Source: Brachionus manjavacas
Lineage: Eukaryota > Rotifera > Eurotatoria > Ploima > Brachionidae
Length of the DNA: 64,000 nucleotides
Assembly: GCA_019054805.1 (NCBI GenBank)
Contig: JAHQIY010000009.1
Location: 3,879,787-3,943,786, forward strand
Reading direction: 5' to 3'
The position numbers and the translations under genes are program-made. The notes beneath the pieces were generated by a model, which worked only from the letters and a program-made list of their open reading frames with translations, ran no database searches and was not told the origin of the DNA. Positions 1-64,000 of the stretch are shown here, piece by piece. Every line of letters starts with the position of its first letter. Within the stretch, counting starts at the first letter, position 1.

Positions 1-875
1 TGAGCTCTTTGTTGTTTTTATTTTGTCGGAATCTAGGACCCCTTTCTCACTAGTAGTTTCTGTTGTTTCAAGGACTAGTAGTTGTTCCTTCTTGGCCTTG
101 CCCTTATCCACTTCGCAAATTTCAGCGAACCTAATAGCTTCCCGTATATCTTTTGGTCTTCGCACCCGTACCATAGCGCAGATTTCGGTGTTTAGTCCTC
201 TCAGGAAATAATCCAGAGTCAATTGTTCTATGATAGCAGAGTCTTGTATTTGAGGATACGCTTTTCCAAACATTTGGGTCACACGTAAACCATAAAAAGT
301 GAGTGATTCGTTTGCTTCGCGCTTTACCTTACCTAGGTCGAGCACGTAGTGTTCGGATTACTCTTGCAGAACAACTTTCGCATCTCCTTAACAAGGCTTG
401 TATACGAACCTCTAACTGACTCTTTAAAACCTTCCAGACATTCTCTGGCTCGACCACCTACGTACGCCTTGAACAATTTTAATCGGTACTCTTCGTCGTC
501 AAGTGTGTGCGTTTTGGTATCGAATTCATCCAACCACTGATCAAAATCATCATCTTCCAAACCTTTGAAAATCCTCATTTCTATTGTGGCCAGTTGAAAT
601 ATTGGCTTGGTAGGAAATACTGATGGTGCGGCACCCAATTGCTGAAATTGATCTGTTATGTTTTTAGTTACTGCATCATCTCTTGCCTTTTCTTCTTCTT
701 TCTTCGGGATCTTTGGTGGTCTACCCGGTCCTCTCTTACCAGTGCTGGGGCGCTTTCCACTTTTTTTAGTTAATGATACGATGACTGCGTTCTGATTGGT
801 AACATTCTCCCGCCGCTCCTTTTGATTCGCAGCGCCACTTTGTTGACGTGCGGTCAACGACTTGTTAGTGCTCAT
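1..875 (-). pseudogene. Ty3-type retrotransposon gag fragment
   Basis: Minus-strand reading begins at an ATG at 875 with a basic N-terminus containing an AT-hook-like GPGRPPK stretch. It continues into a gag-like region (IFKGLEDDDFDQWLDEFD, then a helix-rich part with LKLFKAYVGGRA). The first frame stops at about 333. A different frame, open from about 360 down to base 1, carries on the same type of sequence (VKREANESLTFYGLRVTQMF, then RGLNTEICAMVRVRRPKDI), so the copy has a frameshift near 350. That order matches the capsid region of Ty3/gypsy-like gag proteins. The element runs off the left edge, so no protease or polymerase is visible. The 890-1010 stretch upstream could be its leader, but no LTR was recognised. 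Confidence 0.6.
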
Positions 876-1189
876 AATAAAAGAGTGAAAAGTGCTTTTT
901 TAAGAATTTATTAAAATGTCTTATCAAAATTCAAGTTTAAGAACACACACACATTTATCCAAAAGTCTTGGTCCATTTATACGAAGAGTATTTCTTATCA
1001 GTTATAAATTAGGCTTAGCAACATTTTGTATTTATTCTTTTTTATTTTATTAATGAAGTAACAACTACTAGCAACAATTAAGTTACTAACACTTAAACTA
1101 AGGACTTTTAATTATTATTTTCTCCAGAGAGACTGTGTAGCATTCCAGCTTCTCATTACTGTGATAAGCCGCTAACAATATTTAGGACG

Positions 1190-2287
1190 TTTTAAAAATG
1201 ACTCAATTAATTTGAAAAGTTTTAAATAAATAATTTCACTTTTTCCTGGTAATAAAGCGTAAATTAATGGTAAATTTTTTCCATTTATCACGCCGTTTAT
1301 AGTATACATTGGTAAAATAAATCAGGACAAACGGCAAAAGTTCCGTCGACATGCCAACAATCAACTTTTTCATTTAGACGTTGAATATTTGCTTTAGTAG
1401 CTAAAACTTATCCGTTCTGGATCATTTAGACCACTATCTGCCAATAAAAACTCTTCTCCATTATAAGTTATTTTTAGTTCAGAAGGAATGTTTATTTCTT
1501 CAATTGTTTTTGCATTAACAGCATTGCCTATATTATATTTTAAATTATAAATCATCATATAAATAAAATTTTGATCAATAAATAACCTGCAACTTTTTGT
1601 CGTCTTCTATTCATACGTTGACGTATTTGATTAGTGCGTGGCATATATGGCGCCGATTCATTTGATAATAGAAGCTTTTTCAAGCATTGCTTGTACTGCC
1701 AAAATACAGTCTTTTTTTTCATGCACTGGAATATGATTATGTTCACGAGTTACTGTAACAGGACCATTTAATAATGAACCAGTGTGTGCTCTACCTAGAC
1801 ATTTAACTTGTGTCTTGGTTCCAGTTTTTTCAAATTTCCATCTTATATTATTTTTACCCCTTTGATCAATCGTATAAAAAAAGCCTTGATAACTTAACTT
1901 CGGGTGACCTCTTATTGTTTTTAATATAACAAGTGGCTCAAAATTTGGTTCAAGAAAATGAAAATGAAAAACAGTTTCATTTATATTGTTTTCGTCGTAA
2001 TATTCACCATCCTCGTCCTTTTCATCATCCTCGACAATTTCATCATCCTCTTCATTATCATCATCGTCTTCAATATCATCATCAACGCATTCAAATATTT
2101 CATCAACCTCAGAATTTTTACTTGTAGTAGCCTCACATGTTTCAACATTAGTATTATTTATTTCAGAAACTACAGATGAAATTTTACTTAAAATAGTTCC
2201 ACTTCTTAATCGCCTAAGAGTATTACTCGCTTTATTTTCATTAAAGAAATTTTTTATCATTCTTAAATTTATGTTTTTTAATGACAA
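1190..2287 (-). pseudogene. FLYWCH-domain / MULE-type transposase-derived gene, broken
   Basis: The 209-residue upstream frame (2287 to 1658) has a long acidic Asp/Glu run at residues 65-100, then a FLYWCH-like zinc-binding segment (GHPKLSYQGFFYTIDQRG, W in IRWKFEKTGT, KCLGRAHT, then REHNHIP). Downstream on the same strand, after frame changes, is a MULE-like catalytic region: NLPLIYALLPGKSE near 1260, and WHVDGTFAVCPDLFYQMYTI near 1340 with small interruptions. FLYWCH plus MULE is a known combination in animal transposon-derived genes. Several frameshifts and stops show it is decayed. Confidence 0.6.
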
Positions 2288-2515
2288 ACTATGAAAAACT
2301 ATAGTTTCGATGTATACATCAAATAAAAATACACTATGAAATAATACACTATGAAAGATTCACTATGAAACGATATAGTGCCTCGATTTCAGTACGCCAA
2401 TCTGCAAATACCTTTGAATGGCTCAGATTAGTCAAGAAGCAATCAATTTGACGCTCAATCAAAAAGTGTATTAGATGTATTCATCGTCAGAAGTGACTTA
2501 ACATGCAACAAAATC

Positions 2516-2700
2516 AATCTGCAAAGGCTATTTTGAGAAGAATGAGTTGTTCTCATTTGCGAGTTTTAAAAAAGAACATAAAGAATTGCGTTATGTAACA
2601 TTTAATTATGATCAATGGCAACTTAGCGAATGTTCTTGTCCAGATCGGAATAAAAATTATATCTACTGGACAAACGAACCCAACTTTACAAAGTTTCAAT
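2516..2700 (+). pseudogene. Possible SWIM-like zinc-finger remnant
   Basis: A short plus-strand frame reads VTFNYDQWQLSECSCP followed by KNYI, resembling the C-x-C part of the SWIM fingers found in MULE-derived proteins. It is short, and the expected C-x-H is missing. The call rests on this motif alone. Confidence 0.25.
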
Positions 2701-2790
2701 CTTAAATATCAAATTTCAACGGTCGATGAACAAATAATCAAATGGAACATATTTCACAGCCATTAAAACAAGAGAACAATGTTAACAATA

Positions 2791-3652
2791 CAGTCAATCC
2801 TCCGTATAACGAGACCCTAAATAACGAGAAACCCTTTATAACGAGCAACTTGACAAGAACCGATTACGAGCTATAGAAAAAGATATAAAAATTAATTCGA
2901 TACAACGAGATTCGATATAACGAAAACTTGATAATACGAGCTTATAATGAAATCGCGCTTAATCATTTTCTTAAGAATAAAAACTTCCTATAACGAGCTT
3001 GAACAAAAGAAATTTTTTCACACTTTTTATATAAAAAAAAAATAAAAATAAAACAATTAACTTATCTTCATGAATAACTTTAAATCACTAGAAAACATTT
3101 CCTATCTAATTGTTTATAAAAAAAGTCCAATCTTAATCAAAAAAAAAGAAAGTGTATTTCACTTGAAACAAAAGTTGAAATAATAAAAAAACATTGCGAA
3201 CAAAAAATCGCTTCCTCAATTCTCGCAAAAGAGTATAGCGTCAACACATCGACCATTTCGACAATTCTCTCGTCTAAAGAAAAAATTTTAGAGCACTTTG
3301 AGAAGAATTTGTGCGGTACAGAAAAAAAAAGAATCAAATTATCGAGTTTCGATGATGTCGATAAAGCCATTTTGTTTTGGTTCGAACAAGTTCAAAAGTA
3401 TAGCAACGTAACTGTGAGTGGAATCGAAATTCAACTACAAGCCTTAAAGTATGCGACAATGTTAGGCCATCGAGATTTTAAGGCAAGTAATGGATGGCTT
3501 TGTAAATTCAAAGAGAGAAACGGAATTTCTCTTAAAAAAACCAAAAAAATTTTTTTGCCCATCTTTTTCAATGCAATTTCGATATAACGAGTTTCGATAT
3601 AACGAGCAACGAAATTTTCGCCCAACTTGCTAGTTATATCGAGGATTGACTG
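2791..3652 (+). mobile_element. pogo/Tigger-type DNA transposon, 862 bp deletion derivative
   Basis: The left end (2791-2813) starts CAGTCAATCCTC and continues into TATAACGAG. The right end, read in reverse from 3652, starts CAGTCAATCCTC and continues into TATAACTAG. About 20 of 23 bases match. Both ends are flanked by TA (2789-2790 and 3653-3654), the target duplication expected of Tc1/mariner/pogo elements. More TATAACGAG-like motifs are repeated inside both ends. The interior codes only for the N-terminal DNA-binding half of a transposase, so this is a non-autonomous derivative. Confidence 0.8.
3141..3587 (+). pseudogene. CENP-B/Tigger-type N-terminal DNA-binding fragment
   Basis: One continuous frame reads SLETKVEIIKKHCEQ, then SSILAKEYSVNTSTISTIL, a CENP-B N-terminal helix-turn-helix. 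A second HTH of the Tc5/CENP-B type follows (LQALKYATMLGHRDFKASNGWL with KFKERNGIS). It stops at 3587, 65 bases before the right terminus. No catalytic DDE/DDD domain is present, and no clear ATG is seen upstream of the first helix. It lies wholly inside the 2791-3652 element. Confidence 0.7.
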
Positions 3653-4051
3653 TAGATTGCTCATTCAACCGACTTCGTCAATAAATATTACAAGACTAAA
3701 CCCAAAAGAGGCTTCAAAAAAAAAAGGCAGTCCACCAAAAAATCAATAAGAATACAAACAACTAATTGACTTTCTAATACAAATTTGTTATATTTTTTTT
3801 TTTTTGCTACGAAATAATTAATTTGTCAACTTTTTCTATATTTATTATCTATTTTTTTATCCATAATCTCTTTGATTCATTCTAGATATCCGAATTGGTT
3901 AAAATTTCCATACTCACAGCATTTGCTCTTTCAACACGTTTTTTCTCATATCGTTTGGCTTGTCTCATTTTTTAAATTTTCATTATTTTGAGGCGACTCA
4001 ATTATATTAAAAGAATCATTATTATCACTTAAATCTTACTGAATAAGTTGC

Positions 4052-4551
4052 TTAGCTTTTTACAGTTTCTAAATTCGCATAGGTAAACTCGAATGAAATA
4101 TCAAGAATATTTTGTTCCGGTAAGAATAAATTTTGATCTCGTAACGTTAATTTCAGTTCTTGTAATTCAAAATTCTTTTCTTCTCCTTCAATATCGAATT
4201 GTCTTTCAAACTTATAGTAAAGTATAGTTTGGAATATTATATACTGGCTCAAATTGGGTAAAAAATAATTTTAATCAATTGAGTCTTTGTGTTAAACTTT
4301 TATAAATTCCAATTGAAAATCTTTTTCTTTGTTTGTTCTGACTGCTCTTGAACAACTTGAGCTTCTTTGACTCGTTCATAATCTATCAATAATCCTGCTT
4401 GTTGTTGTTCTATGTATTTGACCAATTTGAATGTGTTGGGGTGAGTCCTGTTGATTATCTTGTTTAATCTTAAATGCAAAATTTCGAATTTATTGTTGTT
4501 TCGTATATCTGTATCAAAATGGTTCCAATTTTGCGGTTCACATTCTTTCAT
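4052..4551 (-). pseudogene. MULE-type transposase C-terminal remnant
   Basis: The minus frame 4551-4300 contains NNNKFEILHLRLNKIINRTH followed by PNTFKLVKYIEQQQA. This matches the region after the catalytic core in MULE-derived proteins (N-N-x-x-E, then H/L-x-R-L-N, then HPN-x-x-x-L). A second short frame (4252-4052) continues in the same direction without a recognisable motif. The frame break and lack of upstream catalytic sequence make it a remnant. It need not belong to the FLYWCH/MULE copy at 1.2-2.3 kb, whose order does not fit. Confidence 0.45.
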
Positions 4552-4559
4552 CCTAATTT

Positions 4560-5990
4560 TTCAAAATATTTAATCAATAGTTCAAACTTGAATTACACTT
4601 GCTGCACCCTGGAGTGTTGACCTGAATGACAATGACTTTTTATTCTTCTCATAACTTCATAACATAAACTTCTTTTAGTTAATTTTGTGTTGCTTTTACT
4701 ATTTAAACGTGTGAATCTTTTGAAAGGTCGTGATAATGCAGTCTTCTCAGTTTTATTACTTGGTCTCTTTTTAAAGTTAAACTTGCATAATATTTTGAAT
4801 TGATACAGACGTATCTTGTTGAATTTTCATTGCCATCTTTCTATCTATAACAATACCCATTTATGATTGCTATTGGGTGCGATTTGTTTTCCTAAGTGAC
4901 ATCATAATTGCTTGATAAGAATTCAACAGTATTTTTTTTGATTCAGATATTATTCAATTAAAAATTAGGTGTATGAATTATTTTATTATTTTAGTTTTTT
5001 ATTAATAAGAAATTAGTTGTCAATTATCTATTTATGATTAATTTAATTTCCAGCGGTAACCAAGTAAACTATAAAGTAATGTGATACATAGGGTTTTAGC
5101 AAACCAAATAAATAAAAGAAAAAATACTGAAATAATTTTTAGGCAAGAAATTTATGTTAAAATCATGCTACAAAAAAAAGATAATTTTCTAGTTTATCAA
5201 AACATGCTCACTTTCTAAAAAAAAAGAAAACAGATATTTTTTAAATATTTAAAAACGAGATAGATTATTGAGTTAATTAATTGAAATTTGAGATGAATTT
5301 TCAAATATCATAGTTAAATTTACCTTTATTATAAATTTAACACATTATTTGAATAAATATTAGACTATTAAAATATTAAGTCATCGACATTTAAATACTA
5401 ACCAAAAACAAGCGTACTAACGAAGAATCTATTGCTAATTTTACTTTTGCTGGAATTTTCCATTTTTCATTTAAGATTTTTAAAAAATTCATTTTTTTAG
5501 GCATTTTTCCCATGTTTTCGATATTGCTTGGATTTTGGTACTTTTTCTTAAATCAATTTTTATCTTTTATGGTTAAGTGTCTATAAATTTAAATATTGGA
5601 TTTTAATTTAGTGTTAATTTTTTTATGTTTAATCTTAATTATTGGGGTAAAAAATTAAAAATTGTGGTTTTTGATTAAATTAGATAAAAATAAATTATTG
5701 ATAAAATAGATCCAATTTTTTTATTATCGATTTTAATGGTCCCAAAAAAACTCAACCATACGTGTGAAAACAAATGTCTCTATTTTTATTTTTGAAGCAA
5801 AAATAAATAAATAAAAAACTTTTTGAAATTTTTTTTTTCATATAATGATTAATTTTGCATCATTATGAAACACACGCCATTGTTTAATACCTTTGAGATC
5901 AACTGATCGATTTTAATATTTTATGCATTAAGCTTTCAATTTTTAATTTCATTTGTTAGCATTGTGAATTCATGGTTTCAAATATTTTAA
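4560..5990. other. AT-rich intergenic stretch
   Basis: No coding frame, RNA gene or clear repeat recognised; mostly A/T runs. Confidence 0.5.
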
Positions 5991-5996
5991 TTTAAA

Positions 5997-7126
5997 TTAA
6001 AACCAATAACAAAAGAAAACTAGAAATAAAAAATATTTAGTAATGTAAATTTTATGAGTTAAATTGGTAGGTTCAGGGCTTAAGTCGACAACACTCAAAC
6101 TGGAATTTCCCGACTGACTATCATTTTTTTGACAAGTCATGAATGATTGATCTTTTTCTTTCCAACATTCAAATTTGATAATTCTTCCATTGATATCAAT
6201 AACTTGATTAGCTAAAAAATCTTTAAAAAAAATATTTCTGTTTATTTAAACAACCTTTTATTTCCATTTCATTTACATCTATCAATAAACTAAAATTCAA
6301 AAAATCTGCCTCTTTTTCAAGCTGTGATTGTTTAACAAATAATCTCTTCACTATTCCTTTTATTTCCTCATCCAAAGTCACATTTAAAATGCTATCCGAA
6401 TTTGATGAATAGAACAAAATAAGCGAATACTTGCTTCTGCCAGTTCTGAAAAAAAAGAAATTTTATTATTTTAAATAAATGATTAAAGTTTTCAATTAAA
6501 TACGTTTCTATTTCAATTCTAGAATCAGCTCCGATTATGAAAACCACTAAATCTTTAAATAAAGATATATTAGTACTTCCAGCAAATAGTCGTTTGAGCA
6601 GACTAAATCTAGACAAAATTATTAAGCCATATATTTCTATTTGTAATTCTGGATCCACTTGAATTGGGCTCTGCGAAATGTTGCCAAACGCTGATGTTGA
6701 AAAATCTAATTTTTTAGAGGTATTTGTAATTTCGGTATTGAAAAAACGAGAAAAATCTTTAAGAGTTTCCAGACTAGCACTTACATACTGTAAAGTGTCT
6801 GGAAAAGTTAAACTAAAAAGTGTTTGATTTCTTAGCTTTGTAGATGATGAATTTTGAACGGGCTCCGTCTGGGTATTGTTTGAAATATTCATTGAGGTAA
6901 AAAATACTTCATCAGCTAGTGTATCTGTTGGTTGGGTTTCATTCATAGTTGCTTTGATAAAAAGAGGTGAATTAAATGGTAAATCGGTTGATAGATTGTT
7001 TGATGGGTGGCTTGAATTGGTTATTAAATTTTTTTCACTGAAATTATTTGATGTAACACTGGTGAAAATAGGAATAGAAAGAACTGGTCCCAAGGCCAGA
7101 TACACTGTCAAAAATTTTATTATCAT
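5997..7126 (-). CDS. Secreted or surface-anchored Ser/Thr/Asn-rich protein, three exons
   Basis: Exons 6504-7126, 6255-6445 and 5997-6211 join in frame to 342 residues. The junctions use GT-AG with small introns of 58 and 43 bp, and both splices keep phase. The ATG at 7126 opens a clear signal peptide (MIIKFLTVYLALGPVLSIP). Residues 25-130 are Asn/Ser/Thr-rich with many N-x-S/T sequons. The middle is helical, and the last exon has two cysteines (FECWKEKDQSFMTC). The protein ends with a hydrophobic tail (KIYITKYFLFLVFFCYWF), as in a GPI-attachment signal or a C-terminal membrane anchor. I do not recognise the family. It is probably a real gene because frame is kept across two introns and the signal peptide is strong. 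Confidence 0.65.
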
Positions 7127-7740
7127 TCGAAATTATTTTTTAAAAAAAATCCAATTTTTCTCTTTTAATTTAATGAGTTTAATTAAAGCTGAATACTGTG
7201 TGAAAAAAATTGGTTATGGTAGAACAATAATTGTTAGTAAGATAAACATTTTCGATGAAGACTTTTCACACGATTTTAAGAATTCGTGATACCTGATTTT
7301 ATCATTCAAGTTTAAAAATCATAATTTATATATTAATAGACCAATTTTAGATCTAGGCTCTAATCAATTTTTTTTTGCACAATATATTTTCTAAAATGAT
7401 TTTCAATAAAAATTCACTTAAAATTTTGAAAGAATATGTAAAGCTTCAACGTTTAAAATCAATTTCTTAAAATAAATTTTTTGACTCAAAATAAAGTTTG
7501 TTTTTAATAATTAAATTATAAAAATTGATTTAAATGCTTTTATTTATTTATTTGTTTGTTACCCTGAATAATCACTTATTCATCAGCTTGTCAACTGATG
7601 CACAAAGAAAATTATACTTGTTAAGTATCTCAAAAGTCAGACGCTTCGAAACGATGACAATACATAAAGCACTAAGCTCATATCTTGACTTAATTACAAG
7701 CTCGTGTTCTTGAAACAAGCATATAGATATAAATAAGGCA

Positions 7741-7890
7741 TATGTTCCTACCGTATGCTTTAATCGCATACCAATCGAGAGTTGATTCAGCTACGGGTTA
7801 CACACCTTATGAATTAATGTTCGGAAGGAACATGATCCCATTTAATGATTATTCAACTGAAAAAGAAGATTCAAATAAAGACTTTATATA
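7741..7890 (+). pseudogene. Ty3-type integrase fragment
   Basis: A short plus-strand frame reads LPYALIAYQSRVDSATGYTP then YELMFGRNMIPFN. This is the characteristic segment just after the integrase core of Ty3/gypsy elements (A-Y-x-x-x-x-H/D-S-x-T-G-x-T-P-x-x-L-x-F-G-R). Nothing else of the element is next to it. Confidence 0.6.
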
Positions 7891-8007
7891 AATGTTAGTT
7901 TGATCATTTTATTATGAAATTAATTTAAATAAAGCATACTAAAAACATCGTCTAATTTCGAATTTTAAGATATTATTATTTTAAATTATAAATACGGTTT
8001 TTAAAAG

Positions 8008-8286
8008 GGTTCTGTGAAATTCAGTACAAAATGATAAAAAGAAAAGAAAAAAAATCTAAAAAAATTGAATTACTTTTTTTCTAAAAGTTTAAAATTATTT
8101 CAGCGAATTCAGCATGGTTCAACATTCAAAGTTGCATCAAATATCAAGTTCTGCTAAATTTGCAGATATTATGCACACCATTAGCAGACTTTAACAGTTG
8201 ATGCAATTTTGAATGTTGCACAATGCAAAAGTTATTCAATTTTTTTACACTTTGTTATGTTCTTTTGAACTGAACTTCACAAAACC
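8008..8286. mobile_element. MITE, family with GGTTYTGTGAARTTCAGT ends (copy 1)
   Basis: The left end GGTTCTGTGAAATTCAGT and the inverse of the right end GGTTTTGTGAAGTTCAGT pair for most of their length. Inner inverted arms contain CAACATTCAAAGTTGCATCA on the left and TGATGCAATTTTGAATGTTG on the right. Nothing is encoded. Related sequences lie at 40.1-40.6, 41.14-41.3 and 51.79-52.14 kb. Confidence 0.6.
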
Positions 8287-9721
8287 TTCTAAAAGCTTAA
8301 AAGCTTTTAAATCTTTTGTTTAATAACAAAAAAATTAATAAGAAAAATTTACATGAAATTAGAAAAGTGAAACTTTCAGTTTTCTAGAAATTTTATTTGA
8401 AATAAGTCTTATAGAATTTCTAAAAAAAAAAAATAGTTTGAAATGTTAATTTTCATTTAATTTCGATAATTTCTATCCATTGTGTTCTTTGCTTTTATTT
8501 TCTCTTTACTTTTTTTTTTAAATGAACATTTGAGAAGAATTAGTTTAATTTTTTGTGTTTGAATTACAAAATGTATCCAATGTTGAAATAACATTGAAAA
8601 ATTGCGATGTTTCAAATATTTTTTTCAGCCTCAAATAAAAAAATAATTTAAAGTTAATGTTGCAAGCATTTTCATATTTGAAATTTAATTCTTTGGTGAA
8701 ATAGAATGAGTTTAATTTTTGTTTGGAAATTTGAAAAAAATTTTGAAAATTCTATTTTAACTTTTAAACAATTCATTTTTTATTTTTACCGAGCAAATGC
8801 TCATTCAGACTAGAAACATATGAAAAAACTAAAAATGAAGTTAAATAATATAAAATAAAATAAAAAATGAATACAAAAAAAAAGATAAATAATTCACTTA
8901 GAATAAAGTTTTTATTCAATTGTTGAAAAACTGGGTCTAGTCGGTAAGGTAAACCATAGTTCACTTATTTTCCAAAAAATTTTTGTTCTCAGGTTTTGTG
9001 AACTATTGGTTCACCCAATTTTTTGTTCAAAATATAATATAATCAAAATAGAATTAAGTGAACAAATTGAATAAAGCTGTTTAATAGAATTCTTAATTCT
9101 CAAAAATGATATAAAAATTAGTTAATAATTATTTTTTTTTTAATTTGAAAGAGCTTTAAAAATAGCTGAGCATTTGCTCTGATCTGGTTTACTTGGTATT
9201 ACCCTTTCAACAAACCCAAATACCCATATGCGCTCTTTACTTAAATATTTGCCTTTCAGTAGTGATGTTGGTTAACCAATATAGAAAATTTTGATTAGCC
9301 AAAATGCAATGTCCGGTTAGCCATAATTTGGTTAACCAAAAATCCGTTTAGCCATAATTTGGTTAGCCAAAAATTAAGTTAAAATATGTATTTGTAAATT
9401 TTGGTTTCGGTTTAAGTTATTCAAATAAATTCTTATTTAATAAAAAAAATAATTCATTTAAATAATTTATTGAAAAGGATTCTTCAAGAATAAATTAAAA
9501 AAAAACTAAAATAAATTGTTTAATTAATTACAAAAAAAAATTAAATAAAATTAAAAAAATTAAGAAAAAAATTATTTAATTTGAAAAATAAGAGGAATAT
9601 GTTCAATATTATGTGCTAAGTCTATTTTAAATTTATCTAATATGTCTTTATTTTCGTGAATAAACATTATATTTTAAAAAATTTTTTTGACAAACGATTT
9701 CTTCGGTCCTAAAGTTGATAG

Positions 9722-11624
9722 CCTGCATGTGAGAAAAATCTCTCACTTGGAACAATTGTTGCTGGAATCGCTAAAATAACTGAAGCTAAACTAGATAGTA
9801 TAGGAAATTGGGATTTATTAAACCTCCAGTAATCCAACACATCGATATTACTTCTATCTTTCCTGTTTTCATTGAGCTCTTTTTTAATATTAATTGATTC
9901 TTCGTCTTCGTCAGATGAATTTTCAGAGTCTTCAAAGTTCAGCTTTTTCTTTAATTAATGGGACTTTATGATTCCCTCTTTTCTAGCACTTACAATTAGC
10001 TCATTAATTCTTTTCGATTTGAAAAGATCAATAAGAAAATTTTTAGCCTTTTTGATTGTAAAATTACGTTCATTTCGGTTTACGAACTCGAATTCTTTAT
10101 AAAAAGGGTGTAGGAAAGTTGATGCTTTTAAGAAATCATTTGATTCGAGATCATATATATTACAGTAGTGATCATAAGATTGTTTTAAAGCAGCTTTTAA
10201 ATCTTTGCTTAACCTAATATCATCTTCCTTTACCACTTATTTTGTTTCAATAAATTTTAATCCAGGTATTATCATACTAGTAGTCACATAAGTTTCTCCA
10301 CTCATTGTTTCAGTTACTTATTAAAAGGACCCAAACATTTTAAAGTTAGAGAAAGAATCTCTAACTCTTCTTGATTTAACAAGCTTAAAGCAAGATGTCT
10401 ATATTCTGGTAAGTGGAAAATTGCGTGAATGTAATTATGAAGTTTTAAAATACGGTTTAGCATTAAATAAGTAGAATGCCATCTTGTTGAAACATCTTGC
10501 GTGAGCATTAAAACATTTTCAGAATTTTTCTGATATTTTTCTAAAAGACATTTAAGCTGGGAAGAATGATTAAATGAGGTCACTAAAGATCGTGGTTTTG
10601 ACATTATTATGGCCAATTGTTTAAAACTAAAATTTGGATCATTTTCTTCGAGCTCTTCTAAATGGCTATGTTGGAAAGAGTTACAGTTATTCAATTCTTT
10701 TTTTACAATTAGCTGGAGTACATGCAACGGATAAGAAGACAACCAATTTCTTCTTTCATAAGTCAAGATGCTTTAACTACAGTACTGTTGTTATCTGTAA
10801 CAATTCCAAAAACTTTTTCCCTAATTCCATACTCACTCAAAATCTCAAACACAATTTCTTTTATATCTTGAGCACGGTGTCTTTCAGTCATACATTTAAT
10901 ACCCAAAGCAAATGATCTGAATGCAAAGTTTTCTAGATAATGTCCTGTAATTGAAAGATACGTATAATTCTGACATGATGTCCAGCTATCATTTGTTAAA
11001 TTTATAAAATGAATTGATTTTAGAATAATCAAAAGTTTATTCTTTTGAATTGAATAAACATCATTCATTGTTGATTTTATTCGAACCTTAGTAGGAATTA
11101 CATAGTCCTTATTTAGCCAGCGACAAAACGGTATGAAATATTTGTTAGTAAGAATACTAAATGGCAAATAAGCGAGAATAATGAAAAAGAGAAGAATCGT
11201 ATCAGTTTTGATTAAATTTTCTTCTCCTTATTTTCCTTTTATTTTTTGGCAACAATATTCTATGAATTGACTCTAAATGTAAGTCTAAATTTTTCTTTGA
11301 CGTAGATGCTGAAAAATACTTTTTTACTTCTATTTTTTCGCATTCAATGCTTTGAAGAACTTTAAAAACTTGATTACGATCTGTTTTTTCAGCTTGCTTA
11401 AAAAATGTGTTTGTGTTTAGGTCAAGATTAGTTCCACAATTTAAACTCATTTCAAACCCTTGGTTTTCATTTGCTGTTTCAGAATTTGTTAAGGAAATTG
11501 CTAAATTTTGCTGGCTATGTTCACTTGCACTTGAATACGAATCAAGAATTGTTCTTGGACAAGATGGAGCTGATAATGTCCTGTTCATTTTTTGCCTTGT
11601 TATCTTATTTAGTTTATGATTCAT
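9722..11624 (-). pseudogene. hAT transposase, frameshifted
   Basis: Five minus-strand frames in the right order make up a hAT transposase. The first (11624-11202) has a BED-finger remnant near KKNLDLHLESIH. Next, at 11167-10763, comes the core with LTNDSWTSCQNYTYLSITGH and the acidic GIVTDNNSTVVK. At 10766-10314 is QDVSTRWHSTYLMLNRIL, and at 10236-9955 is FLHPFYKEF. A C-terminal dimerisation piece near 9840-9722 reads LDYWRFNKSQFPILSSLA followed by IPATIVPSERFFSHAG. Frames change between segments, so it is not functional. Confidence 0.75.
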
Positions 11625-12073
11625 TTTATTGAAAAGTAATTTCTTAAAAAAAAAATTATTAGCAATTATATTCGATAAATTAAAGAAAATAAAAGGTTTC
11701 TATATAAATCAACAAAAATAAAATTAAAATTGAGCAAATTTTTGTTATCAATTTTATTTCAGAATTTTGAAGAATGTTTGAAAGCATTGTTCAGATTTAG
11801 TAGCTTTGTTGTTTTACTCAAAGAAATTGTTTAATTTTTTTTTGACTAGGAGGAAAAGTCCGACAGAATTATGTAGAAGATTAAACAAGTCAATTCGGTA
11901 TGACTAAAAATAACTCAGTACAGATTTTTTAAGCTTACGAGTAGGCTTGGAAAATTAATCTAATTTTTTAAAATTTCACGAAGTTAGCGAGTAAGCGAGT
12001 TAGCGAGTTATCGATGTCAAGGTCGAAAGTTATCGATGTCAAGGTTGAATAGTGAGAGAGAATAGATAATTGA

Positions 12074-13138
12074 TTGATTACCAATTATCAATTAAGTATT
12101 AATATAGCTTTGTTATTACCTGGTGGTCGTACTGCTCATTCTCGGTTCAAAATTCCTATAAACCTATATCCGAATTCAACATGTAATATCAGTTTAAACT
12201 CACCTGAAGCCGAATTAATACGTAGAGCACATCTTATTTTATGGGATGAAGCTCCAATTATGCATAGGAACGCTTTAGATGCACTTGATCGTAGGTTAAG
12301 AGATATCATGAAAATAAAAGATAGTAGATATGAAAATAGTTAATTCATGTATAAACAGGTCAAATTTATGGAAAAATTTTCAGATTTTAAAATTAAAGAA
12401 AAATATGCGTTTAATTTTAGACGTCGATAAATTCAACTCAATAGCTACTTCACTTTTTCCAGGTAAAAATAATCTTCTATAAATCTTTAAAAAATTCTAT
12501 ATATAAATTACCTTTTAATTGAATTAAAGGTGAAGAGAACAAATATTTATCAGCTGATGCTGTTTTGAATGACGCACATACAGCTTTTTACCCGACCGAA
12601 TTTTTAAATAGCTTAAATTTATCAGGAATGCCACCTCATAAATTAGTTCTTAAAAAAGGCCAACCTATTATTTTACTTAGAAATGTCTCAGCTTCGGATG
12701 GATTGTGTAACGGTAACAGGCTTATTTGTAGAAATTTTTACAGTAAAATAATTGAATGTCAAATAGCTGTTGGATCTAATGCTAAAAAAATAGTTTACAT
12801 ACCGAGAATGCCATTGATTCCAACTGATGCAAGTTGACCTTTCGAATTAAAAAGGCTTCAATTTCCTATACGACCAGCGTTTGCAATGAGTATAAATAAA
12901 TCTCAAGGACAAACGTAGGGGTTTACTTAAACGAACCTGTTTTTACTCATGGGCAATTATATGTAGCCTTTTCAAGAGTGACAAATAAAAAAAATCGCAA
13001 GATTTGCATGAATCATCCAAATAACAAAAAACATAGTTTATACTGAGGTTTTTCAATAAATTTTTTAGTGTGTTCTGCAATTTTTTTTCTTAATTTTATT
13101 TAAATTCCCCCGGCAGCGAAGCAACGGGTATCTACTAG
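12074..13138 (+). mobile_element. Helitron 3' part with Pif1-like helicase remnant
   Basis: Plus-strand frames encode the end of a Helitron helicase: LLPGGRTAHSRFKIPI, LILWDEAPIMH, ALDALDRRLRDIM (12074-12343). After a break come MPPHKLVLKKGQPIILLRN and NGNRLI (12565-12837), then FAMSINKSQGQT and QLYVAFSRV near 12885-12980. The 3' end has a CCCCGGCAGCGAAGCAACGG hairpin and stops in CTAG followed by T (13135-13139), as Helitrons do. The 5' end, with the Rep domain, is missing. It sits inside the hAT element, so it inserted later or was captured. Confidence 0.75.
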
Positions 13139-13759
13139 TTTACTATAAAAAAACAGATACAAATTAGATAGAATTGTTAATAAACATAGGGACTGTAAAA
13201 AAATTTAAGGAGTTTTATCACAAAATCTATTCAATTTTTAAAAGAGAGCTTTATTTGTTTATTTTGTTCAACGAGCCTTCCATAGACTCAAATTTCAATC
13301 TCTTTAATTTTAGTTACAATAAAATACAACTTTTAGACCAAAACCGTCTAAAAGAAAAATTACCAGATGTGTTCGACTGGATTTAATATGAATAACTAAA
13401 AATTAAATCAATAACAGTATTTTTGGTTAACCAAATTTTGGCTAACCGGGTTTTTGGTTAACCAAATTATGGCTAACCGGATTATTGGTTAACCAAATTA
13501 TGGCTAACTGGATTTTTGGTTAATGTATTTTGGCTAACCGAGTTTTTGCCCAACTTTAAATTTTCTATGTAATTATTCTTTCTATTTTATTTTTTATCAT
13601 TACATTATCTTTTTTTCTAAATAGATGAAAAAATTTCAAAATAGCTGAACAATTTTTAGATAATGTCAAGGTCAATTAATAGTTCATAAAACATGGGAAC
13701 AGGAATTGTTCCAGTAACAGGTGAACCATAGTTTACCTAAGCGACTAGACCCCAAAAAC

Positions 13760-14165
13760 TATGTTTTCCTCTAATAAAATTTTGATTTAAGTGTTAATTT
13801 AATTTCGTTTGGTGCATTTTAACAAATACTTAATTAATGAAATATGAAGAACAGAGCGAAAATAGTTTTTAAACTACAATTTTTATCTTTGAGGATCATC
13901 ATCATTTTATCTTTGAGGAAAAAAAAAACAAAGTTTTTTTATGTTTGCAATATTATATAATGTATTGTTAGTAAAATGGTGTAAATTCGATATTTCTTTT
14001 ATTGAAAGAGGTCTAGGGGGTGGAAATTTAATTGGATTGGTTTATTTGATAGGATTTAAAAAATTTAACGGTTTAACCCCAACGGTTGGGGTAAAAGTGA
14101 TAAAATACAAAAAACAAATAAAAGATGAGTATTTAAAAAAAAACGAGATCAAATTAATTTAAATT
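13760..14165. other. AT-rich stretch without a recognised gene
   Basis: A 73-codon plus-strand frame at 13941-14162 has no motif I recognise and is probably chance. Confidence 0.4.
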
Positions 14166-14169
14166 CTAT

Positions 14170-14443
14170 TATTTACATTTTTTCGAACAATAAAATTCAC
14201 TTTTCGGATCAAACTTTTTGGGTAGACATTTAACACATGACCAGTTAGAGCATCCTTCACATGAAATTCATTTGGATTGATTTTTTTTATCGTAAACGAA
14301 TTTTTGTTTACACTTGAAACAATTTTTTTCACTATTTAAACTCATATTTGGCTCTACTACTAGATCTACATTAGGGGCTGGATCATTACTTGTAGCTTTA
14401 TCAGACTTTTTTCTTTTTTTACTTTTTTTGAAAGCCGCTTGAT
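14170..14443 (-). pseudogene. PHD-like zinc-finger fragment, probably LINE ORF1
   Basis: The minus-strand frame has a basic start, then NCFKCKQKFVYD, an in-frame stop, then ISCEGCSNWSCVKCLPKKF and FYCSKKC. The cysteine spacing fits a PHD-type finger, as seen in ORF1 proteins of some non-LTR elements. LINE reverse-transcriptase debris on the same strand lies to the right (15.05-15.83 kb). Confidence 0.45.
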
Positions 14444-15049
14444 AAATATTAAGTTTCTTATTTTTAATTTTATTTCAAAATGTTAACAAGCTAAATTTTT
14501 TTTCTAGATTAATGTTTTTAATTATCTTGAAAATAAAATTTTAAATTCAATATGTTCAAAATTACATCTAAATAAGGTTGTTATTGGTTGTTGATTTAAA
14601 GATTTTCTGCAGTTGATCTTGATCAATGTGGTCTGCTTATATAGACGGCACTTTAAAAAAGTCTCTCAACAGGAGATGACGAAGCCGGTATAGACAAATA
14701 TTTGAGCGCTTTCTGGTGTAATATTGAGAAAGTCTCTTTTTTTACTTTCCAAAAATACATATCCTTGAACTCAACTCTAAATCAAAATAACTCAATAACA
14801 ATAAATCTAAATATAATATTCATTAATTAATTTCTTTGATTTTGTTTCGTATGGGTCTGTCATCTTCGTCGTCCAAAACATTCAAAATATTTCCTACGTT
14901 TTTTTAGGGATTACAATAGAGATTCTGTCAAATTCTGCCAAATGAGGAACTCTGCGAAGATGGAATTTGCGAACAGTCTGGTGTTCAATGACCTCTGTGA
15001 AATTACTGCAAGCTTGGGTGCTGAATTCTGAATCACTTGTAATTTTTTA

Positions 15050-15830
15050 TGTGAGGTTTTAGATCCCATTTCTTACTTGAGAGATATTTTATTGTATTGA
15101 GCCTAAAATTACAACGTTTTTTCAATTCATCCATGATAGGACCAAATATTATTTCCAAATCTAGTTTAATACCTTAGAATTTAACTATTGTTTCACAATT
15201 TAAATTATTAGAGTAAACCTTGAGGTCTAGATTAGTTTTTTCCCTAAGATTTTTAGCAAAGATCATGAATCATTACTTACCAACAGGTTATTTCATTTCC
15301 AATTCTGACAGCCATTGCTCGAGTTTTTTTGTCAAATTTTTTTAATATTTCTACTATTTCTTTTCTTATTGAAAATATAAAAAAAAGAGGCTAATCATCT
15401 GCTAAAAGAAGTTAGTAATGGATGTTTTTTTTTTGTTATGTCATTAAAAAAATGATAAAATAAGTGGACTTATTTCAGAACCTTGTGGGACCCCTTCTCT
15501 AATTGGGCATCGATTTATTAAGTCTACATTTTCATTTTGTCTAAAAGATCTTAAATTGAGAAATGAACTAAACCAGGAAATAAGGTAATGATGCACATTT
15601 ATTTTCATTACTATTTAAATCATTCTACCATGCCAAACCATATTAAAAGCTTTATAAATGCCAAAATATAAACAATATACCTTTTTCTTTATTAAAATAA
15701 TCTCCTATTTTTTAACTAGAAAATAAAGATTGTCTGCTGTGCGTATATGTTTTCTAAATCCTGTTTTCTCATTAATTAGTAACCTGTTTCTCTCAAATAA
15801 TCTTCCACGACAACTTGAAAGCAGTGTCTT
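15050..15830 (-). mobile_element. LINE reverse-transcriptase fragment (LINE copy C)
   Basis: Minus-strand frames give, in order, GFRKHIRTADNLYFLVKK, a decayed motif A (IYKAFNMVWHG), REGVPQGSEISPL (RT motif B region), and KLDLEIIFGPIMDELKKRCN with KKWDLKP near the end. Several stops interrupt it. The same order is found in the larger LINE at 59.8-62.2 kb. Confidence 0.65.
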
Positions 15831-15891
15831 GAGTAGGGGAAGTTTTCTTTAGAATCATAGTTATGCTTGTTATTTACCAGGATTTTTGTAG

Positions 15892-16172
15892 TGTTGGCAA
15901 TCGATTATCAATAATCAATTCAAAAATCGACTAACTTTATCGATTAATTTTTTTTTAGTTTTTATAGTCAACTATTAAATCTTTATTTAAAAAATCTTTA
16001 TTTAAAAAAAAAAAAAGGTTTATTGCTAATTCCTAATTTTTCATTTCGAGATATATTAGAAACTTTAAAGTCAACTACAAAAAATCAGTCGATTTTTAAA
16101 TCGATTTAATAAAAACTAAAAAAAATTAATCGATTTAAAAAATTTGTCAATCGATTAGAGTCGATTGCCAAC
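15892..16172. mobile_element. hAT-like MITE with TGTTGGCAATCGA ends
   Basis: Left end TGTTGGCAATCGATTATC; right end in reverse TGTTGGCAATCGACTC. Further ATCGATT-rich inner inverted repeats occur. 281 bp, no coding capacity. The end sequence resembles hAT termini; flanking 8-bp repeats were not convincing. Confidence 0.6.
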
Positions 16173-16363
16173 ATTTGATTTTTGGGCTTAGTCTTTTTCA
16201 AAACTCGTGTTAAAAAGTTGACTTTTATCAAGTAAAGTCTCTTAATGTAGATTTTTAACATAAGGTTCTAGATAAGCTACTGACCCGGTATTCATTTAGT
16301 TTTTTTTTTATGTTTATTTTAGTTTCCAGTAGTTTTCTTTAGACATTTCATATTTTTTCATTT

Positions 16364-16396
16364 ATATATGCTTAATGTGTCATATTAAGCATATAT
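16364..16396. repeat. Perfect 13-bp hairpin
   Basis: Arms ATATATGCTTAAT (16364-16376) and ATTAAGCATATAT (16384-16396) with a 7-base loop. Not clearly tied to a gene. Confidence 0.5.
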
Positions 16397-16931
16397 CAGA
16401 ATTTTTTTTTAATTAAAAGTCAGCTTGATTAAATGAAAATAAAAAATCTTTTTTTTTAAACTTATTTACTTTGACAATGCTGGAAAACATAATATATTTT
16501 GATTTGAAAATAGTATCGATAACCGTAAAGGTGGCCGATGTCCAGATCATTAGATTATTTGCTTTTTTGCATTATAATCATCAAAAGATATTTCTTGACT
16601 GTATGCTTAGAATAAAAAAAAAATTTTAAATTGTTAACAAAGAAAAAATTCGTGTTAATTTGGGTGAAGGAATTCCGCGGATAATCGAAGCATGACTTAA
16701 AAAAGAAATTCCGACGAATAATGATTATTAAATTTTTTCAAATTGAATTTGATAATTTAAAGATAAAATATTTTGTGTTTTAAAACATTGAAGGTTTATT
16801 GTTATGCCGAAACAAATATCAAACGATTTAACTTGGTATTTTAGAATTTTTCAATTCAAATGAAAATCATAAACCTATCAAAAAAGATAAAATTTCTCGG
16901 AATTCTCTGAATTAAATACTCAAAAAAATAT

Positions 16932-16940
16932 TATAAAAAG
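16932..16940 (+). promoter_or_regulatory. TATA box of the Gly/Ala/Thr repeat-protein gene
   Basis: TATAAAAAG lies 62 bases upstream of the ATG at 16994, leaving room for a start site about 30 bases downstream and a short leader. Confidence 0.55.
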
Positions 16941-16993
16941 GTTTACAAGGCACAGCTTTTATCAAATCAATTACAAATAAAAATTGAATAAGA

Positions 16994-17755
16994 ATGAAGA
17001 TTTTCTCAACACAAAAACTTTTAGCTGTATTTTTTCTAGTTGCACTTCTTTGGACTCCTACTAAAGGAGCTACTGGAACAGGAGCCACCGGAGAAGCTAC
17101 TGGCGCTGCTGGAGGAGCTACTGGAGAAGCTACTGGCGCTGCTGGAGGAGCCACTGGAGAAGCTACTGGCGCTGCTGGAGGAGCCACTGGAGAAGCTACT
17201 GGCGCTGCTGGAGGAGCCACTGGAGGAGCTACTGGCGCTGCTGGAGGAGCTACTGCAGAAGCTACTGGCGCTGCTGGAGGAGCCACTGGAGAAGCTACTG
17301 GCGCTGCTGGAGGAGCTACTGGCGCTGCTGGAGGAGCCACTGGAGAAGCTACTGGCGCTGCTGGAGGAGCCACTGGAGAAGCTTCTGGCGCTGCTGAAGG
17401 AGCTACTGGAGAAGCTACTGGCGCTGCTGGAGGAGCCACTGGAGAAGCTACTGGCGCTGCTGGAGGAGCCACTGGAGAAGCTACTGGCGCTGCTGGAGGA
17501 GCCACTGGTTCTGCTGGAGGTGCCACTGGAGGAGCTACTGGTGCTGCGGGGGCTACTGGTGCTGCTGGAGCTACTGATGCTGCTGGAGCTACTGATGCTG
17601 CTGGAGCTACTGGTGCTGCTGGAGCTACTGGTGCTGCTGGGGCTACTCAACAAACAACAACTGTTTCTTTCGCTATCAGCACTTTAATTTTCAATTCGGA
17701 AATATTCTTTTTCATTATCTTGTCAATTAATTTTTTCAATTTAATTTTAAACTAA
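16994..17755 (+). CDS. Secreted Gly/Ala/Thr/Glu tandem-repeat protein
   Basis: Single-exon 253-residue protein. The ATG at 16994 starts a clean signal peptide (MKIFSTQKLLAVFFLVALLW). From about residue 25 the mature part is almost wholly made of an 11-residue unit, GATGEATGAAG, encoded by a 33-bp DNA repeat. The unit then shifts to shorter GATGAA/GATDAA units near residues 190-220. No Cys, Pro or aromatic residue occurs in the repeats. Thr at regular spacing would suit O-glycosylation or a flat Thr-bearing face. The last 30 residues are hydrophobic (FFFIILSINFFNLILN), suggesting a GPI signal or membrane tail. Upstream is a TATA box, downstream an AATAAA. Long frames on both strands over the same interval come from the repeat. 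Function unknown; mucin-like, cuticle/mucus or ice-binding roles are only guesses. Confidence 0.75.
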   Translation: MKIFSTQKLLAVFFLVALLWTPTKGATGTGATGEATGAAGGATGEATGAAGGATGEATGAAGGATGEATGAAGGATGGATGAAGGATAEATGAAGGATGEATGAAGGATGAAGGATGEATGAAGGATGEASGAAEGATGEATGAAGGATGEATGAAGGATGEATGAAGGATGSAGGATGGATGAAGATGAAGATDAAGATDAAGATGAAGATGAAGATQQTTTVSFAISTLIFNSEIFFFIILSINFFNLILN

Positions 17756-17783
17756 TTCTTTTTATTTATAATAATTATGGGTC

Positions 17784-17789
17784 AATAAA
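17784..17789 (+). promoter_or_regulatory. Poly-A signal AATAAA of the repeat-protein gene
   Basis: Canonical AATAAA 28 bases after the stop codon. Confidence 0.55.
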
Positions 17790-18083
17790 GTAAAAAATTT
17801 TTAAAAGCAAATAAAATAATGAATTTAAAAACCTTTATATTTAAAAAATAATAATTTAAAATGTTTAATTATATAACTTTTACTAATATAGTTATTAATG
17901 ATTAATATTTTAAAAATTTTTGATTGAAAAATAATTATTAAGTAAAAATAAGTGATTCTAATTATATACTAAATAAAATACGTATTTTGTTAAACATTTG
18001 TCAATAAGATTAAATTAAAAAAAAACAATTAAGCTGTTGTCTTTTAGAGTAAAAGAAAAATTAAATTTGAACGTTTTTTTTTA

Positions 18084-18461
18084 TTAATTTAAATTAGTAT
18101 TTACAATTTTTGACAAAGATTCGGCAAGAGAGTTTATTTTCAATTTTAGAATGCCGAGACCAGTATTAGAATCGGCACACAAACAAACAAGATTAGTTCC
18201 CACAGGTCTGATTGCAAGTCGATAACAATCACAATCAATAATTAAAAAGTTCAGATTATCTTCCAAGGGCATGTTTAACTTTTGAAACGATTGATACACT
18301 GAACACATAATGGCACACATACTCTTAACATCCACCAGTTTCGAGTCCGATTTGGCTACAAAGTCCAAATACTCGCCAGATCTGGTCGACAAAATTGTGG
18401 CCTCAATTTTGCCAGTCGTCACCTGATTCAACAATTGTCTCAAAGCACTCGGTCTAAACAT
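18084..18461 (-). CDS. LAMTOR2: Ragulator complex protein LAMTOR2 (p14, roadblock/LC7 domain)
   Basis: Single coding exon of 125 residues, the family's usual length. It starts MFRPSALRQLLNQVTTGKIE, close to the MLRPKALTQVLSQ start of vertebrate LAMTOR2, and keeps the DNLNFLIIDCDCYRLAI strand and the GLGILKLKINSL helix. These are the signature parts of the roadblock/LC7 fold. LAMTOR2 pairs with LAMTOR3 and forms part of the Ragulator scaffold on late endosomes and lysosomes, which recruits Rag GTPases for mTORC1 activation. A poly-A signal overlaps the stop codon. The gene is tail-to-head with the SDR gene on the same strand. Confidence 0.88.
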   Translation of the reverse strand: MFRPSALRQLLNQVTTGKIEATILSTRSGEYLDFVAKSDSKLVDVKSMCAIMCSVYQSFQKLNMPLEDNLNFLIIDCDCYRLAIRPVGTNLVCLCADSNTGLGILKLKINSLAESLSKIVNTNLN

Positions 18462-18926
18462 CTATGAACATTTTTAGCTTTTTTAAAATTTAAGATTTTT
18501 TTTGTATTCGCGAGGTCTCAATCCCCTGAAACAAATTTCAAGGAAAAAAAAAAATTTTTTTAATAAAATTTTATTTAAAAAAAAATTAGTCTGATTTATT
18601 TCTTCCTTTGAAATCATCCATTGTTAGACTTGTTTTTAAAAATTCCATTGCAATAAATCTCTCAACATCATGAGTGATCAATCTTGTAAAATAAAATTTT
18701 CAATTTTTAAAATTAATTTAATTATTACTTCAAAAAGAAATCAAAGTCTACAATATTTTTTTCCTACACATTTAAGCTATTCATTCATAGTCAAAAAATT
18801 ACAGCAACAACAAGCATAATTTTTCAAATTGAATTTTTTTTAAATAAAATGAAAATTTTATCCATTAACTCACAAATATGACAGTTTGGGTCAGTAAGGA
18901 AATTTTTTTAATTTTTGACTTTTTTT

Positions 18927-19904
18927 TTAAAATAAACTATTTGTAGAATTTTTAAATACAAACCCTTTTAAAGCTGATATAAAATACATAATTCGTGGTA
19001 GCATGAGAACTTTTTGGTCAGTCAACACAGCCTCAACTATTTTATCAGCAACATATTCAGGGCTCAAAAGTGGTATCATGTCCGACTTGACTCCTTCAAA
19101 CATGCCAGTCTTGATATAATACGGACACACCACAGTAGTTTTGACACCATTTTTTTTCATTCTTGCCAGCTCATTTCTGAGCGACTCGTCGAAGCCGACG
19201 GCTGCAAATTTAGAAGCGCTGTAGTCGCACAGACCAGCTGTTCCGAAATGACCGGCCATACTAGCCACTGTGACCACATGGCCGTGATTTTTTTCCAGCA
19301 TATTTGGCAAAAATGCTTTAGTCATCTTGAATTTTAGCAATTTTCAATTTTTTTTTATTTTTAATAAAATTAATATTACCCAAAAATGACTAATGGTATT
19401 GACTCTGAAGGTCTTATCAATTGCTTGATCAGATGAGTCGAGAAACTTTTTACCAGAGACTATGCCAGCATTGTTTATCAGAATGCTCACAGGTCCCACG
19501 GAGCTGTTCACCTGACCAACAATAAATTTTTTTTGTCAATTTATTTTTTTCTTTAAAAGCTAACTTACTTGCTCGGCTAAATTTTTGATTTCTTCCCTAT
19601 TGCTCAAATCACATCTAAAAGTCTTGGCCTTTCCGCCTTCAATCAAAATTTGGTCACATGTCGAACGGTTTGAGTCTTCGTCAATGTCGACTAGGACGCA
19701 AATGGCGCCTAGTTTGGCAAAATTTTTGGCCATCAGGCGGCCAATGCCCGACCCACTGCCAGTAATCAGCACTATTTCGTCTTTGACATTCTTCGATCTG
19801 TATTTGTAGGGAATTAGAAATTTAATGAACGCTTTGAGCGATGATATCACAAGCAAAAAAATTGTGTATAAACTATAAAGTAAAAATTCTAGATAAATAT
19901 TCAT
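18927..19904 (-). CDS. SDR16C/RDH10-like short-chain dehydrogenase, three exons
   Basis: Exons 19569-19904, 19380-19511 and 18927-19325 join in frame to about 288 residues. I chose the ATG at 19904 because it opens [18 protein letters not shown], the hydrophobic N-terminal anchor typical of RDH10 and SDR16C5; the codons before it have no ATG. Exon 1 carries the cofactor motif [12 protein letters not shown] and an acidic VDIDED. Exon 2 holds [15 protein letters not shown]. Exon 3 holds the catalytic Ser region ([10 protein letters not shown]) and [12 protein letters not shown] (Tyr-x-x-x-Lys), then [13 protein letters not shown]. Family members oxidise retinol or reduce retinal at the ER or lipid-droplet membrane. 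Substrate cannot be read from sequence; other SDR16C lipids are possible. Confidence 0.85.
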
Positions 19905-20195
19905 CTCGATACCATAAAAGTAATTCCTAAGGAAAAGTATCAAGCAGTTTTATATATGGTTTTGTTTATCAATGGTTTTTTGGTTTTTTTCTCACATAAA
20001 TTATGAAAAGAAAATGTGTTTAGTTTTAGTCTTAAGCTTTGGTAAGCTTGTTTGGTAAAGCATTAGAAAAAAAAATTTAATGCCATCTACAAAAGTGAAT
20101 AGTTTGTTTAATTCTATTTCCATTTAAACAAAATCATTTAAAATTAAAATAGAAAGCTTTTATCAATAATTGATTTTAGTTAGTTCTAAAAGTTG

Positions 20196-20203
20196 TATAA
20201 AAG
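20196..20203 (+). promoter_or_regulatory. TATA box of the Tyr/Gly-rich small-protein gene
   Basis: TATAAAAG, 58 bases before the ATG at 20254, close to the spacing seen for the repeat-protein gene. Confidence 0.6.
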
Positions 20204-20253
20204 CCAGTTATTCTTCTTTTCAAATTAAAAACAAAAAAAATCATATTTTTAAA

Positions 20254-20457
20254 ATGGGCTCAAGCAAAAGTCGATACAACCAATATCCGAGGGATTCACA
20301 GTATTCAAATGGTGGCTCTTGTGCTCCTAGCTCCTGCAATAGTCCGTGTCAAATGAATTCTTGTGCAACGCCTTATCCTTCCTATGCACCATTTAATAGT
20401 TATACTGGCTACGGTTATTATACCGGCACTTTGGTCGGCTACGGATATGGTTTTTAA
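20254..20457 (+). CDS. Small Ser/Cys/Tyr/Gly-rich protein with myristoylation-like start
   Basis: 67 residues. Begins MGSSKSRYNQYPR, which fits the N-myristoylation pattern (Gly2, Ser6, nearby basic residues). The middle is Ser/Cys/Asn-rich (GSCAPSSCNSPCQMNSCATP). The C-terminus is a run of Tyr and Gly (YTGYGYYTG, VGYGYGF), as in structural or phase-separating low-complexity proteins. A longer upstream frame exists, but the ATG at 20254 fits the TATA box at 20196 and the myristoylation pattern. An AATAAA follows at 20488. Family not recognised; it lies tail-to-tail with the Cys-rich gene at 20520-20738. Confidence 0.6.
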   Translation: MGSSKSRYNQYPRDSQYSNGGSCAPSSCNSPCQMNSCATPYPSYAPFNSYTGYGYYTGTLVGYGYGF

Positions 20458-20487
20458 CTTTTATCTTTAGTTAAATTATTTTTGACT

Positions 20488-20493
20488 AATAAA
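20488..20493 (+). promoter_or_regulatory. Poly-A signal AATAAA of the 20254 gene
   Basis: Canonical hexamer 31 bases after the stop codon. Confidence 0.5.
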
Positions 20494-20519
20494 ATTTTAA
20501 TTTCTTTATTTTTCAAAAT

Positions 20520-20738
20520 TTATGAACAAAAATTTTTAACATTACGACAACAAAAGCACCAATTATTGAAGCAACTGGCGCATAAATTACAGCATCTAAT
20601 TGTCTCGACACACGGTCCACATTCGCCTGCTTCACCTTGCTCTTTTTTTTTCAAGATTTTCTCAGCTTGAATATAGAACGCTTGATTCACTTTTGGTTTG
20701 GGTTGTTCGAAAGTTATTTGCGATTCTTTCTGATCCAT
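20520..20738 (-). CDS. Small Cys-rich protein
   Basis: 72 residues from the ATG at 20738. The N-terminal half is hydrophilic (MDQKESQITFEQPKPKVNQ, then a KILKKKE stretch). The C-terminal half has many closely spaced cysteines (ECGPCVETIRCCNLCASC, then WCFCCRN). A likely splice acceptor (AATTAG) lies just upstream of the ATG and a donor (CAG|GTAAAT) near 20790, so there may be a 5' UTR intron. No signal peptide; the many Cys pairs suggest metal binding or palmitoylation. Family not recognised. Confidence 0.5.
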   Translation of the reverse strand: MDQKESQITFEQPKPKVNQAFYIQAEKILKKKEQGEAGECGPCVETIRCCNLCASCFNNWCFCCRNVKNFCS

Positions 20739-20879
20739 CTAAAGCTAATTAAAAATTTTGGCAACGTTTTAAAATTTTCCTTAATCAAATTTACCTGTTT
20801 AAACTCGACATTTACATTCGAGCCCAAATGCTGTTTTCAATTTTTCATTAGTATTAATCATCTCAGAAGAAATTAATTT

Positions 20880-21415
20880 CAAAATTTTAGGCCTTTAAAT
20901 TAGTCATTTTAGTGAGTTGTTTTATTTAACAACAACAAAAACTACTTGACAAAAATTATTTAAATATTTTTATTCAATATTTGTTTAGATCTTTTATTTC
21001 ATTTTGAAGATTCAAGTCCAAGTTGTTTCAAAATATTTTTCCTATTTATCATAAGTAGAAAAAATGTTTTTAAAGCAATTTTTATTGTATGAAAAAAATT
21101 TTGTTTATAATTTTTAGAAAGTCTATTTTATTCATTTTTAAATATAACTTAAGGTAAAGTTTTTTCATAAACGAATTAAAAATAAAAAAATCAAATTTAT
21201 ATTGTTTAATTTTTTGCTTATAAATCAAAAAATGCAGCTTCTGTAAAAAAAAATATTAAAAAGGCGAATTTAGTTGTGATACCCAAGTTATTGAATAAAT
21301 ACCCCAAATTAAGTAGAATTATATTTATTTAACAAATTAAAACCAAATTAATAAAAAAATACAAATTTAATTAAAAGAAACCTTTTTCAAAAAAGAAACC
21401 AAAATATTTAATTTT
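20880..21415. other. AT-rich intergenic stretch
   Basis: No gene, RNA or repeat recognised. Confidence 0.45.
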
Positions 21416-21417
21416 AG

Positions 21418-21714
21418 TCATATTTATTAGGACAGGCCCAATATCGTCTTTTAAACATTTTTACACCACATTTTAGGCAAATTCTGCCGTCTTGGTCGAA
21501 TCAGTTATCTAACGAACAGTAATTTTAATCACATGATGAGACTTGAAATGTTTTAACCAGTGTAAACTATCGAAATTTTGCTTAGATTTAAAAATAAATT
21601 TTACACTCTTATTTTATAATTTCATTTTTGTCACCAGCTTGAAGGTAGTAGCATTTGTCTTCCTTGTAATGTAAGACTGACTTGTTGAGTGGATTCCACT
21701 TGTAAGCTTCGATT
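21418..21714 (-). pseudogene. Degenerate copy of an unnamed repeat-borne protein (copy 1)
   Basis: Minus-strand frames contain IEAYKWNPLNKSVLHYKEDK with CYYLQAGDKNE (about 21714-21627), then after a gap ICLKCGVKMFKRRYWACPNK (about 21484-21420). A related pair of blocks in the same order occurs on the plus strand at 44.8-45.4 kb. Because it recurs and is decayed, it is probably part of a mobile element. No known domain was recognised beyond the two-cysteine C-x-x-C and later Cys. Confidence 0.4.
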
Positions 21715-21783
21715 ATTTTAAATTGATTAATTCGAAAAATGTGTCTGCAAAAAAATCCCTTTAAAAATTGCACTGTTGTTTAG

Positions 21784-22233
21784 CTAAAGTCGCTTGAGAG
21801 GAAAAAGATTGACTACAATGATCTTTACATTGTCCAAGATGAAACGCAATCAATAATTGAAGCTGACCAAAAAGATAATGATGAAAATGTGATGCCAATA
21901 ACACCTGGATATCAGCCAAAAAATTTCAATGACGTAATATCCCAAATTAGCCCACAATACCTTAAAACTCCAGTTTTAGAAGAAGTTTTGGTAAGACGTT
22001 TAAACGATTTTCTACCACTTTGTCAGTCACCTGTCAATGTACGCTCAAATGATCAGAATGAGACTGAAACTTTTTTACAAACCAAAAATCAAATCAAGAG
22101 ATTTCCCGAATCTGATCCAAATGAAAAAGAGCTCACCGAAAAAGAATCAAAGAAACCATTAGTTGCCTTAGAAAATGAGGGTTATTTCAAAAATCTCGTC
22201 GTCAAAATACTAAAAAAATATTCAACCAAATAA
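21784..22233 (+). CDS. Unrecognised acidic open frame
   Basis: A frame opens right after an acceptor-like GTTTAG and reads LKSLERKKIDYNDLYIVQDE, with later VMPITPGYQPKNFNDVI and a Glu/Lys-rich end. It runs into LINE sequence at about 22190, where the frame no longer makes LINE sense. It could be a gene exon cut by the LINE, or an ORF1-type part of an element. No domain recognised. Confidence 0.25.
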   Translation, partial: LKSLERKKIDYNDLYIVQDETQSIIEADQKDNDENVMPITPGYQPKNFNDVISQISPQYLKTPVLEEVLVRRLNDFLPLCQSPVNVRSNDQNETETFLQTKNQIKRFPESDPNEKELTEKESKKPLVALENEGYFKNLVVKILKKYSTK

Positions 22234-23030
22234 CTGCAGAGTTAAGAATCAGTTTAAAAAGTTTTTGGAATCAAAACTGGTCTGATTTTATTAAAAAAAT
22301 TGGAAAAATCCGCTTTCAAGTAGACCATTCTGGAAAAAAATTAATAAGTTTCGATCTAAGAAAGAATCTGGATTAAAACCTACTTTAATCTCTAATAATA
22401 ATGAACTTAGAACTGATGAAGAAAAGGCTACCTTTTTGGTAAATTTCTTCAAAAAACTTTTAGTCCGAATAATGATCTAATTAATCCCCAAAAAGATAGA
22501 GAAAATGATAAATTTCTTGAGTTTTTTAATAAGGAAAATCAATGTAAATTTGATGAGCCTGTTTGTACTAAAGAGATTACATCAGCAATAAAAAGGTTAA
22601 AAGAGGAAGCAGCTTCGGGATCAGACCAAATTCATAACCTTATGTTAAAAAATTCCAATATTTTGAATCATGAGGCCTTTAATAAACTTAAATTCTTAAC
22701 TGTCTCGAATCGACTTTTTGAATTGAGTGAAAGATATGTAGCGAGAGGACTGGGTCATTCTGTTCCATTGGTTGTCAGACTGGTAGAGGAATATAAAGCG
22801 GGTTTTGAATCAAGGTATGTTGAATTCAAACTCCATCGTGTAATTGCTATCTTACTATTTCTTCTTTCTTTCCTGAACTGTTCAACACCTAATTTCTTTT
22901 CACATGTAATCCCTTACAATTTATCAATTTTTAATTTTCTTTTTATTGTATTTTTTATTTACATTTTTTTTTTTTTTAATCTGAAGGAGCTTTAGCTCGG
23001 CACAGACAATACAAATAAATAAATAATAAA
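22190..23030 (+). mobile_element. LINE copy A, internally deleted
   Basis: Starts in the linker after the endonuclease (ITAELRISLKSFWNQNWSDF), runs through DLINPQKDREND and LKEEAASGSDQIHNLMLKN at the start of the reverse transcriptase, then jumps directly to the 3' coding tail ([20 protein letters not shown], then GFESRYVEF). The RT catalytic core is missing. The 3' end reads GAAGGAGCTTTAGCTCGGCA followed by an AAATAAATAA tail. It shares blocks with the minus-strand LINE at 59.8-62.2 kb. Confidence 0.7.
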
Positions 23031-23334
23031 TTTTAAACATTTGAAACGAACTTCACAACACCAACTTAAATCTAATTTTTAGAAATAATTAGAAAACACT
23101 CTTTTAGTGTTAGAGATTCAGCTTCAAGGAGTTTGACATATCCAGTATAAAACATTGAGATCCCTGCTTTAAAATCCTACATACATACCATTTTTTTTTG
23201 TTCAAAAATGTCTTAGATGATTCACTCTCGTTATCTCATGACTGTTGACTTAAAAACATAGAAAAGTATCAAATAAATAAATAAATCACTTAATCAACAT
23301 TCTTATAAGAACTCAAAATCTAAATTTTCAAAAG

Positions 23335-24300
23335 CTCAAATAAGCTCAAAATTGTCCCGACATTTTTCTTCTTAATGAAATCAAAGTTGATTCTAGAGAA
23401 ATAAACTTTTACTTTAATTTTGAAAATTATACAATATTATTATTTTTGCTAAGGAATAGCTATTTTAGTAAAGGAAAGAATTGGAATTTAAACAAGATTA
23501 TTCATTTGATAAGTTTTCTGCAGAACTTCTTTGTATTGAGATAAGCTTAAAAAAATACACAATTTTTTGTTTTTAGTCTCTATAATCCACCAAATATTGA
23601 AAATTATTAACAAGCTCAACCTCTCAGTCCTCTCAAATCGTGATAAAACACCAACATATAAAAGATTTAAGACAGAATATTATGAAGTCCTTTGTGTTTT
23701 TTTGGAAGCAAAATGTTGTAACCGAAATTGTTTTCATTTACTTAATAAGATTCATCTCCTTGAAGAGTTTAATCTAAACATTCTCGGAAACTGATATCAA
23801 AAAAATACAAGTTATTCAAAATTCAGCAGTTCGATCTATCTTAAATCTTAACTATGATACCCCCTCCAATATTATGCCTCAAAAGGCTTCCAATAAACTT
23901 AAATTATATACAGTCATAATTGGCTTTTTGAGTTGAGTGAGAAATATGTCAAGGCATTCTGTTCCATTGGTTGTTAGATTGGTGTAATAAAATAGAAAAG
24001 GTTTTGAATCAAGATTTATCGAATTTACAAATCCTTTGTGTAATTGCTACCTAACAATTTTTTATTTTTTTCCGACTTTTCAAATATTTAAACATGTATC
24101 ACCTATTTCAACTAAACGTTTTTAATTTTTTTTTTCATTATTTCATCCTTTTTTTTTATCATAAAAAAAAAGTTTTATTTTAATTAACTTTATTTTTAAT
24201 TCATTTTTATTTTTTATTTTTTTCATATTTTGAAAGAGCATTAGCTCGGTAGAGATCCATTTCCAATTTACTAATAAATAAATTGGAAATGGATCTCGGC
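23335..24300 (+). mobile_element. LINE copy B, internally deleted
   Basis: The 5' part is endonuclease: CPDIFLLNEIKVDSREINFY, then AILVKERI and SLYNPPNIEN. It then jumps to the 3' tail (IQNSAVRSILNLNYDTPSNI, with VPLVVRLV and GFESRFIEF). The reverse transcriptase is gone. The 3' end reads GAAAGAGCATTAGCTCGGTAG, then a 19-bp hairpin. Confidence 0.65.
24252..24297. repeat. Perfect 19-bp hairpin at the LINE 3' end
   Basis: Arms 24252-24270 (GAGATCCATTTCCAATTTA) and 24279-24297 pair completely around an 8-base loop (CTAATAAA). It follows the GCATTAGCTCGG tail of LINE copy B. Confidence 0.6.
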
Positions 24301-24560
24301 TACTCATTGGATTTGGCTTGAAAATTCCGAAAACTCCGCATTTTAAACACAGAACTAAGTTAAAACTTTTAAAAAATTAATTGTTTTTTTCATTCAATTA
24401 AAATAGTCGGAAGTGACTTTGAAGGAAAGGTTTTTTACGTTGTCACATCCAACACTACTTTTTTTATTTTTTTATTAATATTTTATTCAAAAGCAGAAAA
24501 TAAATAACAAATGAAAAAAAAAATCAAAAATAAATAAAATGTTTATTTTAATAATCTTTG

Positions 24561-24566
24561 TTTATT
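24561..24566 (-). promoter_or_regulatory. Poly-A signal of the dynein gene
   Basis: AATAAA on the minus strand, 57 bases after the dynein stop codon. Confidence 0.5.
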
Positions 24567-24622
24567 ATATAGCTAGGATAATGAATAAAAAATTTAAATT
24601 TTAAAATCACACGAGCTAAAAC

Positions 24623-25381
24623 TTAGTCGTCTAATTGACATAGACCGACTACTCCACGATTAATCCAGTGAGATTCGTGTGTGTCTATGGGAATATTGAT
24701 TGTAAAAACATAATTACTTGAATGTCCAGTGGTGGACAGCTCTCCCCTTCGCAAACTTGTTTTGTATACAGGACATCTATAGGTATTTTTATCATCGGAC
24801 TTTTTCTCTGTGGGTACCAAATGCAAAATAGGTAGAGTATCGAAAAAAATTTTTGGAAACGACTCTCTTAGTAGTTGAGTCTTGGTGCACCATCGAGCTC
24901 CTTGTAAATGAATGCCATCAATGAATGCACCTTCAGCTGGCTTTACTCTCGGCTCAACGCTTTCATATTTAAAAAAGAATTCCAGCAAATCAATGGGTAT
25001 TTTGTGTTTTCGTGCATAGTTCTGCATTACGCCTGTTAAAAACGACTGGGTGAAATAGAAACCAGAAATCCAATAGACAATTGGTGAGCCACGGTCTATC
25101 CACATTTGGAAAAAATTCAGTCTCTTGCATAGATCGGTTATGTAATTTGCCAGCGGTTTCAACGACGGATATGACTTTGAGGCCCACAAGTCTGGTATTT
25201 TGTTCATCAAAATTGAATGAAAAATTTGCTCCAACTCCGGAGTAAGTAATATTTGTCCTTTGATTGCTTTTTTTACGTCATTTAAACTCTCTTTAATGCA
25301 CAACAGAAGATTATTGTATCGAACTAGTTCTTGAGTTAGTACTGTGTTCATTGATTCCGAATATGATACTGGATAAGATAT
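24623..25381 (-). CDS. Dynein exon 12: C-terminal domain and stop
   Basis: Encodes [31 protein letters not shown] [20 protein letters not shown], the [10 protein letters not shown] motif, [20 protein letters not shown] with NYVFTINIP, and ends at a stop after CQLDD. Standard C-terminus for this family. Acceptor TTAAG at 25382. Confidence 0.95.
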   Translation of the reverse strand: MSYPVSYSESMNTVLTQELVRYNNLLLCIKESLNDVKKAIKGQILLTPELEQIFHSILMNKIPDLWASKSYPSLKPLANYITDLCKRLNFFQMWIDRGSPIVYWISGFYFTQSFLTGVMQNYARKHKIPIDLLEFFFKYESVEPRVKPAEGAFIDGIHLQGARWCTKTQLLRESFPKIFFDTLPILHLVPTEKKSDDKNTYRCPVYKTSLRRGELSTTGHSSNYVFTINIPIDTHESHWINRGVVGLCQLDD

Positions 25382-28300
25382 CTTAAAGTAAAAAAATTTT
25401 TCTAGTGCTGTTTCTATTTTAAAATTCATGAACAACTTAAAAAATTGAGCTTTAGATTTTTTGTGCAAAATTGAGGTTTTTTATCTTTTGAGTGAATTTA
25501 TTTAAAATTAATTAATCTAAATTTGTTAATCTTATTTTTTTTTATTTTTTAATATAACTTGTGTCTAAATAAATAAAAAAATTTCAAATCCACATCCACT
25601 TTTTGTGTGTATCAATTTTTGTTTATTTATCCATAAAATGTGTGAAAATAAACGCTACCTTATCTTTTAGGCAACTTTTTTTTCTAGTTTTTTTTTCTAA
25701 AAACAATAAAATGATTTTGTCAAACCTTTGGATTTTCTTCACCATTTGTTGATGAACTATTTACTTGTTTTTATTTATAACATTTATTTATTTGTTTTTT
25801 TTTCAGAAAGATTTTAGTTTTAATTTTTTAAAATAATGCACAAAAATGTTAGAAAAGACAAGAATATGAAAATGAAAAAATTGTGAAATTATTTTCAGTT
25901 TGGCAGTTCGTCTTTGTTTTTTTTCATTCATTCCTTTTTGATCAAAATTTATTCTGAATTAATTGACTATTAAATAGTGATATAAGATTTTAGCAAGAAT
26001 TAAGTGAACATAATTGCTGGATTCAAAAAATTATCAAATTAAGATAAAAAAATAGCATGTTGAAGTTTATGAAAAGAAAAGGTATTTTTATCAATTTTTT
26101 AATAATAAATGACTAAACTTTATAAAACATTATTTTTTTAATCAATAAATAGATAGAAAATTAAATGAATTTTTATCTGAAGTAAATTGAACACTTAATC
26201 AATATTTTGAAATTTTACAAGACAAAATTTAACTTTGTCTCGCCGTAATATAATTTAATTTATATTTAAATATTTTTTAATTTTCGACTAACGATCTAAT
26301 TAAAAAAACATGAATTCGTATATGAAATCGATTACTGGGCTAATTTAGAAATCAATAGACTTTACACATGAGAAGAAGAAATCAATCTTATTTTTATTAA
26401 TTGATTGTTAGGTTTATTGACAAAATAAACTTTACATTCTTCTAACCCATTATGTTTTGTTTTTTTACTAGTAATTTTGTAAATTTGCTTTTCAAGTAGT
26501 AATTATGCAAAACAATTCTTTTAGTTTCAGTAATATACTAAAACTTAAAGAATGGTCAATCCAGAGCCATCAAATGAATATCTTCCTATTGATGATATTA
26601 TAGATAAAGCTAATTCGTTGTTAGTATAAGAAATAATGCACGTGAAAATCAAAAAAAACAAGCACAAAAAATGTTGACAAAAAGTAAGAAATATATTCCA
26701 GAAGCTTGCTTGGTGGTCAATGTATGACAAATCAATGTGGTTGCAAAAATTCCCAGTTGTTATGTAACTCAAGATGTCATGGAGGGAATTCAAGCTGCAA
26801 CAAACAAATAAATTTTTGATTACACTATTTCAATAATTTACTAAAAAGATTCCAGTAAATTACTAAAACTCAAAGGGAAAAATATTTTTTTTTATTTTGA
26901 AAATATACGTTTCTACTCAGTAATTTACTAAACATGTTTCAGTAAAACTTGTTACATTTTTACTATTAAACCAATAAATTTGTAAATTTACGTGTTTTTG
27001 AAATTTACGGTAACATATATAAAGCTCTACTTCTCTTTCTTTTAATATTTAAATAAACAAAAGCCAAGATATTTTATTTTTAAATATCTTTTTATCTGAA
27101 ATAATATAAATTGACTTTTAGTATTCAGAAAAGATAAGTAATTAATTTTTTTATTTTTGGCAAATAAACTAAATTTATTTGATTAAATAATTGTGTGTGT
27201 AGAGATATTTTTTGTTTGTTATGTCAATAAAAATTAAATTTTGTGCGAAAATGTGTTTTTTGATTTTTAAGTAGTCAATTCTAACTGGATCTTAGCTCGA
27301 GCTAAAATTTATTTTCCAAAATAAAAAAATAAACCAATTTTTCTTACTTGAATTGATTTGATGTCAAACTCTTTGGGTAATTTTTTTAAAATGTCTTTAA
27401 TAATTTCATCTATAAAGTCCTGATTTGAACTTCGATTTGTCGGGTTATTTCTAGGCAAAGTCAACAAAACACCATCAAATAACTGCTGTGTTTCTTTAAA
27501 GTTACGAGTCAACTCTGCATTTGAACTAAGACCAAATGCTTCTGGTGGTGTACTTGTCGGCAAGGAACGTATATAGTCAATAAATGCGTCATACGTATAC
27601 TCTTTAGGTACATGGTACTTTTCCAAACCAAAATAGCTATAATTTTCATTGTCTATCACATTATGACAGTAGAAAATATTCAATAGAGAATTAATTAAAC
27701 GTCTGTCATGAACGTCTGTCACTCTACCTCCATAGTTGCATTCACCAGTTAAATAAGTCAAAGCGTCAAATTGAACTTTTTCATATGAATCCATGTAAAA
27801 ATTAAGCTGACGCATTGATATATGCAAATCTGACTCGTTGAATTCGTATGGAATATTCCAGCCGAGTGGACCGAACTTTTTGCGCTCTTCAACAACTACA
27901 TGAAAAAAGCATAAGCTGAAAAGCAACTTTTTCCACTTTATTTCATTTGTTTCGCAAGAATTAAAAAAGTTTGGATCCGCAATAGGATCGTTAACAAAAG
28001 TCTTTAACAAATTTGATCTCAGACCTTTGGGTGGCTCATTGGTTATTTTAATTGAATTTTCTAAAACTGTTAATGGAAAATCAGCACTTGAATAAGTTGT
28101 CAACCAAAGTCTAAAACCAGCATTGAGACTTTCTTTTTGTTGACCAAGCTAATAAATGAAAAATTTTACCAAATGAAATCTTATAATGGTGCTCCTGTTT
28201 TCTACTAAAAAAATATTTTAAGTAAAATCAGGGATACAAAAACGAATTTATTTTTTATGATTTTTGTTATTGCTCTGTTAAAAGCATGAAATCCTCGGAA

Positions 28301-31300
28301 AATTATCAAAAATGTGAAATATTATTCTACAATACCTGAATTGTCAAAAAGAAAATTATTTAAAATTCTTCAGATTATTTTTATATAAAATCACAAAATA
28401 ATAAAATAAAATTATTAATTCCTTAAATTGTTAATTTGTACTAAGTTAGTACTAAGCGATAGTAAAGCAAAAAAAAAGTGTCATTGAAATATACAAGTCC
28501 CTATTTTTGATGATTCCTTCAGAAATTTGTGGAATTTTACGTAAATTAACACTTTCACTTTCGTAATCTAACACTTTCTTACACACAAAATCTAAGTTTA
28601 TCAACTGATTTAACAGAAATAAAAGGAAATAGATGTGGTAATTAGTAAAAATGGTAGATCGTCAGGCAGTTAAACTCATTTTGTATTAAATGGAAAATTT
28701 CCTTTTTTGATTTTAAATTTAGAAAAAACTTAAAGGATTAAAATTTAATATTTTGAAATTTTGAAATTTTTACGGCATTGTGAAGTTCGTTTCAATTTAC
28801 TGTAATTGACTCAAATTTTACAATTTGTTACCTTTTGCAGAACAATTTTATCACTTCAAAAGTTATTAGAGTCTGCATGAATTAAAATGAATGAATTGAA
28901 AACAACTTCACAAAACCATTTTTACCATATTTTACCATTTCTTTCGGGAACTAATATATTTTTGCAAAAAATTACCGAAAATTACAACAAATATTGTAAT
29001 AAATTAAAAGATTTTGTTTGAAAAATAAAAAAAATTAAAAAGATTTATTTAAAATAAAAAAAATAGCAAAAATTGTCAATTTTTGGCTAAAATTGAATTT
29101 ATAATCAAAATACAAAATTTAAATTTATTTTTTCCATGAAAAATTTAAAATTTTTTTACTATTTAAATTTAAAGTAAAAAACGTATTCATTAAATAAAAA
29201 TATTGCCAAATATGTGTGGTGTAGCAACCGCAAGAGCAAAGCATGTTATGCTTTCTAAATAAAACATCAATTACAAATTTACAAATAATAATAAACTTAA
29301 AACTTTTTTAAAGAAACGGCCGTTTCCTTTTACTTATTTAGATTTAGCTCAGTGCAAAACATGAACATGCTCACGAACCCGACGGCGGCATCTTCGATTA
29401 TGTACGCGCAAGACCGATCCAGAAAACCCAACAACCCAAGAACTGGTATCGGTAAGAAGGAACAATGCGGATGGTGCGGTGGGAACTGCCAAAACATAGA
29501 AACTTGCAAAGCGTTTGGCAAATCCTGTCTAAACTGTGGCAAGCCAAACCATTTTGCATCAGTGTGTCGGAGTCCCAAAGCAGATAGGTCAGAGTCAAAA
29601 GCCAAAAAGTCTATCAGACAAATCAATCGCATGAACGAGCAGTACACATTAGATAGCTCAGAGTACGCCGAATCTCAAGATACAAACAGAATCAAAAGTA
29701 CGAACTGTTTGCCGTCCAGCATTAACCGAAGTCAAACGATGGACAACGTGCGACGATAGAAATGAACCAGACGAGGCTCTCATTTCTAATAGACACAGGC
29801 GCGGCCATCAACGTGATGAACCAACATACCATTATATCCACAAGAGGCCAGCACTTCAAAAGTGTAACACAGAATACTATGAATACACAGCAGGGTTAGC
29901 GCTACCAGTACTAGGCCAAAAAAAGCTTCTCCAAACTCGACATAAGAAAAGCCTTTCACTAGTTAGGGCTGGCCAAAGAATGAAGACACCTTCCCACAAT
30001 CACTCCCCACTGTGGACTCTAAAGGTATAAGCGACTTCATATGGGCATATCAAGTGCATCCGAAGAGTTCACAGAGGCGATCCGCAAGATGCTTGAAGAC
30101 ATCACAGGTCAAACAAACATGACCGATTTCATACTCATATTTGGAAAAACTGACGCAGAACACGACGAAACGCCGATAAAGCTACTCGAGCGACTCGAAG
30201 ACCGTGGAGTCACACTCAAAAATGTGAATTCAGCAACCGAGAACCCACATTCTTCGGACTTCAAATGTCAGCTGAAGGTATTAAACCAACAGACGATAAG
30301 TGTCAAGCCCTAAGAGAAGCCACTCCACCGTCAAACGTGAAGGAGCTTGGGTCACTTCTTGGTGTCATTCCATCCAACAGCCGTTTCATCCGCGACACAT
30401 GCTCAACCACGGAACCACTTTGGCGTCTTACCAAGAAAAACGCAAAATGGGAATGGACTGATGAGCGTGATTCGGCACTCCACAAGTTGAAAAAAATCAT
30501 AACAAACAAGTATATGGCTTATTTCAATAAGGAATGGCACACTGAACTGATAGTAGACTCCATTCCAGTTGGTCTAGGTGCAGTGTGCTCAGTGGTCCCG
30601 AACGAAGGTATAGCCAGTGTGATAAAGAAGCACTCGCAACCGTGTGGGCATGTGAAAAGTTCTGGCTATACCTCATCGGCTCGCACTTCAAACTCATCAC
30701 TGACAACCGAGCCGTTCAACTCTTCTTCAACAACAGTGCCAACAGACCACCAGCTAGGATAGAATGTTGGGCACAGAGACTCACTCAGTTTGACTTTCAA
30801 ATAATCCACAAGCCTGGTAGCACGAATGTAGCCGGCTACTTATCACGCCACCCAGTACTATGCAATCAGTCAAACCAAGATGATCAAAATGAAAACTACG
30901 TCAACCTGGTTGCTGATTTCCGAGACAAACTCACTCAGACAATGAACTCCAGTCATTGAAAGCATGTCTAGCACAGACGAACCGCAAAATTCCTTCACAA
31001 CTCAGCGTCGATGCCAAGATTGCGAACGAAATATGCCAAACAGAAGACGGTGTAATGCTAAAAGGAAGCCGCATAATCATACCAATAAGCTTACGGAAGA
31101 GAACAATACAGCTGGCGCACCAAGACATTGTCAAGACAAAGGCCTTACGCTCCAGAGAATGGTTCCCAAACATAGACCGAATGGTAGAGGACACAATCAT
31201 GTTTTGCATCATATGCCAAGCATTAATGAACAAAACTGAGTTTGCACCTCTTGTACCATCTGAAATGCCTGACGGACCATGGCAAGTCAGTGCAGATTTC

Positions 31301-34300
31301 TACGGCCAATGGCACACGGCTCCTACTACTTTGTCAACCACGACAGATATAGTAGATGGGTCGCCATAAACAAAATCATAGCAACATTATTCGCCCAAGT
31401 CAAAAAAGCTCTAGACCGACTCAACGGAGTCCTAGGATGGCCAATCAACTACGCCAAGCAAATAGGTTTTACGCATCAACGCATAACACCAAGATGGCCA
31501 AGAGCAAACGGTGAAGTTGAGAGCTTCATGAAGAACCTAGGCAAAGTGGTCAAAGCAGCAGAACTAGCCAGCAAAAACAAGGACCTGGAGCTAGAGTGTT
31601 TCCTAAGAACGTATAGAGAAACACCACACACCACGACCGGAGTAGCACCTTCCAGATTCTTATTCTTGCACGCACGAACGTCCGGCATTCCAGAGATAGT
31701 AAAGCTCGACTTTAACGAAATAAAGAAACTCCACGATCTTGCTAGAGCGAACGACCGCAAAACAAAAGAGAGAATGAAAAGGGAATATGATGAGCGTATG
31801 AGGATTCATGAGCCACAAATCGAAGTCGGAGTGAGAGTCTTAGTAATGACAGAACAAATCAAGAAATCAGACTCAAGATGGGACCCAGAACCCTAAACCG
31901 TGACAGCAATGAAAAGAACCATGGTCACAGCGAGTCAAAATGGACACATAGTCATCCGTAATTCCAGCTGCTCCAAGGCATACTATTCAGTTGATTACTC
32001 AGATCAACCAAAGTCCAGAAGTTACCATTACGACATGAACTTCAACCGTCCAATTCCCAGGTTTCCACACCACTAACTCCATCCAATGACACACACACGT
32101 CACCACAAACACACCAAGCCATTCTAGCTGCAACAAGCAGCAACCAAACTGGCAAAGGAAGGGTCTAACGACCGACCAAAGAAAAATCGAGGATGAGGGC
32201 CGAAAAACAAGCCGACAAGCAACCGACAAGCCAACCAGACAAACCCAGAGATCAGAAAGACTGAAGGCCAAGTCTTCAGCTTAAAGCCGAGGGAAGATGT
32301 GGTGTAGCAACCACAAGAGCAAAACAAGTTATGCTTTCTAAATAAAACATCAATTACAAATTTACAAATAATAAACTTAAAACTTTATTAAAGAAACGGC
32401 CGTTTCTTTTTACTTATTTAGATTTAATAAAGTATTCAATAAAAGAGAACCTCTTTTAATACACCCCTAAAACCCCTCTACACAGCTACAAAACATTATG
32501 TAACAGCTTAATGAGCATATGTAAAAAAAAAATTTAATTTTTAAATTAAAAAATAAGAAAATTTTCGAAAATTTTTGTAATACATCATTTTTAATGATAA
32601 ACTAATGCAAAAAACATAATAAATAAAAGATAAGGCCTTGCTGCAATTTTGCATTAAAATGCAGGTCATTAAAAAGTATTTTATTCAAATGCGAAATTTG
32701 ATTGCAGAATTTTCACAGAGCCTTATCTAAAATTTAGCATGTTTTTTGCATTAGTTAGCATTTTGCAGAGAGATTTAATCAAATAGCATTCAAAAGTTAT
32801 AAAAAAATACTTTATGATCTGATTTTTTTGATTCAAAACTTCAAGATGCAATAAAAAAATTCACGTTTAATTTAAATAAAATGAAAAAAATAATTATATA
32901 TTTTTGTTTGATTTATTTTTAATATTTTTCTTTAATTTAAAAATTACATTCAATGCCTACTATTTATAAACAAAACCATTTCTCTGCAAAAAACAAATAT
33001 ACAAAAAATACTTCGATTAGAAGAAAGACAATTTCGAAGAGAATTTCCGACTTTTTGTGAAAATTTTTTTTTTAAAATGATTTACAAAGAAGCAATAATA
33101 ATAAATAATGTAATTTTTTTTTACTAAATATTTTCCTCAAAAATATTATTAAGTGAAGTTTTTCTAATTTGAATTGACTCTTTATACTAAAAAACTATAT
33201 TAAATATTATCAATCACGTTATTAAAATTAAATGTATTTTTCCAAATTAAATTAACTATTAACTGTTTATGTTAGATGTTTTGAATATTTTACTTACAAT
33301 TTCACATGTGTGTTCAATTTCTTGTAAAAATGAGGCTGCCAGGTGACAATTCTGCAATACAATCCAATAACCATTTGCCATTCCTTCTTCGATGTTTCTT
33401 AAGGCAATGGGCCCCTGTCCCTGGCCTAAAGAAATTGTGCGTATGTTATCCTTCATGTCATATTCGTCTGCCAGCTTGTACATGTGTGACAAAGGATCGA
33501 CTCCAGGTGATAGAATGAAAATTATTGGTATATCTGGCCTTGAGTTTTTGAATATTTTTCCCAGAGCAAAAGTTGGCGGTTCTACGAACATGGCTCCCAA
33601 ATTGTCTACAACAAACTTCTGCGTTGCTGCAATTACTTTGTCCTGACGGAATATTTTGAGCAAAATGAGCTTTTTAAATTTTGATATTTGTTTCTCATAA
33701 GGAATTTTGTTATCTGGATTTTCCATAAAGTCTTTCCAGGCTTCTTCGTTTTTTCTTAAATGTTCGACAATTGATAAATTGGTCAGATCTTGGAATTTGT
33801 TCAATTCGATCCAAGTTTTATCAGGCAACCATTTTGGAAAAGGATTTGCAAAATAGTTTTCGATAGAAAGGCCGCCAGTTAGAAAAAATTTTAGTTCTAA
33901 ATCTTCTATTTCATCACTTGAAATTAAAAAATTTTGTTTTAATGATAAAGAATTTTTTAAAGATTAAATTGAATTACTTGGTTTTTAAGATTGTAGTGCA
34001 GAGCAAAAAAGAAAATAAAAACTTGTCTTTTTCAAATAGTGATTGGCAAATGTTTGTGTAAATCGAATAGGTAAAATGCGAATTCAAATTTCTAATGCGG
34101 ATATTTATTTCATTTGATTTCTCACTTGAATCAATTGACTTAAAAAATTTTAAATTAAAAATTAATTATGATCTTCAAATTTTATTCTGATTATTAATTT
34201 AATCGTACGGATTTAAGATCTTGAAACAAAAAAGATTAAGTGCAATTTTTAATATTTTTAAAAATTATGAATTTTGACTTTCTTTTTTATCTATTTTTAA

Positions 34301-37300
34301 CCGAATAAAGAGTTATTTATATTAATGACCTTCCAGAAATATTCAGAGGATAATGCTCTCTGTATGAGAATGACTGCAAGATATATTATTTATTTAATGA
34401 AGTAAACGAAAGGATAATGAAAGAGCATTTACAAACGATATTAATAATCTTGTTGAATGGTGCAGAGAAAATAAGTGCGTCATCGGCAAGAGCAAACAGA
34501 GTTTTAGTGCAAATTATAAATGGTTTCAATAACCATGATATGAGTATTTTAAGAAAATGTACTCAATTCACGTTCGACCCCATCTTTTATAATGCTGTAT
34601 CGTTATGGAATTCAGTTCTGAAGAATGATATTGAGAGAGTACAGAGAAGAGCTACACGAAGCAACATGGGATTTGGCGAGCTAAACCATATAGAGAGGCT
34701 AAAAAGACTAAACTTAACAATACTTTCAACAAGAAGAAGACGCGGTGATCTAATACAAATTAACAAGTTCATTTATGAATTTAATGAGATAAGTTGGTAA
34801 AGCGAATCATTAACAAGTTATAGTGCAATAATACAATAAGTAATCGATAAATACTAATAAATGCCAGATCGAGAAAAATTTTGACCTTCGCCTTCGAGTG
34901 ACCGTAACTTCTTTTTGGAAGTGATTTATCCTAACCTAAATATTAGAGTCGAAATAAGTCCGGTTATACCCTAAAGGTACCACCTGTTAGAGTGTTTACC
35001 GCGAACTTAAACTTTCTCTTTGAGTTTTTACTTCTTGGCTGCAACCACCTCTGCCACCAATTATGTCACGCCAATAAATGGGTGACACAAGCAAGGATTG
35101 TTGAAAAAATAATTTATTTTACTAGCCAGTGAGTCCAAGTAGAAAATACTTCTCCTCTTGTTAGCCGGCTTGTTCATTTATTTAAAATAAAAGATTAAAC
35201 AAATAAAAAAAGTTTTCAGAATCAACTTTCAATATTTAAAAACGGCATCTTTTTAAATATAATAAAGTTATTTTCATTTCAAGATATTATATTTAAATAA
35301 AGAAATTATATCAAGGGTTTTTGAAATTCAACTTTGGCTTAGCAATCTTGTTCTTAATTTATAGCGTCATCACGTGATTTAAAGGCTAAACTTCAAATGT
35401 AAAGTTGGCTAGCGAACCCAAGCGAAATTCAACGAGAGAATTTTAAGAATTCAGTAAAACTGAATCTTAAAATGTTGGAGTAAGCTGTTAATCACAAAAC
35501 AATCTTTAAGCAACTCCAATGTGTTCTCAGAGACTCGGAATTTAAAGAAATTACAGCAATCAACAATTTCTCTTCGAACAAAATATGGATTATAAAGTTC
35601 GAACACGACTTTACCGCATCGAAAGTCTTTGAACGTTCAATCGAAATTAATGGTGAATTTTTTAAGATTGAAGGTGCAAACAAATTTCCGGAGACAAGAA
35701 GATCCTCGATATTTAGGTTTCACTATCTCCCAGAAGGTTTCAACAAAGAATTACTTCGAGACTTTTTCGATGCTGTAAGAATCAATGGTCTCAAAGTTGA
35801 ACAAATTTAAGAAGAAAAATACAAAGAAAGTCAAGTAAAAAACGGTGTGAAACTAGTAAAAGTTTCCTTCCCCAAAAAATCAGAACAATTAGTTAGAAAT
35901 TTGACTGGTCCAACAGTTCTTTTTGATTAAAGTGCGTAATTTCAATTGCTGGACAGAAACAAAATTGCTTTTATTGTAATGATGAAGGACACAACTTGCA
36001 TGATGTCCTGTTAAAAAACCAAGCCTGCAAAATCTGTAATCAAAAAGGACTTTTGACCCAAAAGTGCTCTTTAGCTGAGAGGCTTAAATCGATTAATCGA
36101 GCAAAAATCGACAAAAGCAAACTAGCGATTCAAGAAGAGGAAGAAGATATTTCTCAAATAGAAACAAACATGCTGGACTTGATAACCAAAACTCCACAGT
36201 TTACTAATAACGAGTCAACAAATGAGGACACTTTTTTGTAGTCATAGTCCAGTCAAAAAAGTATACATACTCCAGTTCTATCAGTTAATCTTAATAAAGA
36301 TTCTGAACAAATAAACTGCTCAAATTTCGAAAAATTAAGAGATCAATCTATAAAGTCAGCAAAATACCTTGTTACCAATGTTCAAACAAGTAAGCAAATC
36401 AAGCGCGTTTCAGAATCCGACAATTCACAAACAGCTGAATCGAAAAAACTACCTGCAATAAGAGGCTAAATATTATCAAGATATTGTCAAACAAAAAATG
36501 TGGTCTTACTCAAAACACACTAGGACATTTATGTAAATCTTATTCGGATCAATTTTAGACTTTTCTTTTCCTTGCTTGAATTCATTTTCAGAAAAAAATA
36601 TCAGAAAACTACAAGAAATTCAGAATACAGCAGTCAAGTCTATTCTAAAGTTAAAATATGACACTCCCTCCATCATGATGCATCATGAGGATTTTAACAA
36701 ACTTAAATTCCTAACAGTCTCAAATCGCCTTTTTAGTTGAGTGAGAAATATGTTGGGACAGGACTGAGTCATTCTATTCCATTGGTTGTAAGACTGGTGG
36801 AGGAATACAAAGAAGGTTTCGAATCGAGATATATTGAATACCCAACTCCATTGTGTAATTGCTACCTTACTTTTTCCTCCTTTTTTCCTAAAACCTGAAC
36901 TATGTAAAAATTTGCCACATGTAACAAATTATGTCTTCTAAACTTTCATTTTGATTTTTTTTTATCTCATTTTATTACTTTAATTTAATTTATTATTTTG
37001 ATTTTGATTTTTTAATTTAATCTGAAGTAGCCCTAGCTCGGTACAGAAAACAAATAACTAAAGTATGACAAACTGTTCATCGAGGCATAATTTTATAACT
37101 AACAAAGCTGTTAGTGATTGGAACAAATTGACAAATGAAGTTATTAGAATCAAAAACAATTGACTCATTTAAAAACAAATTAGAAAGGATTTTGAGAGAC
37201 TCAAATATTGCTTATAGTCTGGTTAATCCAAACTTCACATATAAGCTTATCATATTATTATTATCAATTATAACAATAATCTTTATCAAAAATTACTTAA

Positions 37301-40300
37301 ATAAATTCTGCTTCAATAAATTCTGCATAAATATTTACTATTTTAAATAAATTTTCTAAAACTCATTTATTTAGATTTAAAAATCAAATTTAAAATAATT
37401 CAAGTTTAAATTTGAATTTTAAATTTTGAGTTTTTTTAATTTAAATCTTAATATGTAGAATTATTTGCTCAAATAGTCAATTTGATTTACAACACCAAAA
37501 GTTCAACCTATTTTAAACCTGAACGGACATCAAAAATAAAATAAACTCTAATATTATTTCAAAATTTTTAAATCCATTTATTCACCAGAAATTTTAATCG
37601 TCTTTAATGTGGTTTTTTTTTCAAATATGAATTTGTCTCTAGAGATTGTCTTGGCCAGTAGGAAGAATTATAATCCCTTAAAAGTATACTTACATGTTTG
37701 TACAAATTTATGAACCAATTTAGAGAAAAATGATACATATGATCAATATTAGCCAATTCGGATATGGTAAAAAACAGTGCTGATGAATGCAAGGCTACTT
37801 TTTTATAATTATTTCTAGTTTTGTCAATTTGGAGTTCAGTTTCTTCGGCTTTTTGCTGCTTTTGTTCAAGCTCTTGTGCCAATTCTTTACTTTTGTACAA
37901 AATCTGAACTGCTGTCTCATCTTCTAGCAGATCTCCTTGAGCAGTTGACAGAACATGAAGTATTTTATCTTCAATCAGTTTAGCTTGTTGTTTATTCTCT
38001 GCCGATTGAACAATCAGTTCATTTTTGGTAGACTCAAGCTCGGGCTTTTCTTTGCTAGTCACAATGCCTAAAAGCTGATCTTCTAGACCCGATTGAGTAA
38101 TGACAAAATTTATTAGCTTTACTTTTACACTTATCTCCGGCGAATAGACCGGATTTCTGAGCCTGGTGGTCAAGTAGAGCCTGAAATCTTTACTATACTC
38201 AATGATCATGTCCCCTACTTTGATGCACTCAAGAGAATTGTGCTTAAAAACAGCTTTTAAAAGCACTGGTTCTAGCTGAGCGTCAATTTCTTCTCCTAAA
38301 TCCTCAATTAGCAAAGGCTTTCCGAATTGGATACAATTTTCAATGTTGCGTAGAAAATTTTTCTCATTTTGTTTTATTGTTTCCAATTGATTTGACTTTT
38401 CCAAATTTTTGATCCATTTATTGGCTTGACTTTGAGGGTCGATCATCAAAGGCCATCTATTTGCATTGGCCGATATGATGCCATTTTCTATTGAAAAATT
38501 ATCCACGGGTAGACCATGACTTTTCCACTCTTGCATCTTAACTGCATCGCCCAATGTGTTAATCAAAGAAAATGACTTTGAAACCGGCAAAAATTTTTGT
38601 CTGCATGACTTGGTCCATTTTGAAACACAGAGTTGTCTGTAGTGATTGGTAAAAGGTCCCAAATAGCCAATAATAGCCGATGATACGAGAACATCGCCAA
38701 TGATGTTATTGGCCAAAGTGGTCAGGTCTTGCACCTGGCCTGTCCATCGTATTTTTTCACTACTCAAGCCTTTTGTTAGTTTTTCAGATCGTGCTAATTT
38801 TAGCTTTGTTACGTGAATTTTTGATTCAAGTTGCTTCAATTCAGCTTGCTTTTTGTCCAAACGTTGATTTAGTTTATCCAATTTTTGGATTATTTTGTCA
38901 AGTTCAGATTTTTTTAATTCCAAAGCCTTCGTTTTTTCAAACAGAACTTCTTCGGCTTGTTTCAAATTTTCCTTTTTGGGTTGAACAATTTTGTAAATTT
39001 TGTCATAAGAAACAATAGCAATGATCCATTTGCACAAACCTTCACAAGCACTGGAAATGTTTTTGATCAAGGCTGGATTAAAAGCTGGATTTGTCAGGTA
39101 ATGATTTCGAATTTTGTCAATTGTACTTTGGGCAATGTTATTTTTGTCAAATTCTTTTAGTTCATTTAAAAATTTCAAATCTCCAAGCATTCGCTTTGCT
39201 GCTGGCCAGTAATCTTCGTAGGGCTTACCATCTACAAGCTTTTTCTCGGACTTTATTCCTTTCATTATACAAACAGCTTCCATTACCAGTCGAACGCCTG
39301 AAGGAGGATTTTGCATCGTTTTCATAGCTTTAAAAATTTTAAGTTATTTTAAATTTTATTAATTAACATTCATTAAATAAATTAATTCAAAAATTAATTT
39401 TTTAAAATTTTCTATAGGTTCAATATTCAAATTTTTCAATGAGAAACCAAAACTCAATTAAACATTCAATCGAAATTGTGTAAACTTGTGTAAACTCGCA
39501 TCGTAGACTTTAAGAGTATAGCCCAAATCTAACCTTTGTCTTTTAGAGTTTATGATTACCTCAAAATGGGATATTTTCCAGTAATAAAGGCTAGGTTTAG
39601 CTTTTACCCAGTTAAAAAAAAATCGTCTTTACTTTCATTAAAAAATTAAATATTAAAAAAATTGAAGAGCTAATTTTAAAATAAAATATTAGTCAAATTT
39701 AAACTTTTTTATTTTTTGAATTCAGATTATCATGGCTTTAAAGCAGTGTGTCTTCCTCTTCATAATTTAAATTTGAATTTAATTCATGCAAGCTTGGATT
39801 AATTTCATCTTAGTTGTTAAAACCAACAAAAAATACATCTTAATCTTAAATGTCATCAACTTAGGCATTGAAAAATTAATTTTTAGTAGCCAATTCTTTA
39901 AAAAGGCCATGAAAATTTGTTTAACTTGTTATGCCACATGAGTCAATTGATTTTTATGTGATGCTCTTTAAACTTTTCTCTTTAAACTTTTCACTAAGAA
40001 GGCCAATTAATTGTCAATACATATCCAGGTAATTTTGAATTCCAATAAATGTTAGATTGGCAAATTGAAGTTCATGATCAATTTTAAATTCAAAAAAAAA
40101 ATTTATATCTAGGGGTTTTGAGAAATTCAGAACAAAATGATAAAAAGAACAGAAAAAAATGTAAAAAAAATTGAATAACTTTTTTTGCAGAGATTTGGCA
40201 CACCATTAGCAGGCTTTGACAGTTGATGCAACTTTGAATGTTACACCATGTTGCATTTACAGTCATAATTTTAATCTTTTAGATGAAAGTTATTTAAATT

Positions 40301-43300
40301 TTTAAACTTAGTTCTGGGTTTTGGGAAATTCAGTACAAAATGATAAAAAGATCAGAAAAGAATGTAAAAAAATTGAATAAGTTTTTTTCTAAAGGTCTAA
40401 ACTTAGTTCTGTAAATTCAATATTAACTTTTTTAACCCTAAAATTTTTATTGTATATTTCTATCAGTGTTTTATCTTATTATGTGCAACGCATAGGCGAC
40501 CTCTCATGTAGGCCGCCTCCGCAAGCTAGTCTTGCTGTAGCTTTTTTTTAATAATAATAATAGTGCAACATTCAAAGTTGCATCAAATATCAAGATTTGA
40601 TAAATTTGCACAATTTTTTTTTAATATGTAATTTAAGTTAAAATTTAGTAAAATTCAAAAAGTATAAAAATTCGTACAAGTTTTTTTTATATAATTCTTT
40701 AATTCAATCAAAATCATTTCAGATCTGGTGATTTTAGAGTAGATTTACTTTTATTAATTGTCATTTTTTTTTTGGAAAATATTTTTTATTAAATAGATTA
40801 AGTTTATACCCATTTAATATAATTATTTTACAAGAAATTTTAAACATATCTATTCGTGTTTTGGAGTGTATTTTTATGCGATTTGATATCATGTTTTTCA
40901 GAGAAAAATTATTTATATAATTAATATTTGAAATATTAATTATATAAAATATTATATTTCCCATCAAAGATCTGAATTCATCGTTTTCGGGAATAGTTAG
41001 AGACTTGATGAAATTAAAGGCAAAGTTTCCTAATAATCTCAAAGAGACAAAAGAATTTTTAAATTTTTAAAAAATTTTAAGTTAAATTACATAATTTTTT
41101 TTAGGTAAAATTTACCAAAAAATTTGGAAATTTAAATTTTTGGTTTGTGAAATTCAGTACAAAAGAATAGTACAAAGTGGAAAAAATTGCACAACTTTTT
41201 TTCTAAAAGATTAAAATTAGTTCTGTAAATACATCATGTTGCAACATTCAAAGTTGCATCATCTGTATAAGTCTTCTATTGACGTGCAAAATCTCTGCAA
41301 AAGTTATAAAAAAATACTTTTTGACTAATAAATTAGAAACAAAATATATTAAAGTTTTTTAATAATTTGCGTAAATTATCGTCGAATCCTCGTAGCAAAT
41401 CAGTTCTGTATTTTCTGAAAGAGAACTTTATTTCACTTAAAACGTTTATAGTCCCAAAGATCACTTAAGACCACACTGTTTTTTTTAAATATACTAGACA
41501 AAACTTTCAACAATTTTTTTTTTACTTTTTGCATTTAAGCTTTATCATACATAAATAAAGTGTCAAAATCATTCAAAAATTTTTTTTAAAAATTTTCATA
41601 TTTTTTAAATAAATAAATCTTTAGGGTAGAGAATTCGAAATTCTTAACTGCTCATAATATACACTGGATTTAGAAAGTCTCATTTAATTTTTTTGAATTT
41701 ATTTTTCAAATTTGAATACTTACATGATATATCCTGAGGATTGAGTGTATCAAGAGCAGTGACGGCATCATTCAGCAGTGGCAAAGCTTTTTGAAGTTCG
41801 CCTTCACATTCATCCTTTATTACTTGGGCTTGCAAAGTAGCTTTGTTCACACTTTCTTTATCTGCTTCGACATGATTCTTGATAACATCAACCTCGATGG
41901 CCTCTTTTTCAATAACTTTAATGAGCTCTTCAGTTTCGGAGCGTTTAGCAATCATGATGGGCTGCAGTTCGGTCAGCTCCTTGCGAATCATATTCACTTG
42001 TTTCTCAGCTTCGTCCAGCTTTTCCAATCCGGCAACATAGCGCTCTCGTTTTAGCTGAACATCCTTGCGCTTTGTGTCGAGCAAATTTTTGAATGTTTTT
42101 ATGGACTCAAGATACGAAGTGGGTATTATGTAGACCCGTCTGAGCATTTCCTCATAGTACTGCTTGGCTAGCTCGATTGAGTCCTCGTGAAATATTTTGT
42201 ACATGTTCACTGTTTGCTCTTTGACTTGATCGCTTATGTCCACGTCTTCCAGAAATTTGTTCGCCACCAGATCAAGCGCTTCATCAGGCCACTCGCTGAA
42301 CCAGTCTAGAGAACAGCAGTTTATAATTGCCGGAAACATTCTCAATTGATTGCGGAAGTTTTCGCCAATTGGACTAAAGGCCAAAATGATGTGAAGGTTA
42401 GCTTTGATGCGTTCGACAAATTTCGAGTACAAAAAAGTGGGAGTTAGATTGGAGCTCTCTGTTTTGTTTAGATACAGGCTGCGCATTGTTTCAATGATGT
42501 CCAACTTTTCGTCTTGTTCAAACAGTGAGGGCAAGTCGCCACTGTTCAGAATCATGTTCAAGTCTTCCAGAAAAGCTTCGTCTTTTATTTGAGTGTCGAG
42601 CAAAAAAAAGGCTATTTTAGACTTGGACTCGCCTGCTCTACGCAACAGTGTTTTCAGATCATTCTTCCAAGTCGACTGAGTGTATTTGTTTGATACATCT
42701 ATTTGGAATATTTCTATCTTTGACATGTAGCATGCCAGTTTAGTTGCGCTTGATCTACCAGTGCCGCCGACTCCGATCAATAGAGCGTGGCCATTCGATT
42801 GAAGCTTTAGGATTCGATTGACTCGCGAAATGTGCTGAATCAGGTAATTGAAGACAACAAGGTCCATTTTAACTTTTCTCGATTGGTTGTACTCGTTTAG
42901 ATACTCTTCAATTGTGAAGCGTAGCATGTCCAATTTTTTTATTTCATTGTAGCTTTTTTCCGAGTCTGGTTCTTCTTGGACAAAATCGCCAAAATATAAA
43001 TTGGCCGTGAGACTTTCACTCAAAGTGCTATCTTTTTGGGACGATTTTTTTTTGGCCACATCCAGGATTTGAGTATCTTTAAAAACGTCTTCCAACGAAG
43101 ACTTGAAAACTTTTTCGACACAGTCCTTGAATTACAAGATTTTAAATTATTTAGAAAAGTAGCTGGAGGGACTTGATTTTTAAGATGGCTTTGTAAATTT
43201 TGCAACAAAGACCAAAAGCATAAAAACTTTAAAATTAAAACTTTAGAAAATTAGAAAATTGTTCTGCTGATAAAAACTTTGTAGCACCCAAATGGCTCTC

Positions 43301-46300
43301 ATTAAATCTATCCACAAATTTAATAAAAATAAGAACAAAATAGATACATTTTTAGATTTAACATAATTTGTTAAACCTTATGTAAGTCAGAAATTCGAAA
43401 AATATACAAATTTTGACGATTTTATCGAATACATGCAGTCAATACATGTTGTTAAAATAAACAGAGATCAATGAGAATTAAGAAAATGAAAATGCAGTAA
43501 ATGGCTCAAACATTAAAAATGTGATCATACAATAGCTGTGAGTTCACGTTTAAGTAAGTTTTTATCAATTTGAAAATTATTTTAATTTTAAAAAAATATT
43601 TTTTTTATTAAGAATTATGTAAGTTCAAAGAAATCGCTATGAGTTTACAACTTGAACGAAAACACCGTCCAGGTCGTCCAAAAATTACAGCAAATGCTTT
43701 GTCGAAGTATTAATGACGAAGCGCCACCACAAAAAAGCGAAGCTAACCCTAGTAATATAAATTGTTCCTAATTTCAGTATTTTTGTTTTTTTGATTGAAA
43801 AAAAAATTTTACTAAGAACTTTTTTAAATTTTTTTGAGGCTAAAATATTAATATTTTAAGTTTATCATTTTTATTATTAATTTATAATTTATTTTTTATC
43901 TATGATCTATTCTTAATAAGATGATTTGAATTTTCTTTCAATTTGAAAATTTATTAAATTAAAATATTAAAATTCTAACATCGCAACTTAAATAATTTGA
44001 TTTTTTCGAAAAAATCCAATCATTACTTGTAAAAATTACAGAATTAAATAAAATTTAAATCTTAGACAGAAAATTTTATCTTTTTTAATCAAATAACATC
44101 CTTCTGTATTGTAAAGAAATATTTTGTGATTAACTTGATTTAGAATTAAATTTTGGTAAATCATTTAAATAAGAAAAGCTTAAAAAAAAGGGCCTGACCG
44201 GGGATCGAACCCGGAACCTCTCGCACCCAAAGCGAGAATCATACCACTAGACCATCAGGCCTTCATTTAAGTTACAGAAAAATATTATTTCTATTTTATA
44301 TTTAATTTTAATTAAAGACTTATAATTGATAGATAATTAAAACAAGTAAGGGCTTCGATGGTGTAGTGGTTATCACATCTGCTTTACACGCAGAAGGTCG
44401 CGAGTTCGATCCTCGCTCGAAGTATATTTTTGGTCATATTTTTTTGTTTATTTTTATTTTAAATTTTGTTTGAAATTTAAATTTATTCAAAATATTTAAG
44501 CTTTTGCTTTTGCAAGTAATACCACAATTTTTAAATTTTAACCATAATGTGTGATATTGCAGTTTTGCTTTTTATTTGGCAGAGTTAAGTTGAGAGCAAT
44601 TTTTGTCGGCCATTAAAAATGATATCATAAAACTTTAATAGAATTTCAAAAAATTTAATTTTTTTAATCAAATATAAAATAAAATTATTCAATTATTAAG
44701 ATTATACATAAAATTTTGTAAATATTAAAAAAAAACTTTATCTAAAAAAAACAATGGAAAATTTGATATCTAGTTAAATCATCATTTTAGAAAACTAATT
44801 TAGAGCCGAAGCCGAAGACGTTGAAGCGTTACCAAAAAACAAGAGAAGTGTTAGAATAGTTAATGAATATCTCCAAAAATGTTAATAATTTGAATCAATT
44901 GAAGCTTACAAATGGAATCTTGATAATAAGATGATTATCCACCTGAAAGAAGACAATTACTACTATATTAATTCTGACGAAAAAATAGATACCACTAAAA
45001 GGATGTAAAGTTTTTATCCAAAGTTTGCGTTAGAAAATTTGGACAAATTTCGACAATATGATCAAATGTGTTTTCAGTGCACAAAAGGTCAAATACGACG
45101 AAAATAGTTGAACACTGAGTAGTTGTTGGTAAAGGCTAATGAATTACAATTAAGTGCAATTTCAGAACGATAGGAATGTGTCAATCAAACCGAAAAAATG
45201 TAGATGCAATTGACAAACAAGCAAAATTGGGTGATCAATGTGGCGCGCAAATGAAGAAAAAACGTTACTCGGCTTGTAAAGAAACAAATGAAGAAAAAAT
45301 AAAAAAATATGACGAAAAAATTAAAAAATTTAGAGTCACAAGAAAAAAAGTTTTTTTTTTAAATCAAATTAGTGTCAAATAATAAAAAGAGTGTTTTTTT
45401 TTAGTTTTTTTTTTTAATTATTTTTATTTTTGTGTTTTTTCTAAAAATTTGGGGTTTTCGAACTAAATTTCTCAATTTTTATCTGGAGCAGAGCAATTAA
45501 AATTGTTTAAAATCCGATTAAAATATGATAACCCTAACAAAATTTTTTCATTTTAATAATAAAAATTTGTTAGATATAATGATAATTTTAAAATTTGTAA
45601 ATTTAAAAATTCAAAATCCATTTAAAAAAAAACTTTTTAGAAATAAGAAAATTCAAAAAATTTATTTGTTTTTCTTTTTAACTTAAAATTTAAAAGAAAA
45701 AAATCTTCCTTTTCCTTTGTTGAATTTTTAAAAAAAAAAACTATTTTAATGCCTACTTATAATCATTTATCTTACCATAGTGAACTTTGGCAAATTATTA
45801 ATTAAGCAAACAAATATTTAATCTTTAGAAATAAATTTTATTTGCTCAATTTTTGAAATAATTTTAGTATTTAGTGGAGGATCTTTTGGCTACAAAAACG
45901 TTGAAGCTATTTTGGTATTTTTAAAAGAAATTTTTTAAATTTTTTATTTAAAAACTTTCTTTTTTTAATTGAACAATAATTTACCTATACAAAGAAATTT
46001 TTAAATAATTGAAAATTGTATTTTAAATGAAAACTTTCCTTCAAACAAAAAATTTAAAATATTTATCTTAAAAATATATGATTGATCAAAAATCTGAATC
46101 ATTTTTCATTAGAATTATTTAATTTAAACATATTTCGTGATTTCGACACACAAAAAAGTTTTAAGGATAAAAATCAAACTTAATAGTTTCGCTTTAAAAA
46201 ATCAAGAAAATAATAAAAACTAGTTTAAATTTTTTGAATTTCGATTGAGATTTTTTCTTTTACTTCTTTTACTTTTGTGTGGTAGCACAATTAAAATAAA

Positions 46301-49300
46301 AAATTTAAAGCTTTGCTCTTTAACTTAATTTAAAACCAACCAAAATTTTGAAATTTTTTGATAATTTGATAATTTTTGCTTTTTGAATAAAATTCGTATC
46401 TGTTTTCTTCATTTATATCGGCTTTAAGTGAATCTAAACTAGCAAAATGAAGGAAAAAAAAATCTTCTAATTTGATAAAATGTATCTGACTTAATAAAAT
46501 TAAAAAAACATTTTTATTTTGAGTTACATATAGAATAAAAAAAAAGTCTTCTTTTAGCATTTGGCATTTTCCAAGTTTTGAAAAATTTATTTTCTTCATT
46601 TTGATTACCATTTTGAGTATGTCTGCAGTAGCATTTGAATTTAAATTTAATAATTTAAATTATTTTTATTTTTATTTTATGTAATATCTGTAATGTCTAT
46701 ATAAATTCTTTTTTCTTAATCAATTGTACCTATAAATGTAATTAATCATCTCTTATTGGTTTTTATACTATTTTATCATTATTTAATTTATTTTTATTTA
46801 TTTCTTATTAATGACAAATTATTTGAATTACTTTAAATATACTTAAATGATCAATTTGTATAATCTCTCATATTCGTCTTGTACCTCAGTTTCGTCTCTG
46901 TAACTTTTATTGTAGTTCCTTAATTTATCTCTCGATTTTTGCGCAATTAGCTGCCATAGATGGCTTCCGAGTAAGCAATTTAGATGAGTTTTTATTAAAA
47001 AAGCGTTATCGAAAAAGTATTATTCTATTCTTTACACTAGAAGCACTAAACGGGCCTTTATTATATATTTAAAAATTAATTTAAATAATTAATTAATTAA
47101 TTATACTAATAATAATAATCAAATAATTTTAAGTAAAAATTATATTTTTTTTGACATATCAATAATACTTTTAATCTTTTCATTCACTTAAATATTTTTT
47201 GTATTTTTTAATTATTAATCATTTATTAATATCCTTTCAATAATCAAAATTCTAAGTGAGCATAATTTTCATAATTAATTTTAATTGATAAAAAAAAACA
47301 TTTTTGATTATTAATAACTTTATATTTTGTTTATTAAAAGATTATTAATAAATGAATAGTAGTTAAAAAAATTAAATCAAAATATAATTTTTACTCTAAT
47401 AAATACCATATAAATTTAAGGTAAAAAATGTTTTCATGAAATAAAAATCTTGCCAAATTATCACTGAGTAAAATTACTAAAAATTTTTTTAATTTTGTGT
47501 TGATAAAACACGAAAAAAAGCTCGGTTCTTCTATTGTTAATAAAGCTAGAAAAACTTATTTTTTGGAATACTAAGAAATAATTCAAATGCTAAATTTGCT
47601 TTCAAACAATTATTACATCTTTTCCACTGAATATTTGGCTAAAGTTACTTTATCATAAGTCTAAACAAAATAGGCATTTTTGGAGTGTCACATTTTTTAA
47701 AAGATGAAATTTCACGTGTCTTATTTCCTAGCTGATAGATAAATTATCTAATCTGTTGAACAGACATTACAAACTTATGTTTTAAAATCTCTCCATTTCA
47801 ACAACACCAACAAAATGTTATTTATGCATATTTGTGTTTTGCTTTTTTTGAAGCTAATTCACTGTAAAATTCAGACTATTTGTCCGAACACAATCGACTC
47901 ATTTGACTGCAAGTGCTATGCAGATTTCAATTATGTATCTCAGCAATGTCCGTATGGTCTAACGCAGCTAGATTGTCGACTAGATAACAAAAATTTTACA
48001 TTTTTTGTTTCAAAATTGAGCAAAGCCTGCTATTCTTCCTTAAATTTAGAGAATGTGAATTCGATTGCGGCAAATGCCTTGGAAACAATAAGCCTCGTTT
48101 CTTCGGCTAGTCTTGATTTTAAAAAAGTCTCTCAAATAAGCTCATTTGCTTTTGTGCACATCAAAGATTCAATAAAAGTCAAAATAGATGCTGATTTCAG
48201 CACAAGCACTCAATTTGAACCAAAATGCTTTTCGCTCATCAAAAATTTAACTTTAATTGAATTCAAAAATTTTAATCTTCTCGAATTGAAAAGCGATTTT
48301 TTTCAAGAATCCCTCATCGAAACAATTCTTGTAAATAGATCCAAGTTTTGTGGCTTCAACTGCTCCCATAACACGACCACAATGGTCAAACATTTATTCA
48401 TTAAAGACAGCTTAACAAACGGGGTACTGGACTACACAATGCTCGGCTTTTTTTATTCACTTCAAACAGTCACAATAATTAACTCGGGCCTAGAAATTGT
48501 CCATGACATATTCGACAAGTACGATCAACTAAAACGCTTAGATCTTGGTCTCAACTCGATCAGATCTATTGATTTCAACAATCAATTGCTCGAATTGAAT
48601 CTATTCAATAATCCTGTTGAAAATTTCAGCTTAATTGGAAGGAAACTCAAATTTTTGGGCCTAAAATCAACCTTGATTGAAAAATTCTCAATCGATGCAC
48701 CTAATTTAGAGCACATGGATCTAGCTGACTCTAAACTTGTGACCAAATTTAAAAATTTAAACTCTCTTTTAGACCAAATAGAGGGCAAGAATGCAAATAG
48801 TTTAGAATTGATTGACATGTCGCATGACGAAGTCTACATGGATGATAAATTGTTTGCCAAAGAGCATTTAGAGAAAAAGAATTGCTTGTGGAATGGGCTG
48901 ATGAATAGGACTTTTATAAAAATAAACAAGCATCATGGATGCGACTGCTCGACTATTTATTTGTACAAAAATTTAGATTTAACTTTGCAAGAGATCAGAT
49001 TGGTGCCGATGTGCTATGCAAAATTGTTGATTGAGTCCAAAGTGCAACAACGAGAGAATGAATGTGCGCTAAAGGATGTGTATTCGAATTGTTCATTTGC
49101 ACGTGTTAGTACTGTGGTGCCAGTTACACATGGAACAAGAGATCAAGAGCTTTTTGTGAGAAAAAAGATTGTTTGGGAATTTACTGTGCCCGTTACTGTC
49201 GCAATATTTGTCTCTAGTATTATTTTGCTGACATTTTTTTTCCTAAGAGCAAAGATAGAATTTTCGAAAAAGTTTGACAATGTTTACCAAAGTAGTGATG

Positions 49301-52300
49301 CCAAGCGATCAAATTTCACCGAACAAAATGAAATGGAAGAAATATTGACTATTTCATCAAATAGTATTCTGGTAAGACTAGATCAAAATGTTTGATTTTG
49401 ATGAAGAAAATAAGAAGTTGGCACTTCGAAAGTAATTACCAAAAAGACGAGTCATTTGAAGTGAAATTTCACTTTAAAAAAAATAACTTAAAAAAAAAGA
49501 CACTAGTAAGACGAAAAACAAAAAAAAATTCTTTTAATTACCTCTAATATTAAATTTATTATCTTTTGTATTTTATTTAAAGTTAAAATACTAAAATTTT
49601 AAAAATTTATTTTTAATTATTAACATTGGACTGAACGAAACAGAAAGTTTAAATAAAATTTTTAATTTTTGATCATTTATTTAAGAATACATGAACTTGT
49701 TAAATTGTAGAATATTTAGAGGGAATTTAAAGTATTGTAAAATAAGATTAAAAAAATATGTTCAACTTTTAATTCAAAAGCACTGCTAATCAGTTTGCGA
49801 TCGCAGTTTTTAATTTGACGATTAAAGTTTTTTAAATGACAATAAATTGGTCACAAATATAGTAGGTCATCATATAGAAACCACTTCATTTTTTTGAATA
49901 TTTGAATTTTTCTAGGAATAAAAACTTAATTGATTACAGTTTTAAAAAAAATGATAAGATAATAAATATCCTATGCTTATTATTTAAAAAAAAAAATTTT
50001 CCAGCTATTGATTTTTAATTGATTTTTCTCAAATCTTTTTTGACAATGAACCTTTCAAAAGTTATGCGAGAAAAAAATTCTAAATTTTCCCATTATTTTT
50101 CACATTTTTGATCATACAGTAAAAGCCGGTTAAAGTAAATTCCTATTTGCACAAAAAAAAATAATTAAAAAAAAGGGCCTGACCGGGGATCGAACCCGGA
50201 ACCTCTCGCACCCAAAGCGAGAATCATACCACTAGACCATCAGGCCTTCATTTAAATTATAAAAAAATATTATTTCTATTTTACATTTAATTTTAATTAA
50301 AGACTTATAATTGATAGATAATTGGCCACGCATCAAACAAGTAAGGGCTTCGATGGTGTAGTGGTTATCACATCTGCTTTACACGCAGAAGGTCGCGAGT
50401 TCGATCCTCGCTCGAAGTATATTTTTTTGTATAATTATTTTTTGATTCAGTGGAAAATCAGCCAAAAAAAAGACATCACATAATTAAATTTTTTTAAGTG
50501 ATTGAACCCGAAAATTTAAAGAAAAAAAAAGCCAAAAAATTTTCTATAAAAAATTATTTACTTTTATTTGTTGAAAAAAAATCACTCTATCATTTGCATC
50601 AACTAATCGATCCCCAAACACTCGATAAACTTCATGAACCCTTAAATTTCAATTATTCGCTTTTTTCAAATATCTTAAATAGACTTTATTCATCTTACCA
50701 AAGTCTAATTAGAGTCATTGAATTTTCGTGCATTATTTCTTCACTCCTAATATCGTTATGCACCAAATTTCCCATTTTAAAAAGTAATATTCCCTTTTTT
50801 AAAAAAATTTTTAATAAATAATTTTTTTTCTATTCAAATTAAATACATTTATAACGCGAGAAAAATCTCTTGAGTTAAACAAATAATGTGACTTAGACGG
50901 AGTGGGTAGAAATATTTCCAAAACTCTATTGTAAATATGTAAAGTAGCATCTATGATCATCATTGGTGAGTAATGATGAAAATCATTTTCTTGCTCGTGG
51001 ATGTCAAAATGCCATTCTAAAACCGGATGAAATATTGTTCTGAACAAATCATCATTAAATGACTCAATTGAGATAATGTTGAAATGTCTGAGTAAACGTG
51101 TTGTTACGTCATTTCGACCAGAACCAGGAGGCACGAACGCTCCAACAAGCAGGCTTTTTTTTATTTCCATGATCGTGTTTTCTTTGGGCTCGTAGACAAA
51201 TTTATGATCGATTACACTTCTTAATAGCTCGATTGGAGGCTGAGCTCCATATTTTTCCAAAGAAGGCATGTTAAGATCATCAATAAAGAATATTGATGTG
51301 CGATCACCTTCAGCAGCATAAACACCTTTTTTAATCCGCTTTAATTTGGACATAATTGTATCTTGGGTTTGAGAGCATGTTGTTCTTGCCGAAAAATTTA
51401 TGCTGTTGACCAAATAACGACCCTGGGATAATTGGTTAAGATAGTTGGTCATTATCGATGTTTTGCCAGTACCTGTATTCCCAATTAACAAAATGGGAAA
51501 GTTTTTCATTAATAATTTGTCCAAAAAGTATGTTTGCCTATACGTTTCTACAGTTGTGACAAAAACTTCAACTGGCTTTGAATAAAAATTGAAATCAAAG
51601 ATAAAAAAATTTTCAAATTTTTTTTAGGTAAATTAAATTTTTTTTTTTGAATTTAATTTTGATATACCTTGATTATGTTTTTGTTAATTTAAAGAGATCA
51701 TTTCTAAAATTATCTTAATTTATTTCATATAATTAAATAAACAACCTGAAAATTTATTTAACAAAGAAATCTTTTTCAATAATCAGAAAACGGTTTTGTA
51801 AAGTTCAGTACAAAAGAACAGAACAAAGTGTAAAAAAATAAAATAATTTTTTTTCTAAAAGTCCAAAATTAGTACTGTGAATGCAAAATGGTGCAACATT
51901 CAAAGTTTCATCATTTGTAAAAGTCTTCTAATGACGTGCAAAATTTCTGCAAAATGCACTTTACTCGATATTATTGAAATTTAATTTCTGCAAATTTAGC
52001 AGACCTTAATATTTGATGCAACTTTGAATGTTGCACTATGTTGAATTTACAGAACTAAGTTTAAACCTTTAGAAAAAAACTTATTCAATTTTTTTACATT
52101 TTTTTCTGATCTTTTTATCATTTTGTATTGAATTTCACAAAATAAAAAATAATCTTTTGTAAGGAAACATTAAAAATTCTTTATTTTATTAAGCTTAAAA
52201 AGAGATCAGTAAAGATTAATTTAAAAAAAAACTCACAAAAATTGTAAAATAGTAAAATCATCCCGTTTTTTATCCCGTTTTTTATCCCGTTTTTTATTCC

Positions 52301-55300
52301 GTTTTCTTATTAAATGGTTTTGATAAATTAAAAAATCATTCTTTTTTCTTAATTAGATTTTAACATAAAATTTTTGCTCTACAATTATGTCAGAATTTTT
52401 TCTTCTATTTATTTGTGTAGCTAAAGCTTCATGTTTCGAATTTATTTTTATTTTTCTTGCTCACTGCAAGAAATTTAATTTATCAATAAGGGCATTAATA
52501 AACAACAAATGGCATCAAAAATTGATCATTAACTTCAAGATGCCAATTTGTTATTATTGTTTGTAATTTTTATGAGTAGATTACGATTTGAACTATTTTC
52601 TCAGATTCAGGCTAATTTTGGGCTAAAATTATGGGCTAATTTGATGTGTAGCCTTCCTTTTTTGACTTACCAACAAATTTTACAAAAAATAATCAATTAA
52701 ATAAATTAACAAAAATAATGGAAGAAAACTCCATAAACACTGGGTCAGCCATTCAAAGGACTCCTCAAAACACCATAAAACAGAATGTTTGAATGATTTC
52801 AGAGGCTTCAAAACGGCCAAGATCTAGGACAAGTTCAGATCAAAGTCTTTTAGAACCTCGTTATGTTGAAATGACTGAGTTCTTAAATCTGAAAAGTAGA
52901 ATCACAATTTTTAAGGACCTTGAATGGATTTTCAAGTCCAGAGATCGTGCTATCGAGGATCTATCAAATAAAATTGTCAAGAACGAACAGCTTTTTGAAA
53001 ATTTTTCAAAAAGACTAGAAAAAATGAAGAATTAGGAAATTGAAAATTCAAATGAGATAGAGAGGCTACACACAAAAATCATAGATGAATTGACTACTTG
53101 ACTGGACGATCTGAGAATGCCACAACAATGTGACAATGGAAAGTGAAATTAATGCACCTAATCAGGAAAAAAGATGATCGCTTGTGCCTACCAAACTTAG
53201 CAAAACTTGGCGAAAATATTTTTTATTAATTTTTACATTTAATTTAATTGCTTGAACAATAAAAATAATTCAAAATCTTACTTTCATTGTTTTGGGAATG
53301 GTAAGAGTGTCGACAAGACTTGACCATTTGACCCATAAACCCAAATTGCGATGTACATAGACATACTCGTAAACAGTTAGATTATCTCTTGGTATGAGTG
53401 CACTTTTGCCAAAATTAAGATCTCTTGGTTTAGGATGCGACTTGTTGACATTGTGAATTAGAGCGAGAAAAAATTCCGAAAATTTATTTCTTGAATCGTG
53501 TTTTAGAACAGCACCAATTGACCAAACTATGCCCAAACAAAAATAAGCCACTAGCATATCTTTTTTGTCTTCTTGAACTTGCTTTTCATGTGAAGTTGGC
53601 TCTTTTCGGCTCAAGATGTCATCATCACACAAAGCGGTCTCATCGTCCTGCTCTTGGTCAAAATAATTTTCCATGTCGTCCATTAGACAACTGAGCAGTC
53701 TCAAAAACGAATTTGTCAAATGCATTTGTCCAATGTTCAAATATTGGCGCAATGAATTGGTAACGTAAGTGAGACACGGCTCTACTAGCCACTCGAACAA
53801 ACACTCGAGCATTTTAGCATGCTTTCTGTTCAAATGCTTGGGCATTTGGTTTTTGAGCCAACATCTTATCAATGTCCTAATGCCCAGAGACATGGGATCT
53901 AAGTAAATCATGCCACATCGGCTCACAGTGGCTGGCGATGCTTGTTCCAAATCTCTAGCCTCGAATATCATGTTCTGTTTTAGACTCATTTTGATTATCT
54001 CTCCGCTCATCAGACACAATTTTTTGTTGTCATCAAGCACTGTGTTCATGTTTTCGATCCAAATGGCGTCTACAGGTCCGTCGAACACAATCCACTTGCG
54101 ATTCGAATCGCTTGTCGAATGTGTGCGAAATATTTTAGCCAAGACCCCATCGTACCATTCGTGAGAAATGGCATCAAATCGACCATACAAATTACCGATA
54201 TGAATCGATTTTGGATTTATGATGTCATAATCAACTGCTAGTTCAGAGCCAGCGCCATTTTTGGCCATTTCACTCAATGCTCTTGCCAATGATTTGTAAG
54301 CACTTGTCTTGCCGGACAAACTGTCTCCAATGATCATTAAGCCATGCCGAATTGTCAACATATCATACACTTGTAGTGTTCTTTCCAAAAACCAGTCTGT
54401 AGGCTCCAGCTTCATGCTTTTGAGACAGTGCTTGAGATATTTGTCAAGTTGGTCATTGTCGGTCTTTTTTATTTTGACATCTGGAAATAAGTCGGATATG
54501 ATGCCTTCGAAAAGAGTGATGTCTTCGGGCAGAAATTTTGGCAAATTAACATCTCTAATTGATCTGAGTACAAGAACATGTTCTTTTTCGTTTAGATACT
54601 TTAGTTTTAGTTTTCCGGCAGCGGATAGAACAGTCTTGACCGCTCTCATGCCGTAGTCGTAGTGATGCTGGGATGAAAGTTGTTCGGAGCAAAGTTTGTA
54701 GGTGGATACAATTTTGCCTGCTAGTGAGCGCGCTTCGACAAAGCCCATTGAGTAGAGGGATATTTGAGCTATTAGTTGATAGTCTGGCACCATCATGGCC
54801 ACAGGACGAAATAGGACCTTTAAATTGTCCGGAAGTTCGGATCTGCCCGCGTAGCCAGGATTCATGGTAATGAATATTGAACAAGTCGGGTCCAATATTA
54901 GCTCTAGATCTTCGAACATGAAATAGACTTTGTTTTGGGCTATGGCTCGTTGGATTGTTTGAATTTGTTGTGCCACTACAGATAGGACTTCTAGTTCAAT
55001 ACGATTGAATTCGTCAAAGCAGGCCCAAGCGCCTGATTGAGACAAGCCTTTGAAAAATTTGCCCATTGCCTTGTAGTCGAGGCCGTCCGAACAATTGAAT
55101 ACAACGCATTGTTTGGCAACTGCTTTGGCCAAGTCTTTGCATGTTTCGGTCTTGCCTGTGCCAGCAGGACCTTCAGGTGCGCCGCCTAGATTTAGTTGAA
55201 TAGCTGACATTAGGGTTCGATAGCAACGGTCTGTCAATGGAGTTATTACCAATCGGTTCGTATTGCCTAAATACTCATATGCATACTCAATAAATGTGCT

Positions 55301-58300
55301 AATTATTCTAACGCATATTTTCTCTTCTTCCCAATAGTAGCGCAATTGACTCATCCATTCAAAGTCGTGGACGTGGTTCACACTCTTTTGATGCAAACAT
55401 TCAACAACATCTCGAGCTTAATCAAAATTATTTTATTTTTTTTTTTTTTTCTCAATAAAGTTCAACTGCATCAATTCTAAATATCATGAAATATCTTGGT
55501 ACAATTTTTTTTTTATTTTCGGAATCAATAAATTAATTAAGGCTTGCGATTAGTATCAAACTGGCCAAATGCTATTATTTTTCAAAATTTAAGCTGTTTA
55601 ATTTTAAAATTTGATTCTCAAAATTAAAATGATGTATACATTTTTTTAGAAAAATATGATTTATATGTATTTTAGCATAGAATTTTAAATAATGTAAATT
55701 CTAGTAAACTAAACTGAAATTAATAATTTTAATTTATTTATTTATAAAATTTTAAAATTTTTTTTCTTATATAAATTTTATAATTTTTTCTATTATTGCG
55801 CTTTCAATTTTAATGTAAAATTATCCATCATTTGTACTAAACTTATACATATTCAAATTTAGTTTAATTAATTTTTAGGTGAAATAAGAGTTAGCTTTTT
55901 CTATCAGCTTACTCTTATTTGACCTAAAAATTAAACTGTCAGTAATTCCTTCTGTCAGTATTTTTCTATGTGTTATGCGCAAGGAGTAGGTGACCATGTC
56001 ATAGGTGACCTCCTAGTAGGGCACCTCCGCAAGCTAGTCTTACTGTATATATAATATACAGTACAGTCCGTTTATAACGAACACGCTTATAGTGAAAATT
56101 CGTTTTTAACGAAAATAAATTCTATATTTGGCAGAACAAGAATCTTTTCAATGTAATTTCTTATGGATATAACGAAGTTCGGATATTACGAAAATTCGGT
56201 TATTACGAATCAATTTTTAACAAATATTAGTGAATTTCTCTTGGTTTATAATGTAGTTAGGAAAAAAAATATTTTTGGTTTCTTTGTTTTTGTTTGATTT
56301 TAAATAATAAGTACTAATTTATTAATTACTCAAGTGATGACGAATCAGATAACGAATTTTCAAATGTTATCGAATCATTTCAGGACGAAAATATATCAAA
56401 TCAACAAGCTTTAAAATTATTTGATCAATTAAGAAAACATCTTTCAAAATCTACACACAATTTTGAATCGTCTATTGAATTTGGAAAGCATTTAAACCGA
56501 AATTTTAGGCTTAATGGTCAAACAAAAAACAATATTGGATTATTTTAAAAAATAATTTTTTTGATTTCTAATTTATGAATTATGATTTATTGTACTAGAT
56601 TATGCTTTTTAAATTAATAAAAACCTTAAAAAATAACATTATTTTCTCTTATTTGGATATAAAGAAATTCCTTTATAACGAACTGCTTTTGGATTCCCCC
56701 AGTGACTTCGTTATAACCGTACTTCACTTTAATAATTATCCCTATTCTATCCTAGTGGATAATTCAACATTACAATACTCATAGTTCTTCAAAATAGAAA
56801 ATTATAAATCAGTTAAATGTATAAATAGCAAAGCTGAATTCTCATGATCGCTTAGTTATTAATAATAATAATAAAATAATAATGGTCTAACTGTAGCTTA
56901 TATATATTATTAATTTATTTTTATTATTTTATTTTTATTATTAGCATTATTATTGATAACTAATAGAGCATGAGAATTCAGCTTTGCTATTTATACATTT
57001 AACTGATTTATAATTTTCTATTTTGAAGAACTATGAGTATTGTAATGTTGAATAAATCGATTTGACTAAGCTTAGCAATCTTGTTCCTCTAATTTTTATT
57101 AAAAATTTTAAACATATCTCTTGGCTTTCTAAACTTATTTTAAATCTTTTATCAAATAAGAATATTTTAATAATGAATTTTATTAGATAACATTATAAAT
57201 ATTTTTATTTTGAGTAAAAATTTTTACAAAATTCAAGTCCCATGGACAAATTGAATTAACAGATTAAAACAATATTACAGAAAAAAAAATTTTGGTATAA
57301 TTCTAACAAATTTGGGATAAAAACTTAAAACATGTATAACGATATTCGATTTTCTAATACATTAAACTAAATATCAATGTTAATAAGTTAAAATTTGAAA
57401 AAAAAGTGTAAGGATATACTGATTTTCATTATTTAAACTTGTTGTCCTAATAATTAGACTAAACTGATTCTTATTTATATTTAATTCGTAAGATGCAATT
57501 TTTTAAATTTTAATAAAATAGCTTTAAGAAGGCATATGAAAACTTAACCATAATCCATTAAATTAGATGGCATTAAATTTGATTTTTATATTAGATCAGT
57601 ATTTTATTAATCAATTAAGTAATTTTAAGAAAAAAAAAAGGAATTTTTATATTTATGAAGTAAGACTAGCGAATAAGGGTAGGGTTAGGGTAAATACATA
57701 AAGATTGATGAACTTTTAAGAAAAAACAAAATAAAAAAAATTACCGTGAACATCAAGAACAATTAAAGCTTCTATTGTTATCCTGGTCATGCTATTAAGT
57801 TGACCACGTACCATAATTACAATCTCTTCCAAATTTTTATTGCATTCATTCAAATAATTTTCCAAATCTTTGTTGCCAGTTAAAACCCCAGTTACTTCTG
57901 TGGTCCACTTGACCATATTTACCGCTTGAACAATTTGTCCAGCAAAGCTTGATATCCACTCGAATCTAGACATGATGTAGACTTGTTTAATTGCATTGAC
58001 CGATTCCAAGTGTAAACTTTCCTGCATTTCTTTTTCAACTTTGAGAAGCCATTTCTCCACCAAACCCTTGGAATCGTTTGGCTTGATCTTGTTCTTAAAG
58101 CTGACAAATTCGTTTTCATCAGAAAGCATTCCTTCAATTATCTCACCCTCAAATTTTAACAACTTAATGCCTTCAAAGCACTTTTTCAAATGTGGTTGAA
58201 CTCGAAGTGGATCTTTGGTTTCAGATAAAATTTCCAAAAGCTCATCATTTGACAAGAAAAAAAATCTGGGAAAATAAAGACGCTTATCTTCCAGATAGTA

Positions 58301-59749
58301 GTTTAAGCCTTTGTGAATAGACTCTAATTTCGAAACGGCATACTCCAATTTGTTAAGTATTCTGTCCTGATTTATAACACTGAGAGCCCGTGGATCTTTT
58401 ACCGATTCCAACATTATTTCTTTCCATGAACGATCGACTCCTTTAAACATTTCGCCTTCTAGCGGAATTTGTTGCCGAATGTCCTCGTGACCAAATATTG
58501 GCTCCAAATATATCCATGAAGACTGAAATCTTACCCAATTGTCCAAAATTTTTCTCATTCGAATCTAATTTTAGTTTTTTTATTTTTTATTTTAAATTAA
58601 TTTAACAACATTTTATTTTTATTGAAATCATTTTTTCTAGCTTTTAAATAAAATTTCAAAATTTTTTTTTTTAGCCATTTGGTTATTCAGCTCTTTAATT
58701 TTTATATTTTTCTGATCAAAATTTATATAAATATTTATAATTTTTATTAAACCACATTTCCTGATAATTATTAATTTAATTAAATTAATAAAATCTTTGT
58801 TAGATTAATTCAAATTTTCATATTAAAATAAATTCATAACCAATTTTTCAAATAAATTTACAAATTTGATTATTTAACAACTGATTTTTCCATAAGCCTA
58901 AAGATAATCAAAAATTTTTAATGGGTGTTAAAATAAAAAAATAAAAAAGCTGAACTACGAAATTGTAAAAAAAAAATGAGCAAATTTCTTTAAATAAATG
59001 ATTAAAATAAAAAAAGTTGTCATTCTAAATAAATTACCAATTCGCTTTCCCAATCGAGTACTTCACTTTTAAACGCTGTTATAAATGGAGAATTTTTCAT
59101 AGCGGTAGTTTTGACACAATGATCGTCCAGCAAAGCTTCAATATCATCAAAAGAGGATAAAATATACAAATTTTCATTTTTATACTGCATAAAATTGAAA
59201 TTCATATTTTCCCACGATTGTTTCATTTTTTTGAGTGCTTGTTCCAATGAGTATTCTTTGGATGCAAGTGTACTTATTTCAGTTAATTCGTCTAGCTTTG
59301 ATCCAAGTGTTTTCGAATATTCTAACATTTCCTTTAAGCTTATAGCATCATTTGGATTTATTTCGGCTTCGAGAATTTCATTAATCAAGTCCCAATGTCT
59401 TGACTTGAGGCCAGGATTACAAAAAACTTGAATAAATGGCAAATTGGCGCGAAATTTTTCCAATTTATGCTTGACAGTTAACGAAACTCTCAATGGACCT
59501 TTTTGATCTGAATTTTTGAAAATTTTTGTCAATTTAAAGCTAGTCTTCCACATGTCTTTGATATCATGTTCAACGCTCTCGGGATCAACATTATCTATCG
59601 AACTAGCGAGCCATTTGTCTTGCAGAGCAAAGAACCTGCAAGTCAATGACCATAATGTTTCATAAGGCTCTTTTAGTACTCGTATATCCTCCAGAGCATT
59701 GAATTCGGCATCCTCAAATATTTCCAGTATTTTCTCATCTCGGATTATA
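24623..59749 (-). CDS. Axonemal inner-arm dynein heavy chain (DNAH3/7/12 type), N-terminus not found here
   Basis: Motor chain of ciliary inner-arm dynein; hydrolyses ATP to slide axonemal microtubules. Twelve exons join in frame with GT-AG sites: 59038-59749, 57745-58564, 53282-55416, 50847-51575, 50699-50793, 50562-50640, 41724-43125, 37694-39327, 33978-34138, 33298-33916, 27348-28148, 24623-25381. Together they give about 3314 residues. Order: linker (1-510), AAA1 with GPAGTGKTE and CFDEFNR, AAA2 with [12 protein letters not shown]3 with GNTGTGKTS and [12 protein letters not shown]4 with GVGGTGRS (the usual Arg variant), stalk coiled coils around the microtubule-binding domain, AAA5, AAA6, and a C-terminal domain ending [15 protein letters not shown]. 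The AAA1 stretch [20 protein letters not shown] is typical of single-headed inner-arm chains, which are about 4000 residues. Some 700 N-terminal residues are therefore missing. Introns range from 53 bp to 7.4 kb and host many other features. Confidence 0.9.
26552..26820 (+). pseudogene. Cys-rich C-terminal fragment of a retroelement polyprotein
   Basis: Inside a dynein intron. Plus-strand frames read [20 protein letters not shown] and, after a frameshift, [20 protein letters not shown] followed by HGGNSSC. The C-x-C...C-x-S-R-C-H-x-G spacing is a tail found on some transposon proteins. Broken by stops. Confidence 0.4.
27348..28148 (-). CDS. Dynein exon 11: AAA6 end and C-terminal domain start
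   Basis: Encodes [69 protein letters not shown] and [13 protein letters not shown]. All are highly conserved in axonemal dyneins. Acceptor TTAG at 28149; donor CAA|GTAAGA. The 5.1-kb intron upstream holds the LTR element. Confidence 0.95.
29215..29345 (+). repeat. Left LTR, 3'-truncated
   Basis: Nearly identical to 32298-32424 through GAAACGGCCGTTTC and TTATTTAGATTT, then departs into internal sequence. Confidence 0.75.
29352..31896 (+). pseudogene. Ty3-like gag-pol reading frames, broken
   Basis: Gag knuckles [14 protein letters not shown] and [14 protein letters not shown] (29352-29759). Protease [12 protein letters not shown] near 29780. Reverse transcriptase remnants include DIRKAF and [20 protein letters not shown], and the catalytic YxDD region is altered (MTDFILIFG). 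Next comes the connection region (30265-30580), RNase H region ([31 protein letters not shown]), integrase zinc finger ([20 protein letters not shown] then CIICQ), and a late integrase part ([20 protein letters not shown]). The integrase core is mostly deleted. Not functional. Confidence 0.8.
32298..32484 (+). repeat. Right LTR, full length (187 bp)
   Basis: Starts TGTGGTGTAG and ends CTCTACACA, with TG...CA termini and a short inverted repeat. Contains AATAAA-like motifs at 32340 and 32427. Confidence 0.7.
32485..33297. other. Dynein intron remainder, AT-rich
   Basis: Contains GCAATTTTGCATTAAAATGC-type short repeats near 32640-32770, otherwise nothing recognised. Confidence 0.4.
33298..33916 (-). 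CDS. Dynein exon 10: AAA6, first part
   Basis: 61-bp intron before it. Encodes [60 protein letters not shown] and [11 protein letters not shown]. These are standard AAA6 motifs. Donor ATT|GTAAGT. Confidence 0.94.
33978..34138 (-). CDS. Dynein exon 9: short AAA5/AAA6 exon
   Basis: 161-bp exon. Encodes [10 protein letters not shown], then [20 protein letters not shown] and [14 protein letters not shown], the conserved helix pair between AAA5 and AAA6. Acceptor TTTAAG; donor AA|GTAATT splits an Asn codon. Confidence 0.9.
34312..34810 (+). mobile_element. CR1-like LINE 3' fragment (copy E)
   Basis: Plus-strand frames give a decayed INDLPE start, [13 protein letters not shown], then [20 protein letters not shown] with [20 protein letters not shown]. 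This is the usual C-terminal part of CR1-like LINE reverse transcriptases and differs from the family at 59.8-62.2 kb. Lies in the dynein exon 8/9 intron. Confidence 0.65.
35043..35160 (-). repeat. Possible LTR end with primer-binding site
   Basis: On the minus strand, GGCGTGACA is followed by TAATTGGTGGCAGAGGTGG. This looks like an LTR end next to a primer-binding site. No matching second LTR or coding region was found nearby. Confidence 0.25.
35450..37060 (+). mobile_element. LINE copy D: ORF1 joined to the 3' tail
   Basis: The 5' part is an ORF1 protein. It has an RRM-like stretch ([39 protein letters not shown]) and two CCHC knuckles ([28 protein letters not shown]), then an acidic tail to 36240. 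After about 36540 comes the same 3' tail as copies A and B ([34 protein letters not shown]). Endonuclease and reverse transcriptase are missing. The end GAAGTAGCCCTAGCTCGGTA lies near 37030. Stops and shifts occur throughout. Confidence 0.65.
37082..37350 (+). mobile_element. Second LINE C-terminal fragment
   Basis: Reads [20 protein letters not shown], frameshift, then [14 protein letters not shown], the end of a CR1-like reverse transcriptase protein. Directly follows copy D. Confidence 0.5.
37694..39327 (-). CDS. Dynein exon 8: microtubule-binding domain, stalk coiled coil 2, AAA5
   Basis: Starts [19 protein letters not shown], then a microtubule-binding domain ending near [20 protein letters not shown] Lys/Glu/Leu-rich return coiled coil follows, then AAA5 with [20 protein letters not shown] and [14 protein letters not shown], and [13 protein letters not shown]. 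Ends WFINLYKH. Donor GTAAGT; boundary accurate to about one base. Confidence 0.92.
39328..40110. other. Dynein intron, AT-rich
   Basis: Nothing recognised before the MITE cluster at 40113. Confidence 0.4.
40113..40611. mobile_element. Cluster of MITE-family pieces
   Basis: Left-end sequence (GGTTTTG-x-GAAATTCAG-x-AC) occurs at 40113 and again at 40315. Inner arm sequence TGATGCAACTTTGAATGTT lies near 40222, and CAACATTCAAAGTTGCATCA at 40565. Two or more copies seem nested or broken. The repeat at 40479-40540 sits inside. Confidence 0.5.
40479..40540 (+). repeat. Short repeat, copy 1 (CCTCCGCAAGCTAGTCTT core)
   Basis: AGGCGACCTCTCATGTAGG followed by CCTCCGCAAGCTAGTCTTGC. A related sequence lies at 55971-56048. 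GC-richer than surroundings. Confidence 0.5.
41142..41305. mobile_element. MITE-family copy, half element
   Basis: Starts TGGTTTGTGAAATTCAGTAC and contains CAACATTCAAAGTTGCATCA, then GTCTTCTATTGACGTGCAAA as in the 51.8-kb copy. The right end is absent. Confidence 0.5.
41724..43125 (-). CDS. Dynein exon 7: AAA4 and stalk coiled coil 1
   Basis: AAA4 P-loop [17 protein letters not shown], then [37 protein letters not shown] and [10 protein letters not shown]. The rest is a long coiled coil ([19 protein letters not shown] onward) that forms the first stalk strand. Donor after the first base of a codon at [11 protein letters not shown]. Confidence 0.94.
43370..43740 (+). pseudogene. SWIM-finger remnant of a MULE-like element
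   Basis: Plus-strand frames contain [12 protein letters not shown] and, later, [20 protein letters not shown]. This resembles the C-x-H end of a SWIM finger and the basic PGRPK tail of MULE-derived proteins. Broken by stops; inside the dynein exon 6/7 intron. Confidence 0.35.
44190..44261 (-). tRNA. tRNA-Pro (UGG), copy 1
   Basis: 72 nt on the minus strand. Acceptor stem GGCCTGA/TCAGGCC, D arm GGTCTAGTGGTATGA, anticodon stem CTCGC/GCGAG with anticodon TGG, T arm GTTCGATCC; ends in discriminator C with a downstream T run. Lies in a dynein intron, same strand as dynein. Confidence 0.95.
44352..44424 (+). tRNA. tRNA-Val (UAC), copy 1
   Basis: 73 nt. D arm TGGTGTAGTGGTTATCA, anticodon stem CTGC/GCAG with TTTACAC loop (anticodon TAC), T loop GTTCGATCC. 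Acceptor GCTTCGA pairs with TCGAAGT with one G:U. Divergent from the tRNA-Pro 90 bases away. Confidence 0.93.
44807..45382 (+). pseudogene. Degenerate copy of an unnamed repeat-borne protein (copy 2)
   Basis: Reads [20 protein letters not shown] then [34 protein letters not shown], and, after stops and a shift, [20 protein letters not shown]. The first and last blocks match those at 21.4-21.7 kb on the minus strand. The frame is interrupted several times. Domain not recognised. Confidence 0.4.
45390..47814. other. AT-rich part of the dynein intron
   Basis: No gene or RNA recognised. A 93-codon minus frame at 46330-46611 has no motif and is probably chance. Confidence 0.4.
47815..49395 (+). 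CDS. Single-exon type I membrane protein with leucine-rich repeats, nested in a dynein intron
   Basis: 526 residues. Signal peptide at 1-17 ([17 protein letters not shown]), then a Cys-rich cap ([16 protein letters not shown]). Weak leucine-rich repeats follow at about 200-320, clearest at [29 protein letters not shown] and [15 protein letters not shown] Cys cluster ([12 protein letters not shown]) lies near residue 380. There is one membrane helix at about 455-477, then a 49-residue cytosolic tail with no kinase or TIR domain. Many N-x-S/T sites. This suggests a surface receptor or adhesion protein; ligand unknown. It lies entirely within the 7.4-kb dynein exon 6/7 intron on the opposite strand and is intron-free. 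It could be a retrocopy, but the frame is intact over 526 codons. Confidence 0.75.
   Translation: MLFMHICVLLFLKLIHCKIQTICPNTIDSFDCKCYADFNYVSQQCPYGLTQLDCRLDNKNFTFFVSKLSKACYSSLNLENVNSIAANALETISLVSSASLDFKKVSQISSFAFVHIKDSIKVKIDADFSTSTQFEPKCFSLIKNLTLIEFKNFNLLELKSDFFQESLIETILVNRSKFCGFNCSHNTTTMVKHLFIKDSLTNGVLDYTMLGFFYSLQTVTIINSGLEIVHDIFDKYDQLKRLDLGLNSIRSIDFNNQLLELNLFNNPVENFSLIGRKLKFLGLKSTLIEKFSIDAPNLEHMDLADSKLVTKFKNLNSLLDQIEGKNANSLELIDMSHDEVYMDDKLFAKEHLEKKNCLWNGLMNRTFIKINKHHGCDCSTIYLYKNLDLTLQEIRLVPMCYAKLLIESKVQQRENECALKDVYSNCSFARVSTVVPVTHGTRDQELFVRKKIVWEFTVPVTVAIFVSSIILLTFFFLRAKIEFSKKFDNVYQSSDAKRSNFTEQNEMEEILTISSNSILVRLDQNV
49400..50170. other. Dynein intron between the LRR gene and tRNA copy 2
   Basis: AT-rich, no feature recognised; the LRR gene's 3' UTR lies somewhere here. 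Confidence 0.4.
50175..50246 (-). tRNA. tRNA-Pro (UGG), copy 2
   Basis: Identical over 72 nt to the copy at 44190-44261, with the same anticodon TGG and conserved flanks. Confidence 0.95.
50347..50419 (+). tRNA. tRNA-Val (UAC), copy 2
   Basis: Identical over 73 nt to 44352-44424. The spacer from tRNA-Pro is about 10 bases longer than in copy 1. Confidence 0.93.
50562..50640 (-). CDS. Dynein exon 6: short AAA3 lid exon
   Basis: 79-bp exon after a 58-bp intron. Encodes [18 protein letters not shown] then VIFFQQIK, the conserved (W)VHE-x-x-RVF-x-DRL motif. Joins in phase to DCVEKVFK of exon 7, 7.4 kb away. Confidence 0.92.
50699..50793 (-). CDS. Dynein exon 5: short AAA3 exon
   Basis: 95-bp exon after a 53-bp intron. 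Encodes [10 protein letters not shown] and SMTLIRLW, matching the GVLL...LIRLW segment of dyneins. Donor TTTG|GTAAG; Trp is split across the next intron. Opposite-strand coding potential here is an antisense shadow. Confidence 0.88.
50847..51575 (-). CDS. Dynein exon 4: AAA3
   Basis: Begins [20 protein letters not shown] after acceptor CAAAG at 51576. Contains Walker [14 protein letters not shown], Walker [12 protein letters not shown] and arginine-rich [19 protein letters not shown]. Ends RDFSRVIN before a GTATTT donor. Confidence 0.93.
51792..52142. mobile_element. MITE-family copy, full length (351 bp)
   Basis: Left GGTTTTGTAAAGTTCAGTAC, right inverse TTTTGTGAAATTCAATACAA. Inner arms CAACATTCAAAGTTTCATCA and TGATGCAACTTTGAATGTTG. 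Non-coding. Confidence 0.6.
52260..52312. repeat. Short tandem repeat
   Basis: Four copies of a 13-base TTTTTTATCCCGT-type unit (last copy ATTCCGT). Confidence 0.6.
52718..53150 (+). pseudogene. Coiled-coil fragment, possibly LINE ORF1
   Basis: An ATG at 52718 opens [18 protein letters not shown]; after a stop the frame runs [17 protein letters not shown], then a Lys/Glu/Asp helix ([20 protein letters not shown]) that predicts as coiled coil. It resembles N-terminal ORF1 regions of LINEs, but no zinc knuckle follows. Inside the dynein exon 3/4 intron. Confidence 0.3.
53282..55416 (-). CDS. Dynein exon 3: AAA1 and AAA2
   Basis: 711 whole codons after the split Ala. AAA1 Walker [10 protein letters not shown] is at about 55171-55148, Walker B in [10 protein letters not shown], sensor region [21 protein letters not shown]2 has [17 protein letters not shown] and the [20 protein letters not shown] motif. 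Ends IPKTMK before GTAAGA. AAA1 is the main ATPase site and looks intact. Confidence 0.95.
55861..55937. repeat. Near-perfect inverted repeat
   Basis: Arms ATTTTTAGGTGAAATAAGAG and CTCTTATTTGACCTAAAAAT around a short loop; small foldback or MITE end. Confidence 0.5.
55971..56048 (+). repeat. Short repeat, copy 2 (CCTCCGCAAGCTAGTCTT core)
   Basis: AGGTGACCTCCTAGTAGG then CACCTCCGCAAGCTAGTCTT; related to 40479-40540. Both copies end in (G/A)CTGTA. Confidence 0.5.
56064..56724 (+). mobile_element. pogo/Tigger remnant with transposase C-terminus
   Basis: Left end CAGTCCGTTTATAACGAA after a TA; right end in reverse AGTACGGTTATAACGAA. Further TATAACGAA-type motifs lie inside. A frame at 56329-56548 reads [19 protein letters not shown], then [14 protein letters not shown] and ends at a stop, like the acidic tail of Tigger transposases. 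The rest of the transposase is gone. Termini differ from the element at 2.8 kb, so it is another subfamily. Confidence 0.65.
56762..57053. mobile_element. Foldback element with perfect 85-bp arms
   Basis: Left arm 56762-56846 and right arm 56969-57053 are perfect inverted copies (left begins ATTCAACATTACAATACTC). The 122-base centre pairs partly and is rich in TAATAA. Non-coding; lies next to the pogo remnant in the dynein exon 2/3 intron. Confidence 0.75.
57060..57744. other. Dynein intron, AT-rich
   Basis: Nothing recognised except a short AGGGTAGGGTTAGGG at about 57676. Confidence 0.4.
57745..58564 (-). CDS. Dynein exon 2: linker, second part
   Basis: Acceptor TTAG|ATTCGA at 58564; donor CACG|GTAATT at 57745. 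Encodes [20 protein letters not shown], the [14 protein letters not shown] motif and ALIVLDVH. The last G pairs with CT of the next exon to make Ala in VHARDVVE, a conserved junction. Confidence 0.9.
59038..59749 (-). CDS. Dynein exon 1 of those found: linker, first part
   Basis: Encodes [32 protein letters not shown] with [12 protein letters not shown], and [18 protein letters not shown], the conserved linker of axonemal dyneins. The donor is TTG|GTAATT at 59038. The acceptor at 59750 (TTGAG|TATAAT) is the best candidate but weak, and decayed LINE sequence lies within about 60 bases of it, so the true left boundary is uncertain. Confidence 0.8.
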
Positions 59750-59814
59750 CTCAATTTAAAAGGTACATAAGGTAGTTTAAGGATTTTAAAAATTGGACAG
59801 TTAAAGAACACAAG

Positions 59815-62200
59815 AAAAAATTACAGGATAGCAATTAAACAAAGAAGTAGGGTATTCGATGAAACGAGATTCGAAACCTTTTCGGTATTGATTTACCAGT
59901 CTGATTACCGATGGGACATAATGACTCAGTCCAGCCCTAACATACCTCTCACTCAACTCAAAAAGTCGATTCGAGACTGTTAGAAGTTTTAATTTGTTAA
60001 AAGCCTCTTGATGTAAAATGCAAGAGGGAGTATCAAATTTAAGTTTGAGAATGGATCGAACAGCTGAGTTTTGAACTACTTGTAGTCTTTTAGTGTTTGT
60101 TTCAGAAAAATAATTTAGGCAAGGGAAAGAATAGTTTAGAATAGACCCAATTAAGGATTTATAGAGGTTACCGAGTGTTTTATAATTAAGACCCCATTTT
60201 TTATTTGAAACGATTTATATTAAGTTGAGCCTTAAACTACAACGTTATTTTATTTCCTCCGCCATTGGAGGAAAGGTTAAACCTGAGTCAAACTAAACGC
60301 CGAGAAATTTAACTTCTTTCTGATTATCGAGTTTATTTCCATGATTTTCGAAGTCTAGGTTGTATATTTTGAAAATACCATTTAACAAGACTTTCAACTG
60401 AAATTTTCATTTTCCATCTGTAAAGCCATTCTTCTAATTCTTTGAGGTATTTATTAATCTTGTCTTCAATGTTGCTCTTTTTATTAAAAATAAAAAATGT
60501 AACCAGATCCTCTGCAAAAAGGAGAGAATAGTCGTTATTTGTTTTGTTCCGTTTTGGTACATTATTTATAAAAATACTGAACAGAAGAGGACTTACTACT
60601 GAACCTTGAGAGACTCCCGCAGTTATATGGTATCTTTCACTAACATGACCATTAAAGTTTACCTTGAATACCCTAGATTCAAGGAATGACGTTATCCAAT
60701 GAATCAGATAATTTGGTAAATTCATTTTAATTAACTTGAAGATTTACCCTCGTGCCATACCCTGTCGAAGGCTTTTGAGATTTCAAAAAATAGGCAGCAG
60801 ACTTTTTTCTTTCTATAGTAAGTTTCGACAATTTTTTGGATAAGAAACATAAGGTTGTCAGCTGTTCGTCAGTGTTTTCAGAATCCCGATTGTTCTTGAA
60901 TTATCAGAGAGTTTCTTTCAAGGAAATTGTAAATTCGAGTATTAATCACTCGTTCAAGTAACTTCCCAAGGCAGCTTGTGATACTGATAGGTCGATAATT
61001 AGGTGGGTCTTGTGTTGGAGATTATTTCTTTTGGATCATTGTTATGTATGCGGTTTTACCAAGCACTAGGAACTCTACCTTGTTCTAGACTTGTGTTAAA
61101 AAGGAACGTAATTTCGTAAAGATTTTTTAGCATTATGTTATGGATTTGGTCAGGACCTGCAGCAGCTTCTTCGCGAAGTTTTTTTAGTGCGTATATTAAT
61201 CCTGTCATCTTTATTGGTTCGTAAGATTGGTTTCGTAAATTTTTAAAAAAGAAATTTTTAATTAAATCATTAACTTCACGGTCTTTATTCGGGTCAATTA
61301 AGTCAGCATTAGGACAAAAGGGAGAGGCCGAGAAATCTTCGAAAATTTTCCCTTTTTCTCTATTGGTTTTGTATTCTGTATTATTCAAGATTAAAGTAGG
61401 TATTAATCTTGACCCTTTTTAATTCCTTAATTTATTAATTTTCTTCCAAAAAGGCCTGCTTGACAGGGGATTTTTGCCAATTTTATTAATAAACTGGAGC
61501 CAATTTCGGTTCCAAAATTCCTTGAGTCTAATACGAAGCTCTGAAGTCAGCTGATTAAATTTTATTTTAAATATTTGGAAGCGAGTTTTTTGGAAATTTC
61601 TCCTAGTTTTTCTTCGTTCTTTAATCAATATTACTATGTTCTTTAGCAAACTTGATTTGGAAATTTTTTGTGATTGAAATTTTTTTGTGACTTTTGTGGG
61701 CTGCATTTAGAATCTTTTGAGTAATATGTTCATTGAGCTCGTCTACGTCTTTTACTAGAAATCTAAGTTGGTAATTAGGTAAACTAAGAATTTCGCGGAA
61801 TAACCCCCAATTGGCTTTTTCGCCTAGACATCCTATTTGTTTGGTCTTTGCATTTAGATCACCCCCAAGGATAAAATTATTACATTTTTTTGAGATATTA
61901 AGAAAAAGTTCTAAAGGGGCGAATTTATTAGGTGGGTTATAAAGGCTGAAAAAAAACAAAAGACTATTTTTTAAGTTAATTTTAATACAGATTAATTCAG
62001 CTGAAAAATCGTCGAAAGAATGATCTTGAACAAACTCGATTCCCTCCTTAACTAATATTGCTACTCCTCCTCCATTTTTATTGCGAGCCTTGACTAATGG
62101 TTGGTAATTTTTGAAATTAAAATAAATGTTTGATTCACTCGGATCAATTTTTATTTCGTTGAGCAGAATAACATTAGGGAATTTCTGAGTCAAAAAAGTT
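59815..62200 (-). mobile_element. LINE copy F, most complete, decayed
   Basis: Minus-strand order: APE endonuclease (VILLNEIKIDPSESNIYFNF, FFSLYNPPNKF, FILGGDLNAKTKQIGC) at 62193-61750; linker (ELRIRLKEFWNRNWLQF, NPLSSRPFWKKINK) at 61706-61419; RT entry (LREEAAAGPDQIHNIMLKN) at 61388-61056. Motif A (FFEISKAFDRVWHEG) is near 60780, and GVSQGSVVSPLLFSIFINN plus a changed catalytic box (LLFAED for FADD) lie at 60725-60333. The 3' tail ([29 protein letters not shown]) reaches about 59830. Many stops. Its usual 3' end (GAAGGAGCTTTAGCTCGG) is missing: the copy ends against the dynein exon. Confidence 0.75.
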
Positions 62201-63030
62201 CTAAAAGTTTAATCCTACTATGTAAATGAAAACAGCTTTAAAATTATTGTCATTTTTTTTTCTTTCTTTGTCATTGTTAAAAACAGAACTAATTTGATTG
62301 TTTTGAACAAATTTCGTCTTTAAGGCTTTTAGACTGTCTTTTTAGATGGTAATGATTGCAAAACTTATTTTTTTTGATATACACATTGGAGAATCCCTCC
62401 TGACTACGCCAGCACCCTCTACATCTAAATTACATGTCTTGTCAACATTATTACACAGTTTATCAAAATGATGATGTTTGCAATGTACTAAAACCCGGCA
62501 TTGTGAATTTTGGAACAAAATATAATACAGAGTTATTGCAGAGACTAATTTTGGGTGGTACAAAGTTTGTATCATCCGATACATTTTGCGGAACAATTTT
62601 TAAACTCATAGAAAAATAATTGTTTCAATTTGAAATTTTTATTTTTGTACTTTCCTTTAAAATTGTCAATGCCCTACAAACCTTGAGTATATAAAAAAAA
62701 TTTAATATATTTATAATTAAATAACATCCCAAAATTCATTAGCTATAATTTAACATTTATTAAATCAACTCTAAAAATTTCCATTTTCTTAGGAATTAAT
62801 TTCAAACTTTTTTCAGAAACAAAAAAAGTTAAATTAATACTAATTTAAATTGTAAACAAAATGCTTGAGATCCCTGGGTTCTTGTATTGACTTGATGTTT
62901 CTAAGCAACTCAATATCAATTTTTTGGATTGCATAAAGAATCTATTTCTAAATGTGTCTTGAGTGTTTTGTATACACTTATTACTTGAATAAAACCAAGT
63001 TGGTTTATTTGATGTAAAAGCTTTAAAATA
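62200..63030. other. Unassigned stretch between the LINE and the plus-strand dynein-like gene
   Basis: A 61-codon plus frame at 62434-62619 (MSCQHYYTVYQNDDVC) has no family I recognise. Must contain the promoter of the 63031 gene; no TATA box was clear. Confidence 0.35.
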
Positions 63031-64000
63031 ATGAGCACGCAAAATCATCGTCCAACTTTTATCCAACACTTTCCGCCTTTGGACTCGAAACAAAACGAAA
63101 TTAGCAAAAATCCAAAAATAGTCAGTCGTGGCGCACTCACTCTTGCCACTCCGTCTAATCAAATTAAATTTCATCGAAACGCCAGTGACTTGATTGCAAA
63201 TAATTATTCACCTCAAGCAAAAGACTTAAATACCCGTTCCATACACGACCTGAACAAGAGTAGTCAAAGTTGGCAAAATTTTCACACTAATTCAATTGAG
63301 AAGAGCAACACTTTTTACCATGGGTGCTGGGGTTATTCGGAACAAACAGCTCTTAAGCTTCCTAAAATAGAAGACAACAAAGAGGACACCAAATCTAATC
63401 GTTTGGCAAAATTAAAAGGCTTGAAATACATGACTTCATCGAGAGCATTAGTTTCCAAATTCAAAAAAGAAAAGAGCAAACAAAAAGCAATTTATGTTGG
63501 GGACGAATCTGCTGCTCCAAATAAATTAGAAAAACTCTTTTCATTTGTTCTAAGCGACAGTGATAAAAAGACAAAGTCTGAAAAAAAAAATGATGTTTTA
63601 TTAGATAATTATGAATTGAGTGGAATTGAAATTGAAGGCGACAATGATTTTAAATTTATGCCTTGGTACACTTCGACTCATGGCTTGACTAGGCCAAATT
63701 CTCCTGACAAACAAACATTTGTTCGCTATCAAAAACTACTAAATGATTCAATTACAGAATCTATGCTGTGTCCTTTGTCAGATGACATTTTGAACAGTAT
63801 AAAAAATAGAGTTAATAAACAAATTTTGATTAATGAGTTGAATGAATCGGTGATAGATTTTCAAGCATCTATTAGAGATCACTTTATCTGGTCTGTTAAA
63901 AAATCTATTCTAGACTATATTCTAAAGGATGAAAATGAACAAGAAAGACTTGGAGTGAGAGTTGTGAGCAAGAAAAGTGTGTCGGGAGGAAGATTTTTTG
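63031..64000 (+). CDS. Dynein heavy chain N-terminal region, runs off the window
   Basis: From the ATG at 63031 the frame is open for 323 codons to the last base. The first 230 residues are hydrophilic and poorly conserved. At about residues 285-312 it reads DFQASIRDHFIWSVKKSILD followed by YILKDENEQERLGV, the block typical of the N-terminus (before the linker) of DNAH1/3/7/12-type axonemal dyneins. Family N-termini of this kind precede the linker by several hundred residues, so the gene should continue right of the window. It is on the opposite strand to the dynein at 24.6-59.7 kb, which lacks exactly this part. It is either a second dynein in head-to-head order or the displaced 5' end of the same one. 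Confidence 0.7.
   Translation, partial: MSTQNHRPTFIQHFPPLDSKQNEISKNPKIVSRGALTLATPSNQIKFHRNASDLIANNYSPQAKDLNTRSIHDLNKSSQSWQNFHTNSIEKSNTFYHGCWGYSEQTALKLPKIEDNKEDTKSNRLAKLKGLKYMTSSRALVSKFKKEKSKQKAIYVGDESAAPNKLEKLFSFVLSDSDKKTKSEKKNDVLLDNYELSGIEIEGDNDFKFMPWYTSTHGLTRPNSPDKQTFVRYQKLLNDSITESMLCPLSDDILNSIKNRVNKQILINELNESVIDFQASIRDHFIWSVKKSILDYILKDENEQERLGVRVVSKKSVSGGRFF

Follow-up and report, generated by a model that had tools for sequence, protein, structure and literature searches.

In the rotifer Brachionus manjavacas, two pieces of dynein coding sequence lie on opposite strands at the right end of a contig, and for the flipped join between them an error of sequencing or assembly is more probable than a genuine division of a gene. 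The window (the whole stretch of 64,000 nucleotides that was analysed) holds a motor gene on the minus strand and an N-terminal exon on the plus strand, separated by 3.3 kb of LINE, MITE and spacer (Table 1). The best explanation, given slightly less than an even chance, is that both pieces would belong to one fast-evolving DNAH3-like gene, the two ends of which a library or assembly chimera would have linked in inverted order.

Table 1. Features at the junction of the two dynein pieces (window positions)
Feature	Positions	Strand	Basis
DNAH3-like axonemal dynein heavy chain gene, linker to C-terminal domain, N-terminal tail absent here	24626..59758	-	Pfam, PDB ranking, linker trees
Linker exon	59038..59758	-	Coding similarity aligned up to 59757
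Breakpoint, dynein exon to 3'-truncated LINE	59758..59759		Comparison with other LINE copies
Decayed LINE, endonuclease and reverse transcriptase remains	59759..62208	-	Exo_endo_phos, RVT_1; 5' limit not fixed
MITE-like palindromic repeat, both termini, left arm shortened	62496..62673		Matches elsewhere and termini
DNAH3-like N-terminal exon with start codon, 323 codons, ended by contig end	63031..64000	+	phmmer, tblastn

The minus-strand motor gene

The minus-strand piece is a dynein heavy chain in which linker, AAA domains, stalk and C-terminal domain are all present: its coding blocks, from 59758 down to 24626, match the Pfam families DHC_N2, AAA_6, AAA_7, AAA_8, MT, AAA_9, Dynein_heavy, AAA_lid_11 and Dynein_C. 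The first and second PDB matches of the linker exon are DNAH3 chains (9fqr_Xx, E 4e-51; 8j07_g3, E 2e-48), of which 9fqr_Xx, listed under another molecule name, is counted as DNAH3 on the grounds that its alignments as printed closely resemble those of 8j07_g3. The linker exon alignment starts at residue 797 of the former or 844 of the latter, by which about 800–840 N-terminal residues are missing; a sequence-only reading of this stretch had correctly ended the dynein at the linker and had put the loss too low, at about 700 residues. On the minus strand upstream of 59757, tblastn with six tail and linker queries (DNAH3 and DNAH7 of this genome) gave no match better than chance. The splice borders of the motor gene look intact by eye from 59038 to 33977, the donor GT of the linker exon being at 59037-59036 and an AG at 59751-59750 being its possible acceptor. 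Six stops occur within 2473 aligned residues, all of them in short introns.

The genome carries another DNAH3 on contig C7 that, as read, runs from N-terminus through motor in a single orientation, with its own N-terminal exon, a 382-codon middle exon, short tail exons, linker and motor. Residues 30-152 of its 152-aa exon align with 59757-59383 at 33.6% identity (tblastn, E 1.5e-23). The motor gene and the C7 DNAH3 are grouped with a support of 0.84 in a linker tree of 15 rows, which drops to 0.65 when a sixteenth linker is added (16 rows), and no other tested linker falls in their group; the branch of the motor gene is about 1.0 long versus 0.44 for the C7 copy. Its linker identity is 45.8% to the C7 DNAH3 versus 41.9–42.9% to three relatives, which counts against the one-gene reading. 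Altogether the minus-strand piece appears, with moderate support, closer to DNAH3 than to DNAH7, 12, 1 or 6.

The plus-strand N-terminal exon and the missing middle

The plus-strand frame is open from its ATG to the contig end, a length expected by chance in one frame, given the base composition, with a probability of about 5e-12. It matches no Pfam family at E up to 1. Among solved dyneins, phmmer ranks DNAH3 (8j07_g3) first with a whole-sequence E of 1e-7, which bears out the dynein N-terminus previously read at 63031. The similarity to DNAH3 consists of two collinear stretches, each weak alone (27-71 to 82-126 and 222-312 to 223-314), and this collinearity of the N-terminal stretches suggests that the piece is most like DNAH3. 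Two results count against the one-gene reading: the N-terminal exon of the C7 DNAH3, as tblastn query, matches 63103-63243 and 63703-63972 weakly (E 0.034 and 0.40 for the two stretches), and the DNAH7 N-terminus of the same genome beats it over one stretch (E 7.7e-5). Outside its MITE part, the region of this exon has no second DNA copy among the matches listed.

The search of the assembly, which a very diverged exon could escape, did not recover the middle tail (about DNAH3 residues 315-840) expected between the two pieces. The C7 middle exon as query gave no second copy, its matches being itself, two DNAH7 pieces, a weak dynein piece on contig C3 (E 0.015) and a chance match on C32; additionally, DNAH3 residues 331-701 (PDB chain 9fqr_Xx) matched only the C7 DNAH3 and DNAH7. 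Tail exons linking the N-terminal exon to the linker on one strand were not found in the assembly, which ends at 64000 on this contig (C9).

The breakpoint and the contig tip

The join at 59758/59759 is a sharp breakpoint, with the switch from LINE to dynein confined to one base. About 150 bases are missing from the end of the LINE's 3' UTR, and the LINE has at least 48 other matches (40 scored of 2692 candidates). The homology of eight other copies ends at window position 59759, one base from the dynein block, and all eight, chosen for reaching this point, continue beyond it; seven further copies, chosen for holding the 3' UTR, also read through the breakpoint position. Ordinary LINE insertion is not known to yield a 3'-truncation, and the exact coincidence of the LINE's 3'-truncation with the join supports a breakpoint. 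Ordinary insertion was accordingly rejected, as it needs an intact 3' end. The earlier remark that the LINE loses its 3' end near the dynein exon thus holds to within one base.

LINE sequence is lacking on the dynein side of the join, and the LINE itself stops early. Because the join therefore lies outside sequence common to both sides, its appearance is that of a chimera or non-homologous rearrangement, not of confused repeats; of the assembly misjoin at the LINE that had been proposed, the breakpoint stands and a join inside shared repeat sequence does not. While both dynein pieces are open, interruptions have left the LINE with seven open segments in changing frames, and therefore any real break must be young or tolerated. 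The MITE has at least 75 other matches (40 scored of 237 candidates).

Contig C9 (3,943,786 bases) terminates on its right at window base 64000, beyond which the assembly (61 contigs, 114 Mb) has no sequence. The join lies 4,242 bases from this end, and the chance of a random point falling so near a contig end is about half a percent (122 x 4.2 kb / 114 Mb). A missed-adapter palindrome at the contig end was ruled out, the tip not being the reverse complement of its flank.

One gene or two, and how it was joined

The sequence-only reading had offered two head-to-head genes, a real inversion or a misjoin and had chosen none. One split gene is favoured here over two, because both pieces appear most like DNAH3 and cover different parts of it, and because the DNAH3 of C7 is already supplied with an N-terminus and a motor. 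Two head-to-head genes are improbable: the plus-strand one would continue past the contig into a tail and motor of its own, as the end of the assembly at 64000 would permit, and the minus-strand one would have a lost or misplaced N-terminus, so that a motor and an N-terminus must both be missing whereas one gene misses the middle alone. The breakpoint at 59758 would still be required, and the pieces are separated by no more than 3.3 kb of LINE, MITE and spacer. In favour of two genes, part of the N-terminal exon resembles DNAH7 just as closely as DNAH3, and the DNAH3 grouping of the motor is only moderately supported.

The preferred reading would make this gene a rapidly evolving copy in addition to the canonical DNAH3 of C7, originally ordered in one direction as N-terminal exon, middle tail exons (about DNAH3 residues 315-840), linker and motor, with the LINE upstream in the opposite direction. 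An inverted chimera at a presumably poorly covered contig tip would have tied the linker exon to the 3' UTR of the LINE, beyond which the sequence would run backwards through the LINE and then the N-terminal exon to the contig end. We infer the single gene, the artefactual join and the original order, and the choice of artefact over real inversion is a judgement. Nearness of the join to the contig end, the non-overlapping DNAH3 parts, the failure to find a second middle and the frequency of inverted chimeras in amplified DNA (see below) count in favour of this reading.

A real recent or polymorphic inversion, perhaps of 10–20 kb (a guessed size), that inactivates the DNAH3-like copy on one haplotype is the strongest competitor and is nevertheless unlikely. 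One break would lie in or beside the linker exon and the other in the 3' UTR of the LINE upstream of the gene, so that the motor would be parted from promoter, N-terminus and middle exons; the contig would end nearby because two arrangements coexist. The sharp breakpoint with a dynein side free of LINE sequence and the position of the N-terminal exon nearest the join agree with a single inversion, and the C7 DNAH3 could carry the function. However, no decay was seen in either piece where checked, searches of the assembly gave no middle exons, the join sits at a contig tip, and none of the seven further LINE 3' ends (7 of 40 listed) starts at the breakpoint as a reciprocal junction would. Very improbable, finally, is an expressed split gene, whose halves would be joined from opposite strands by RNA trans-splicing or act as two polypeptides; the two halves are open wherever they were checked, and the splice borders of the motor look intact, but the continuation of the N-terminal exon lies past the contig end and the contig-tip position again stands against it.

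Comparison with known systems

Axonemal DNAH3 is the best match among solved dyneins for both the linker exon and the N-terminal exon; unlike it, the present gene has a longer branch than the C7 copy and a tail (about 315-840) not found in the assembly. For the split dyneins of Giardia, joining has been established in RNA. Such split, trans-spliced genes, as described in PMC8494341, are the precedent for an expressed split gene and likewise have dynein heavy chain coding parts at separate genome places. In PMC1855051, inverted joins with loss of the intervening stretch are the main chimeras of amplified DNA (406/475), and most of the chimeras share 2–21 bases at the join. The present case resembles these in its inverted join of two probably neighbouring segments with the stretch between lost, whereas those were counted in reads from a single E. 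coli cell whose DNA had been amplified.

If, as judged here, the join is artefactual, the final 4.2 kb of the contig are unfit for calling inversion or gene loss. A real join would mean that a motor gene was broken recently, and would test whether the animal can dispense with a second DNAH3-like copy. Were the arrangement also functional, it would represent a split dynein in an animal; a heavy chain split by inversion, with halves kept under selection through trans-splicing or as two chains like those of Giardia, is a very improbable reading.

The minus-strand dynein and its relatives

The linker exon of the minus-strand dynein has its top PDB match in chain 9fqr_Xx (residues 797-1027, E 4e-51), followed by DNAH3 of chain 8j07_g3 (residues 844-1074, E 2e-48) and by DNAH7 (E 2e-41). 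Chain 9fqr_Xx was taken as DNAH3 despite its listed name, 'putative malate dehydrogenase 1B', which is probably a labelling error: over its 4069 residues it aligns like a heavy chain of the DNAH3 type. When 15 linkers of the same genome were placed in a tree (a sixteenth row, a C28 fragment with 140 aligned positions, was removed), the window gene formed one group with a gene at ~6.03 Mb of contig C7 (support 0.84). This group was kept with a support of 0.65 when the linker at 2.36 Mb of contig C8 was added; the C8 linker itself falls outside the group in the enlarged tree. Short linker fragments of contigs C23, C28, C29, C34 and C41, together with C8 at 0.24 Mb, stayed outside both final trees. 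The window linker shares 45.8% identity with C7 DNAH3, 41.9% with DNAH7, 42.9% with the C3 gene and 42.7% with the C4 gene, and the window gene is fast-evolving.

The gene appears well preserved in its splicing signals: by eye, all seven donors between 59038 and 33977 carry GT and all six acceptors between 58558 and 34138 carry AG, the final three blocks being ORF limits and those below 33977 being assessed by Pfam alone. An alignment with the C7 gene covering 2473 residues contains six stops, all within a single block, where they were placed by eye in two short introns flanking a small exon. An open frame of 547 codons also lies on the opposite strand; by eye, it begins with a hydrophobic segment and has a membrane-like stretch close to the end. 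Pfam named no family for 527 of its residues (from 47812).

Features on the two sides of the join (window positions)
Feature	Position	Strand	Remarks
Dynein heavy chain coding blocks	59758 down to 24626	-	DHC_N2, AAA_6, AAA_7, AAA_8, stalk, AAA_9, Dynein_heavy, AAA_lid_11, Dynein_C (Pfam)
Block holding the six stops	51581-50562	-	
Open frame	47752-49395	+	Between two dynein coding blocks
Candidate acceptor AG	59751-59750	-	Could leave 9 bases of intron
LINE	59759-62208	-	Cut in its 3' UTR
MITE-like palindromic repeat	62496-62673		Left arm shortened
N-terminal exon	63031-64000	+	ATG at 63031; 323 codons, open up to the contig end

The break between linker exon and LINE

The sequence-only reading held that the LINE loses its 3' end beside the dynein exon, and this was borne out by eight LINE copies elsewhere in the assembly, whose match to the window element ends exactly at 59759 and all of which continue past that point into their own 3' UTR (two C7 copies are probably one duplicated locus, and the C22 copy continues for ~25 bases and then differs). 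Seven additional copies also run through the point, a count that is not independent because they were selected, from 40 listed, for holding that 3' UTR. In the window the switch from LINE to dynein occurs within one base; on the dynein side, aligned coding similarity reaches 59757 (tblastn) and is weak in the last dozen residues. Insertion of the LINE into a dynein exon or intron was rejected because the element lacks its own 3' end; with the 3' UTR cut at the join, the LINE is one side of a join. As for the reciprocal junction, none of the seven LINE 3' ends inspected on their 5' side (of 40 listed) starts at the breakpoint. The MITE-like repeat has many paired-arm copies genome-wide; considered as a second breakpoint, it was rejected since both termini are retained.

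The plus-strand exon and the missing middle

The plus-strand exon is likely, not certainly, of DNAH3 nature on sequence comparison. Pfam gave no family for it up to E 1, and phmmer placed DNAH3 on top (E 1e-7 and 7e-7), matched by two stretches in order, and DNAH7 after (4e-4 and 7e-3). Within its own genome it matched, besides itself, the DNAH7 N-terminus in one stretch (E 7.7e-5), the C7 DNAH3 N-terminal exon in two stretches (E 0.034 and 0.40) and two further, weaker places.

In C7 DNAH3, all parts read share one orientation: a 309-codon open frame for the N-terminus, a middle exon of 382 codons matching 9fqr_Xx 331-701, two short tail exons, then linker and motor (over the part read, short of the C-terminus). 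Having its own N-terminus and motor, this copy is not the partner of either window piece.

At a threshold of E 10, the C7 middle exon found itself, two DNAH7 pieces, a weak dynein piece on C3 and a chance match on C32, and residues 331-701 of 9fqr_Xx found C7 DNAH3 and DNAH7 only, with no second DNAH3 middle in the assembly; tblastn for the middle against the window gave nothing beyond chance. A 152-aa C7 exon recovered the window linker start at E 1.5e-23 (tblastn). Given the fast evolution of the window gene, such queries could still overlook a middle exon that has diverged strongly. The C32 match (position 6113, E 0.056) was rejected as the missing exon, its ORFs being transposase-like by eye; the locus (C32:6113-6562 and around) appears to be a decayed transposase containing a chance dynein-tail match. 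Short DHC_N2 fragments (profile ~1-158 or less) also occur on the small contigs C23 (four matches), C28, C29, C34 and C41, every one with in-frame stops. Just upstream of the C28 fragment, a frame resembles a LINE reverse-transcriptase C-terminus by eye (DUF6451 in Pfam), and repeats may have carried these pieces of dynein.

Inversion, chimera or two genes

The order seen in the window, with motor and linker on the minus strand, then the cut LINE, then the N-terminal exon on the plus strand, would follow from a single inversion or inverted chimera that joined the linker exon to the 3' UTR of a LINE lying upstream; both would place the middle exons to the right of that exon, on the plus strand. 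The window covers bases 3,879,787-3,943,786 of contig C9, and window base 64000 is the physical right end of this contig (3,943,786 bases), so that the assembly contains nothing of the stretch to its right in which the sequence-only reading proposed to look for linker exons. The end is 4,242 bases from the join, and by proportion a random point would fall that near a contig end with a chance of ~0.5% (61 contigs, 114 Mb). Coverage is often low at contig ends, where a single bad read can form the tip. A missed-adapter palindrome at the contig end was excluded. In amplified DNA the predominant artefact is an inverted join that loses the intervening stretch (406 of 475; PMC1855051), usually with shared bases at the join; the comparison would apply to the window if its library was amplified. 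A real inversion predicts the same order of pieces and seems rather unlikely; both gene pieces look undamaged where checked and the LINE is in ruins, so that a real break would be young.

Two separate head-to-head genes are improbable, given DNAH3 as the top match of both pieces; the lower group support after addition of the C8 linker slightly raises this alternative and slightly lowers the preferred reading. In Giardia, split dynein genes joined by trans-splicing are known (PMC8494341). Among the literature matches listed (12 of 246 and 3 of 3) there was no animal split dynein, which is no proof of absence in print. A functional split gene in the rotifer is very improbable. The preferred reading, at close to an even chance, is an artefactual join in what is one intact gene: the two pieces would then be the ends of a single DNAH3-like heavy chain gene, the second in this genome beside that of C7.
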